NCBI GenBank assembly: GCA_011800155.1
Contig: CM022375.1
Location: 2,604,001-2,668,000, forward strand
Direction of reading: 5' to 3'
Length of the DNA stretch: 64,000 nucleotides
Origin: Flammulina velutipes
Lineage: Eukaryota > Basidiomycota > Agaricomycetes > Agaricales > Physalacriaceae
Part shown: positions 1 through 64,000 of the stretch, in pieces
Layout: the number at the start of each line of letters is the position of its first letter
Numbering within the stretch: position 1 is the first letter of the stretch
The notes under the pieces: model-generated
Told to the model about the DNA's origin: nothing
What the model saw: the letters and a program-made list of their open reading frames with translations, nothing else
Database searches by the model: none
Translations under genes and position numbers: made by a program

Positions 1-847
1 GTGTCCGCCATTCTTTCGTTGTCGTACGTCGTTCTTTTTGATGTGGCAATTTTCTGACCCTAACCTTAGATGTAGTCTTCAGTCATTGACTGACACTCTC
101 GCATTCAATTTCACGCATCTCTTCATCACCCACGTTCACGCTTCATGATCGCGTCCATGTTTCCTCTACCAAACAATCTAGTTCGGGAAGCGGGGACAGA
201 TAAACAGCAGAATTTGGATGACATCGAGCGAGTCGGCGCAAAGTTGTAGGCTGTCTGTGATGGACCAACTATCGCTACATTTTGTACCTCCTTTCTTAGT
301 TCGACACCTCTGTGTTTTTGGTCTGTTCTGGTAGATTTCTTACCTTAATTACATGCTTTCAAATTTGCTCTCCTTCTCAAATCATTGTCGGCGAGAAAAT
401 GACAATGCAGGCTACAGCGGCCACGTATCATCTTCAAGCATGGCGTATCCTCAGTCCTGGGACATAACTTGAAAGGAAATTGATTGGTCGATCATTTGTG
501 ATTTCAAGATTGCCACGTTTGGAAGAAGTGGCGCGCGAAAATCAGAACGAGAAGTAATAGAACTTCGTCGACTCGTGAAATGCAATGTCTGCACCTACGA
601 CTGGGGTCATTCCTGATAAGTCTGGATTAGGTAGGACCTCCTTTTTGCAGTGATCAATGTCGCTGGCGCATCTCCATTTTCCGTTATGGTGGTGGTGGTG
701 GGCTCCGCGCAAACCACATCTCTCAGTGCCTGGATTTTTGATTTTCTCAACTGCCCAAGCAAAGACGTCCCATGTATCAAATAGTTGTCCAAACCCATAC
801 AGCTTCTGGTCCATAGCTACCTCCTCCAACGTGAGATCCAGTGCTCT
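1..847. repeat. 3' flank of F-box gene with a dispersed repeat
   Basis: No supportable gene is seen here. Bases 1-165 resemble stretches near 57150-57400 and 63835-64000. The shared landmarks are TTTTCTGACCCTAACC, a run near CACTCTCGCAT, and a segment close to CACGCTTCATGA. In the first two cases the repeat lies downstream of an F-box-like gene, so it looks like flanking DNA duplicated together with that gene family. Confidence 0.5.
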
Positions 848-2146
848 CTACAATGACTTCTGGTATGTCCAGAAAATCTTTCCCCCCGCTCCCCCTTCAA
901 AGAACTTCTCCATCATCAGAGGGAAAATCTGCGCCACTTGCTCACGAGCATATTCGTCTTCCTGTCCCACTTCAACCCCCGCCGTGCTGTTGATATCGAC
1001 GTTCACGTCAAATCTCCGTAAATCCAAAGACACCAGCGCCCTATCCAATTCCGCATTTTTGTCCGATATTATCCGATCCGGGCCACCAAGGCGAATGCGC
1101 ATCGTGACGCGCTTCAGCGTAGCACAGGAACTTTTAAGGTTGTCGTAGAGAATATCGGGGCGCATGTAATGTTTTACTTCCCTTACATCGACAAAGAACT
1201 TGTAATGCTGGACGCCGGCGGGAAGGGTGAGTCGAAAAGGTGCAAATGAGCAATCTGGAACAGTTGCAGTCAGATACTGAAGCCTGCAATTGGATGAAGA
1301 ATCATCGCACGGCTGACCTTCGAATCCATCTACATCTGTGCGCAGTTCAAACTCGATTAACGACGAGCTGTACTTCTTGAGCAGCGCACCAACGCGCACA
1401 TCCAGAAAAGAGTCCGTGCTATCCGATAAACTGATATGCCGAAGATCCCGGAATGGAGATTTGGGGCTACAGACGAAATCGAAAAACCAGAGATGCTCGG
1501 CGCGGGTAATATCGAGGGATAGATGGGATATGTTCGGGAGGGGGTCCGAGTCGGGAAATTTGTATGCCTCCCACTGCGGCAATGGAACACATTCCTCGAG
1601 AATGCAGTGTTCGTGGTTCGAACATGGATCCCAGTCGCAATCTTCATACTCAGTGGGCCATATGCCCTCAGCAGCATAGTAGAAATCGACAAGACAAAAG
1701 TCAGACAGGGTAAGGGAGGTGAGGCGAGGGATTGAATGGAGAAGGTCCATCAGCGTGGAGAATTCCAGATCGCCGTATGGCAAGGTGAGTTTTGCGAGGT
1801 TGGTATGGGTGGCTAGCGTTCTCAGTTCGTCGTTATACCGCGGTACGTAGTAAGTCAGGTCTTCCACATTGATTGCATCGAGGATGACCATCGTGGCTCC
1901 GGAATCATCAGCATTCACAGTGAGTTTGCGGATTAGCGTAAAAGGGTGTGTGGTGTTGTCTTTGAGGGCGAGAAGACGCGGCAATCCGGTCCTGGAGACG
2001 TGCACATCGTTGAAGCGATGCGAGCGAATAAACGGGAGCGCGTCTTTCCAAACCTGCCCGAGTGCCGAAAGAGAAGGCTCAGGATCCCCACCGTGCCATA
2101 TTTCGTCGACAATGAGCGCCTTTATTTCTGGAGGGATATGAGTCAT
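848..2146 (-). CDS. F-box-like/leucine-rich protein, copy 1
   Basis: An uninterrupted 432-codon frame starts at 2146. The N-terminus (IPPEIKALIVDEIW...LSALGQVWKDALPFI, residues 4-40) has the spacing of the short F-box-like motif found at the start of large agaricomycete families. The rest is leucine-rich, with repeats such as LTSLTLSDF. By family analogy it would be a substrate receptor of an SCF-type ubiquitin ligase, but this is inferred, not shown. A paralog lies at 57732-59026 and shares most blocks (FNDVHV, AEHLWF, SPKSPFRDLRH). This copy has no intron where the paralog has one. Retroelement A is inserted 42 bp before the start codon, so its promoter is probably displaced. Confidence 0.8.
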   Translation of the reverse strand: MTHIPPEIKALIVDEIWHGGDPEPSLSALGQVWKDALPFIRSHRFNDVHVSRTGLPRLLALKDNTTHPFTLIRKLTVNADDSGATMVILDAINVEDLTYYVPRYNDELRTLATHTNLAKLTLPYGDLEFSTLMDLLHSIPRLTSLTLSDFCLVDFYYAAEGIWPTEYEDCDWDPCSNHEHCILEECVPLPQWEAYKFPDSDPLPNISHLSLDITRAEHLWFFDFVCSPKSPFRDLRHISLSDSTDSFLDVRVGALLKKYSSSLIEFELRTDVDGFEGQPCDDSSSNCRLQYLTATVPDCSFAPFRLTLPAGVQHYKFFVDVREVKHYMRPDILYDNLKSSCATLKRVTMRIRLGGPDRIISDKNAELDRALVSLDLRRFDVNVDINSTAGVEVGQEDEYAREQVAQIFPLMMEKFFEGGAGGKIFWTYQKSL

Positions 2147-2188
2147 TCGGCTATGGTGGTGGGATGCAAAAGAATATGATCGGCTGAT

Positions 2189-2356
2189 TGTAAGGGATTC
2201 GCTCCCTTACGGACCGTATTTACGTAATATTACCTTTTAAGTACTAGTTCGACGTTTTACAACGTCGTCTTTTACCCTCATGTCTTTACTGTAGAAACTT
2301 TTCCGAATCTATTGCGATTCAAGTTCTACGGTCTGAACTAAGGGTTACTTTTTACA
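2189..2356 (+). repeat. 5' LTR of element A
   Basis: 168 bp, ends TG...CA, no difference seen from the 3' LTR. It is built of short inverted repeats: GTAAGGGA/TCCCTTAC at its start with a 5-nt loop, CGACGTT/AACGTCG in the middle, and GAATC/GATTC nested in a longer stem. The sequence after the LTR (from 2357) starts with a T run and GAACTAC and does not begin with TGG, so a normal tRNA primer site is not evident. Confidence 0.92.
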
Positions 2357-2428
2357 TTTTTTTGAACTACATCCGAGATACTGAATTTCTACTGTTAAAA
2401 CAACCTGTCTACCGCTGTGATAATTCCC

Positions 2429-5077
2429 ATGGCTCCTCGTACCACCACCGCTGCGAAGAACGCTCGACGTGTTGATAACCCCGTGATTGAATCTGTTATC
2501 AGTGAAACCAACCCCGAGATACCTGTTGATACGAAAGCGAGAGTCGAAGATGTTGTGGACGATGAATATATTGCGGCGGCAGAAGCAGGGGGAAAGCGAC
2601 TTGTCAATGAATTAAAAGCCCTGGTTGACCCCCAACTTTTGGGATCTTCGGCCGAAAAGCCAGATATACCGACTGACTCATCAGCTACCCCTGTTAATCA
2701 ACTTGGCCTAGAACCTATTCGGGTCAAGCCGAATGCGCCACCGATCGCGTTCCCAAAGCCTGGAACCGGAACAAAAGGTACACCAACGGAACGGAATAAT
2801 CTGTCCGAACCGAAACGTGCGCCACCTATCTTGGGCGACAAGTCTGTTCTATCTGGGTCCCCTAAATCTGGTGTTCCTCGCGATTATGGCGCGACGTCGG
2901 GGCCTATCCCGTTAGATGTCCCCGTCAGTGGGACCGCTACTGAATCACCGCTCTTCACCAAATTATCTACTGGCTCATCTGCGGTGAAACGGAATATAGT
3001 AGGTGATATTGGTCAAGCCCTTCCAGAGATATCGAAGGTACCTCTCGGGAAACTGTTGTCGACCCAACCAATAACTCGAGGAGGTACCCCACCGGCGATC
3101 GATGATTCCATGAGCGACGTTAGTCAGTTAGACTCATGGTCTGACCACACCGCGTTAATGGCGAAGGCACGGTCACTACCTGAGTATGACCGTATCGAGG
3201 TGCTAAAATTGGTTGACCAAGTTAAGGCCATGTTAACCGAGACAACGAACCGTAAAGAACCGTTGACAATCGAGTCTACCCTCAATGTGATTGGCGCCGC
3301 AATGGCAAATTTTGACTTGAGATTTCGAAAAGTTTATGGCGTAACGATCGACCAGACACCGGATAATGTCCGCCAGATCTTGAACCCAACGTCAATCCCT
3401 GTCGCACTGAACTCCCCGTTAACTGATAAAGGTAAACAGCCCCTTGGGATGACGAGCGAACAGTCTAAACGATTTAATGAGGTGAAATCTAAGATGGTTT
3501 GCTATCATGAACGTTCCAAGCAGGAAGCAATGCGGCATAGAGTTACCTTTCCTGATCCGGGAATATGGATTGATAATAGTAATATCATTCATGAGTTGAA
3601 TATAACAGCGAACGAGTACATAGCTAGCGAGTACGAAGTGACGCCCGGCAGTGATTACATTGTCCGACTCCGATCGGGATGTCATCACGGCGTCGCACCC
3701 GTTAGATTTAATGAATACAGAGAACCAGACGGACCTCCCAGTGATGATGGATCGGGACGTAGCGGTAATCACAACGAAGACAAGCGCCCCAACGATAATC
3801 GCCACAATTCCCATAGGAATAACCGTGTACACCGAGGTTCCCCTAACGATCCTGATGATGGAGGTGGTGGCGGTGGAAACAATGAGTCTGGCAGTGAATC
3901 CGATGGACGAAAGAGGCGACGATCAGAGAAACAGACTCGTCGTTCTAGACGAGAATCCCGTCGTATGAGTACCCCAAAGGACGATAACGTGCGCCACCAT
4001 AGCCGTAAGAAACAAAACGACGCACTGGTCAATAGGTTACTTGCGGTGTATCGTAATCAGATTCTAGCCGTAGGTGTTATACCGAAGGACGCAAAACCTG
4101 CCAAGATCGATGTAAAAGTTACCAAGTATGGCGGAGATGCTGACTTTCACGTGCTTGAACAGTGGGTCATGGACATAGCGATGTACATGGCAGGAAACCA
4201 CTTGGTAGGCGAATTCCGTGATTTCGAACGTAAAATACACATGAAGAATCATCTTGAAGGCTCAGCCCTTAAATGGCATAAAAATAATGTTTTGAGTATA
4301 AACCGTACGCAGCAAGAATGGTCTTCTGAAAACATCATTGTGGGGTTATTCAAGAGGTTCGTTAGATCCATTACATTACACGATAACTACTACAAGTTTA
4401 AAGAGTTGAAGTGGAAAGATGGTCATAATGTACAGGACTTCTACGATGATATGATGGACATAGCGGACTCGATGGCTGAGCCCCCGGTTCATGAAGTCCT
4501 TCGAGAAAAGTTTATGGATAATCTTCCATCTTCGTACGTTCGGGCTATGTTAACGCATGGGTCAGAACCCGTGGAAGATACATTAGAAGACTTACTCGAT
4601 GATGCAATCGAAGAAGAGCGTTTAGCCTTCACCAAGGACCACTACTTTGAGCACCGGAACACGGGTGGGAAGGCCAACAGGCGCGATAACATACGAGATC
4701 GTAAGGATTATCGTGACGGTAAACCCGCCAACGACACCAGAGATCGGGGTCGGGAGTACCGTGATGACAGACCGATGAACGATGGCCCTGCGATGAACAA
4801 AAATCGCCGCGAATATCCTGCGATGGTTGTAGATAATCGTCGTATTGATAAACCGCGAATAGATGACACTAGAGAGCGAGACCGAAAACCAAGGCTAGAT
4901 GATGCTCGTGAACGAGATCCTAGGCCTCGCGTTAGGGATGCTCGACCACGCGATAAAGAATGTGTATTCAGTTGTTGGGACTGTGGTAAAGCTGGGGTGA
5001 GGCGTGGGCACGATGGGTGTCCTGGGCCTAAACCTGATGCTGGCGCAGTGCATATTCGAGCGGCTAATGACTCAATA
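2429..5077 (+). CDS. gag: Element A gag region (interrupted by Plavaka)
   Basis: First ATG of the frame is at 2429. The N-terminal 500 residues are low-complexity and basic. A Retrotrans_gag-type helical region follows at about 4110-4560 (LKWHKNN, FKRFV, LPSSYVRAML). After it comes an RD/RE-rich stretch and a Cys-His cluster (CWDCGKAG...HDGC, near 4973-5019) with a wider spacing than the standard zinc knuckle. The frame is broken after codon ATA at 5075-5077, where the Plavaka element starts. The reading frame resumes without loss at 18025, so gag and protease were one frame. The open frame runs on by chance into the transposon to a stop at 5144-5146. Confidence 0.85.
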
Positions 5078-5102
5078 CATCAGGAAACGCCCTCCTGCTC
5101 TC
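5078..5102. repeat. Left terminal inverted repeat of Plavaka element
   Basis: 25 bp, CATCAGGAAACGCCCTCCTG followed by CTCTC. It matches the reverse complement of 17998-18022 except for one T/C difference. TA precedes it. Confidence 0.88.
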
Positions 5103-5892
5103 AGTTAACTGTAGACAACCTAGTAAGCCTAAGTCTGCCAGGTTGAGCTAGACCTGAAGTCAAGGTTCAGGACAACTTGAAACCTGTGCTAATCACATGT
5201 AAACTAAGGACAACTGTCATATACTTTAGGTACTCATCGGTATTATACACTAACTTCCCGATACCTAGGTTAAAGATATGTATTGATCTTAACCTTGAAT
5301 CTCTATAAGTCAGCGGGAGGAATGTTATAGGTACAGTCTAGTTCATGTATAAAACCTTTGTTTAACCTCTAGGAATCCTTGAGTTAACCTGATAGATACT
5401 GAAGTACAGAATTCTGACAAACCTTGACTTACAGCAGACCTGTATCAAGCTCTTGACAGACCTGAACTATACCTAGTGCTGCGTCAAGTCTCTTGTTGAT
5501 CTTAACCTTATCCTAAAGAATGCCTTATTCCAACTCATGGATAGTTATTAGATGTCTATGGACAACTAAAAGAGGGCACCAGGACACTCTAAAACTTTCT
5601 ATAGATATACCTACAACATACACAAGATATACTATTGACAACCTCCAAGTCAGCAGTGAGATAGCATAAGGACAACCTATTGATATTCTTAAGTCTCCCA
5701 AAGGAATACATAGAGGACGCCCATGATCAGCTTTCACTAAGCTTAGGAATTCCAAAGAAGTAGTCAAAAGAGTGATTATTCTTAGCACCAAAAAGCAACA
5801 AATACAAAAACGTAGAGACTGATGTATGTATTACGAATTATGCTGAAAAATATAAAAAACGAGTGAAAAGACGACCACATTGCCCACACACA
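5103..5892. other. Left subterminal region of Plavaka element
   Basis: About 0.8 kb without a supportable gene. It is AT-rich, with recurring words of the type CAGGACAACTT, GACCTGA and CTTAACCTT. Recurrent subterminal words of this kind are usual transposase-binding candidates in CMC elements. The cargo gene at 5893-7685 ends at its inner edge. Confidence 0.5.
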
Positions 5893-7685
5893 CTAGACTG
5901 AGGAAGAGGATGCTACACTAGATCCAGAAGCAGCTAGCTTCCGAGCCTTGGCACCTGCCTGCATCTGAGCATAGTCAATATTGTCATCCTCCATCTCATC
6001 TGACGCCTTCTGAAGCAACCACTCCTTGTTTGACTGGCGCCTAGAAAGGTATAAGTACAGTCAAGATATTGAAGACACAGTATAGACGCACACAACGTTC
6101 TGGAAGATAGTAGTGGCCACTTCTTCCCAGTAATCAGGAGCCAATTTCTTGAGCTTGTCAACACGGGCTAGATACTCCAGATATCTTACTATATATTAGA
6201 ACAATGATTAAGAAAGATGTTAAAAGACGCACTTGGAAGACATTCTCTGATTGAAGTCTAGGCGGGTGTGGGTTCCATCCTCCCACTCAGTCAAGACATG
6301 ATATCCCTAAAACGAATGAATAGAGATTCTTCTTAGAGAAACAAAAGACGCACCATGGTGCATAGAAGAGCAATAGTAGGACCTGGAATTTGCTGCAAAC
6401 CGACCATAGAGTGAAATCCTACCAAGTCGCTCTTGCCAGTTTGTTCAAACAAATACCATCGAAGTATCAGAATGAACCACTCGCAGAGGAATTGAGCATT
6501 GGCGTCGAATGTCTTGTCCTAGGCAATAGGTCAGATAGGGAAAAGAAGAAATAAAATACGCACCTTCATGTTGAGCCCCCCAAAGATGAAAGCATGAGTA
6601 GATTTGAGCCAGGCGACAGTGGCCTTGATGGTACTCTTGTCTGTGCCACAAGAGGTGACAATTCCATGAATGACGCCCCGAACATGGAGCATTAGACGAT
6701 ACTTGATATCGCCGTCGCCATAATGAATCTAGAACGGTGTGAACACTTGGAAAGAAAGAAGAGAAAACGAAGACATACGAAGTCTGAAAATATAGGCATG
6801 GAACTGTTTTCGACGCTGTTGTGAAGGATGCGCCCAACAGTCTCCAGCAATGACTCAGATCCAAACTTGGGGTCCTTGGCGACGCTGAGCATAAGATCGT
6901 AATAGTGCTTTTGACGAGCATCGGGAGTGATAAAGGGATTCTGGGTGACAGCGTTACCGCGAGCAACTTGCTTTGCTTTGGCCATGAGTTTAGCTGTGCG
7001 CGGTGTGAAGTGCTGCATCTTTTTCTTGCCTTTGATGTCAGCAGGGTGCATGGTAAGACCCGCCGGAATCTTAGCCTTCTTGGTGGGTGTCCGCATGAGA
7101 GGAACACCAGAGCGCTTGTTAGGACGAGTAGGCGTAGACACAGCTGCAACATCCTGAATGAAAGTCAGTCAAGTAAAGCATTGCTATAACCAACACGCAC
7201 CAAGTCGTCATCGTCAGACGGCATATCCAGGCCAAAAGGATCAGAGGAAGGGGGAAGAACATCGTCGTCATCATCGTCGACGTCCTCCAAGAAACGTCCA
7301 TCAGCGACAACAGAGGGGACCTCAACGCCAAGGTCATCATCGCCATCCTCCTCATCATCTGGCTCAGCAGAAGCGCCAGGTGCAGGACCAGGCGACTTGC
7401 GCACAAGTTCTGAATCGGACACAAGGTCAGATTCATCACTAGTGCTCTGCTTCGCCTTCATAGAGGCGGCGCGGGCGCGAATGACTGCAGAAAATATCAG
7501 CAGAGCTCAGTAAATGGGAGGTAAGTCCTACCGGCGTCCTGTTTGGCCTTCTCCGCCTTCTTCAAGGCTGCGTTGTGAGCAGCGACAGCTTTCTTAACCT
7601 TCGCTGTCAAAGGAGTCGTAGAGCTGGGGTTCGAAGCAGGAGTGCTAGGGATAGCACCCTTTCCAGCAAGCTTCTTGGGAGGCAT
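5893..7685 (-). CDS. Plavaka cargo protein 1, unknown function
   Basis: Eight exons can be phased: 7685-7532, 7484-7201, 7153-6779, 6728-6564, 6518-6354, 6306-6233, 6184-6092, 6040-5893. They give about 485 aa. Six of the seven introns are about 40-60 bp and start GTGCGT, GTATGT or similar. The N-terminus is Lys/Ala-rich (MPPKKLAGKG, residues 1-50), then an acidic Asp/Glu/Ser stretch (about 65-145), then a basic segment with PTKKAK. The C-terminal 250 residues look globular (KYRLMLHVRGVIHG, GGLNMK, WYLFEQTG, PDYWEEV). The charge pattern suggests a nuclear protein. It is tandem with, and 190 bp downstream of, the TET/JBP gene on the same strand. I do not recognise the globular part. Confidence 0.72.
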
Positions 7686-7875
7686 CGATGTCGACGAGAG
7701 TAAAATAAGGAGAGTGAGCGTAAACAAAAAAAAGTGGGGAAAAGGAAGAAAGGATAGAGAATACGTACCGCAAAGCCATGTATTTAAAGGAAATAACACT
7801 AAGGGTTGGAACATGTTTGAAACATGGCATGTAATAAGCCTACGTACAAAGGTGACTGTATCCTAAAAACACGTT

Positions 7876-9457
7876 CTAAAGACACACCGGGAAACACAAA
7901 TCAAGAAGTTCAGTATGGCGTTTTCGTTCCGCAACCTCCTCCTCCTCCTCAAGACCTTTGGTCGCCGCCAGATGGTTCTCCCATGCAAACACTGGCATTC
8001 CGCCACGATGAACCCATTCAAAAAGGCCACCGGAGGAATATGACGTTATGGAGTAACGTGTTTCGCCTGGCTGTAGCTCTGTATTGCCGTGAATGAAACG
8101 CCCACTTGGAAAGTAAATCTCCGCGCCTTGAGGCAATTCAAATGCTACGCCCAAGTCCCAAAATGCGACGTGGCCTCCCTTCTTGTAATCGTACTGACCG
8201 AAGGCCCTTAGGGAGCCCCATCCGAAAGGGAAGTCGCTTTCGTCTGCGTGCGGGATGCAGACTGTCTGCGGACCCAAGTTGACAGTTGTGGCAGAATACG
8301 CCGAACGACGAAAATTCCAGTGTAGGTCAGGATATTGGAAGGTCAGAGCCTCGCGTACGTTCCAGAAAGTTTTGTGCATCCCCGGGTTGAAAGTCTGTAG
8401 AACGACTTTGAAAACTGTCAATAAAAGTACAAGTAAATGGAAAAAGGCGACGTACTATCTGACAGTTTGGCATCTAGTTGGAAATCCTCATTGTCTAGTA
8501 AGGCAGATAGAACGCGGCGATTGTGTGCACTGTTGACAACTCGACTTGGCTCCTAACACTTATAGATTAGTTGGGTTGGGAGCAATCTATAATGAGACGT
8601 ACCCAAGTTCCACCACTATGAATATGACCCTCCCTCAGTACTCCAAACGACCCACGACCACCTGGTAGAAGTATGGCTGCCTCCCCTGCCCTCGCCAACG
8701 CTTCTGTCATGCGTTCTTGTCTTTGAAGACCCTCAGCAGATGCATCCCGCTTGCCAAGTAGCGAAAAGAGACGGCGGTTTTTGTCCAGAAAGGCGTAAGT
8801 CACGTCTCCGGAATGCGAGAAGAACTCGAAGTTGAGCTTCTTCAGGTCAGCAGCACTGAATGTACAGTTTTGGCTGGGTCGTTGGGAACCCCGAAAGCCG
8901 CTCGGTGCAACTGGTAACGATGTGATGTCGAAGTGGGGGAAAATGATAGGCTGAGCGTTCATTAGGTGCTTTAGCCAGATATCTCGCATCCCTCGTGGAC
9001 GAGAGGCTGCTGCTCGTTGTGCTGTTCTCTTCTCCCTCTTCTGGCGTTTTCTTCGATTGAGTTCTGCTGCACTATCATGACGCTTTCGTTTATGCTTTGA
9101 AGACGAAGCAGAAGCAGATGTAGACGCGGGCGGTTGAGGTGGAGATGGGAGGGGATAGCTGGTGGAAAGGAGATTGGTCACTGCAGTGGGGACAACGCGT
9201 GATTGTATTGGCGGAGAATGGACAGGTAAAGGCTTCCGAGTACGGGAGTGAGACGTGCGGGATTTATGGTGATAGGGCGAGTCTGAACGTAGAAGCGTCG
9301 GTGTTTGAAAGGCAGTAGATGGTTTGTCCCCCTCCGTGAGCGGACTGATGGGTTCAGATTCATCGTCTGTAAGGTCGTCTAGCTCTCCTCCAAAGAGCTT
9401 CTCTACCAATGCTACACGCTCCTCCATATCCCAAGAAGTCAAAACATACTGTAACAC
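7876..9457 (-). CDS. TET/JBP-type 2-oxoglutarate/Fe(II) dioxygenase (DNA 5-methylcytosine oxidase family)
   Basis: Three exons, 9457-8603, 8552-8456 and 8414-7876, give about 496 aa; a start at 9427 (MEERV) is also possible. Residues 1-160 are disordered and basic (KHKRKRHDS, RRKRQKREKR), suiting nuclear localisation and DNA binding. The C-terminal 200 residues form the double-stranded beta-helix core. CIPHAD gives the iron ligands HxD (about 373 and 375), FIHGN the second His (about 426) and ETRYSI the 2-oxoglutarate Arg (about 437). A GGLFEW tail typical of fungal TET/JBP proteins follows. Fungal members such as Coprinopsis CcTET oxidise 5mC. Iyer and co-workers reported that fungal TET/JBP genes sit in KDZ transposons; here the carrier is Plavaka-type. 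All ligands are present, so activity is plausible but unproven. Confidence 0.87.
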
Positions 9458-9498
9458 ATTACTATAAAATTCAATGCGTAGAAGAAGGGAAAAACATC

Positions 9499-9700
9499 AC
9501 GAAAAGGTCGTCCGCCAACAACGGCAGCCGTCCTCGACGCGTCAGAGTCCGTGTTTCCAAAGAAAAAAGTAGAATACCACGAAGAGGTCAGCTGCCAATA
9601 ACGGTAGCCGTCCTCAACGCGTCAAAGAGTCCATGAGTCCAAGTAATAGAGTAAAACACCATGAAGAGGTCAGCCGCCAATAACGGTAGCCGTCCTCGAC
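9499..9700. repeat. About 82-bp tandem repeat upstream of the TET/JBP gene
   Basis: Three imperfect copies start near 9499, 9579 and 9661. The core is AGGTCAGC(T/C)GCCAATAACG followed by GTAGCCGTCCTC. They lie just upstream of the minus-strand TET/JBP start, in its likely promoter or leader. The two full copies each end with a related CGTCA(A)GAGTCC segment. Confidence 0.75.
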
Positions 9701-10181
9701 ATGTAGATGCAAAGATAACCATAAAATCAAGAACTGTTTATATTCACCTTTGTTGCCATTCAAAACCCGCCCCACGGACGCGACGCGCCAAACGAACGAA
9801 CGAACAGACAGACAACGCGCAAACTGCGGGTGCAGGACCGGCAGTTTGGACGCGCTGGTTGGATCCAGAGAACAAGCCAACACACACAACGGGTACAAGA
9901 CCAGAAGTGTTCGTGTTGCTACAGTCGAAGCGCAAGGCCACGACACTTGGTATTACGACGAAGTAGAGGTGAGAATGGTGGGAGGAAGCAAAGATGAAAT
10001 CAACAAACAATTATGCCGGCGGCGCACAATCACGTGAGACGTTCAGGAAATTAGTTACTTTGTACAAGGTAAAATCTAAGATACAGGGTATGGTTGTTGC
10101 GCTATCTATTGTAAGTCAAGATAATAAAGTCCAATATGTAGTAAATCTATCAATGTCCGGCGAGCTTCTATATATACATAT
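9701..10181. other. Spacer between TET/JBP promoter and cargo gene 3
   Basis: About 480 bp with no supportable gene. It contains a short (CGAA)n run near 9793-9803. Confidence 0.5.
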
Positions 10182-13095
10182 CTATGTCTGCGGTACCAGG
10201 CGACGTGGAAGTGTGGGCGGCCGAGCAAACACTTTGTAGAATGTGCGAATGTAATGGCGCCCGACAGATCGACCAAATTCATCCACCTCGTCAGCGAAGA
10301 CTGTAGACAGACTAGCCTTCAACGTTCTTGCCTTCTGGTCCATACCAGCAGGCAAGAGCGCTAATCCAGTCCAGCTAGGGTTTAAAGGTCAGGTTAAGTC
10401 AGGTTAATGACCTACTTTTCGCATTAACCTGACCTTAACCAGTCATTCAATATCATGAAAGTTGATTAACCATTAACTGTGACCAGTCAATAAGTATAAC
10501 CAGTCACTCATGACTAGGTTATAACTGACTATAACCAGTTAACATCGAAAGCAGTTATAACCAGTTATTAACAGGTTATGACTGGTCAATATGCTGTCAA
10601 CACTATGATTTAGAAGTAAACCAAGTTTATTGGATCTATTAATTTATCTCATTCATATTTCTATATATATTTTCTAGTCTCTCTCTTCATAATTCTAGTG
10701 TATTAGAATTTATCAATCATATATATACTCTATATGTAAGAAAACTTTGTGTTATAGCTCTTTTTCCCTTCATATATTGAGGATATCAAGAGTATTGGTT
10801 ATAACCAGTTAAGACCAGTCATTGACAGTCACATTAAATTTCTCTAAATGATATAACCATTAACCTTAACTAGTCATTCACAGTGACCAGTCACTCAGGG
10901 TCCGGTTAATGTTTCCAGTCAGGTCAGGTTAAGTCGCTCTAAAATGACCAGTTAAGTGACTTAACCTTTAAACCCTAAGTCCAGCCTTGCATAATAGTGA
11001 CTAGCCCGACGAGTGCTATGCAACGCTCAACAGGACTGCTTCCAGCGAAACCACGAGACACAAATTCGGTGTCGTCCATCACAACGCTACTGTTGAAGTA
11101 CGGGACTAGGCTGAGAACGATCATGCGCCTCTCAGCAGGCGATACACGATCTTCCTCTTTTCGTCGCGCCTCCTTGCCCCAATCAAAAACAAACGAATCG
11201 AGAAGTACAAGCTCTGAACGGAAATTGAGCTCGTACATCTCCCAAAGGATTTCCCGACAGATTTTGGCAGGGGGAAGGGTGCCATCATCGACAAGGATGC
11301 TACCATTGCGCCACCGCGCTTCAGCAGTCCGGATCTTTGAGATATCGAAGACGAGCTGTCAGAATTGTTATTCTGTGTTGTAAAATAATAATATTGAGTA
11401 TTTACCCCCTTTTGCTCAGACATTGCCTGTTTCAACGCCTCAGTCGCAGCCACACGTTCGGAAGCAGCCAGACTGGTAGCCTTCTGAGAACCCAGAACAC
11501 CAAGCCCAACTACGTGCCGCCATGTTTGAGGGTGTATCGTCTTTGTATCCGTTTTGGGGTCAACCACGCCCTCGAGCCAATAATGAACGAGATGACGAAT
11601 GCGGGCGTAATTGACGAGGATTCCCGCTTGAGTGACCGAGTTATTCATTTCGCCGAAGATAAAACCATCTGGAGCAGCGTAGTAAGTGTGCTCTTTGGTA
11701 ACACCCAGAAAAGTGGGCATGTCGCGGTCCCCAGCATGCAGATTGGCTTTCTCCTCTTGAAGGATAGCCATCCACCAGTCGATAGCAGCGGGCATGATGG
11801 AACTGCGAACGTCGAGCCATCGATCGCGGTTCGTCTGGGTGTTATTGTGGACTTTCGCTTTCTTCGTTTTCGCCTTCTTTGTTTTCGCTTTCTTTGCAGG
11901 CGGATTTGCTACATTGCTGGGCGACAGGGAACGTTTGATGCCACCTATTCCATTGTCAGCAAAGAATTACTGCTATTCTGACACGAAAACACTCACGGGA
12001 CATCACAACCGTTGGGAAACTCGGCTGCGCATGGATGACCGACGACGACGAGGCAAAAGGTTGGGAACTTGGTGATGTTGACGGCTCTGGCGCAGACACA
12101 GTGGCGGATCGCTCCCGACGTAGGACCTTTGACATGATTGCATAGCGCGCCGGGTCGTCTGCTTGCCCTGCCCAAAGAATCGCTGCACCTTGAACAGGCG
12201 TAAGCGAAAATAACCCATGAGCTCCGTTTCTAGCTCCCATCTGAATAGAGCGACTGGGAATCTCGGTATCCTGAAGAAGCGCTTGCACGGCAGAATGATC
12301 GAGATATCGCTGGAAGCGCTCTGTGCGTACAGCGACGGCGCTGTAGATATACCAAACAGGGATTCCGGCGTAATAGCAATCTAACGCGGTTGTCATGCTC
12401 TTCGTAAGGCAGCCTGACCGAGCATTGTCAACGGGATGAGGTTTGGAAGGCGGAGCCAGAAGGCGGGGGTGGAAAATGGTGACATAGTCAAGGTAGGCCT
12501 GTAAGTTGAGGTGTAGACGCTGGACGTTGACCCAGCGAAGGTGACATTCGTCGAAGGAAGCCGGACGTAGAAGAAGACGATGGTACATCTTGAGATACCA
12601 GATATCGCGCTGCGTCTTCTCGTTCTCCAGGCGCGCAGGATTTACGGACCCGTGGGGGTTTTCCGCTGCAGCTGTAACTGCCTCTCGGAATTTGCGGAGG
12701 AGCTGCTTCCCATGCGCGATAAGCATTCCCGGGGCGTCGCCGTTCAATGATCCAGTTCCCGTTAGACCTTTATCCTCTGACGCAGGGGGCCAGTCGGACT
12801 TGGACAGAGGGAGAAAGAGTAGTTGGTCGAGTCCATTTTGAGTGGGCGCAATCATGACCGCCAGATATGATGAAGACGAATGAAACGGTTGGGGATGGGC
12901 AATGGGATCATGAAAACCAAACCGGAAGTCGTCGTTGAGAACGACTGAGGCGGGTCGGTCGAGGAGGGGACGGTAGATGACTTGAGCGTTGGGGGTAGAG
13001 ATTGCGACTTCTCCGAATTTGGCGCCCACAAGTCCATCACAGTACTCGCCTGGAAGTTCGGGCCATTCAGGCGGAGCAATAGAGAGGTTCTCCAT
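10182..13095 (-). pseudogene. Plavaka cargo protein 3, disrupted by a MITE
   Basis: Exons 13095-11997, 11944-11406 and 11355-10182 are in phase. The last is split by a MITE at 10376-10977. Without the MITE and one target copy the frame runs to TAG at 10184-10182, about 733 aa. With it, the first MITE codon is TAG, so the product loses its last 61 residues (about 672 remain). The protein starts MENLSIAPPEWPELPG, has a middle segment with DCYYAGIPVWYIYSAV, and carries a Lys-rich stretch AKKAKTKKAKTKKAK, a likely nuclear signal, early in exon 2. The AGIPVW-type segment recalls abundant hypothetical proteins of Agaricomycetes. Function is unknown. It is divergent to the transposase across about 1 kb. 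Confidence 0.75.
10376..10977. mobile_element. Non-autonomous hAT-type MITE
   Basis: 602 bp with terminal inverted repeats starting TAGGGTTTAAAGGT and an 8-bp target duplication AGTCCAGC at 10368-10375 and 10978-10985. No coding capacity. The interior is AT-rich and packed with variants of GACCAGTTA/TAACTGGTC in both orientations, as expected of hAT subterminal binding motifs. The TIR and 8-bp duplication identify the superfamily. It interrupts the last exon of a cargo gene. Confidence 0.9.
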
Positions 13096-14138
13096 CGCTA
13101 TTGGAATAAGCAGATAAGACATAGTAGAGGTGATATTTGGCAGGACTTACAGGATTCGCTGAATATCTTATCTCGCAGATGCCAATCGGGCTCAACGTAT
13201 CAGAGGCTGCAAGAGCAACTGATTTACTGACGGCTACAGGAGCGGCCAATCGCTGACTTCACCGAATGGAGACTACAAGAGTGTCCAGAGAGGTGGCGGT
13301 TCAGTGCACGTTTAGCGGCTGGCAAGTTCGACACTGCCACTACTCCGGTCCGCTCGCGCCTTGCCTCTTCCTTCGTGCAGCGCAATTCAGGTAAATATGC
13401 GCTCTGTTTATCAAAGCCGAAACTCACCGCTATTCATGTAGGAATTATCTCAGCCGACGTCTTACCACTGGACATGATCCCATGGGTGTCGTGTATGGCT
13501 ATTGTAAAAGGTCAGTCCGGTATTCTGTGAATGGCAGGAAAACTCACCTTTACGCTAGGCTTCCTTCCATCCAGCGGACAATACCTCGCGGAAGATTACT
13601 GGGCGCGCGTGGATGGTCACAAGCAACAGGATCAAGGCGAACCACTGGTCGGCGCGTTGGACATGTTCCTGCGCCGTCTTGCACTTTGGACGTGTTCCTG
13701 TGCAGTGTAGTTATATGTTCTTGCAACCTATAGCTGCAGAGTGGTTCAACTGGGTTGTGTTTCGGCCCGTTGCGTCAGAACGCAGCATTCAACAAATCTT
13801 CTGGCCCCCGTACTGCCTCATTGCTCCTCTCCCGGAATAACTCCACCCACGCATTTGCTATCAATATGTCGCATACGGACGTCCCTTAGGCCTGACCGTT
13901 TAACGGTCAGTTGGCTATTACAGACGCAGGACCCATGTCTCTTGCGAGGTGAGTAGCATGTGTTGCACTGTTCTTCGCGGCTGATTGTGCCAAAATAGTT
14001 CTGATGACCCAACCTTACCGCGCGCGACAGCCATCGATAATCAGCTCGTGCTCTCGTCGTCGCAATTGTATCTTTACTTATAAGGCTTTTGATTACTGTC
14101 CTCACATACCATCCTACGCTATCTTAAACGCTAAACAA
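13096..14138. promoter_or_regulatory. Divergent intergenic region between cargo gene 3 and transposase
   Basis: About 1 kb between two start codons pointing away from each other, so probably a shared promoter region. Short frames on the minus strand (13224-13427, 13067-13249) and splice-like sites just upstream of 13095 (acceptor TTCCAATAG) could mean a leader exon for cargo gene 3. I could not phase one. Confidence 0.45.
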
Positions 14139-17100
14139 ATGGCCTCCCAATCCACTGGTGTTCGTTGTCAGAATCCAATGTGCGACATCATGTTCGCAAC
14201 CTATGGCCATATGCGTAGTCATCTCAAGCAGGCTGCATCTTGCAAATGGTGGCCAGCCCATGCCAAGGAAGCTGCTGCGAAACTTTCTGCACCGCCAGCA
14301 CCCACCATAGTACCCGGCTCGATTTTCGACTCGACGAGCGCTTTCTGGGAAGATAGTGACGACGAACCTCTCAGCGCGGGGGAAGGCAGAGATACAGAGG
14401 ATGAAGACACGGACAACAGCGAAAACGAAGTCCCTGAATTCACTGGACCGTCGCCTGACCTTCTCCGAGAGCTTATGGAGATGAACGACCCGGAGGACTT
14501 CTACGATGTCGTCCACCCAAACATCGCCATCGGGGAGGAAGGTCCGGGACCTTCAACTTTGCGCGCTCGTCTCAACCGCATGTTAGGGGCTAGACGACGC
14601 TATCTGGACGACGAGGAGGAGGAGGAGGAGGAGGATGTCGGGAGGGTTTTTGACGAGCATCCGACTGCCGGGGCTAGCATAAAAATGGCTCGAAACCTAC
14701 ATGAACGCTGGGCAGCGTTGTTCGGGACGTCTGGCCTGCCAACGAGCGCTGATGCGAAGATGGACGGATCGGGTCAAGCGGACATAGGCAACCATAACAT
14801 CTATCATCCGTTTGCTTCAAAATTGGATTGGGAGATCGCACGTTGGATGGTAGAGGATGGCATTGGCCATAATTCGTTCAATCGATTACTGGCAATTGAC
14901 GGGGTACGTGTAGAGCAACGAACATTCTTCTCATTCTAACCTCTCTACTAGGTGAAACAAAAGCTGGGATTGTCGTACTCTAATACGAAGGGTATGCATG
15001 AGCGTCTTGCGAATATCCCTCGCCGTGCTGGGACGTGGCACACCAAGCACATAACCTTTCCCGATCGCCCAGACGACCCGTTCACACTTCGGCATCGAGA
15101 TCTTCTGGAGGCGATTCAGAGCCTTTGGGGAGATCCCAAACTGTCGAAGCACCTCGTATACAAACCTCGAAAGCTTTTTACCAACAAGGATCGCGAAACA
15201 CGTATAATCAATGAAATGTGGACAGCAGAATGGTGGTGGAAGATACAAGTATGTTGCATTCAATTTTAGCAGTAATATCGAGTTAATTATTCTATAGGAC
15301 ATGCTACCAGATGATCATACTCTAGGCGCTCTTATTGTCTCAACAGATAAAACCCAACTCACACAGTTCTCCGGCAGCAAACAAGCATACCCCATCTATC
15401 TCACCCTTGGTAACATACCCAATCACCTTCGCCGTAAGCCCTCCGAGCAGGCGTGCATCCTCCTTGGGTACCTCCCCGTTGAAAAGATTGTTCGAGGGAC
15501 CCTATCGAAAGTAGAACTCTCTGCCCGTTATCGTCGTCTCTTTCACGCCGCTATGACCGTCCTCTTCGAGCCATTGAAGGAGGCTGGAATAAAAGGGGTC
15601 GAAATGACTAGTGGCGATGGTGCTGTACGGGTCGTCCATCCTGTACTGGCAGCCTACGTTGCGGATTACCCAGAGCAATGTCTAGTGACTTGTTCGAAAT
15701 ATGGCACCTGTCCAAAGTGCACAGCGGGCGCTACTGACCTCGACAAAGATGCCAAGTTTCCTCGCCGGACCCACAAGAGCACAATGGAGGCCATGGCTAG
15801 TGCATCTGAGTCAACCTCGTCGCGCACTGCCTATCTCAAGGCCTGCAACGCCAAGAACGTAAACGGCACTGTGCTTAAACCGTTCTGGGACGGACTTCCG
15901 TATACCAACATACATCTATCCCAAACTCCTGACGTCCTTCACCAACTCTACCAGGGCGTTCTAAAGCACTTGCTTGAGTGGTGTCAAACCCTTATGACAG
16001 AGCAGGAACTGGACCGTCGAATTCGTTGCCTACCCCCTGCCGTTGGTGTTCGACATTTCAAGAATGGAATCAGTGCGCTATCCCAGATCAGTGGCTCTGA
16101 ACGCAAGAATATGGGGAAAATCCTCCTTGGTTGTATCGTTGATGAACTCGATAGTCGCGCCGTTACTGCGTGTAGGGCCATCTTGGACTTCATCTACGTT
16201 GCACAGTATCCGACCCATGACGACGTCACTCTTGGCTACATGGAAACAGCACTCGATACGTGGCGCACAAACAGGAGCTACTTCGTGGATGTTGGTGTTC
16301 GAGATGACTTTCAAATCCCCAAGTTCCATTCCCTTGTCCATTACGTCGAAATGATTCGACTTTTCGGGACGACGAACAACTACAATACGGAGATGTTCGA
16401 ACATCTCCATATCGACTTTTCCAAAAAGGGCTGGCGTTCGTCAAACAAGCGGGATGAGTTTCCGCAAATGACGGAATGGGTTGTGCGCAAAGAAGCAGTA
16501 CATGGGTTCGAGAACTATCTTGAATGGATCAAGAAGGAGCTCGGTAAGCTGAATCTGCAACATCAGTGTTCTTGTGCTAACTTTCTCAGTAGCGTCAAAG
16601 CCAAAGCCAAAGCCAAAGAAACCTCCAAGCAACGCCATCGCATCTTCGTCTGCGCTGCCTCCAAGCAACGCTGTTGCATCTTCGTCTGCGCTGCCTCCAA
16701 GCAACGCTGTTGCGTCTTCGTCTGCGCTGCCTCCAAGCAACGCCATCGCATCTTCGTCTGCGCTGCCTCCAAGCAACGCCATCGCATCTCCGTCTACAGA
16801 GACATCAGCTCCAATCTCTCTCAACAATACTGAGACCGTTCGTAACGCTAAAGCCTCAAGGAACTTCCAGTCCATCATTCTCCCAAAAATTCCAAGTTCG
16901 CCAAAGAAGCTATTGCATATTATAGCTCGAGAACACGATGTACCGGACTTTCCTTCCAACGTACAGGATTATCTCAACGGGGTTGAACAACTTCACGCTG
17001 CTTCACCGATTATCTATGATCCGCTGCCGTTTCGACGTGTTGACGTCTTTCATTCATTCAAGTTCACTCGGGAGGGTCTTCAGGAGGATACACAGGATCG

Positions 17101-17624
17101 TGACTGGGTTCGGGCATCACCAGTGGATGCTGGGCGTTTCGACACTGTAGTGATCCTGACAGATGACGATGCAGAGTCAACTGGACTAGACGGTATGTCA
17201 GATAAATTCTGTTTCTATTATTATCCCTAACTTATTACTTGTCTTAGGAACTCGGATAGGACGTGTTCGTGTCATCTTCAAGATTCCGAGTACTTTGCGT
17301 ATCAAGGGCGAAGACATGAAGACACCCGCCTATTGGCCCAAAGATCATCTTGCTTATATCGAGTGGTTCACGAAACCAAAGCTAACGGTACGCGCGGGAC
17401 AGATACACAACATGGCGTCACTGTCAAAGGATCTTCGTAATGGAAAGCCAACTTGGTCCATCGTGCCGCTAGGGAATGTACGTCAATCTTGTATGTTAAT
17501 TCCTGATTTCGGGAAGACTTCGTCTACTGTTTGGGATACCAATGAGTCTGTTTTAGATACTTGTACCCATTTCCGAGTTAATAACTGGCAGAGCTTGTAT
17601 ACATATCAGACTATATACATGTAG
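14139..17624 (+). CDS. Plavaka transposase
   Basis: Five exons phase cleanly: 14139-14903, 14952-15248, 15298-16543, 16590-17192, 17248-17624. They give about 1095 aa. The N-terminus has a zinc-finger-like CQNPMC...H...H...C segment, then an acidic region. The core shows family hallmarks: STDKTQLTQFSG with KQAYPIYLTLGNI, PEQCLVTCS...CPKC, DVLHQLYQGVLKH, and TEMFEHLHIDFSKKGWRSSN, which contain the expected acidic catalytic residues. The C-terminus (IGRVRVIFKIP, YIEWFTKP, SCMLIPDFG, NNWQSLYTYQ) is also typical. No stop or frameshift was found. A 36-bp repeat inside exon 4 encodes a flexible linker. It would cut and join DNA at the element's inverted repeats, and the frame appears functional. 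Confidence 0.9.
16622..16797 (+). repeat. 36-bp minisatellite in transposase exon 4
   Basis: Five near-perfect copies begin at 16622, 16658, 16694, 16730 and 16766. Each adds the 12-residue unit PPSNA(I/V)ASSSAL, forming a Pro/Ser/Ala linker between the catalytic core and the C-terminal region. The length is a multiple of three, so copy changes keep the frame. Confidence 0.9.
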
Positions 17625-17997
17625 TGTACTAGAATGTTATTGTGATCTTAATCATATCTATGACTGTGTGGCGCACAAAACTTGCAGCGGTCTAAGGATA
17701 ACTGAGGTCAATATCAATACGACCTCTAATTATAAGTCAACTAAGGTAGACCTGAGCTACTAGACCTGCACTCTATCAGTTACAGATATCCTAAGTGCAC
17801 ACAGGTTATTTGAACATACTATGTGAACTTGTAGATATCATTAGTGTACCTAAGATATGGGAACAATGTCAAGTAACCTGAGAATATCATAAGTGTGCCT
17901 TCAATGTCTTAAGTCATAGAGGTATATCAGGGCAGTCAGGTTAACTGAGGTTCTCTTACAGTTTTACCCAGTTTCAACAATAAACCTACCGCAAACC
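17625..17997. other. Right subterminal region of Plavaka element
   Basis: About 370 bp downstream of the transposase stop, no gene seen. It repeats words such as AGACCTG(A/C), TATCATAAGTGTGCC and GGTTAACTGAGG that have counterparts in the left subterminal region. Confidence 0.5.
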
Positions 17998-18022
17998 GAG
18001 AGCAGGGGGGCGTTTCCTGATG
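17998..18022. repeat. Right terminal inverted repeat of Plavaka element
   Basis: 25 bp ending CGTTTCCTGATG, then TA at 18023-18024. It matches the left end with one mismatch. Confidence 0.88.
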
Positions 18023-18024
18023 TA

Positions 18025-18837
18025 GCTGAAGGATCCGTACGCTCTGTACGAACTGGTCAATCTGGACGTACGCGAGTTGACTTTAATACTCACCGTGGTG
18101 ACTTCGACCTGGTAGAGCACGAAAGTTACTCGTCCGCGAGTGATGATTATGCCGATGATGTATCAATTCGAGCCATGTGCGTATTCGATGAGGCTGTCGA
18201 ATATAAAGATGAGAACGAGGATGGTTTGAACGAGGTGACCCAATCCATGACCGTAGCCGGTGATGGTAGCGGACTTACTCCTGTACAGGTTAAAGGAAAG
18301 GGTAACACGAAGGTTCAATTGTACGTACCTGATATTCCACTGACTCGACCTTCGCTACATCCTGATGAGAAACGATGCCTGGTAACGTATACGAGAATAC
18401 TGGACTCTCCGGATGTTCCCGCACTAACGCTGTGGGACAGTGGAAGCACTACTTCATCCGTGAGCCCGAGCTTCTCTAGTGTGGCGAAGCTGGACGTACG
18501 TATGTTGAAGGAACCAGTTCCGTTATTCTTGGGATGTGTTGGGAGTAAGTCGAAAATTAACTTTGGAGCCATCGTAAATGTGGATATTCCGAGCATTAAA
18601 GGATCAACTTACTTTGATGTCGTTAACTTGGATCGTTATGATATGTTAATGGGAGCTCCCTTCATGCTTAAGCATGGAGTTGTACTGGACTTCGCTAACA
18701 GGTGCGTACGCATTGGCGATGTAGTGCTACCAGGTGAACTGGCGCCCGTCAACCCCGACGTGGCGCAACGTCATCGCATGAGACGACGAGATGATGCTGG
18801 ATCGTTGACGAGGGCGAACGAGCTAGTTCGAGATTGA
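18025..18837 (+). CDS. pro: Element A aspartic protease region
   Basis: The frame that stopped at the Plavaka element resumes at 18025 and runs to TGA at 18835-18837. A retropepsin-like fold is indicated by LWDSGSTTSSVS (the DSG catalytic motif) and, later, MLMGAPFMLKHGVVLDF, which matches the second conserved hydrophobic-glycine block. It would mature the Gag-Pol polyprotein. The next part of Pol is in the same frame after a single TGA. Confidence 0.8.
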   Translation, partial: AEGSVRSVRTGQSGRTRVDFNTHRGDFDLVEHESYSSASDDYADDVSIRAMCVFDEAVEYKDENEDGLNEVTQSMTVAGDGSGLTPVQVKGKGNTKVQLYVPDIPLTRPSLHPDEKRCLVTYTRILDSPDVPALTLWDSGSTTSSVSPSFSSVAKLDVRMLKEPVPLFLGCVGSKSKINFGAIVNVDIPSIKGSTYFDVVNLDRYDMLMGAPFMLKHGVVLDFANRCVRIGDVVLPGELAPVNPDVAQRHRMRRRDDAGSLTRANELVRD

Positions 18838-21696
18838 CTACGCTCGGGGGATAGAAAGAACCGTATCGAAGACGTGGATGACGATGATGACAATGATATG
18901 GTGCCTTCCTTGCCGCTAGAAGATGGCGGTCCTATCCTGATGACTGAAGAGGAATACTGCAAAATTGATAAGAATGCGAAGGAACTTAATAGTTCTACCC
19001 GAACTAACCAGAGATACGAACACGAGAAACCTAACACTGAGAGTCCGCGAGTCCATCTTAGATCCCCTAATATAAATCAGAAAACGACGAATACGAGTCG
19101 TGAAAAACAGCATGCCGCACCAAAACCGTTATTCGAGGAGAAGGAATATTGTCTTCCCACGTCGTCTAAGGTGAAGGTTGAGGACTTAGTGACAGAGCAT
19201 GACGACATAGTGGATGCGTACCGGGAATTAGAGGTTGAGGCGGAGAACGATGGCTATGGACCAATAGATAAGTTTGCTGGAAGAGTTCCCGCCATTAACG
19301 GGATGGATTTGATATTTGACGAAAGATTGCCATATGAATTCGTAGCGATGGCCCGGGCTATGACTGAGTACACTATGCATTGTCGCCAGGATTTCATTGA
19401 GACGTATCCCGAGGCACCAGACGATGTGTCAGAATCGAATGGCATGGGATCTTTATTCCAGCCTGTGGATGCGGAAGTTATGGGACCAGTGGAGTTCACC
19501 AACACGAGGTTCTCACCTGAACGACGGGAAGTCTTGATGAAGATGGAGGTAGACTCGGATTTCGAGTTGAACGACGAGATGGAGTCGCTCCGGGAAACTA
19601 TAATTGAGAATGAGAACCGGGTTAGGAGCAAGGACTACCGCGCACCAGCTTCGCATAATCTTGCTAAAGGAAAGTGGAAAGCGACAAAGTACAGTGAAGA
19701 CGACATTCCTCAGCTGCGGGAGCATTGGTACTCAGAATACGCGGACATAATGAAAGGCGTACCCGACGATAGAATGCCGCCCCTTCGAGATGTGAATCAT
19801 GAGATTAATCTGGTCGACGAGAACCGTCAGTATATATATAGGCGTCCGTACTGTCCACACTCACTTCGTGACGAACTACGAGAAAAAACCCAACGATATT
19901 TGCGTGCTGGTTGGTGGTTAGAAGCAACCTCTACTCAGGCGGCACCGTTACTATGTGTTTGTAAGAAGGACGGAAAATTACGTACCGTGGTTGACCTCCG
20001 TCAACGTAATGATAATACAATTAAGGACGTAACTCCACTTCCAGATCAGGAGTTGATCAGAGAAGATGTGGCGCGGGCAAAATACCGGTCTAAGATCGAT
20101 CTTTCGGATGCGTATGAGCAGGTTCGGATATTGCGTAAGGATTGGCATAAGACGGCGTTCGTAACGGTTTCGGATACGTTCTTGAGCAAAGTTATGCAGC
20201 AGGGCGATTGTAACGCTCCCGCTACTTTTCAGAGGTTGATGTCTTCAATATTCCGTGATATTATTGGTGACTACGTTCATGTTTACTTGGATGATATATT
20301 TGTATATTCGGACACCATTGAAGACCATGAGAAACACCTCGAGGTAGTGTTGAGTCGATTGCGCCACCAGAAATTGTACCTTCGGAGACCGAAATGCGAG
20401 CTATATGCGGACGTGATTGATTGCCTAGGCCACAAGATTGATGTCAATGGTTTGCACGTTGACACTGATAAGCTTTCACGAATACGGGAGTGGCGCACCC
20501 CACGCAGTTACCATGATATCCAGAGGTTTGTGGGGTTGGTCCAGTACATTGCGGCTTTCTTACCGGATATAACGGCGTATACTGGGCCGTTGATGTCGAT
20601 GATACAAAATGGACACCCGTTCTTGTGGCGCCCGCTACACCAACGGTGCTTCGAAATGATTAAGAAGATTGCATGTAAGGTACCTGTATTGAGACCTATA
20701 GTACCAGGTAATGGCGAGCCTATTTGGTTGATATGTGATGCATCCCAGACGGGAGTCGGAGCAATGTTAGGACAAGGTCCATCCTGGGACAAATGTAGAC
20801 CAGCCGGTTTCATGTCCAAGAAATTCTCTAGCGCTCAGCAGCATTATCGTGTATATGAGCTAGAGACATTGGCGATACTTGAAGCCTTGCTGAAGTGGGA
20901 GGATAAGCTTGTCGGGTATCGTATACATGTTATTACCGATCATAAGGCCTTGGAGTTTTTCCAGACACAGAAGAATTTGACCCCACGTCAATTGCGTTGG
21001 ATTGATTATATGGCTCGTTTTGATTTTGATATCACGTACGTTAAAGGTGAGAACAATAAAGTGGCTGATTGCCTATCCCGTTACTATGAGAATGATACTC
21101 CGGATGACACCCACTCGCCCAATGATTATGTTCGCGCAGATATTAGAATCGATCCCCAGGGTCATGATCTGCCTGTTCAAAGGTATGATGAAGTGCAGGA
21201 GAAGTCCGTGGAAATAAATGCTATGATCGCACAAGAACGACGGCGTAGCGGTCGATTAAGGGAACTGAGGGAACTTCGTGATATTGAGGCGTCTGAGTTG
21301 GCAGCAACGGAAGTGGCGCACGATTCGGGATCTCCCGCCACCGTCGACGGGACTTCTCCGAGTTCATTCGCGTCACATGCAGGAACTGATTTCACCGTTA
21401 AGGATATGCTTGACGCCCCGGCTAACGTTACACCACTTCCTCCTGCAACCGATGACTTCCTCGATGCTGTACGGCACTTTACGCCACTAGACCCTTTGTT
21501 GTTGAAGATCGTGGAAAAACCAGATGATCATGTACACTTTGCCGTGAAGGATGGATTAGTATGGTACACAACTGCTGATAGTACTGAAGTCTTATGCTTA
21601 CCTAAAGGTGATTATAATGGCGAGTCTCTTCGTGGTGCTATTGCTGATCAGGCTCATCGAACGCTTGGGCATTTCGGTACACAGAGGACGTCTGAG
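18838..21696 (+). CDS. pol: Element A reverse transcriptase-RNase H and start of integrase
   Basis: Open frame from just after the TGA; the first ATG is at 18898. The reverse transcriptase shows KKDGKLRTVVDLRQRN, KIDLSDAYEQ, QQGDCNAPATFQRLM and the catalytic YLDD near 20284-20295. RNase H shows LICDAS near 20728 and TDHKALEFF. The last residues (AHRTLGHFG) are the two histidines of the integrase zinc-binding domain. The frame is cut by the hAT element: the codon after 21696 is TAG, the first bases of the transposon. The frame continues exactly at 52176. Confidence 0.9.
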
Positions 21697-22491
21697 TAGA
21701 GCTTCAAGGTCCGGTTCACAGGACCACCAATGACCGGTGAACTGGACTGGACCGGACCCAAAAAAGACCGGACCGTATAAGGACCGGGTACCGGTTCGAA
21801 CCAGTCACGGTCTGCGGTCCTGGGAAATGAGAGAATTTTACAGGACCGGTAAAAGACTGCTAGGACCAGTCCTGAACCAGTTCAGAAGAGTATATGATAC
21901 AGAATCAATACTCATGCTCTAGAAGCTGGGGCTTTGGGTCCTAAGTGAGATTATGATGGAAATAGAAAGCTATAATAGACATATAGAACATATTACAAAA
22001 GAGTTTATGCAGCACTACTATATCAAAAGCTACTACCTCGTAGTGTAACATGTGCTGATCAATAGATTTCTTACATTTGACAATTTTCTAGCATACATAT
22101 ACTGTTCTAGATGCATCTGGTATAGACAAGATAGTGAGATATACAATAGAAGACTGGTTCTTATTGAATTACTGGATGAGTATTATACTAGTATGGCCTA
22201 CCGTGGGAAGATGTTGGTCCAGTTCTGTGTTCCCACACTTCACTCAACTATTTTCAAAACATGCAATTAACTATTAGAATAACCTTTTATTAAGAAGATT
22301 AGTGATAATATATTGATATAAACTTAATAAAATCAAAAAACTCGCAAAGACACGAGTCTTTTGACAAAAATGCACCAGTTTGACCGGTTGAACTGCAGTC
22401 CGGACTGTTGAACGGTCTGACCGGTCTAACTGCTATAACCGGACTGCGGTCCTAGCGGTCCTGATTTAGGACCGGTCCCGGTCTGCGGTCC

Positions 22492-23282
22492 TGTACAGCC
22501 TGCACTTGGGCTGAGTGCAGAACTGATACTAAACATGGGTGTGGCGCACGACGGCGCCAGCGCCATATAGGTCGGAACGTGTGAACGCGCCATCCACGGC
22601 GCGTCCGCATTAGGAACATATGGCGCAGCACTTCACACGGCACAAGCATGGACGTTTCAGAACACGGAAGCTACCGAACTAATCGATGGATTGCAACGAT
22701 CGATAACGAGAAGATCCAGATCGATGGGAAGAGATTACACCAAGGCTGTGCGCCATGCATGGCGCCCAGGCACCTTCGGGAATCTGGATGCCAAAGCCGA
22801 CAGGAACGGAGAGAATTACCACCCTCGAAGAGTCATATCGCGAGGTGGTCTGACTCGACGCGACGGAACGCCAATCACATCACGGACTCAAACCCCGGAT
22901 CGTCGCACGATCGCTCGATCAGGGTACATGACGCAGGCATCGAGAGGCCTAAGCGTAGAACTAGACGGAAGAGAAAGCCGACAGTGTACAGTATAAATAC
23001 TGTAGCATGTCGTAGAAACACAGATATAGAATTATCACCCCACAATATCAACACAGAAGCCCCTTGCAACTGTCGAGAGACTTTTGAAACCTATACTTTC
23101 GCGCACGCGTTAGTACTTCGACGAACGCGTACTTGGAAGCGCAACCGTCGTCTGCGACAGCTCGCTGCCCGACTTCTTCACCTACCAAGGTCTGCGACCT
23201 CGGTGCGCCAGAACAAGAGCAGGAATCCACCGGGTAGTCCCCTCAACATCACAACGAACTCAGACTCGTTAAGAGATCTATA
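22492..23282 (+). repeat. 5' LTR of element B
   Basis: 791 bp, starts TGTACAGCC and ends GATCTATA. It apparently matches 51282-52072 base for base. It is rich in TGGCGC words. An open frame runs through much of the LTR into the leader, but there is no sign that it is a gene. Confidence 0.93.
22988..23003 (+). promoter_or_regulatory. TATA box within a dyad in LTR B
   Basis: TATAAATA lies inside the inverted repeat ACAGTAT-AA-ATACTGT. This is the only clear TATA element in the LTR, about 280 bp from its end, so it is the likely Pol II start region (U3/R boundary). The same site recurs at 51778-51793. Confidence 0.6.
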
Positions 23283-23284
23283 TC

Positions 23285-23302
23285 TGGAGCCCACCGCGAG
23301 GG
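23285..23302 (+). other. Primer-binding site of element B
   Basis: TGGAGCCCACCGCGAGGG starts two bases after the LTR. The leading TGG would pair with a tRNA CCA end. The same 18 bases occur at the primer site of element C. The tRNA is not assigned. Confidence 0.75.
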
Positions 23303-23492
23303 AATACTACAACAAGGATCCCATTTGTTCTTCCGAACACTTTCCTTGTCGTCGCGAGACAAAGGAGTCTAGGAATCAACCGAGGGTCGGACTCTGGCTG
23401 GAGGAAAGAGGCCGAGAGAGAGCAGCGGTAGATTCGCGAAGAAAGTTCGTACAACCGAAGACCCCGAGGACAGAGGAGAGCCAGTAAACCCG

Positions 23493-26033
23493 TTGACTCC
23501 GGTACAAGAAGAGTTGGACATCGACTTTACTGCCCTCACCTTACAACCCTTCGACTTCACGGTACCCACGACCGCGAGACCACCTGGAACAACAATTCCA
23601 CCTACAAATCCATTCCTGGCGCATCAAGCCAGAAACCAAGGCCGAGGAGACAACCCCGCGCCTACCAATACACCTACCAACCCACCAACCAACAATACAC
23701 CAACACCCAACATGTCTAACAAAACGATGCCGGGAAGGGGAAACAAAAGCGCCCCCTCCTTTACGGAAAATCCGAAAGACCTGATGGACTACCTTGAAGA
23801 CGTGAAAAACCTTTGTGTGGAACATGGGAAGAAGGACGACGCGGACTGGATCCAGTACGCCCTGTACTATCTACCAGCAGAAGCACGAGAGTACTGGCGC
23901 CGTATCCCAGAAGCAAAGGATGTGACATCCGCGCTAGGAGTCATAACCAAGGCAACATGGGATGCCTTCGTACAGGCGGTGCTCAACAAGTACCCAGGAG
24001 CAAGGGAGAAAGGACGATACGAGTTATCGGACTTACAGGACGCATCGGACCAGCGCCATCTGGCGCCACCTCAGGACCTACACACCCTAGGAGAATATAC
24101 GCGGACATTCGAGAGGATTGGGTTAGCTCTCAAGGAAGAGAGTGCGGTTTCGGACCCCGAGCTCGCGCGCCTGTTCGAGCGCGGCTTGGGAGAAGCTTTG
24201 AAAGGAATGGTTAAGAGGCGCTTGGAAATCAAATTCCCAGACCATCCTCCAACTAGGCCTCATAAGCTCGCCGACCTCATATCAGCATCTGAGTTCTGTC
24301 TCACTGGCACCTCTACGTTTATCGCCAACCAGAAAGCGGGCGTAAAAGAACATAGCGTCAAAATCGAAGGATTTGAACCAGCGGCTGTGGTACAAGCGGT
24401 ACTACAAGCGCTGACTCTACAAGGAGTATCGACGGGACAGAACAAGAATGGACCAGGTAACGCTCAAGGACCACAACCACAAAGGAACCTACCAGCGAAC
24501 GGCGGAAACGTGAAATCCACGAGTACGCAAAGGTTCGAGGAATCAACCAGGCGAAATCAGTTCCAACCTAGATGTTTCTGCGGAGGAACCGAATGCAGGA
24601 GCTGGAACGTTTGTCCAGTACATCGGAAAGCGGTCGAAGACAAAGTAGTCTTGATCTCTCCAGGTGGAAGGACCACGTTATGGGACGGATCCAGGGACTT
24701 CCCAAGGGGAGAAGGATCGCTGTACGACCGTATCGTGCAGTGGAACCTGAAAAATCCGCATCTCAAACCAACGGGACAACCAGAAGGGAAGGCTTTCCTA
24801 CTGGAAGTGACTCGACCAGGGGGAGGAGGATCGAGGATACCGCCTTCCTCCACTTTTCTCAGCAACGAGATTATCACCGAACAACCTGAACAGTTTTGGA
24901 ACGCTACGTTGAACCTTAACCAGAAGGAAAACACGGGGCCGGGAAACAACTACAAAGGACCGCCAATGCCGCCAGGCAAACGAATGGCATTTCGAGGAGT
25001 AGAGATACCAAAGACGACGTGGAAGAAACCTCCATTTGGGGTGGACCCCAAGGCAGCTCACGATGCAGCGCCCGGACCGAACCTTCCACCAGGATACGTC
25101 TTGCCTAAACAAGCGCAGCAGACGAAGCCTACCGTCACTGCCGCTCCATCAGCACCTAAGCCACAACAGGTTCAGCAAAAAGGAAATCCGCAGATCGGAT
25201 CAAGGAACCCTTTTCGGGCCGACGATCAACAATATCGTACCCAATTAGGACCGGGCCTGAACGAAAAGGAATCTAGCGATAGGGTCTTTGACACTATACT
25301 AGGAGGATCGTCCACTTTGTCGAACAAAGACTTACTGGCCGTAGCACCGGAGATTAGGAAACGCATCAAGGAAGTGGTATCAAACCGGAGGATATTACAA
25401 GATGTGGCGCAAACGGGAATGCTCGCCATCGAGGACGATGACGAGGAACCGCTCTCGGAGGAAAACTTGGAATCCGTGGAAGCGGGGGAATTGATCGACG
25501 CATTCTATCAATCACTCGCGGACCAAGGGGTGATCGTCGGCGCGGAAAGTCTGGCTTTACGCGCGATCACTCCGGTGATCGATCACAAGTACGAGGTGGA
25601 AGCAATCTTGGACGAAGGGGCGCAACTAGTGGCAATGTCAGAAGAAGTGTGGGAGCACGTCGGACTGCCATTGGACACCTCAACACGAATTCAAGTCCAG
25701 TCTGCCAACAAAGGTGTTGAGTCTGCACTGGGGGTTTGCCGGAACGTACCTTTCACTATTGGAAACGACCTTACGATATTCTTGCAAGTCCACGTTCTAC
25801 GAGGAGTCGCCTACGACATTCTACTAGGACGACCTTTCGGCGTACTTACCGAAAGTGTTACAAGGAACTACATCGACGGAAAACAAACCATTACTCTCAG
25901 GGACCCTAACTCGGAACGGACTATAGCAATTCCGACGCATAAGAAAGGCGTACCGAGATTCTCTGCACCACGGGAACACGAATTGGACTCACCGCATATT
26001 CATACGGCTCGCGCCAACACACACGACCAATGA
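23493..26033 (+). CDS. gag: Element B Gag-protease
   Basis: Open frame to TGA at 26031-26033; its first ATG is 23712 (MSNKTMPGRG), the likely start unless upstream TTG codons are used. A helical Gag core follows (LMDYLEDVKNL, EYWRRIPEA, FVQAVLNKYPG). A Cys-rich segment CFCGGTECRSWNVCPVH stands where a zinc knuckle would be. The C-terminal part is a retropepsin-like domain: AILDEGAQLVAM, then YDILLGRPFGVL. The expected catalytic triplet DSG/DTG reads DEG here. The frame overlaps pol by 4 bases (ATGA). Confidence 0.85.
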   Translation: MTPVQEELDIDFTALTLQPFDFTVPTTARPPGTTIPPTNPFLAHQARNQGRGDNPAPTNTPTNPPTNNTPTPNMSNKTMPGRGNKSAPSFTENPKDLMDYLEDVKNLCVEHGKKDDADWIQYALYYLPAEAREYWRRIPEAKDVTSALGVITKATWDAFVQAVLNKYPGAREKGRYELSDLQDASDQRHLAPPQDLHTLGEYTRTFERIGLALKEESAVSDPELARLFERGLGEALKGMVKRRLEIKFPDHPPTRPHKLADLISASEFCLTGTSTFIANQKAGVKEHSVKIEGFEPAAVVQAVLQALTLQGVSTGQNKNGPGNAQGPQPQRNLPANGGNVKSTSTQRFEESTRRNQFQPRCFCGGTECRSWNVCPVHRKAVEDKVVLISPGGRTTLWDGSRDFPRGEGSLYDRIVQWNLKNPHLKPTGQPEGKAFLLEVTRPGGGGSRIPPSSTFLSNEIITEQPEQFWNATLNLNQKENTGPGNNYKGPPMPPGKRMAFRGVEIPKTTWKKPPFGVDPKAAHDAAPGPNLPPGYVLPKQAQQTKPTVTAAPSAPKPQQVQQKGNPQIGSRNPFRADDQQYRTQLGPGLNEKESSDRVFDTILGGSSTLSNKDLLAVAPEIRKRIKEVVSNRRILQDVAQTGMLAIEDDDEEPLSEENLESVEAGELIDAFYQSLADQGVIVGAESLALRAITPVIDHKYEVEAILDEGAQLVAMSEEVWEHVGLPLDTSTRIQVQSANKGVESALGVCRNVPFTIGNDLTIFLQVHVLRGVAYDILLGRPFGVLTESVTRNYIDGKQTITLRDPNSERTIAIPTHKKGVPRFSAPREHELDSPHIHTARANTHDQ

Positions 26034-28828
26034 TGATTATGCAAGAAGACGAACAAACAGGGCTTGTTATAACGGTTACACACAGGAACGGCATTGGATC
26101 TAGGACACCTCACATCGGAAAGCTTCTGGAAGGACCACAAACCTTCGAAGATTGGGAAAGTATACCAGGATACGGAATATCTATTTCAGGATTTACAGGG
26201 GAAGTATTGGAAGAGGCCGTACAGACGGATGGCGCAGCAACATTGGCGCAGAAGGCATTCGTTCTGGCTGCGGCGCTCTACGCGGACACTTGTACCCCGG
26301 CCAAAAGCGACTCATCGCGTCCATTGGGAGTTCCAAAGGCGCGAAGTCATGGAAGGGGTGGAATGGCTGTGATATTTGATACGAAAGCGCCGGTCGCTGT
26401 GTTTGCAGGAAAGAAATACAAAAAGGTCGCGAACAGGATCAAACCAGTCGCCACCACTCTACCAGAGGACTTCAGGATAGTCAGGAACATCGTGGGGAAC
26501 CCTCTGGAAACCTTACCCGTACTACCCGTGCGACCGCCACACTTCGAGCCACGGGGACGATACACTCTGGAAAGGAAAAAGATCATCGACGACTTGCATC
26601 CCGAGGGATTTCTCTGGCCAGAAGAGAGGAAGTTGATGCATCACTTTATGGCGCTACACGAAAAAGGATTCGCTTGGGACGAAACGGAAAAAGGACACTT
26701 TCGGGAAGACTTCTTCCCGCCGGTAAACATGGGAATAACAGAACATATTCCTTGGGTCAATAGGAACATGCCGATACCACCTGGGATATACGACGAAGTC
26801 ATTCGCATCGTTAGGGAGAAGGTCGCGTCCGGAGCGTACGAGCCATCAAGCTCTTCCTACCGATCGCGCTGGTTCACAGTACTCAAGAAGGACGGGAAAT
26901 CCTTGCGGATTGTACACGACCTACAGCCTCTGAACGCGGTCACTATACGCGATAGTGGGATGTTACCGTTCGTCGAAACGCTGGCGGAGTCATTTGCTGG
27001 GCGCGCATGTTATGGAGTTCTGGATCTCTTTGTGGCGTTCGATCAAAGAGGACTTGCGCAGCCGTCTAGGGATTATACGACTTTCCAGACACCGTTAGGC
27101 ACCTTTCGACTCACGAAGCTACCAATGGGATGGACGAATAGTGTACCCATTTTACATGGGGACGTCACCTACACACTGCAGGACGAAATACCGGAATTCA
27201 CAATACCTTTTATGGATGACGCAGGTATTCGAGGACCACCTACAAGATACGAGACCAAGGACGGAGGGTACGAGACGATTGAAGGAAACGAGGGGATACG
27301 GAGATTCGTTTGGGAGCATTTTCAGGCGCTCGGACGGATCGTCCAGAGGATTTGGTACATTGGATGTACTTGGAGCGGGAAAAAGGCTTTCCTTTGCGTT
27401 CCAGAAGCCATGCTTGTTGGACACAAGTGTACCTACGCAGGGAGGGAACCCGACGAAACGAAGATGGAGAAAGTTAGGAACTGGGGACCATGCAGGGACC
27501 TCACGGATGTACGAGCATTCATGGGGACCGTGGGCCTCATGAGGGTGTTCATATGGAACTTCGCGGGTTTATCTAGGCCTCTAGTGGACTTGACGAAGAA
27601 GGATGCCGAATTCTATTGGGGACCAGAACAACAGGACGCGCAGGACGAGCTGAAAGCCGCGATGCTAAGTTCACCTGCATTGCGCCCTTTGGACTACCAC
27701 TCGGGCGCACCTATAATTCTATGCGTAGATTCAAGCGTTATCGCGATTGGCTACGCTCTCTTCCAGGAAGACGAAGAGGACGCACGCTTGCGGTACCCAA
27801 ACCGTTTTGGATCTATGGCATTGAACCCCAGGGAAACCAACTACAGTCAGCCAAAACTGGAGTTATACGGACTCTACAGGGCTCTGAAAGCGGTATCCAT
27901 GTACATCATCGGAGCTAGGAATCTGGTCGTAGAAGTGGACGCCACAGCTATTAAGGGAATGATCAACAATCCTGATCTGAACCCGAACGCCACAATAAAC
28001 CGATGGGTCGCAGGTGTCCTGCTATTTACCTTCAAGCTGGTACACGTTCCGGGGATTCGTCACGGGGTAGATGGTCTATCTCGTCGGCGACCGTTTCCTG
28101 GAGAGGAGTTGGAGGAGGACGACGAAGATTGGGTGGATAGGCATTACGGGTTCCTTCAGGTAATAGCGTCGGCGCACGTGGAACCTGAAGCAACCGTTTG
28201 TGAAGTACTGTTGAGGGAGCTGGTGGAAGTCCCGGACTACTCGTACGACGAGTTAAATCCGAACATCCAGCCAGACGCCACACCGGAGATTCCCAGGTCG
28301 AAGAAACATATGGCGCAGGATGAGCGCCTTGTGCAAATCCTGCGTTTCTTGGATAAATTGGAAATACCGGAGAGGATGGGAGAGAAGGAGAGGAAGAGGT
28401 TCATCAAATACGCAACGGGTTTCTTTCGAAGGGAAAGTGACCTGTGGCGCAGGATGGAAAACGGGAAGCATCAACTAGTGGTCAAGCCACCAGCTCGACT
28501 TGGGATTTTACGATCGGCGCATGACAGATTGGGACACAAAGGAACGTTCTCAGTCCGCCATACCGTACAGATTCGATTCTGGTGGCCGGGACTGTTGAAC
28601 GACATCAAGTGGTACCTATCGACATGTCACGAGTGTCAGCTGGCATATTCCACCGGTCGTAGCGGAACCAGCACCTTTGTTTGCGAAAGCATATATCGAC
28701 ACCTTTTTCATGCCACCTTCAAACGGTTTCAAATACTTCGTACACGCGAGGTGTTCTCTAACGGCGTACCCCGAATTCCGGATGCTCAGGAAGGAGAACG
28801 AAAACACTCTGGCAGCTTTCATATTTGA
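26030..28828 (+). CDS. pol: Element B Pol: reverse transcriptase, RNase H, integrase N-part
   Basis: The first ATG overlaps the gag stop as ATGA, in the -1 frame, so it is translated by reinitiation or -1 frameshifting. Reverse transcriptase: FTVLKKDGKSLRIVHDLQ, GVLDLFVAFDQR, LPMGWTNS, and the catalytic site FMDD near 27208 (Phe in place of the usual Tyr). RNase H: IILCVDSSVIAIGYALF. The integrase zinc domain (HDRLGHKG...CHECQ) ends near 28640. After that, the frame loses the integrase sequence, which continues in the +1 frame from about 28641. The tail to 28828 is therefore out of frame. Confidence 0.87.
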   Translation: MMIMQEDEQTGLVITVTHRNGIGSRTPHIGKLLEGPQTFEDWESIPGYGISISGFTGEVLEEAVQTDGAATLAQKAFVLAAALYADTCTPAKSDSSRPLGVPKARSHGRGGMAVIFDTKAPVAVFAGKKYKKVANRIKPVATTLPEDFRIVRNIVGNPLETLPVLPVRPPHFEPRGRYTLERKKIIDDLHPEGFLWPEERKLMHHFMALHEKGFAWDETEKGHFREDFFPPVNMGITEHIPWVNRNMPIPPGIYDEVIRIVREKVASGAYEPSSSSYRSRWFTVLKKDGKSLRIVHDLQPLNAVTIRDSGMLPFVETLAESFAGRACYGVLDLFVAFDQRGLAQPSRDYTTFQTPLGTFRLTKLPMGWTNSVPILHGDVTYTLQDEIPEFTIPFMDDAGIRGPPTRYETKDGGYETIEGNEGIRRFVWEHFQALGRIVQRIWYIGCTWSGKKAFLCVPEAMLVGHKCTYAGREPDETKMEKVRNWGPCRDLTDVRAFMGTVGLMRVFIWNFAGLSRPLVDLTKKDAEFYWGPEQQDAQDELKAAMLSSPALRPLDYHSGAPIILCVDSSVIAIGYALFQEDEEDARLRYPNRFGSMALNPRETNYSQPKLELYGLYRALKAVSMYIIGARNLVVEVDATAIKGMINNPDLNPNATINRWVAGVLLFTFKLVHVPGIRHGVDGLSRRRPFPGEELEEDDEDWVDRHYGFLQVIASAHVEPEATVCEVLLRELVEVPDYSYDELNPNIQPDATPEIPRSKKHMAQDERLVQILRFLDKLEIPERMGEKERKRFIKYATGFFRRESDLWRRMENGKHQLVVKPPARLGILRSAHDRLGHKGTFSVRHTVQIRFWWPGLLNDIKWYLSTCHECQLAYSTGRSGTSTFVCESIYRHLFHATFKRFQILRTREVFSNGVPRIPDAQEGERKHSGSFHI

Positions 28829-29636
28829 GGAGCTCATATGTCGATGGGGATCGCTTAGGGAAATCGTGACGGATAATGGGCAAGCGTTTATTGCTGCAAT
28901 GGACCGACTATCCCGACAATACGGAGTGAAACACATCAGGATTTCTGGCTACAACTCTCAGGCAAACGGTATCATCGAAAACAGGCATTACGATGTTCGG
29001 GAGGGTCTATTCAAATTAGCCAAAGGAAACGAATCCAAGTGGTCGGAAGGGACATTCGCCATGATGTGGGCAGAGAGAGTTACTATCTCCCGTGTTATGC
29101 ACATGAGCCCCTACCGAGCTGCGACAGGAGCGGAACCTCTGCTACCTCTGGACTTTGTGCAAGCAACCTGGTTAACTACGCCGTTCAGTGGTATAGTTTC
29201 CCACGGTGATGTCATCGTGCAAAGAGCCATGGATTTATGGAACAGGGAGAAGGAGATGGAGAAGCTGAAAGAAGACGTTTGGAAGTCTAGAGTGGACGCC
29301 GCAAAGCGTTGGGAGAAGGAACACCAAAACCGAGTTGTGGATTTCGATTTCAAACGTGGCGATCTCGTACTACTGGAAAATTCTAAAGGACGAAAGGGAC
29401 TTCAAGACAAGATGCAAGCCCGCTACTTTGGACCCCTTGTGGTACTATTCAGGACGAAAGGAGGCGCCTACCAGCTTTGCGAACTATCTGGCACAAGACT
29501 CGCTAACACGGTAGCGGCGCGACGTGTCATGAAATATCTGGCGCGGGAGCGGATATCATTGCCTTGGTACTACACGGGAGCTTTGACTGATGAGGAGACG
29601 AAGCGCTTAATGGAGAGCGACGAGAAAGGGGAGTAA
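28641..29636 (+). pseudogene. Element B integrase catalytic part, frameshifted
   Basis: In the shifted frame PPVVAEPAP leads into AKAYIDTFFMPP, VTDNGQAF and NGIIENRHYD, the integrase D, D and E sites. A GPY-type module follows (QARYFGPLVV). The frame runs to TAA at 29634-29636. Aligning with element C shows the shift lies just after CHECQ, within 28636-28650. One extra base, or two missing, would explain it. No chromodomain follows. Confidence 0.82.
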
Positions 29637-29973
29637 AATGGGAGTTTTTCAACAAGTTGGGGGGAGCGCCATTTCTGGCGCACGGAGATAAAATCTGGAA
29701 AATCAAGATCAAGACAAATTTTTGTTGGGGGAAGGACTATCGAATCTCGAATCGATATAATAACCCACATGTGTACCTACAATACAGTGGCACGTCATTC
29801 GTTAAACATCGGGACCGAATTACGACCAGGCGCCACTACCACCGAACAATCTACCTAACACAACCTACCAGCGAAAGACACCAACAGGCGATCGATCGAA
29901 CCACCCATGAACGACATGGACCTACACCTATCACCATACGCGGAAAACACAGGATATCTTATGGAGGTCGCGT
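29637..29973. other. Element B spacer after pol, with a polypurine tract copy
   Basis: About 340 bp without a gene. It contains CAAGTTGGGGGGAG at 29653-29666, identical over 14 bases to the polypurine tract before the 3' LTR (51267-51280). The last four bases, GCGT, are the target duplication of element C. Confidence 0.75.
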
Positions 29974-31713
29974 TGATGTGCAGTGTAGAAGAACGCCACA
30001 AAAACACACACAAAACACACACTAACAAGTCAATGGTGCGATGCGGGAAAGTCCGATGTTTATAGCGGGATTTCACGTTATGGTAGCAATCGTTCGTTTT
30101 GTAATAGGTGGTATGGGACGGGTTCTTGTTCTTTGTATCTTTGTTTTATGGGACTGTTTCTCTCTATCTTCTGCTCAAAATGCTTATACTAGTTCGACGG
30201 GGTAACAGGGATCTGATCTTAAATTGAGTTCTAGTTTGCCACTAAGTCACAGGCCGATTGGGATGTGTGTAAAGAGACCTAATGAGGCTCTTCCCAGGCC
30301 AACAACCTTCAACCACACTAGGGAGCGGGAGCTCTGGTATCTATCTGTATAATCAGGACTCTCCAACAACTAGTTGGGGCCTGAATAGATAGCCTAGCAC
30401 AGTCTGAACCACACTTGTATGGGACTTGGGACTCCAACCAGAGTTGGTAGGTTCTTTAGATGGAATTTCCCGCGGAAACTCGGATCGTTTGAATCGCAAA
30501 GGACTTGGCTTCAACTTCTTTAATATGGGAAGTAGCTCCAATGAGTTCTTAGATCTTTGGTTCTGTTTCTTATTTCCACCTATCTAAACAGTGGTTCTTT
30601 TTCTAACTAAATCTTAGAGTCTATTCCTCCAGTATATACGGCTTGTGGGCTGCGGATACGGGGGCGTAAGCTACTGTAAATAGTACAAACGAGCTAGCTT
30701 TATAGTGTTTTCTATATACGTCTGAATAAGGATATAATACCGAGTCCGCTGGTTCGGGGGAATATTCCGATAGGATGTACGGAATATCCCTCTAATGGTG
30801 CCCTTGGCATTGCTGCCTATTCGTTCTGGCTTCTATTTGCTTTGAACCCAACCAATGGTGGCGCCGTAACTGGGTTTGCAGTTGGCGCCAGGTTGTTCCT
30901 TGTGCTTGGAAGCTCCACTATTTCATCGTTTCCACTATTATTAGCGGCCGAGTCCTGTCTAGCAGGAACTCTTAGCCTTTGTTCGTATTCTTATTTCATA
31001 CTACGAGTCCGAGTAGTACCGACTAGGTTTGGTATACGGGACGCGCAAGTATGTTCTTAGTATCGTGTTCGGACTTTTCCGGTAGTACTCCGGAAAAGCT
31101 ATCGTTGTATCTTTACGAGTTGTCGATAGTACTCGTATTGTAGGTCCTTGTAACGATTTACTTGTGGATCCCGAGAATCGATCAGGAACAGTCCACCGGA
31201 GTAAGTCGATCGGTGATCGAGCAGTATCTTTTGAAAGCCTAAAAGGTTACCCTGACTCCTGAGTCTCCTATGTAATATCCCGACGTCTGAGTAGTATGAA
31301 CATTTGGTTTGCTAGTCCAGCTAGCGTTTAACTGCTTGCTGGTGTTGCGTCTCTTTATGTAGAGTTTCCTTGTGTAAGGGTAACTCGCCGAATTCCGTTA
31401 AGTATTTCGGAGTTTCGCGCGTTCAAGTGTATTTGATCACGATGTCTCCATCGGGGTACTTTTGATGATGATATTCAAGATCGTCATGTGTGGTTTGGCT
31501 ATACCTACACGCCCTTCAGCGTGTGGCGCTTTTTCCGACGAATCTTAGGAGTTTTCCGGTCGTACCACGGAAACTCCTTACACTGTATCGTATACGCGTT
31601 TCGGTCTGTAACTAGAGGTTCTTGTACTCATAGGTTCGTTCTATCACTAAGAATGCTTCTTAGAATCGCAAATTTTGGGGTCTTTCGTACTTGCATTAAT
31701 ACAATGCGCATCA
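29974..31713 (-). repeat. 3' LTR of element C
   Basis: 1740 bp. Compared by eye with 45628-47364 it shows about 13 substitutions and 3 single-base indels. It contains several TTCCG...CGGAA hairpins, for example 30758-30790, 31074-31098 and 31547-31578. Confidence 0.92.
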
Positions 31714-31753
31714 TCTCCCATAGACTTATTTGATGGTGTCCGCACCATCCTGG
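31714..31753 (-). other. Polypurine-tract region of element C with hairpin
   Basis: On the minus strand, GATGGTG-CGGA-CACCATC (a stem) is followed by AAATAAGTCTATGGGAGA and then the 3' LTR. TATGGGAGA is the likely polypurine primer. Two related copies lie at about 35529-35560 and 38484-38521. Confidence 0.65.
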
Positions 31754-31883
31754 TTCCCCTATCGTTGGATCCCTCAATATTCTTCCTGGACTCGGCTCTT
31801 GGAAAGGCCAATAGGTAGGAGGACAATTCCGCTTATTTCAACGGAATTCTCCCGGCTTTGCACGTTCCATTGCCAATATTTCT

Positions 31884-31897
31884 TTACTATAAAAGCA
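31884..31897 (+). promoter_or_regulatory. TATA box of antisense gene 1 in element C
   Basis: The sequence TTTACTATAAAAGCAGG lies 50-55 bp before the ATG at 31939, a suitable distance for a fungal core promoter. Confidence 0.6.
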
Positions 31898-31938
31898 GGC
31901 TGAAAACTGTGGCGCTCTCCGTTTTATCCTTCATTACT

Positions 31939-33568
31939 ATGCCTCCCAAGATCCCTCAATGGCACTCCATTGGTTCTTCAATCTCTGCGGAAGCCCCCAT
32001 TGCTACGCTGGAGCTCGTCCAGTATCGCCTTGCTACTGCCCCATTGATCAACGACTTCTTGGTTAATTACTCGCTCCCGGATTCGACCAACTCCCTTATT
32101 GTCGACGCCATCGAACAGCTCACTGCCCCAGTGATGGCCTTGTTGCGTACGGTGTCTGCCAATCCGACGCCACGGGATATTCCGATTGTCGTTGTGGACA
32201 AGTTCTTTAGCAAGTTGCTGGTATGTCTTTCCGCTTTCTTTCTATGTCTCATGCTAAGATCTTTATTTATCTTCTAGCTCATCAATCAATCTCTGAAGGG
32301 AACCACCGCCGCGGAGGCTTCCTTCGAGATTTTCTCCTTCTTCTGGAATCTGCGCAACGTCCTTGGGGTTTATCTCTTGGAGTTAGGCGTTAGCCCAACT
32401 CATCACCGTATCAACCTTGCGGATATGTTCACTCCAGTTCTTAATACTGTGGGTCGAGGCAAGGCTTATATCGCACCACCTTATCCCGAGAGCCACCCCC
32501 TTCATGCTGCTTCGCGTGTAGTTCCTAAGGTCAAGGCGCCAGCTCCAGTTCCTGAGCCTACACCTGCACCCAAGCTTACTGCTAAAGCCATGCGGGCTGC
32601 CGCGAAAAAGGTATGGACTTTTCCGCTTATTCTTCGGTCTTTCTAACTTGTATCACTTTCTTAGGCTGGTAAGACTGTTAAGTCTGCCGCCATTATCGAC
32701 GATGCCCTCGAGGCCGTTGGAGATACTACCAACGCCACTCTTACTGAGGATATCGGTATGTTCTTTCGTGACCGGCACTCTCCGCTTTACTAAACGGACT
32801 GTCTGGTTTCTTCAGAAATGGACGATGGTGGGTCTGAATCTGATCTTTCTGACGATGAAGATGTGAGCTTAGTTGCTTACTTCTAGGCGTCTCAAGATTG
32901 ACTCAACCCCTGCAGGACTTGACCATTATTGATGGAGATGGAGTGCGCCGCAAGGACTTCCCCCCTTCTCCGGTTCGTACTTGTCTTTTTATTCTAAGGC
33001 TTGAACTAAAGGTATTTCTCCTTTATTCATAGCCTGCTGAAGTCGAAGGCCCCCGTGTGGTAACTTATCTTCCCTACTCGATGATCCCAGGTATGCTGAT
33101 AACTTCTCGCGCATACCAGAAGGCCATGGAGGTTATAGGAAGTACGGTCACTTTCGTGGAACCTGCTCCTTTGCTCACTAAACGCAAAGCTACGGAAGAT
33201 GGATCTCCTCGTCCTCTTAAGAGCCTTAAGGTTGACTCCGTTCGTATTGACAACACCTTTGTTGAACAATTCATTGGAGGTGCGTTTAGTTCTTCTTATC
33301 TTAATCTCGTACTTATCGCATTTTTCCGTGTTTCTTAGCGGGCGCTACCGCTCAGAGTTACGGAAGCTCTGTTGCTCGAGTTATCAAACAAGTCAACCGA
33401 CTCCTCGCCGCCGACGAGTTGACTGAACTCGGACCTGGTCTTGTTTCGACTGAGGTGGCGCATCGCAATGAGTTGATTAGACTCTTGAATCGTATTCACG
33501 GCGACGTCCAGACGTTCAACCGTACCAAGGACTTGTATATCGCTACTGTCAAGTCTATGCTCGAATAG
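31939..33568 (+). CDS. Element C antisense gene 1, unknown
   Basis: Starts ATGCCTCCCAAG at 31939, 53 bp after a clear TATA box (ACTATAAAAGCAGG near 31887). Seven exons separated by short introns can be read. The protein starts MPPKIPQWHSIGSS, has a Leu-rich middle (LRNVLGVYLLELGVSP), a Pro/Ala linker (APAPVPEPTPAPKL), an acidic stretch (DDGGSESDLSDDED), and a C-terminal helical part (VARVIKQVNRLLAADEL) ending at TAG 33566-33568. About 390 aa. It reads towards pol, opposite to the element, 225 bp inside the 3' LTR. I recognise no domain. Confidence 0.68.
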
Positions 33569-34010
33569 ATATTTCCCTGTTACAACTAGGTAGTTGCCCA
33601 TCCCTTCTTTCCGGGTGATACTACTGTTTACCTATTGTGTTTCCGGGGCTCTTTATCTTTATCTTTATCTTTCTGATACTGTAGCCATCGCTTATTGACT
33701 TCAAATATAACTGTCCCCTAAACTTCGTGTGATTTGAACTTCAAGCTAGACCCCGAAAACACTTGTGCGCCACTTCCGTGATTCCTAGCGGAATTTCGCA
33801 TGAAGTCTTCGCCGGTCTCCTTTCTTGTTCTTAGGGGTTTACAATTTTCGTTTTCCGTATTGGCAATCTTCTATAGCCTATACGTTCGTTATTTTCTTCG
33901 CCTTGACGAATACCCGACCCATTAGCCAGTCGATCATACACCTCCTATTAGATTTGTACATCGTTTATAAGACTGAACTTTTGTAATGTCTCGGTCTTCG
34001 TCTGTCTCAG
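33569..34010. other. Spacer between the two antisense genes of element C
   Basis: About 440 bp. It contains a TTCCG...CGGAA hairpin (33774-33793) and a TATA-like TTTATAAG near 33965, about 45 bp before the next gene. No gene is seen. Confidence 0.5.
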
Positions 34011-35178
34011 ATGCCTTCTCCTATCGCTTTGATTCCTCTATGGGCCAACTTCAAAATCGCCATGATTCCGGGTTTGGACAAGCGATTTTCCGAGGAGGCC
34101 TTGGACTTCTTGCAGGCAGAGACTGGTCTCGCCGTTGCTATATCGTTATATCGCACTGCTCAAGGCTTTCCTATCGTGGTCACGCCACTCAATAGCTTGG
34201 ATCTTACCGCACGGTATACCGATGCGGCTGCGGACTTGCACTTAGGTCCTGCTCGTCAGATAGACACTCCTACATTGAGGTTCACCCTAGGCGTAATGGT
34301 ACGTCTCGGATTTTTCCTTACATTTCGCGGGTCTAACGGCCTTGATAGCAACACGCTTCTAGTTTGTGGCATTGCGAACATCCCGACTTTCGTACAGGGC
34401 AAGCCTACAACTTAGCTTCGTTGTATATCGTCTGTCTTCGATTGGTGTCCAACTTCTTTCATGGACGCACGGGAAACTGTACCCTCGATGGTCTTTCCTT
34501 CGAAGGATGGCTTTCCAAAGTATATCGCCAACCCCATATGCACTTTACGGAGTTGTACTTGGACGCTAGCGCCGATTTCATCGTGAGTTCTTTAACCTAT
34601 ACACCTTTTCCGTACTAAATCTCGGGATTTTCCATAGACCAGCGTAATGTTGGGCTATCATAGGGGAGCGCCTGACTCTTTGGGTGGGATCTTTGCCCAT
34701 CCTGAGGTCTTGGATGCTATCCCTGTCCCTCTATCTCGTATGGATGCCAGCGACATTCAATTGGTCGCTTGGTGGCCTCGTTATCTTTCCGCTAACAACA
34801 TTCAGCCCGAGTTTGATACTCGTCCTATCATGTATGAACGGGTCGTTACCAACGGTTATTCGCCTTTACACGATTTTCCGGCTGGGTTGGTTGACGCTAG
34901 TGACCTCAGACTTGGTCCCCACGCCGAACGCTTCACTGAGTTCGTACCAGAGCCCCATTGTGTTGCTCAACGGCGATCTAGCTCAACGCCTGAACTTGTT
35001 CCAATCAGTTCTCCAGTACCAGTGGTCAGATCTTTCGTAAGTCTTTCTGTTCGACGTCTAGTGTATTATTCTAACACCTTTCTTCTGATAGACCCACTTC
35101 AATACGCTAGGACAGACTATGTGTACCCACTGTCCCACTAGTCATCCTGCCGTCGAATGTACTCCTCCGACCCAGTAG
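34011..35178 (+). CDS. Element C antisense gene 2, Gag-like with terminal zinc knuckle (frameshifted)
   Basis: Exons 34011-34298 and 34349-34582, then one starting 34638, and a short last exon ending with TAG at 35176-35178. Reading is coherent: MPSPIALIPLWANFK, then HASSLWHCEHPDF, then VAWWPRYLSANN. The last exon gives CTHCPTSHPAVEC, a CCHC-like zinc knuckle (spacing 2-3-4). Near 34955-34965, at a CCCC run, the frame must shift to join IVLLNGDLAQ to the preceding part, so this copy is damaged or the base count is wrong. About 350 aa in all. A small protein ending in a knuckle recalls a Gag-derived or nucleic-acid-binding protein; this is an inference. Confidence 0.6.
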
Positions 35179-35951
35179 TCGGATTTTCCGTTAAAAGTCT
35201 ATCATCTTGGTGTTAGACACTTAGTCTATATCGTTTGTCGGTTATCCTATGTCGTAGCGCTATACCTTCAATTTAGACCCTTTCCTTGTTACCAAGTTCG
35301 TTCTGTGGTTCAAATTGATGGTGGCGCGGGAATTCCCGTATCTTCATCGGAGTTGAGTATTCTTCATGCTATTGCATTCGTACTCGTAGCCTCAGGTATA
35401 TATGGCTTAAGACCTTCGTTGGCTTGTTCTTCTATGTAACTTGAGACGTACTAGCCTTAGCGTAGTCTCTAGTTATAACCAATGTTCGCGCTCCTGATAA
35501 GTCCGGAGATCGTCATGATTTATGGCGTCTCCCATTGACTTATTAGATGCTATCATACTGGTATCTTTGTTAGTCTACTAAGCTTTCATCCTAGAAGAGT
35601 CTGTTTTTCCACTTGAAAACCCGGAGAATCCCTTGTCTCAATGACTTGGTATCTCTTGTTGGTTTTCAAGCTTTTCTTGATCTTAGTTCACACCATTTTG
35701 TGTCAAATCTAAAGCGTGCTCGCTATTTTTGTATCTCGTATGTATGTAAATATTTTGGCACTGACCCGCTAAGTCCCATGTTCGTATGTATCGTATATAT
35801 ACATATACAAGTCCGCGAAGAGAAGAGTCCGACAAAAACCCGGCAAAGAGGCCAACGAAGAAACAAGAAAGAACAACTCAAGTGTCTGAGGGAGCTAGGC
35901 TTCGACCTCTTCAACTCGAGTTATCTTTTCAACGACGACGACTGGGACCCG
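35179..35951. other. Spacer in element C accessory region
   Basis: About 770 bp between the convergent antisense gene 2 and the sense Cys-cluster gene. No gene is seen. It holds one copy of the polypurine-tract module (35529-35560) and small palindromes such as GGGAATTCCC near 35328. Confidence 0.5.
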
Positions 35952-38039
35952 CTACGGAATTTCCGTGGACCCATAGTACGTTAGGACATTGGGATCTCCC
36001 CAATGCCTAAGTAAATCGTTGACGGCGTCCGTGAGTCTGCCGTTTTGTTCGACCAACTGGTCGACGTCGTTTCGCAAGCCTTGGATCGTTTCCAACAAGG
36101 CTTGTGGTCGACGCTTGACCACATCCGACTCCGGTCCACTTCTCGCATTTGAGCTTCATGACTTGGCAGCGTATGCAAGACTTGTCGTAGGAGTCGCGTA
36201 CTTGCATTCCTTGTCTGCCTTGAGACACTCTTTGCAAAGTACTTGCGAGTACTTCCAAAGCTCGCCTTCGGGAACTGGCTTTTGCCTTGCGCTTGCCCTT
36301 GCTCTTCGTCGACTTCGCGACTACGGCTCCCTTGGCCGTCTTCCTCTTCTTCCTAGCCGGTCCTTCACTTTCCGATGTTCCTCGGAATTGGCCGTGGTTC
36401 GTCGGAGGGCTGGAAGTCATCGTTATTGGGCTCGAAGTCGTCGTGTTTGGCTCGAAGTCGTCGTCGTCGTTGCCTTGGTCATCGCCACTGCTATCATCGG
36501 CGTCGCCATCTTCGATCTCGCGAGTCCTCTTCGTTCCCTTGGCTTTCGCGGGCGAGTCCGGTTTTGCCATCGGAGTCGACTTGACGCTGGGTTTGGATTT
36601 GGCTACGGGAGCCACCTTACCCACCGTTTTCGTTGTCGTCTTCTTCATCGTTTTGGCCTTCTTCTTGGGAGAAGGTGCTTCTTCATCCACGACCTCCTGT
36701 CCGGAGTCATCTTCCATTCTCGCTTGCTTTGCTCGAAAGCTCACCGCTCGTATGAATGCCACCTCCGGGTCCTCTACCGGAGTTGCCGCTGGAGCTGCCA
36801 TGGCTGACAACTTCGACAATTTCTCGTTCCCAAGCCCTCGATTTCTTCTCTTGGGTCCAGCAATCACCATGGGCGGCATTTGCATAACCCTTGCACGGGC
36901 TTGGCTACAGGAGCCCTAGCAGGTTTGACCATAGCCATTGGTGGCATCTGCATGGGCACCTGGGGAGGGAGTCGAGGTGCCACTACCCTAGGACTTGGAG
37001 CCTTTTGGCACGGTTTTCGTCTTTCGTGGAGGGGGACGTGGAATCTCCGAACTTGGAGACCTTTCCGGGGTTAGCGCGGACTTTTCCTTGTGCTCCCCGG
37101 AATCTTCTTCCTCGCTCTATCGTAGATCGTATTAGCTGTAATATAGCCTTTAGAGCTTAGCTACTTACCGCTTGCTCTTTGCTCTTGGAAGAGCCTTTCC
37201 TTTGTTGTGGCTCCTCTCGAGCCTCGCTATCTTCCTGATCCTAGGAATTCCGTTAACATTAGCGGAATTCGCTATAACCAAGTTCGAGTCTCAACCTTTT
37301 CTTGAGCAGGCTCTTCAGCTTGCTTGTCTTCTTGTGGCTCATCTTGAGCCTCTTCATCTTCTTGATCCTTGTCGACGGACTCGTCGACTTGTTCTTCGCC
37401 ATCGGTACTCTCATTTCCCGAGTCCTATACCAAGTCCGTTAATCATACCGGTATTTGGGTTATCTTACTCTTACTTCTTTGCCCTTGGAACTTGTTCCTT
37501 GGACTTGGTCTTCTTCGTCGCCAACCTCTTCGTCGGTGGCATCTTTGCCTTTACCTTCAGACGTCTAGGGTTTTCCATTGAGTTTCCCGGAATTTACCCG
37601 TTCGACTCAAGGAAACTTACCTTGACATTCTCTTCTTTGTCTTTCTTCTCGACTGTTCCTTCGTCGCCACTTTCATCTTCACTTGTCTAAGTCGATTCCG
37701 TTAAATTATCGGAATCTGCCGACGTGATCTTTATCTTACCGTTACATCTGGCAACTCTTCGTATATTTGCCAAGCCCTTGTAAGGACTTGCTCCAACCAG
37801 ACATTGTTGCTAGCGGCCGAATGTTTGAACTCCTCGGCCGCCTTCTCAAATTGCCTCCAGAAGACCTGGTAGTCTTCCGGAACGTGGCAGGCAGGCAAAG
37901 TCCGCCAATTGCCGGGAATATAACGAAGTCGTCTGATCGCATTTTTAGAGAAGTGGCGGCGCTCGAATGCGAGCGCCTTGGGCCGGTTTTTCAATTCAAA
38001 GAAGCTAGTAGACGGTATGGTACGTGAAATAGACGACAT
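35952..38039 (-). pseudogene. Element C sense accessory gene: two Cys clusters and coiled coil, frameshifted
   Basis: First exon from 38039 (MSSISRTIPSTSFFELK...) has a helical EDYQVFWRQFEKAAEEF segment. Several short introns follow, separating acidic/Lys-rich exons (for example SEDESGDEG, then DQEDEEAQDE). The larger 3' exon has a basic region (PSPKKKAKTMKK), the clusters CKECLKADKEC and CIRCQVMKLKC, and a coiled coil (LLETIQGLRNDVDQLVEQN) ending at TAG 35954-35952. The two Cys clusters lie in different frames, with the coiled coil back in the first. Another shift is needed near an AAAA run about 37040. The pattern of two short CxxC...C clusters plus coiled coil resembles the second antisense gene of element B. 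DNA binding is possible but not shown. Confidence 0.62.
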
Positions 38040-38524
38040 CGCGTGGATCTGTTTCGTGTTTTGGCAGAGTCGCGTCGCTGCGATGGTGGTTGAAGGATGA
38101 GTTCGTTTTTCTCAAATTTTCTCTTTAAGTTCACCATCACGGACCCGGTCCGGTGATCCTGTCGATCAACTCCGAAATGGAAAGGGCCATTCCGTTTCTG
38201 ATGGGCCTAGCTCTTCGGAATCTTATCTTAGATTGTGGGGAATTTCCCCAACCCCGCATCGGGAATGGTACCTTTTATTAAAGAAAAGATATTCATCATT
38301 TGTACGGTTTGTATACAGTATATCTTTAACGTTACTGCTATACTATCTTCATTCTCAATGATAATACATCTTGAACGTATCGTTGGTATGTACCAAGTAA
38401 AATCGAAAATTCCTGGTAAATTCCGTTCGTTATTCGGGAATGCCTCTATGTAAATTCCGTTCGTTATTCGGGAATGCCTCTATATCCCCCACAAGCTTTA
38501 TATGATGGTATCCCTACCATCAGC
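38040..38524. other. Spacer between pol and accessory gene in element C
   Basis: Nearly 490 bp with no gene. It contains a 34-bp direct tandem repeat (38417-38450 and 38451-38484), each copy with an ATTCCG...CGGGAAT hairpin. A polypurine-tract module with hairpin follows at about 38484-38521, right after the pol stop on the minus strand. Confidence 0.6.
38417..38484. repeat. 34-bp tandem duplication in element C
   Basis: Two copies identical except for the last base, starting TAAATTCCGTTCGTTATTCG. Each forms a short stem ATTCCG/CGGGAAT. Confidence 0.9.
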
Positions 38525-41500
38525 TCATGCTTTCTTGTTTAATTCGTCCATAACTTTGCCTACAGAGCCACGTATCATGTGTAGTCTCTTGAAGAACAAG
38601 TCTCCTAAGAAGCTGGGGTCTTTCCGTGAATAAAACGGAATAACCCGAAACTGCGCAATCTTATCTTTGAGTAAGGATCCGTCTAGCTCACATAGGACAT
38701 AGTTTCCACCAGTCGTACGCGATACTACGGCGTATGGACCCATGAATCGTTCTTTGAACTTGTGATTGAGTTCCTCTTCAATCCTAGTATTTCGGACTAA
38801 TACCAGTTCACCAGTTTTGAACTTGTGAGATGGCATTCTGTTCTTATGATCTTCCATGAACTTAGCCGCTGCTCGAATCTTGGCATCTGTGACTCTTTGC
38901 TTCATACGTTTCACATCTTCTTTGTGTTTAATGAGCTGTTGTGCACGAAACGCTATCAAGTCTGAATGCGACACTAAGGAATCCGGAATATCAACCAACC
39001 AAGTCACTTCGTTTATATCTAACGGTAGGATGGGTTCACATCCTGTTACCGCGTAAAACGGTGACTGTCCAAGTGTTCGTTTAACAGTGATTCGTTCTGC
39101 CCATAGTACTTCGTGTAGGTATGCCGGCCATTCTTCGGGATTTCCCCTACAGACTTTGAATAAGGATTGTCTTATGTCCCAATGTCCGCGTTCGACCTTC
39201 CCATTAGCCTGTTTATTATACGGCGTAATGAGGATACCCTTGACTCCATACTTGGCTTCAATATGAACCATCGCTTTCTTAATAGCAGGACCATTATCTG
39301 TTATGATCTGCTTTATACATCCCCAACGACATAGGATATCTTCGAAGAGCCAGTCTCCTAGAGTATCCGCGTTCTCGTTGATCAAGGCCCTTGCTTCCGG
39401 CCAACCACTAAGTCCACATCGAGCCACTGTGACAGCATTATAGCCGTCATACTTTTTGATCTTCGGATTTTTCCCGCCTGATTTCGGCATTCGGAATGTG
39501 TCCACAAAAGCAGTCTCAAATATTCCTGGTGTTGGTGTAATCGTAGGTTCCTTATGGATGATAATCTTCTGTCGTTTTTGGCAAAGAATACAAGTCTTAA
39601 CAAACCAGTTCATGTCGTCTTCCATGCCTGGCCACCAGAACCTCTTGCCAACTAATTGTCGAACTGAGTATTGTCCTTTATGGCCATGTTTATCATGTAC
39701 TATAGTCACTACTGGCAACCGTTTCCCTACTAAGAGGACTCGACGGTGCTTGTTTTCTTTGTGCTTCTTGTATAACTTCCCACCCGCAATGAAGAAATCC
39801 TTAGATGCCCAGTCCTTCAACGTTGATAGTTGTCTGGTGGACAATTCTTCGGTTTCATATTCACTGTTGCGTAGGCAAGCTTCAACGTGTGGCAAGAGAG
39901 TTTCCCATAGAGCTTCTCTACTTGACCTTTCTAAGTCCGGAAACTCCTCAATTGCTACCCATTTCTCAAGGTCTTCTACCGCCATTGCTGCTAGTTGAGT
40001 AGCGCGGTATTCTTCTGAGGGCTGCTCGAAGTCGTTTACTGAGCTTTCCGGTAAACTTACGGGAATTTCCCGTACTTCTTGCAGGTAACCTGTCTTAGTA
40101 TCTATAGCATCTTTGAAGTCCTCGAAGGGGAGAGGCTTGTCCTCGTCCGCTAAGTCGTTAGGTTCTTCATACTCAAAGCTAGGCAGCTCGTCTTCTTCTT
40201 CATCTCCTGGAGGACGGGGTATGATAATGTCTTCAGGTGCAGGCACCCTTCGACTCAGTCCGTCCGGACCATGGACTTTTCCAGGTACATGTACCAAAGT
40301 GAAGTGAAACATGAGTATCTCCTCTGCCCATCTTTGTAGGTTCCCGTTGGTAAGGGAGTCGATGTTTGATAGCATTCCCTTAATGTACTTTGCATCGACT
40401 TCTACCTTCAGCTTTCGACAACCTAATAGATAGTACTTGCACGCCATTAATGCGCGGTGAAGTCCGAACAACTCCCTCTTTGATTGTGAGTATCTAGCCT
40501 CACGCTCATCCAAAGTGATCGATAGGAACTTCGCATAGTAACGTTTCTTAGGGTCTTCAGGATCTTCTTGACTAAGATAAAATCCTACCGCCATATAAGA
40601 GGTATCCACCGATAATATAATCGGAGTATCCCAATCATAGTTCAAGGGCTTCAGCATGGGACTTGTCTCAAGGGCTCTCTTTAATGAGTCCATCGAGGCT
40701 TGTTCTTCTTCTCCCCAATGAAACAACACACCATCTCTTGTCAACCTGGTCATTGCCAGTGCTTTCTTAGAGTAGTCTTTCACAAACGTTCGGAAAACGC
40801 CTGCAGTTCCAAGGAATGAACGAACGTCTCTTAGGCATTCACAAGGTACCCAATCTGATATGACTTTGACTCGTTCTTCTGCAGGTTTACGGCCCTCATA
40901 GCAACAGGTATGACCTACTACTACGGTTTCGTTCGCGCAAATGATAGCTTTATGCCCAGAAAAGGTTCCCCCCGAGTACTTCATGCGTTGTATGATCCTA
41001 TTCATGTTGATCATATGTTCCCATACGAATCGGCGGATTCCGTTATTTTCACGGATTGTCTCGTAGTTGCCATCTTTATCTTGGTACCTAGTAGCTGGCC
41101 CTCTAACTGGTACATCGTCTATGTAAGGCCTAGTAAAGGCTGGTATTTCGTCTTTGAGAATATGAGTAACATCTTCGTGGAAGATGGGTACTGAATTCGT
41201 CCAACCCATGGGTAAGGTCTTGAGTCGTAATGCCCCATACGGAGTAGAGAACGTTGTCATGTCTCTGGATTTTTCCGCTAAGTGTCGTTCGTCGTACCCG
41301 ACATACAAGTCTAGGGTACCCCCACAAGCTCTTCCAGCAAACGCTTCCGCTAATTCTTCGGTGGCGGGAGGTAAGCCTGAATGCGCAATAGTAACTGCAT
41401 TCAATGGTTCTAAGCTATGGACCAATCGAAGTTTCTTGCCATCTTTCTTAACTACACAGAACCAACGCGACCTGTATGACGAGTTCGAAGGCTCATACAC

Positions 41501-42082
41501 GCCGGAGTCCAGCTTGTTCTTTATTATCGCGCAGACTTCGTTGAAGATTCCCGGAGGAATCTTGATTGGCCTTAGTACCCATGGTACATGAGGTATGACT
41601 GGCATGTCTACTGGCGGGAAGAAGTCTTCCCGGAATCTTCCCTTCTCTGATTCTTCCCATGCAAAGCCTTCATTCTGCTTACACATGAGGTCGTCTATCA
41701 AATCTCGTTCTTGAGGCCATAGGAAATTTCCGGTATGGTCCTTCTGTACTTGTTCTCTTCGTTCTTCCGTGTATCGCCCGGTGGGTTGAAACTTAGGTGG
41801 ATTGGGATTCAATACAGGCATTCCCTCCAGGGGATCGCCTACAATGTTTCGCACAATTCTGAACTCGTCTGGTAAGGTTCCTAAGTGAGGTTTGACCTTC
41901 AACGCCACTGGTTTATATTTCTTCGAAGCTAGCACTTGTACAGGAGCGGCTTTCTGTTTGACTTGCTCTAGGAACTTGACTTGTTCTGAGCCCCATGCTT
42001 CAGGAGGTAGTGTAACCGTTAGATTGCTAAACACTTTACTTAGTTCTGCGGGAACGTCGTAGAATATATTCGCTGTATCCAA
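38525..42082 (-). CDS. pol: Element C Pol: reverse transcriptase, RNase H, integrase
   Basis: An intact 1185-codon frame. Reverse transcriptase: SSYRSRWFCVVKKDGKKLRL, LDLYVGYDERHL, LPMGWTNS and YIDD (41116-41127, minus). RNase H: IILSVDTSYMAVGFYLSQ, with a later KRELFGLHRAL. Integrase: zinc domain HDKHGHKG...CILCQ, catalytic FVDTFRMP, ITDNGPAI and NGKVERGHWD, and a GPY module (FKERFMGPYAVV). It lacks a chromodomain. With all catalytic residues present, this is the only uninterrupted pol in the window. Confidence 0.93.
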   Translation of the reverse strand: MDTANIFYDVPAELSKVFSNLTVTLPPEAWGSEQVKFLEQVKQKAAPVQVLASKKYKPVALKVKPHLGTLPDEFRIVRNIVGDPLEGMPVLNPNPPKFQPTGRYTEERREQVQKDHTGNFLWPQERDLIDDLMCKQNEGFAWEESEKGRFREDFFPPVDMPVIPHVPWVLRPIKIPPGIFNEVCAIIKNKLDSGVYEPSNSSYRSRWFCVVKKDGKKLRLVHSLEPLNAVTIAHSGLPPATEELAEAFAGRACGGTLDLYVGYDERHLAEKSRDMTTFSTPYGALRLKTLPMGWTNSVPIFHEDVTHILKDEIPAFTRPYIDDVPVRGPATRYQDKDGNYETIRENNGIRRFVWEHMINMNRIIQRMKYSGGTFSGHKAIICANETVVVGHTCCYEGRKPAEERVKVISDWVPCECLRDVRSFLGTAGVFRTFVKDYSKKALAMTRLTRDGVLFHWGEEEQASMDSLKRALETSPMLKPLNYDWDTPIILSVDTSYMAVGFYLSQEDPEDPKKRYYAKFLSITLDEREARYSQSKRELFGLHRALMACKYYLLGCRKLKVEVDAKYIKGMLSNIDSLTNGNLQRWAEEILMFHFTLVHVPGKVHGPDGLSRRVPAPEDIIIPRPPGDEEEDELPSFEYEEPNDLADEDKPLPFEDFKDAIDTKTGYLQEVREIPVSLPESSVNDFEQPSEEYRATQLAAMAVEDLEKWVAIEEFPDLERSSREALWETLLPHVEACLRNSEYETEELSTRQLSTLKDWASKDFFIAGGKLYKKHKENKHRRVLLVGKRLPVVTIVHDKHGHKGQYSVRQLVGKRFWWPGMEDDMNWFVKTCILCQKRQKIIIHKEPTITPTPGIFETAFVDTFRMPKSGGKNPKIKKYDGYNAVTVARCGLSGWPEARALINENADTLGDWLFEDILCRWGCIKQIITDNGPAIKKAMVHIEAKYGVKGILITPYNKQANGKVERGHWDIRQSLFKVCRGNPEEWPAYLHEVLWAERITVKRTLGQSPFYAVTGCEPILPLDINEVTWLVDIPDSLVSHSDLIAFRAQQLIKHKEDVKRMKQRVTDAKIRAAAKFMEDHKNRMPSHKFKTGELVLVRNTRIEEELNHKFKERFMGPYAVVSRTTGGNYVLCELDGSLLKDKIAQFRVIPFYSRKDPSFLGDLFFKRLHMIRGSVGKVMDELNKKA

Positions 42083-42195
42083 CTGATGGCTAGCTAAGTC
42101 CTGTTCAAAACTTGGAGGATACTTTTGATCGTCTGTTAAAGGCTGACTCCAAGTTTCTATCGTATTAGACAGGTTTCCATGTTTATGGAAGCCCG

Positions 42196-43495
42196 CTATC
42201 TTCTTGCGTGGATTTTCCGTTGATTCCCCGGAAATTCCCTTCCTGTGCTATCGTATGCTACAGGCGGTTCTTCGTATTGATATTCATTGCGCAAGGGTTT
42301 AACTGCATTGTGAATACCCTCTGTGGATTTTCTTAGGTATAGGTTCGTAACGGCTTCGGTTGTGAAAGTTGACCGGGAATCTCCGGGCACATAGGTTTCC
42401 ACCAAATGTATCCCCTGAGACCCTTGATCACTTAGGATTAGAGCAACCTCTCCTTGATCCTCGATCAATTCCTCGAGTGTTGCAGAAAAACCGGTATAGC
42501 CACGGGTTGCTGATACCTAGGCATTTGCCCTCTTTGTATGTAGGCAAAGTGATTTTCTTCCCATTGCTAGGATCTGTTATAGTCGCTACGACAGCACCAT
42601 CTTTAAGGGTAGTCGTATTGATACTCGAGATCACATCAAAGGGTCGTCCTAAAAGGACTTCGTATGCAGGGTCTCTGATGATATGAACTTGTAGATAGAA
42701 CGTTATTCCACCAAAGTCAAATGCTACGTTTCTGGCTAAGCCTGCAGTGCGGGTTTGTCCTTTGTCGGCGCTTTCCATAATAATGTTGAATGAAGGATCG
42801 AATGGGATTCCTAATTCAAGCGCGGCTTTTAACGACATCGATACAATTTGGGACCCGCTATCAAGTAGACTTTCCTTCTTGCCGGCCCCAAAGATCGTGG
42901 GCCATAGGGTTCGAAGGTCAGCACTTTCAGCTGCAACGTTTGATCGTGGTAGTTGGTATGGGCCAGCGTAACCCGTATGGTTAAACAGTTGTTCGACCAA
43001 ATCATGGCATACCACTGATCCTAGAGGTAGCTGACTCGAATTTTGTAAGTTAATCGAGTAGTACATAGGATCTTCACTTGCGTGATATTCCGGGATTTCG
43101 TCGGATTCAACTGTCTGCTGGTTGACCTTAACGTTCTTTGCTCTTAAGTTTTCTAACAGGTCTTTCTGCCAAGCCTCGTTAGTTGCTAACAGTTCTTCGG
43201 GGAGCAGTTTCTTCCATAGAGAACGCCATCCGGGATTCCGGCTAAGGAGATCCTTTAGCTTTGATATGCGTTGGTAGCTCTTATGTTTTTCTACTTCCTT
43301 CTTTACGGCGGCTTCTTCCGTGGCGTTAGCGGGATTTTCCCGTTTATCTTCAGTCTTGCGACTTTCTATGGGTTCTGGTCCTTCCAGTACCTCCTCGAGT
43401 ATCTCACTCAAGTCGGGTTCTTCATCGTCTATTTCCGCCACTGGTGGCTCCACGAATTTTACTTGTTTCTGTCGAGTAGGGATCACTACTTCCAT
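42196..43495 (-). pseudogene. pro: Element C protease region, frameshifted near 42515
   Basis: The frame from 43495 has an acidic/basic N-part and a retropepsin domain: ESLLDSGSQIVSMS (catalytic DSG) and YEVLLGRPFDVI. Near 42515 it leaves the natural sequence. The continuation is in another frame (GYTGFSATLEELIEDQGEV), running to a stop at about 42196. This is best explained by a one-base indel. It overlaps neither gag (ends 43669) nor pol (starts 42082). Confidence 0.75.
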
Positions 43496-43668
43496 TCTTA
43501 GACCTCTGGGTTGAGGTATCTTCTTTTGTGGTTCAACTGGTTCAGGCTCTTCTGGTTTTTCCTTTTCTATCGCGCTATGACTTCTTGTACGATGCTGAGT
43601 ATTTTGGCTCTCAGGAGGGAGGGTTCGCTGTCGCAGTATTTCAGACGAACCTCCGTCCGTCCTCGAGC

Positions 43669-45104
43669 CTAATCGAAATCCTCCCTTGAATACGCGGGAT
43701 CGACCATCGACTGCTGTTGGTATATGGATGTGTCAATCGTTCCAGATGGAGCAAAGAAGTCCTCCTGTTGGATTCCTTCATATGCTTGCACCTGTGGCGT
43801 TTCTGGTAGAGTAGATCCCGATTCCCTCTGGAACTTTGCCACTTGCTCGAGCGGATTAGGTCCATTCTTGTTTCGTGTAAGAGAAATTCCATTGCGCAGG
43901 AAATACCAGTTCGAGTTAGCTGGTTTGTAAATCCAGCCTTCCTTCTCTAGTTTGTTCTTTTCCGGGCATTCCATAAGGAAATGTCCGGGTTCGTCACAGA
44001 AGAAGCACTTCCCGTTCACAGCTGCTGGTCTGCGTTGGGGTAAGAAGTTCGTAGGCATTGGGATTAAGCCTTTGGGTGCGGAGGATCCCGAGTTTTGCAC
44101 GGGATATGGCGCTTGTTGACTTTGTTGTATGTACTGTGGGTATCCCATTTGTTGGGCAGGATACTGCTGTACTTGAACTTGTCTGGCCGTTGACATCCGT
44201 TCCATGAGGTTCATCATCCTCCGAGTATCTTCTTGTCTGGCTTTCTCCATCTCTTTCATTTCATCCTGTCGTGCTTTTTCCAAAGCCTTCAAGGTATCCG
44301 TGAGTGAGTTGATACTGGCCACTTGATCGTGCATATCTTCAATCTTTACTCGAGCAGTGGAGGGTGTTACTAACTCGCGTTCGTTGGTAGCCCCTCCATT
44401 AACTACAGGGGCTCCTCCGAACGTCTCCACTTCTTCTAAGTATTTTTCAGCTACTCTGACCACGTCAACTAAGGTCCATCTTTGTCCAAGAGGATTGTTG
44501 GGTGGGATCGGTAAAACCCGCAAGTCGGTGTATATTGCTGCCCATGCTGGACCAGCAAAGCAATACTGTAACATATTCAACACCGTCTTTTGAGTAACAT
44601 CTCCAATATCAATTAGATACTGTAGTTTGTGTACTACCTCTCTTCTGAACTCCATCAATCTCATCTTAGTTGCGATCGGCCTTGCCCGAAAGTGGCGAGT
44701 GACTTCTTCGACTTCTTCAAGAGTAAACTCTTTATCTTGGTCGCCTTTGTTATACAGTTTTTGTACTGCGTTTTTGAAGGCTTGCCAATCTCCGGCTGAA
44801 TATTCGGGTAAAGCCGCCCATTGGCGTCTAATTTCATATCCCACATACAAAGTTGCTATCTCGATTTGGGCTGTAGGGCTCATGATGCCCCTGCCGTAGA
44901 ATAAGAACTCGCAACTAGTTAGGAAGTCCCTAATATTATCGCCTTTGAATCTTGGTGTATCTTTGGCACCGGGAACGGGCATACGTTTCCCAGCTATCTG
45001 TTCTTGTGTCTCTGCGCTTAACTGGTTAACATAACCAGCTGCCGCTGGAGGCACGGGATTTTCCTGTCTTCTTGCCCATCTTCGTTGTCTCCTTGGTCTG
45101 ACAT
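43669..45104 (-). CDS. gag: Element C Gag, with frame break near its N-terminus
   Basis: The main frame, 45054-43669, contains a helical Gag core (FLTSCEFLFYGRGI, RQWAALPEYSAGDWQAF, YCFAGPAWAAI), a Gln/Met-rich linker and the standard zinc knuckle CFFCDEPGHFLMEC (CX2CX4HX4C). Its first internal ATG is 44982. An ATG at 45104 (MSDQGDNEDG) opens a different frame, and an open frame upstream reaches 45563. The two must be joined by a shift near 45060, by frameshifting or an indel. Confidence 0.8.
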
Positions 45105-45604
45105 TGGGAATAATGGTCTTCCAAGGGGAATCGACTGTCTTAATCGTTCAAGAAAGGGATGCGGAGTGACTGGGAATAGGTTATCGAACTGAGGAAGTTC
45201 GTTGGGAGAGGGGGTTAAACTCGGTAAAGGACTAGGACTCGGAATAATCCGAGGTAGTCTAGGGAAAATAGGGATCGTGGATAGTATATATCCAGGTGGG
45301 TAGCCTGTATCCGTTGATGGATTTGCTTGGGCTTTTTGAGACTGAACGTGTTTTAAACGTTGAGCTTTAGTTCCGTCGAATAATGCGCCTGGAGGCGGTC
45401 GTTCGTGTCGGAGTTCTCTTTCAACTGGAGCACTTGAGTTTTCACCCAAGTTAGCTCTACGGCTGATTTGTTCTTGATCGTTTGAGCTTTGGCTAGGCGC
45501 GGGGTTCGCGTTACTGGCTTTGGGCTTTCGTGCAATTTTGAAGTAGGTGTAGAAGTAACTCAAGGAACCTCAATAAGAGGGATCGTTTAAGTCAAATTTA
45601 TCAC

Positions 45605-45622
45605 CCCTCGCGGTGGGCTCCA
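45605..45622 (-). other. Primer-binding site of element C
   Basis: On the minus strand TGGAGCCCACCGCGAGGG starts 6 bases inside the 5' LTR edge (45628). It is identical to the primer site of element B, although the two LTRs are unrelated. Confidence 0.75.
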
Positions 45623-45627
45623 AAATA

Positions 45628-47364
45628 TGATGTGCAGTGTAGAAGAACGCCACAAAAACACACACAAAACACACACTAACAAGTCAATGGTGCGATGCGG
45701 GAAAGTCCGATGTTTATAGCGGGATTTCACGTTATAGTAGCAATCGTTCGTTTTGTAATAGGTGATATGGGACGGGTTCTTGTTCTTTGTATCTTTGTTT
45801 TATGGGACTGTTTCTCTTTATCTTCTGCTCAAAATGCTTATACTAGTTCGACGGGGTAACAGGGATCTGATCTTAAACTGAGTTCTAGTTTGCCACTAAG
45901 TCACAGGCCGATTGGGATGTGTGTAAAGAGACCTAATGAGGCTCTTCCCAGGCCAACAACCTTCAACCACACTAGGGAGCGGGAGCTCTGGTATCTATCT
46001 GTATAATCAGGACTCTCCAACAACTAGTCGGGGCCTGAATAGATAGCCTAGCACAGTCTGAACCACACTTGTATGGGACTTGGGACTCCAACCAGAGTTG
46101 GTAGGTTCTTTAGATGGAATTTCCCGCGGAAACTCGGATCGTTTGAATCGCAAAGGACTTGGCTTCAACTTCTTTAATATGGGAAGTAGCTCCAATGAGT
46201 TCTTAGATCTTTGGTTCTGTTTCTTATTTCCACCTATCTAAACAGTGGTTCTTTTTCTAACTAAATCTTAGAGTCTATTCCTCCAGTATATACGGCTTGT
46301 GGGCTGCGGATACGGGGGCGTAAGCTACTGTAAATAGTACAAACGAGCTAGCTTTATAGTGTTTTCTATATACGTCTGAATAAGGATATAATACCGAGTC
46401 CGCTGGTTCGGGGAATATTCCGGTAGGATGTACGGAATATCCCTCTAATGGTGCCCTTGGCATTGCTGCCTATTCGTTCTGGCTTCTATTTGCTTTGAAT
46501 CCAACCAATGGTGGCGCCGTAACTGAGTTTGCAGTGGCGCCAGGTTGTTCCTTGTGCTTGGAAGCTCCACTATTTCATCGTTTCCACTATTATTAGCGGC
46601 CGAGTCCTGTCTAGCAGGAACTCTTAGCCTTTGTTCGTATTCTTATTTCATACTACGAGTCCGAGTAGTACCGACTAGGTTTGGTATACTGGACGCGCAA
46701 GTATGTTCTTAGTATCGTGTTCGGACTTTTCCGGTAGTACTCCGGAAAAGCTATCGTTGTATCTTTACGAGTTGTCGATAGTACTCGTATTGTAGGTCCT
46801 TGTAACGATTTACTTGTGGATCCCGAGAATCGATCAGGAACAGTCCACCGGAGTAAGTCGATCGGTGATCGAGCAGTATCTTTTGAAAGCCTAAAAGGTT
46901 ACCCTGACTCCTGAGTCTCCTATGTAATATCCCGACGTCTGAGTAGTATGAACATTTGGTTTGCTAGTCCAGCCCGCGTTTAACTGCTTGCTGGCATTGC
47001 GTCTCTTTATGTAGAGTTTCCTTGTGTAAGGGTAACTCGCCGAATTCCGTTAAGTATTTCGGAGTTTCGCGCGTTCAAGTGTATTTGATCACGATGTCTC
47101 CATCGGGGTACTTTTGATGATGATATTCAAGATCGTCATGTGTGGTTTGGCTATACCTACACGCCCTTCAGCGTGTGGCGCTTTTCCGACGAATCTTAGG
47201 AGTTTTCCGGTCGTACCACGGAAACTCCTTACACTGTATCGTATACGCGTTTCGGTCTGTAACTAGAGGTTCTTGTACTCATAGGTTCGTTCTATCACTA
47301 AGAATGCTTCTTAGAATCGCAAATTTTGGGGTCTTTCGTACTTGCATTAATACAATGCGCATCA
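45628..47364 (-). repeat. 5' LTR of element C
   Basis: 1737 bp, ends TGATG...CATCA. About 99% identical to 29974-31713. Confidence 0.92.
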
Positions 47365-47635
47365 GCGTGCGCCACCAAGGTCGCGCGGTATCAACTTACT
47401 GAACGGGTGGCTCCCGGACGGTGTGGAAGGGGTACTCAGCGGGACGCCAAAGAGGCCTCAGGACTTTGATACAAAGGGAAAGAACACAAGGGGAACTGTT
47501 CGAAAACTACCAAGGACTGCAACAATTTACATTTTTCAAAAACACGAACATGCAGGAAATAGTACTGGCGACGCGAGGAGGAAAATACGACGAAATATAT
47601 GGACCCAGACCCCTATGAAAATTCACCCAGCCACC
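47365..47635. other. Element B spacer right of element C
   Basis: Begins with the GCGT target duplication. No gene is supported. It is the 3' flank of the antisense gene that ends at 47636. Confidence 0.5.
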
Positions 47636-49345
47636 TCACTTCTTGGAAGCTTTCTTGACGACACGACGCTTGGAGGGTCCAGAGGAAGCGGGAGGGGCAC
47701 TGGGAAACAAGGTTTCCAGCGCCCGGACTCGAGCAAGGCTGTCACGAATGACATTGGAAGTTTGGTCCAAGGAGGCGAGGGCGCCGGCAAGTTCAGCCGC
47801 GTGCGAGGCGACCCAGGCGGGGGTTACCTCGTCAAGGGAGGAAAGGGCGTTGTTGCCCACGGGGGGAGCTGGAGGTTTCAGAAAGGTTAGAAAAGGGAAT
47901 CAAGGTATGAAGAAGAACGTACTGGGAGAAGGACTCGGGGAGCGGGGACGTTTCTTGCCTGCCGTAGCAGCAGGGGAGGCAGTAGCGCGACGCGCAAGGA
48001 CAACGGACACAGGACCAGCGGTCGGAGCGCCGGTCGAGCGAGCGGGACGAGGACGGGGACGAGGAGCCGAAGAAGACGAGGAACCAGCGCCAGCGGGAAG
48101 AGGGAGGATTTTGCGTTTGACGGTGGAAGTGCTGGTGACATCGGCGGGACTATTGGCGCTACACTCTCCATGGCGAGCAAGGGCGCAACCGAAGCAGCGG
48201 GTCGGCTGACCAGCGCGGCTGATACAAAGACCATTCAACCAAGGGGGATTCTTGCCGTGACTGCAGCGCCAACACTGGGGATCGTACAGCTGGAAGAAAC
48301 CTTCAGAAAAATGGATGTAAAGGGTAGGAAGGTAGGTTACCTGGAGCGTCCCGTTTCCCAGGTGCTCGCGTAGGCTTTCCAGGATCTCGGGGATGCGTTC
48401 GCCATACCGACGGTTCTTGGCGGAATACCCGGGAAGGCCCCCGTAGTGCTGGATCCAGCGAATATGGAAGCCACCGGTAACCGAGCGAGGGAACGGGATG
48501 ACCGGGAGCGAAGACCAGGAGGAATCGGCGGAGGCAGCGGGACCATCGTCGAGCTCGTCGGCGGCCACGACCCCATCACTTACGATCTCGTCGACCTCCT
48601 CGCTCTCGAACCTACCGCCCGCAGAGGCAGCCGGGGGAGAAGAAGAGGCAATGGCGAGGATGGGCGAGGGTGCGCGAGGACGACGGGGACTAACCACGAG
48701 GGACAGGTTGCGGAACGAAGGGGTCGGAGGATCAGTTGCTGGGAAGGAAAGGAGGCTGGTCAGGTAAAGGGCGAAGGGCAAAAAGGGGAATTACTCACGG
48801 TCGGGGCTAAGGGCAGGAAGAACGGGAGCCCCATGGTCCAAGGAGGGGGAACGACGACTCACTGGAATCTCTTCCACAGGGACGGGAAGAGACCGCGCGG
48901 TCGTCGAAGGACTGGCGGGAGCAGAAGGCTGGAGGGTCGCGAGCTCATCAGTGTCACCTTGCTCCGCCTCGGGGGAGGGATCTTCCCATAAGTCGAGGTT
49001 GTCGAAAGGCGCGACTTCGAAGGTCGAGCCCCACGAAGCATCGTAATTGTTGTGGGCGAGGCGGAGGACGGCAAGCACGGGAGACATCTGCGGCTGCTCG
49101 AGAAGACCAAGAGCCCGAGCAGGATTCAAACTATGGAAAAGGTCGACCTACGGAAGGAAGCGCATCAGCCTGATCCGACGACGAGGAAAGAGAAGAAAAC
49201 CGAAAACAAAAAGGAGACGCACCCAACCGCGATACACCCCGGGAAGGGCGGCTGCCAGGGCGGGGGCACCATCGAGGACGAGGGCCTGGCAGCGGAAAAT
49301 AAAGGACTGAACTTGACGCAATTCTGGAGGAGACAAGGGTTCCAT
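47636..49345 (-). CDS. Element B antisense gene 2: two Cys clusters and coiled coil
   Basis: Five exons read coherently. Exon 1 starts at 49345 (MEPLSPPELRQVQSF), exon 2 has ALGLLEQPQMSPV and a Ser/Pro/Ala tail, exon 3 starts TDPPTPSFRNL, exon 4 carries CWRCSHGKN...C...CFGCALARHGEC, and exon 5 (VGNNALSSLDEVTPAWV) is a helical segment ending KRRVVKKASKK. About 480 aa. Introns of about 50-80 bp have GT...AG ends. The Cys spacing (CxxC...C, then CxxC...C) is zinc-binding in style, and the C-terminus is coiled-coil-like and basic. It is transcribed against the retrotransposon. The family is not identified. Confidence 0.68.
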
Positions 49346-49899
49346 CGTCTATGAAGTGGAAGGAAGGATGGGAAGAGGAAGAAGAAAAAGGCGCGTGGCG
49401 GATTTAAGTAGAACGATGGAGCGGAGTTTCAAACGCGTCCAACGAATCGGAAGATGCCGACGAACTCTATCAAGGGAAATCTGCCAAAGAAGAGGATCGG
49501 ACACCAAAGCTTACTGGAATCGAAGCACGGAGAACTCCCGACATTGGAAGCCAAGTACCCGAAACTGGACAAGAACATACCACCGCGTACTCTGGACACG
49601 GGACGATCATTGCGTTGCACAGCCTGCACTGATGAAGGGTAGTGATGACGCACTTGCCTTTCTGGGACGCGCGGCCAGGGAAAGGAATTGGTCGTCGCGC
49701 GAACTATACCAAACTTGGACAAGATTGATGGATGGGATCGGCAACTCACGCTTATAATCACGAACACGAGGAGGAAGGACGCGAAGGGAACGGAGCCGAG
49801 GCGCGTACACTGGAAAAACTTCGGAAAAATAGGATACATCAACTGCATTCGCTTTCAAACTACGGGCGCGAACCTACACGACAACAAACAGGAAAACCA
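49346..49899. other. Spacer between element B antisense genes
   Basis: About 550 bp with no supported gene. A TACTTAAAT stretch near 49402 could serve antisense gene 2. Confidence 0.4.
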
Positions 49900-51061
49900 C
49901 TACTCTAAGTCGACGTCAAACTCCTTTTTGACATAATCGGCATGGTCCCTGTATTCCGCCCCCTCGTCATCACTTTCGCTCATGGATTCGCGAGTGGAAT
50001 CGCTAGTTTGGACGTCCACGAGGGGCGGAATGGCGTTGTCGTCCGCGACCACTCCCGGAACGGGACTCCAAGGGGGAGGACTGGTAGGATGGTACACGAG
50101 TGGGGATAGGAGTCGGGAAGAACCCCTGTAGTCGAAGGCGCCACAAGTGCATTGGCCCCGGTGGCCCGGGAGGTTGGAAGAGTAGTTGGAGGCGAGGCGT
50201 GTCGAGCCGGAAGGCGCGCTCCTAGGTCTCTCCGGGACCCCCGACGTGCGCGCTGGTCGCCCCATGGCTCTGGCGCCGTCGACCCAAGTACTGGATCTCG
50301 GGGTCCTCGACCCTCCCTGACCTGGTTATGCGCTGGGTAAACGCGACTCTGGGAGTAGGACTGTAGCGGGGGAGTGGGGGCGGAGATTGGAGGGGACGAG
50401 ATGGAAGATGCGACGGCCTGACCGACGGCCTGACTGAGGATCGCCAATTGTCGACGGCTGAGGAAGAGACCACTCGATTCTGGACAACGGAGGTCATGAA
50501 GGCTGCGACTGGCTCGAAGGACGACGTACCCGACGCCGGGTGGGACAACGGACGGTTCCTAAGCGAAGGAGGACATTCCTGCACGTCGGGAATGCACCCC
50601 CATCCACGGAGACAGCGGAGACGCGTGCTATCCTGCGCACGCTGCGACAGCGCCTCTGCATCCAAATCCCACCTGGGATTGTTTACGATCAAAAGGAAGA
50701 TACGGTGGCTCCACATGAAGTTCACGATTTGGGTGAGCTGGCGCTGAGCGAGGACGTCGAGAGCGGTGCAATCCAAGTGGGGATGACCAGCAGCAACGAG
50801 GGCTGCGTTCAGCTCGCGAACGTCTGCCTGGGAAATGGTTAGGAAGGAGGAGAAGATGAGTCGAGGGAAGGGACTTGCATATTGGCTGCGGAAGATGGAG
50901 AGGTAGTCCTCAAGCTGCCTAGGGGACAGCTCCAAGCCAAAATGTTCGTGCGCCTTGACAGTGCTAAGGGCGCATTTGATGAGACGGTCAAGCTCATCGT
51001 AGCGCTGCTGAACAACTGGGTTCTCGGTTGGGGACGAAGCGGCGTTGGGAGTGTTGGACAT
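49900..51061 (-). CDS. Element B antisense gene 1, unknown
   Basis: Starts ATG at 51061 (MSNTPNAASSPTENP). A helical region follows (YDELDRLIKCALSTVKAHEHFG). After a likely small intron (50831-50876) comes DVRELNAALVAAGHPH and QLTQIVNFMWSHR. The rest is Pro/Ser/Arg-rich. The frame to 50222 must join a second one (RPARTSGVPERPRS...HRGQCTCGAFDYRG, then acidic) ending at 49900. The junction near 50230-50265 could be an intron or an indel. A TATA box is read on the minus strand near 51135-51145. It lies 221 bp inside the 3' LTR, pointing away from it. No domain is recognised. Confidence 0.6.
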
Positions 51062-51133
51062 GGTGGAAATTTTTTTCAGGCTTTGGGGCTTGAGATGGTA
51101 GCGTTGGCTGGGAAATTTTCCTATCCGCGCGGC

Positions 51134-51145
51134 CCTCTTTATAGT
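51134..51145 (-). promoter_or_regulatory. TATA box of antisense gene 1 in element B
   Basis: Minus-strand GCACTATAAAGAGG lies about 75-80 bp before the ATG at 51061. It closely resembles the TATA region of the equivalent antisense gene in element C. Confidence 0.55.
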
Positions 51146-51266
51146 GCCACCCCTCGCCACAGGAATTACCGAATGGAAGACGGAGCCAAATCCTTGCGAC
51201 ATTTATGGCGCGGACACACCGATTAGGACAAATTCGCCGATTTCACACCATGGAGGAGTTCACATT

Positions 51267-51281
51267 CAAGTTGGGGGGAGA
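51267..51281 (+). other. Polypurine tract of element B
   Basis: CAAGTTGGGGGGAGA directly precedes the 3' LTR at 51282. It is duplicated at 29653-29666. Confidence 0.8.
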
Positions 51282-52072
51282 TGTACAGCCTGCACTTGGG
51301 CTGAGTGCAGAACTGATACTAAACATGGGTGTGGCGCACGACGGCGCCAGCGCCATATAGGTCGGAACGTGTGAACGCGCCATCCACGGCGCGTCCGCAT
51401 TAGGAACATATGGCGCAGCACTTCACACGGCACAAGCATGGACGTTTCAGAACACGGAAGCTACCGAACTAATCGATGGATTGCAACGATCGATAACGAG
51501 AAGATCCAGATCGATGGGAAGAGATTACACCAAGGCTGTGCGCCATGCATGGCGCCCAGGCACCTTCGGGAATCTGGATGCCAAAGCCGACAGGAACGGA
51601 GAGAATTACCACCCTCGAAGAGTCATATCGCGAGGTGGTCTGACTCGACGCGACGGAACGCCAATCACATCACGGACTCAAACCCCGGATCGTCGCACGA
51701 TCGCTCGATCAGGGTACATGACGCAGGCATCGAGAGGCCTAAGCGTAGAACTAGACGGAAGAGAAAGCCGACAGTGTACAGTATAAATACTGTAGCATGT
51801 CGTAGAAACACAGATATAGAATTATCACCCCACAATATCAACACAGAAGCCCCTTGCAACTGTCGAGAGACTTTTGAAACCTATACTTTCGCGCACGCGT
51901 TAGTACTTCGACGAACGCGTACTTGGAAGCGCAACCGTCGTCTGCGACAGCTCGCTGCCCGACTTCTTCACCTACCAAGGTCTGCGACCTCGGTGCGCCA
52001 GAACAAGAGCAGGAATCCACCGGGTAGTCCCCTCAACATCACAACGAACTCAGACTCGTTAAGAGATCTATA
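51282..52072 (+). repeat. 3' LTR of element B
   Basis: 791 bp, apparently identical to 22492-23282. It is followed by the GTCC target duplication and the right end of the hAT element. Confidence 0.93.
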
Positions 52073-52175
52073 GTCCTTGAAATCTGAGAAAATCTGAGGA
52101 CCGGCCGGTCTGCGGTCCTCAAATTTTAAGATAAAAAGACCGGACCGGACCGGACTTTTAAGCTCTACGTCTGAG

Positions 52176-53414
52176 TACCTACGCCGATGGTATTGGTGGC
52201 CAAAAATCCACAACGACATCGATAGTTTTTGTCGTTCATGCGAGTTCTGTCAGCGGGCGAAAACCGATAATAAGTCGCCAACTGGTAAATTACATTCTCT
52301 GCCAGTACCTTTACGACCTTGGGATTCAATTGGCATGGATTTTATCGGCCCGTTTCCTGAGGTCAAGGGAAAGAACTACCTGTGGGTTATTATCTGCCGG
52401 ATGACGGGAATGGTGCATTTGATACCTATTCACACGAAGACAAAGGCTTCGGAATTATCATGGATATACCAGAGGGAAGTTGTTAGACTCCACGGCTTGC
52501 CGTCCTCGCTGGTTAGTGATCGTGATTCTAAATTCACGTCTAAATGGTGGCGAGAGTTGCATAGGATACTTGGGTCTCGATTGCTGATGAGTACCTCATT
52601 CCATCCGCAGACTGATGGCGCGACTGAGAGAATGAACCGTAACATAGGTCAGATATTTCGCTCTGAATTGCGCCCTGATCAGAAGGATTGGTTAATGAAG
52701 GTTGATATGACAGAGTTCGCGATAAATTCGAGTGTTACTAGTTCTGCACGCTACGCTCCGTTCGAGTTGAACGGGGGTTACATGCCACGCATGATCCGTG
52801 AGATTCGGACAGTGCAGCCGGCTCCTCCTGGGATACGTTCATTTGCTCGACAGGCATTGTACAATCTAGCAAGCGCTCATGACAGGATTATAGCGAGTCG
52901 TGTGTTCCAGACTCATTATGCCAATAAGAGACGTGTTACTGATCCGGAGTTACAGCCAGGCTGTCTGGTGTACTTGTCAACGGTTAACTTGAACCTACCT
53001 AAAGGACGAACAAAGAAGCTTCGGCCGAAGTTCGTGGGGCCGTACCCTATTTTGGTGGCGTTTCCCGAGACAAGTACTTATAAACTGGATCTTCCCGCCA
53101 GTTTGATGACAAGACGTATCCATCCTGTCTTTCACGTTAATCTGTTGCGGAGACATGTCCCCAATGACGACGTTATGTTCCCGAAGCGTCGTGTCCCAGG
53201 ACCGTATGATTTCGGGGGTCAGGATGACGATGAGACGTTCGTGAGCGAGGTCCTCGGACATAGGTGGATTGGAAAGGACGTGGAGTTTCATATTCGTTGG
53301 ACCGATGGTGACACCACTTGGGAGCCACTCGCGACTGCGCGGAACCTTGAGGCTCTACAGGTATATCTCGATCTACAGGGTGTGAAGCATCCAAGATCGC
53401 TGGCTAAACATTGA
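52176..53414 (+). CDS. Element A integrase and chromodomain (C-terminal part of Pol)
   Basis: Resumes in frame right after the CGTCTGAG target duplication. FCRSCEFCQRAK supplies the two cysteines of the integrase zinc domain whose histidines lie before 21696. The catalytic core has MDFIGP, VSDRDSKF and TERMNRNIGQ (D, D, E). A GPY-type module (KFVGPYPIL) and HPVFHVNLLRR follow. The last 60 residues form a chromodomain (VSEVLGHRWIGKDVEFHIRW, then WEPLATARN). Chromodomains of such elements bind modified histone tails and steer integration to heterochromatin. Stop TGA at 53412-53414. Confidence 0.92.
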   Translation, partial: YLRRWYWWPKIHNDIDSFCRSCEFCQRAKTDNKSPTGKLHSLPVPLRPWDSIGMDFIGPFPEVKGKNYLWVIICRMTGMVHLIPIHTKTKASELSWIYQREVVRLHGLPSSLVSDRDSKFTSKWWRELHRILGSRLLMSTSFHPQTDGATERMNRNIGQIFRSELRPDQKDWLMKVDMTEFAINSSVTSSARYAPFELNGGYMPRMIREIRTVQPAPPGIRSFARQALYNLASAHDRIIASRVFQTHYANKRRVTDPELQPGCLVYLSTVNLNLPKGRTKKLRPKFVGPYPILVAFPETSTYKLDLPASLMTRRIHPVFHVNLLRRHVPNDDVMFPKRRVPGPYDFGGQDDDETFVSEVLGHRWIGKDVEFHIRWTDGDTTWEPLATARNLEALQVYLDLQGVKHPRSLAKH

Positions 53415-53542
53415 AGTTACCTTTCCGTGATCGGTGCCTCGGGACGGAATGTCTCTTAATGAAGGCCCCTTATTCGGTTTCGTTTTCTTGCCTGCTTTTT
53501 CCCCACTTTCTTTTATTTTCTTGCTACGACTGGTTATTTCCG

Positions 53543-55600
53543 ATGTCTGCGCCGTTACCTGTTGAGAACCCCGGAGACGATTCTACTGAGGGGAGGACTG
53601 GTACGTAGTACGACCGAGATGGGATCAGTGATTGACGATCTATAGACGCCGATGTCGCCTTCGACATCAACGCCGTTCAAAACGTTGAAGAATACTTGGC
53701 CAGAGGATACGAGAATTATGATTGTGCAGCAATGGGAGACTGGAGTGATGAACCCATTGGCAACGTTGAACCAGTGTTGAATAGTGCGTAGTGGCCGTGA
53801 TTTGGATACCGATAGCTCATAATATGTTTAGCAACCCGTACCGTTAGGCCTCCAATCAGATTCAACCCATACGCCAAAACAGCTACTCGGGCTCCTCGTG
53901 ATCGTGTACCTCCTACGGTGCCATTCCCGCCTCCACCGGGGATGTTGCCCCTTCCTGACAGATCCTTCTTAAAATCCCGCGAGAGCATTCTATGGGAAGC
54001 TCCGGAAGTTAACCTTATCGAAATGTGTGAAGAATGGGAGGAACGCGCCCGCGGAATATTGCCTCATGCGCCGCCCATTGCTACTCAAGCTGGACTTGGC
54101 TTGCTGGACAAATGGTATCCTGGAACTAATCGGTTCATTCCCCTCATCCCCGACAACGTCGACTTCACCTCTAGTCCTTTCGCTCATGACTCGGGTATGA
54201 TCAATCCCATCCTCGAGTTCGTCACCATCGACGGGAAACGAGAGCGCTGGAACCATTGGGGTGGAGCGTTAGTCGAGTCCCGCCTCTATGTTCACCCAAC
54301 CCTCAACGTTGGATACTGTGGCAAATTCGGAAACGCGGGGTTTATTCGTGCGATGAAAGCCAATGGAAGACAGTGGACGGATGATACCCGGAATTCTGGA
54401 GAGAAGCCGCTCTACTGGTGGCCTCGCTTCTTTCTCCGTACCCCTGCTGAATTCTACGCCGGCATTCAGTGGATAGCCGACAATCCTACTCACGCTCAGG
54501 TCAACTTCAAGGTTATTGCGCTGTTGAATATGTACTATGTCAGTTTCCGCATCATCCCAGAATGCGTCGACATCACCACCGCTCTCGCCGTCCGCTGGAT
54601 TTCTGACCCCAGCAATCACGCCCTAGTTAATGCCGCCATCCAGGACCCCACTGTTACTAGCCGCATTCGTATCCCTTCTTTCTGTGCCGATATTCTGCCT
54701 TCATCCATGCCTGTTTATGCGGGACCTCGGTCTACCTATGACATGGCACGTTACCTCGTGGCGTACCACGGACCTGGGACACGTAACTTCATCCCAGGAC
54801 TGGCCGTCGACACCGCGTTACGGTTGTATGCCCCTTCGTTATTGGGGTACATCATCTGGTCATCCCTCACCCCCGTCTTGTCCAACGGCAACGCGATTGA
54901 CCCCGTCATGCAGGAAGTTTATAATGTGTTCTTCATGCGTATGGTCGCTAGTCCGTCGCTCTATCTCGAGCGCATTTCGGAGTTCAACAAAGAGATGATT
55001 TTACTTGGTCGACCATCGGAGGTTTTGACTTACCCTCCTCCCCATTCCGTGGCTCTCCGCCGTCCAACCCTCTCGGCTAATTCCGTTATCAACGAGGACT
55101 GGATTGCGCGCACGCTGTACCACTGTGGGCTTACCGTTGAGCATTTGGCGCCGGCCTCTGTCTTCGCTATTCGTCAGATGGACTTTGGACTACGAGCAAC
55201 GATTGGTCAGCCCCTTCACGAAATGTTCTGTACCATGGACAGCGACCGCCTTAGGCTTCTTGACGTTCATGGACCCATCGTTATTCCGTCCGCGTGGGAT
55301 GGTTGGATCGTCCCTCTACCCCGCGACAAGGAAGCCATAATCGGGATCATCGAGGGTGAAGAGTTTAGTCCCCGTGATGGAGAAGAGACGTATGACCGGT
55401 TTGCTCGAGATGTCGAGTCGTGGATACTGCTAGGACAGGATCCCGTGATCGTTCACTGCCGTCAGGACACTTACCTGCAATCTAAAGAGACAGGCTTGTT
55501 CGCTCCCGTCGTCGCCACCGAGATTACGTCTGATCACGGAGGCGGTGCGGTTGGTGCTACCGTCGAGGAGATGGAGAATATGTCGCTCAACGAGGAGTAG
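53543..55600 (+). CDS. Element A accessory gene, unknown function
   Basis: Three exons phase without error: 53543-53600, 53646-53783 and 53832-55600, giving about 654 aa. It starts MSAPLPVENPGDD. The N-part is acidic, then Pro-rich (FPPPPGMLPLP), and the rest looks globular (EMCEEWEERARGIL, GLLDKWYPGTNRF, YWWPRFFLRTPAEFY, AVRWISDPSN). No signal peptide, transmembrane segment or Cys cluster is evident, so it does not resemble an envelope protein. It lies in sense between the chromodomain and the 3' LTR, 128 bp after pol. Spliced, intact and inside the LTRs, it should move with the element. I do not recognise the family. Confidence 0.78.
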
Positions 55601-55760
55601 TTACGTTGACTTGTTCCTTCTTTGGTTGAGTTCGTTTATTATGTGATTGCTTGTCTTACCGTGATTCCTTTTACCACACACTGTCCTTACCTATGTTTAT
55701 CTGTTCATGCTCACTCCCTTTTAGTGTTTAGATGCCTATGAGGCAATCTAGCGGGGGGTA

Positions 55761-55928
55761 TGTAAGGGATTCGCTCCCTTACGGACCGTATTTACGTAAT
55801 ATTACCTTTTAAGTACTAGTTCGACGTTTTACAACGTCGTCTTTTACCCTCATGTCTTTACTGTAGAAACTTTTCCGAATCTATTGCGATTCAAGTTCTA
55901 CGGTCTGAACTAAGGGTTACTTTTTACA
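55761..55928 (+). repeat. 3' LTR of element A
   Basis: 168 bp, no difference seen from 2189-2356. It is preceded by a G-rich tract (GCGGGGGGTA), the likely polypurine primer. CTGAT follows at 55929-55933. Confidence 0.93.
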
Positions 55929-55933
55929 CTGAT

Positions 55934-57731
55934 CGTGTTTGGATGCACCATCTGTTCTTTTTTTAATTTCTCCGCAGACTCGCAGCGTCGCAAGAAGATC
56001 AGTCGTACAAGTCTCCAGGAGATTGGAATATGTTGAAGCTTTGCGCTTATGGGATATTTGTCAACTCGCTGGTTTCACATTTACTTATTCGAACCGTAGA
56101 CTTCACTATTGTACGCATTTTCAACTCAATTTTACAGTTAACTGGACTTAGTCTGTGTTCCAGATAGGCCTTCACACTTGGACTTGCTGTCAGGGCCAAA
56201 CAGGTGGTCACCACTATGTATTCCCCAACTCCCCGTCCTGCCGTTATCTCGACCCTTTGACGATGCGCCCTGCTGTACATGGTTTGCCGATTCCAAACGA
56301 CTGATCTACCCACCAGCCACGTCGTCTTCCAGTGTTGGATTTTGACGTACATGCGAGTCGGTGGAATCGGACCGGCCTCATTTACTTACATGCTTTCCGC
56401 ACGTCTCTTTCCTTACCGTTTGCCTCGACGTACGTACAGTCTGCTGGTACAAACGGATTATTCTTTTGCTTTGCTTTTTGTCTGCTGCCGCCGCTATCTT
56501 TTCCACGTCTGCGACTATCGACATCTAACATCCAGCAATCTCTGCGTCCAATTATTGTACGTGGTTACCTCAGCTACCTGGAAATTTTCTCACCTAAACC
56601 TAGATGCGCATTCCCATTCTCAAAACAAATCTTTAGGTGCCGACAACGAGCGATCCGTAAACCTCCAGTTCACGGCCAGCCGACGTTAAACGATACCGCG
56701 CCCCACCGAGACTGTCGATCCCAAAGATAAACATTGCTCGACTCCCACACGCTCCCATCATCATATATGCACTTCGACCCAAGTCGATGTCAACAAGGGC
56801 GAGGACGATGAAGTCAACATCCTGGAATCTGCCATTGACGGTAGGATCGTGTGTTGCGTGTTAGCGGGAGGCTAGGCGTAGAGGTCGAGGATTTTTGGCA
56901 TATAGAACGGGGCGTAGGGTCAGCTCGCGGGATTGGCAGCTTAGAATTGAGTGAACGAGATATATGTTGGCAATGGACGATTCCTTCCCGCCGTTACACA
57001 CCTCGTTGGCGTCCATCTCATGCATACCATGCTGCGTTTGGGCTAGGGTTGACGGAACAGAGGAGGGTGTTCAACCTGTCGCATTTGGTCGATGGCTTCT
57101 TCATAGCTGGGTCGCACCTTTGCACGGTGGGATGATTGTTCTAGTGTCTGCCATTCATTCGTCGTATGCCATTCTTTTTCGGTCTGGCCATTTTCTGACC
57201 CTAACCCTAGATGTATGCCCTTGAGTCTCATTCCCATCTTCCAGAGCTGCCATAACGACAACGCAAAGGCGCGGCCCTCTTGCCGGTACCATGGTCTCCA
57301 ATGACGAGTACATTCTATATCTCGTCGTCGTTCATTCTCATCCTTCTTGTATCTCTGGCTTGTTAGTCGTTCTCCATGTTTCCGGCGAAATTTCCACTGC
57401 TAAACGGCCACGAATACGGCCATCTTCCCGTCCTCCGCACTCCTGAACTGAGGGGCGACAAATTATTATGGGATCGTGTCTGTTTCGGGTCGAGTACACG
57501 TTGTTTGATTCTGTTGTCGAGATGTAGTGAGGCAAGATTACAGGATTCCTCGCGCACTTGCACGTTTATGGCGATATCGACTCTTGTAACCTGGGGTGTT
57601 CGGAATAGGCAAGAGCGACATCGGTCTCCACCTCTTTCCTTTGCAGTTAGAGCATGCTCCTTACCGATCCCGACGCATGACCTTTAGGGGCTCCTGGAAT
57701 TATGTCTGCATCATTCACACATAATGATAAT
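55934..57731. other. Former upstream region of F-box gene 1, and 3' flank of F-box gene 2
   Basis: Before element A landed, 55934 was next to 2188. The left part is therefore the original promoter side of the first F-box gene. Part of 57150-57400 resembles bases 1-165 and 63835-64000. No supportable gene is seen. Confidence 0.5.
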
Positions 57732-59026
57732 CTAGGCGCAAGCGCCGTTCAACCCCTTGTACGACCAGAAAATCTCTCCGCTTCCTCCTTCGAGGAATTT
57801 CTCCGTGATCAAAGGGTAAATGTGCGCCACCTGCTCACGAACATACTCATCTGGGTGTTCGACTGCACTCGCCTGGCTTTGAAGATTAACTCGGACATCA
57901 AATCTCTTTAAATCCAAAGATACCAGCACCCTATCCAGTTCTTTGTTTGTGTTTGATACTGCCCAATTCGGTTTACCGATTTGGAGGTGAGCGCGCATCG
58001 TGACGTGCTTCAGCGTACCGCACGAGGTTTTGATATTATCATAGAAGATGCTGGGGTGTAGGAGCTGAGTTTCTTCCTCTGCGTCGACGAAGAACGTGTA
58101 ATTCTGGATGCTGGCAGGGAGCGTGAGACGCATAGGCGGGAATACATCCTCTGGCATCCAATGCGAATCTACATCTAGATGAGTATGCAATTGAATTGAC
58201 CTGAATCATCGAGGGACTTACCTTCGACTGCGCGTAGTTCAAACTCGACTAACGATGAGCTATACTTCTTTAGCAGCGTGTTGACGCGGGCATCTATAAA
58301 CGAGCCCGTGGTATCCGATACCCCAAGATGTCGAAGATCCCGGAATGGCGATTTGGGGCTACAGATAAAGTCGAGGAACCAGAGATGTTCCGCCTGGGAT
58401 ATGTCGAGAGATAGATGAGATATCGTTGGGAGGGGGTCCGCGTCGGGAAACTTATATGCTTCCCACTCGAGGGGCTCACATCTGTCGAGGAAGAAGTGTT
58501 CGTCTTCCTCGTATTTGTCTTCGTCATACTCATAAGGCCAGATATCCTGAGCATCGAGATAGAAATCGTACAGCCCGAAATGAGACAACGTGAGGGAGGT
58601 GAGGCGAGGGATGGTTTGGAGAAGGTCCATCAGCCCAGTGGATCTCATACAGCCAAATGACAAGGTGAGTGACGTGAGGTTGGCGTGGGTGGATAGAGAA
58701 GATATCTCTTGGAGGCAATATTTTGGCGTGTATGTTAAGGCTTCCACATTGATCGCACTGAGGATAACTGTTTCAGCTCCGCGCTGTTGAGTGTTGACAG
58801 TGAGTTTGTGGATTAGAGTAAAATGCTGTATGCTGTGTTCTTTGATGGCAAGAAGACGCGGTAATCCTGCCTCAGAGACGTGTACATCGTTGAAGCGATG
58901 TGTGTGAATGAAAGGGGTAGCGTCTTTCCAGACGAGACCAAGTGCCGAAAGGGAAGGTTCGGGATCCCGACTGTACCATATTTCGTCAACGACGAGAGCC
59001 TTTATTTCTGGAGGGATGTGGACCAT
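57732..59026 (-). CDS. F-box-like/leucine-rich protein, copy 2
   Basis: Exons 59026-58222 and 58174-57732 give about 415 aa. The N-terminus (IPPEIKALVVDEIW...LSALGLVWKDATPFI) is the same F-box-like motif as in the copy at 848-2146. The leucine-rich body (LTSLTLSF, RLTSLTLSHFGL) and C-terminal half (LVSLDLKRFDVRVN, EKFLEGGSGEIFW) also match. The 47-bp intron is phased by comparison with copy 1. The 5' flank is also related to copy 1 up to the point where element A entered. It is probably an SCF substrate receptor by family inference only. Confidence 0.8.
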
Positions 59027-59730
59027 TTGACTTATGGTGGCGAGATGGAAAAGAACTCGATCGGTCGATCATCATGATTTGCGACGTTTGAAGGTGTTGA
59101 CAGTAGAGAGCGACATTTCATGTGGGTAGTATGTATACACGTCTTAATGGCTCAACGTAAACGACGATGATTTGTTGAGCTCACCGGTCGTCGCCGTTGG
59201 CAGCAAGAGGGATGCGGGGTCCCGGCCCGTTGAGCCGAGAACTTGCTTACAACCATCATCTAGTCTGCGTACGGCTGCCATACTCTCTACCGCGGCTGTC
59301 ATTGGTCGATGCGCGCTGTTCATATACCAAATGGAAAATGGACGATTTATTCCCTCACGGTTACATCTCATCGTCATCCATCCCCGCTCATAGGATGGTG
59401 CCCGCCAAGCGCTGACAACCTTGCTATGCACATTCCGGAAGTGTCGGTCGGCCGGACCTCTCCCAGCACTGCGGGTGCGGTTCTCATCAGTCTTCGCGTC
59501 CCTCTTAGCCTGCCGCTACCGACACGTACACTTCAAACCCCTAAATTCATCCATTCACATCCCCCAGCTTCCTTCCCTCCAGGCTCACACTCTCATTTCA
59601 TGTGTCTTCACGCAGAGGCTGAGAAATTATTATCCATTCGACACCTTCCATGCGGGAAACGCGTAACTGTGGTGAATCGTTTACTGTTCAAGCAGTGTAG
59701 TACCGGGTGAAGGTTTGGATTGAGAATTTG
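59027..59730. other. Intergenic region
   Basis: About 700 bp between the DUF6535 gene stop and the F-box start. No gene or clear element is seen. The first 60 bp are related to the leader of F-box copy 1. Confidence 0.5.
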
Positions 59731-62067
59731 TTAGGAGGAGCAAGGACTACTGAAATTCTGGCTACTTACAACGGAGTATTGTATATGTGAATGTACGCCT
59801 CCAGTCTCAATCCAGAATTCCGTAAACTGTGCAAAGTTATCGAAAAGAAATGTAGCTAATGATACAGTCGAAAGGGGGGATGGAGGAGATAGTTCGAAAT
59901 AGCGCCGGCGGGTGGCAAATAATTCGGAAAATCGTAAAAGTGTGAAGGGTTTATTTACCTCCTTGAATATGTTCTGGTCATGGTCACGGTATACATCTAG
60001 CATACGTTCCCACACGGTGCACCGCAGTGTCGAAGGAATGTTGACCTGCTTGAGCCAGTCCTCCTTGTCTGAATCGATGCGGGGCGTACTTCCATTCATG
60101 CAGATATCTGTTACTGATTCCTCATTATCAATGGTATCCGTGGAACCTACAGCCCTAGTAAACACCGACCACCAGATCCATGATGGAGCCTCAAGCTCTA
60201 CCGACACATCCTTCCTCCCAGCAACAAAACTGAACACTTGAGCGGGTGACAGGTCTTGCGGTTCTTCGTCCTCCATATACACTCTAGAGGGACAGTTGTG
60301 AACAGCAGTCATCAGCAGCATAGTGTATGTGTGGCAATGAACAGGCGCCGCCCCTCTATGGAGCATATAAAATGCGGGTGAATCTATCATTGAAGCACCT
60401 CGCATGATGCGTTCAACAATTCTCTCATCTGCTGCCTGGCGTAAGTCACCAGCCTGGATGTGTGGGAGGAAAAATTGCCACTGTTGTTCGAGAGCTTTGT
60501 GGATGGATGGATGTGTGCTACTAAACATGAGTGAAGGATGATACACCGATCCTAGAGCCTCGACAACGACGGCTTTCGCGGAAATATCTGATGTAGTTTG
60601 GCCAAGACATGATAATGCACCAGTAATCCCAAGAGGGTCATCCCACCCGTCCTTGCCATTAGCGCATGTTCGCTCGACATCTTTGAGAGGTGTGGACAAA
60701 CGATCGAAACGGCGAGACAAGTTGTCTAATACGCGTGATGACATCCAGTCCTCCTTGTGCCGTACTACTCCCAGGTTCTCCATCAGGATAAGTGATTTCC
60801 ACCACGGCCGCATAACAAAGAGTAAGAATATCACGGGGATGATTTTAACCAGTCCCCAAAGAGTGTTTAACATTTCTGATAGAGGAGTGCGATACGGACA
60901 TTGGATGAAGATGACTGGGAGGGTGTTTGTAATGACATATGCACCACAGAGGAAGCCAGCGATCCCGGCGATGACACAAGCAACTATGTTGTTCAATGGA
61001 AGGAGGAAGACAACAAGGCCGGACAAGAAAAGGAAGAGGGACATGTGAAGGATCATAGGAAGAAGGCCAATGATGAGTCGCACGCCCCACTTCTCAAAGC
61101 CATCGTAGCGGAATTGTCGGATGAGCGCGCGCTCGCGGGCTGTGCCGGATATGAAGGAGGAGTACTGACGCAGCCACTGCTTTGCAATGACAGCGAGGAG
61201 TGCAGTGGAGAGACTCAGCGCGAGACTGATGAACCAAAGGCCATTGACCCATATGTCTGTGCGGGATGCGGCGAACGATGTATCGGCGGCGGGGATGGAG
61301 GAGAAAGACGTCCTGTTTTCCTGGGCGCGCTGGAGGGAAATCATTTCACGGAGTAGGGAGTTCGATACATCGGTTTTGTCCGGGGAGAGGGATTGGGATG
61401 TTTGTACGACGAACGTTGTCAAAACAGACGCAAAGAGACCAGCCTAGAGAACTTTGTTAGCCATTTCTCTACGCTACAAAAATAGGATTCTCACGAAGAC
61501 GAGAAGGATATCTAGGCTATCGCCGGCTTCAACGACCATGTCGTTGTCGAAAAGTTGACTCTCGTCGTTGTAAACGTGGAAGACGCGTGCATTTTCATCG
61601 GTTTCCTTGTAAATTGGATCTTCGGGATACTTCTGCTTGTAGTCCATGGGCACTGCGCATAACTTTCAGTTGGATACGGTGCAAGGAGAGGCTGGGAGGG
61701 ACTTACGACCTCCTTGAGGGCGCTGTCCCCGAAGCTGGTCGGTATGCAGGCCGAATCGTTTGTGCGGAAGACGCTCGCGTTGACCGCCCACAGTTGGGTC
61801 TATGCGAGTACCCGTAGATGTCGGCTCATCGCGCGATTCCATAGGATCGGTTGGTGGCGCGCCTCCCGACGGGGCACTGGGAGCGGATGCTCCAGCGTCA
61901 GGAATAGACTGCGAATTGCGAGGGACGAGTTCGATATCATCCTGCACCACGGCGTTCGGTTCATCCTGTAGCGGAGCCTGGCCGCCGTTTTCGAGGATAG
62001 ATGCAGATTTGAAGGAGTTCCTCGTACTCGATCGAGACGACTTTCGAGAGCGGGGACGAGAGGGCAT
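59731..62067 (-). CDS. DUF6535-family membrane protein
   Basis: Exons 62067-61707, 61652-61495 and 61443-59731 give about 743 aa. The N-terminal 120 residues are disordered (SRPRSRKSSRSSTR). Then comes the conserved block MDYKQKYPEDP, ARVFHVYNDE, LDILLVFAGLF and TTFVVQTSQSL. Hydrophobic segments follow: ISLALSLSTALLAVIAK, IIGLLPMILHMSLFLFLSGL and a third around IVACVIAGIAGFL. WVNGLWF and RERALIRQFRYDG between them are family hallmarks of DUF6535, a membrane family expanded in Agaricomycetes with no known function. The C-terminal 350 residues are cytosolic-looking and less conserved. Frame intact; host gene next to the transposon block. Confidence 0.85.
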
Positions 62068-64000
62068 CGTAGGTTGAGGTAGAGTTGGATAGGAAGCGAT
62101 CGAAGACGATGGGGAGGAGGAGTATTGGTGTGAAAATTGAGCGGTGAACAGCCTTCAGAACTTTGACAGCTGAGATGTTGATAGGCGCTGTGCGGGCGGT
62201 GTACAGTCGTTCAATAATAGAAATTGAGTAGTCTTGCAGGAGATGCCATCATGATGACAACGAAGCCTTCTCCACCTGTACAAGAATGATAGACGCCCGG
62301 ACGGAGATCAAGTGTGGTCGGTTTCGCTTCCATGTCACAGGTATTCATAAAGGTTTGTTAGTAAATGTCAACCTCAAATGTAAATAAACATTCCGGCGAG
62401 GACTGAGAGCGAAAGCTATAGAGACTGCGAAATTCGTTGGAGAATTGATGTGGCGTAAAGAGAAGTACGGTAGTGCGGTCCGTTCTGCCGGTGCTGCTTG
62501 CTCTTCGACCATCATCTCAATTTTCCTATTCTTCCGCTGCGTCACGTCGTTGCGAAAGGACGAATTGTCAGCCATTCACGTCTAAAAGTCACCTGGAAAA
62601 TGTAATTTTCATGCGTGGGCACCCTTTTTTCGTAGGTCGCTACATAGCTTACTGGCTATACATTTACTTACCAGAACCTTAGACAACCTCTCTACGCGTT
62701 CTCTCGTACTAGACCTCTCAGCGGAGCACGACACGTGTCCGAGAACGAGCCAGGTGTTACTGTCACCAGCCTGGCATCAGACAAGTTCTTTTACCATCCC
62801 ACCCTACACCGCTGGTATGATAATGCCTACCTGCCTCGACGGACTCGTACCAGACGACCGATTCTCTCCCTGTCATTACCCGCCGGCGTCGTCGTCCAGA
62901 ATTCGCGGACACCCATGTCCTTGGAGACGTATTAAAATCTACTTTTGCCCTTCAGGCCGGCGGAGACGAGGCGCGTGCAATCTGTCAACCCTTCGCCTAC
63001 GCGGTATGGTGAGCTCGCAGTGGGTTGGATGTCTGCCTCTCAAATGGAATATCTGCCTTCCATTGTCGTACGTGGCTCCCCGCAACTGTCTGACAAATTT
63101 CTTACCCTAACTCTAGCTATCGCAACCTCTCTTACACAAATCCAGGAAGCATCCATGGGCCAGCCCCGGTTCCGTCGAGCAGTCCATTCTTCATACCAGA
63201 TATCCTACCCTAGGCCACTCTTCTCTCAGTTTTCGTCCAGGACATGACCGATCGACATCGAATGCTAGCGTCAATGGCACACATATCCTCGTCTCAGCTC
63301 CATCTATTGCGCCGAGACCATCCAATGTTTGCCGCCCATCCTTTCTTGGTCCCGAACGTCCACGTCCTCATCGACCAAAGATAATCAGGCCGACGGGATC
63401 GAGGACGGAGAAGACGATCATCCTGGCATAACAGTGGCATCCTGCACCAAGAGGTTGAGGATCCTAGCATGCGTCTGGCAGGCTGAACGTTTATTCTCTG
63501 GAGGTGTATAATGGGGCCAGGGACAAGGGGAATCCATCGACGCCCATAAAACCGTGCATGCTTGTCAGGATGGAGTAGGGCAAGTTTGGGCAGGTGACTG
63601 AGATAGTCTTCGATACGGCCCTCGCTTCGCTAAACAACTTTTCAATCCCACCGACACACACCCTGTTGGCGTCGACTTCCCGCATCGTGTTTCCCGACGT
63701 CCCAGGCGTCGAAATGCCTTGCCAATCCATGTTGACGAAGGAGGAAGGGGATATTTCAGCTGTCGCATGTCGCCCATGGCTTCGGAGCTGGGTCGTGTGT
63801 TTGGACACGGAAATGCATGGATCGTTGTGGTACTTGATCCTCCTTCGTGGTCGTAAGTCGCCTTTTCGGGATCCAGTAATTTTCTGACCCTAACCCTAGT
63901 TGCACACCCTTTGGTCCTCCTACTATCCTCGCTTATGACACTCTCGCATAGATACCGTCGTCACCTACGTCCACGCTTCATGACCAGCTCGCGTCCATTT
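62068..64000. other. Intergenic region with dispersed F-box-flank repeats
   Basis: About 1.9 kb with only short chance frames. Near 63100 and again at 63870-64000 it contains variants of the block found downstream of the F-box genes (TTTTCTGACCCTAACCCTAG). The right one also matches CACTCTCGCAT and CACGCTTCATGA of bases 1-165. A third minus-strand F-box copy may start beyond the window edge. Confidence 0.45.

Follow-up and report, generated by a model that had tools for sequence, protein, structure and literature searches.

A PlavakaB-like transposon of Flammulina velutipes carrying a TET/JBP-fold gene with a predicted hairpin-bearing first intron

Introduction

The closest described systems are the TET-positive Plavaka families of Agaricus bisporus and Gymnopus confluens, all of which are PlavakaB in the available part of Kojima 2025 (PMC12730594). 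PlavakaB elements end in CATCA..TGATG and produce target duplications of 2-3 bp, and the TETs that Plavaka elements carry are typed there as PE, with an HxE motif (PMC12730594). As regards EnSpm/CACTA elements (CMCT clade), the same source groups Plavaka transposases with EnSpm, Mirage, Chapaev, and Transib (PMC12730594). Escape from methylation silencing is proposed there for TET-carrying transposons, the function of transposon TETs is described as lacking experimental validation, and an association of Plavaka with TET/JBP is said to have been implied earlier, by its reference 21 (PMC12730594). The enzymes themselves vary. CcTet of Coprinopsis cinerea also takes 6mA, and CMD1 makes 5gmC (PMC11040006, PMC12730594). 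CcTet is of the AG type, which has Gly or Ser at the first position (the Gly331 equivalent) in Kyakuja copies, as far as the available text goes (PMC12730594).

The window analysed here is a stretch of 64,000 nucleotides (C8:2604001-2668000) from a genome of 38.1 Mb in 23 contigs, all of which was searched. The probable reading, to which we give a probability of about two in three, is that a complete PlavakaB-like cut-and-paste transposon has a TET/JBP-fold 2OG/Fe(II) dioxygenase as stable cargo among its four conserved genes, and that this enzyme oxidises 5-methylcytosine (5mC), weakens silencing, and has its output adjusted via a structured intron 1. The original prediction knew of no described Plavaka element with TET cargo; the TET-positive families in the available part of Kojima 2025 mean that its main claim was already in print (PMC12730594). 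As far as our searches of the open-licence literature show, what is new is an HxD, NgTet1-like Plavaka TET, the co-divergence of seven copies within a single genome, what is probably a second capture, and intronic hairpins. Reference 21 of Kojima 2025 we take to be Iyer et al. 2014.

Results and Discussion

Element ends and target site

The 12.9-kb element spans window positions 5078-18022 and interrupts a Gypsy gene.

2399..5077, plus strand: Ty3/Gypsy gag-protease gene, left portion, broken by the element and resuming at 18025
5076..5077, no strand: left TA copy of the 2-bp target-site duplication, partner copy at 18023-18024
5078..5114, plus strand: left terminal inverted repeat, starting with CATCAGGAAACGCC, an exact 14-mer found six times in the genome
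17986..18022, minus strand: right terminal inverted repeat, identified by its match to the left arm, with TA beyond

Including the TA duplication, the arms are 39 nt long (5076-5114 and 17986-18024) and 87% complementary. These arms, with TA on both sides, confirm the earlier claim that matched terminal inverted repeats enclose the TET gene and a Plavaka transposase; the TET/JBP-fold gene sits inside a Plavaka element, between that element's own inverted repeats. When the flanks are rejoined with a single TA, an open gag-protease frame of 1163 aa spans the junction and is followed by a 953-aa pol frame.

The split Ty3/Gypsy gag-pol occupies 2399-5077 and 18025-21699. The window is rich in transposons: it has more Gypsy-type protein stretches at 23373-29636, 38525-45147, and 52098-53414. 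A DUF6535 protein is found at 59734-61443 (E=7.4e-49).

Genes of the element

From 5078 to 18022 the gene order is gene A (-), TET (-), gene B (-), and Plavaka transposase (+).

6695..7685, minus strand: gene A (tblastn), protein of no assigned family, several exons, limits approximate, in 4/4 fully read elements
10376..10977, no strand: nested 602-bp insertion, outside the TET gene, with inverted ends TAGGGTTTAAAGGT and 8-bp duplication AGTCCAGC
11124..13134, minus strand: gene B, protein of no assigned family, two main open frames, in 4/4 fully read elements
13953..17230, plus strand: Plavaka transposase gene (PF18759), several open frames, limits approximate

The transposase is recognised by a Pfam match to PF18759 in the frame 15301-16833 (E=6.5e-82) and by Plavaka profile stretches at 14976-15248 and 15304-15984. 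Its region also holds a 36-nt tandem repeat of about 4.8 copies (16622-16801), which encodes a Pro/Ser/Ala-rich repeat. Gene A has dN/dS values of 0 to 0.30 and no Pfam match above cut-off; for gene B the values are 0.09-0.18, and the Pfam search gave no match. In the element at C8:955501, the gene-B matches are interrupted by about 1.5 kb. A CATCTGGAAAGG end lies at one border of this gap (C8:963381-963400), so a non-autonomous derivative has probably inserted in that gene B.

Other carriers of the TET gene were considered. The 602-bp insertion, presumably hAT-like from the length of its duplication, was rejected because it lies outside the gene. A separate nested element was rejected too, as no inverted pair of at least 18 nt brackets the gene; terminal repeats of its own within 7600-9700, which would have spoken against Plavaka cargo, are likewise not seen at this length. 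Unlike the TET-positive Kyakuja/Zisupton (KDZ) transposons, the element has no KDZ transposase match (PF18758) within C8:2609078-2622022 among the matches listed, and PF18758 is also absent from the open frames given to Pfam. A KDZ identity was rejected on this ground.

Copies in the genome and relatives without TET

The six exact matches to CATCAGGAAACGCC form three plus/minus pairs, and between the members of each pair lie a single Plavaka transposase and a single TET-like gene. Allowing at most one mismatch gives 81 matches (41 and 40 by strand), compared with 11 for the backward control. Among these are three more one-mismatch pairs around both genes, at C1:1248662-1260998, C9:952227-964961, and C1:1265389-1291293, the last of which additionally encloses a KDZ match; the remaining matches form pairs around neither TET nor Plavaka. 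A seventh group locus, C1:2951577, has an incomplete transposase with the TET 10 kb off, and no paired ends were found there. The linkage expected by the original prediction is seen in this genome for the transposase, which lies beside the TET at 7/7 loci. Element copies without the gene, which would have pointed to a later insertion, are not seen among the group loci: 0/7 lack the TET.

Four elements were fully read (window, C8:955501-969640, C9, and C1:1248662-1260998). All four have CATCA..TGATG termini and a perfect 2-bp duplication (TA, GG, CT, and AC), within the 2-3 bp of PlavakaB, and all share the four genes and their order. The window element is like the PlavakaB families of Kojima 2025, as described in the available text, in its Plavaka transposase, CATCA..TGATG ends, 2-bp duplication, and internal TET/JBP gene (PMC12730594).

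The seven loci make up group A. In a second Plavaka group (B), CATCAGGAAACAG ends at C2:376457 and C2:385830 enclose Plavaka and TET. On C5, two TETs lie 1.4 kb from Plavaka genes and are oriented as the transposase; paired ends around them were searched for and not found. There are also 10.2-kb Plavaka elements without a TET match, at C15:49949-60109, C21:117989-128151, and C22:2102-12259; the C15 and C21 transposase rows are identical in the tree, and the C22 row has four stops. These TET-less elements provide a family for comparison. No TET match lies within or near three distant Plavaka loci (C3, C8:853, and C10:1344). Since some Plavaka elements have no TET match, the gene is dispensable for transposition in general, a point against the proposed explanation.

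Short end pairs are found as well. Eight 1.8-kb pairs of group-B-like ends (such as C1:2427515-2429307, C8:614363-616155, and C14:24212-26005) and three of 1.0-2.4 kb have neither TET nor Plavaka inside, and many 1.4-kb pairs have one CATCTGGAAAGG end. These are probable non-autonomous derivatives.

Structure of the TET gene

The exon model is predicted from comparison among loci, at the level of DNA.

9748..9759, minus strand: predicted TET exon 1, four codons M-A-T-K, from start-exon models across group loci
9449..9747, minus strand: predicted TET intron 1, 299 nt, GT..AG, containing the hairpin array
8603..9448, minus strand: TET exon 2
8456..8552, minus strand: TET exon 3
7876..8405, minus strand: TET exon 4, with the active-site residues

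The last intron ends at 8406, and the predicted product has 494 aa. In-frame start-exon models can be built at 8/8 group loci, with the 12-nt version at seven of them; the C12 locus requires a longer start exon, and more than one model is possible at five of the eight. The intron-1 donor is AAG|GTG after a tiny ATG exon at 7/8 loci, and its acceptor precedes a conserved peptide, [FY]-x-x-T-x-W. An unspliced window message would reach a stop after ten codons. The minus strand given by the original prediction is retained, and its three exons become four, with the start codon in the 12-nt exon 9759-9748; the former end point, 9457, falls within intron 1 of the corrected model.

The TET protein and its active site

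The residues of exon 4, with roles assigned by analogy, are the Fe(II) ligands H371, D373, and H424, the 2OG-binding Arg R435, and also S437 and Y441 (494-aa numbering). Y441 is placed from TET2 offsets. The HxD...H triad and the 2OG-binding Arg are conserved in 7/7 group copies and in 13/13 Plavaka-linked copies, so the HxD, His, and Arg first read in the window protein hold throughout the group.

Family assignment by profile is weak, which counts against the proposed explanation: the window protein matches Pfam Tet_JBP at E=0.0017 with 18.1 bits, below the curated cut-off of 34.9, and Tet_JBP matches 11/24 domain rows at E 0.01 and 13/93 rows at E 0.001. Source names among 85 relatives include 'prolyl 4-hydroxylase alpha' (four), 'JBP1/TET' (two), and 'JmjC domain' (one); the named relatives are presumably all Agaricomycetes. 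A modelled homologue shares 43% identity with the window protein across 76% of the query and 39% across the full alignment, and its pLDDT is at least 90 for 305/559 residues, nearly all within 230-559. A structure search with this model ranked CcTet, NgTet1, TET2, and CMD1 at the top. The predicted fold is a TET-type double-stranded beta-helix, the model being that of the homologue and not of the window protein.

By ungapped offsets from the first His, the group has Asp at +5 and Gly at +11. Compared with the Plavaka-borne TETs of Kojima 2025, described in the available text as PE type with HxE, no HxE is found here: the acidic residue is Asp in 7/7 group copies, which sets them apart by description (PMC12730594). 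The Gly331/Asp337 equivalents of the AG type are not seen either; where CcTet has Gly331 and Asp337, Asp and Gly are found at the ungapped offsets. CcTet is also absent from the sequence-profile matches. With NgTet1 and CMD1, which are cellular enzymes, the protein shares the predicted TET fold and an Asp at the 5mC-contact position, at structural-alignment identities of 12% (NgTet1) and 8-10% (CMD1). Judged from sequence, the enzyme looks different in type from the published Plavaka-borne TETs.

Because the full metal and 2OG set is present together with Asp at the NgTet1/CMD1 5mC-contact position, the enzyme is predicted to oxidise 5mC. The active-site difference further predicts a 5mC-specific enzyme, in contrast to CcTet, which acts on 6mA too. 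Oxidation of another mark, either 6mA or thymine, or a CMD1-like addition, seems rather improbable. TET-fold relatives do vary in reaction, as the 6mA activity of CcTet and the 5gmC of CMD1 show (PMC11040006, PMC12730594), and +11 is Gly in 7/7 group copies compared with Cys in 82/88 filled alignment rows, an ungapped offset that may not hold across all TETs. Against these stands the Asp at +5; NgTet1 and CMD1 have the same residue, and in them it blocks 6mA.

Co-divergence and selection

The TET tree holds 28 own-genome TET domains and four from outside, and the Plavaka tree 21 loci. The seven group-A TETs cluster (94/95), as do their seven transposases (74/98); both trees pair the window copy with C12, and C1:1257 with C9, as sisters. 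TET and transposase distances correlate over 13 pairs (r=0.91; 0/20000 permutations as high), and the Plavaka label changes four times on the TET tree compared with 9.6 in shuffles (0/500 as low). Within the seven-locus group the two agree only loosely (r=0.54; 288/20000 permutations as high); this and the 74/98 support of the group in the Plavaka tree count against the proposed explanation.

This co-divergence bears on a different role for the enzyme, one in the transposition reaction itself, at the ends, the excised DNA, or the target sites, rather than in transcriptional de-silencing. Transposase linkage at 7/7 group loci and correlated divergence fit such a role, as does the absence of a TET match from other Plavaka elements. 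Against it, the substrate of known TETs is methylated duplex DNA. The role is improbable, and we prefer de-silencing.

Group A and group B TETs join at 88/90, under the 95 mark and with a long-branch warning. The C5 TETs fall in a different TET group, whose other members are KDZ-linked or unlinked (100/99). Plavaka has thus probably acquired TETs at least twice here, and at least two origins of Plavaka-linked TETs are likely from these sequences.

Purifying selection is seen on the group-A TETs. Both main exons are open in 7/7 copies, synonymous sites are mostly saturated, and the finite pair values (7/42) give dN/dS of 0.05-0.21. For the closest pair, C9 and C1:1248662, dN/dS is 0.065 in the active-site exon and 0.21 in the other exon. 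Together, the open frames, saturation, and low dN/dS indicate old lineages under constraint. The C9 and C1:1248662 elements are mosaic, with windows of the left 3.2 kb at 86-99% identity and those elsewhere at 57-89%, which shows that elements exchange sequence and also counts against the proposed explanation.

Such constraint weighs against the gene being an ordinary TET of the genome, carried along without benefit to the element. Of the 28 TETs from this genome in the tree, 15 carry no Plavaka-linked label, as a passenger would lead one to expect. However, both main exons stay open at low dN/dS in 7/7 diverged copies, and place and orientation are conserved in 4/4 fully read elements, so that a passive passenger is highly improbable.

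A hairpin array in predicted intron 1

Three hairpin units lie between the predicted donor and acceptor of TET intron 1.

9663..9700, minus strand: hairpin unit 1, covariance model, 60.8 bits
9581..9618, minus strand: hairpin unit 2, covariance model, 57.7 bits
9501..9538, minus strand: hairpin unit 3, covariance model, 55.6 bits

The unit repeated upstream of group-A TET frames is GAGGACGGCTRCCGTYRTTGGYGGCTGRCCTC. Searched across the genome with at most three mismatches, a 32-mer of it matches 16 times, always at group TET loci (16/16), and the backward control matches nowhere. Two of the 16 are at a truncated eighth TET (C1:2452), and none is at C9, where the units are more diverged.

Seventeen units fold as a 13-bp hairpin, with both-side changes in 5/13 pairs. 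Paired cells make up 96.4% compared with 93.6% in shuffles (0/500 as high) and at most 67% when the pairing is slid; the covariation score exceeds 500/500 shuffles and the number of pair types does not, counts that overstate independence because the tandem units share ancestry. The covariance model recovers 23 distinct units at eight loci, six of them outside the training set (E 5.8e-12 to 7e-8); on four of five measures the full set of 23 scores above 499 or 500 of 500 shuffles. Elsewhere, in 47 sequences (group-B, group-C, and KDZ-linked TETs, and Plavaka loci), some of which include just a few hundred bases upstream, the best covariance match has E 0.39. Within the genome and these sequences, the array is found only in the group-A TET lineage. 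Sense folds more stably than antisense in 8/8 predicted introns, with z-scores (60 shuffles) of -0.3 to -6.5 for sense and +0.6 to -4.6 for antisense. Rfam gave no match at the array, the words hairpin and stem-loop do not occur in the available main text of Kojima 2025 (PMC12730594), and no description of such intronic hairpins was found in the open-licence literature searched.

A hairpin-bearing intron suggests post-transcriptional control of enzyme amount. Two to four tandem covarying 13-bp hairpins behind a four-codon start exon may make splicing of that exon switchable and so set the enzyme dose; the agent may be an RNA-binding protein encoded by the element, or a host factor responsive to methylation or stress. 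That an undescribed RNA element lets the transposon control its own anti-silencing enzyme in this way is a speculative reading, and doubtful at present. The repeats may instead be protein-binding sites at the DNA level, which is possible though unlikely. Their core, ACGG-N3-CCGT, is itself a DNA dyad, and the RNA hairpins are predicted here from DNA sequence. Both-side changes in 5/13 pairs with conserved G-U pairs, the more stable sense folding in 8/8 predicted introns, and the placement between predicted donor and acceptor speak for RNA rather than DNA sites.

Proposed function

In the proposed mechanism, the element would encode, besides its transposase, an enzyme to remove or convert a silencing mark, and would thereby stay transcribed and mobile. 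The enzyme would weaken cytosine-methylation silencing of the element, and its production may be adjusted through the structured intron 1 that lies between the start codon and the remainder of the gene. The genome has five stretches matching DNA methyltransferase, so a 5mC mark can exist. CpG observed/expected is 0.89-0.95 in the elements compared with 1.19 in the interrupted Gypsy; the elements thus have no CpG advantage, which counts against the proposed explanation. Across the window in 2-kb steps it ranges over 0.80-1.24, with no mutation footprint of methylation seen, a result that neither supports nor refutes the model. Protection from methylation damage finds no support in CpG content.

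Conclusions

A single genome holds seven diverged, co-evolving TET copies alongside Plavaka elements without a TET match, so the idea of escape from silencing can be tested in one fungus. If the array works as RNA, it would be a new structured RNA by which a mobile element switches an epigenetic eraser.
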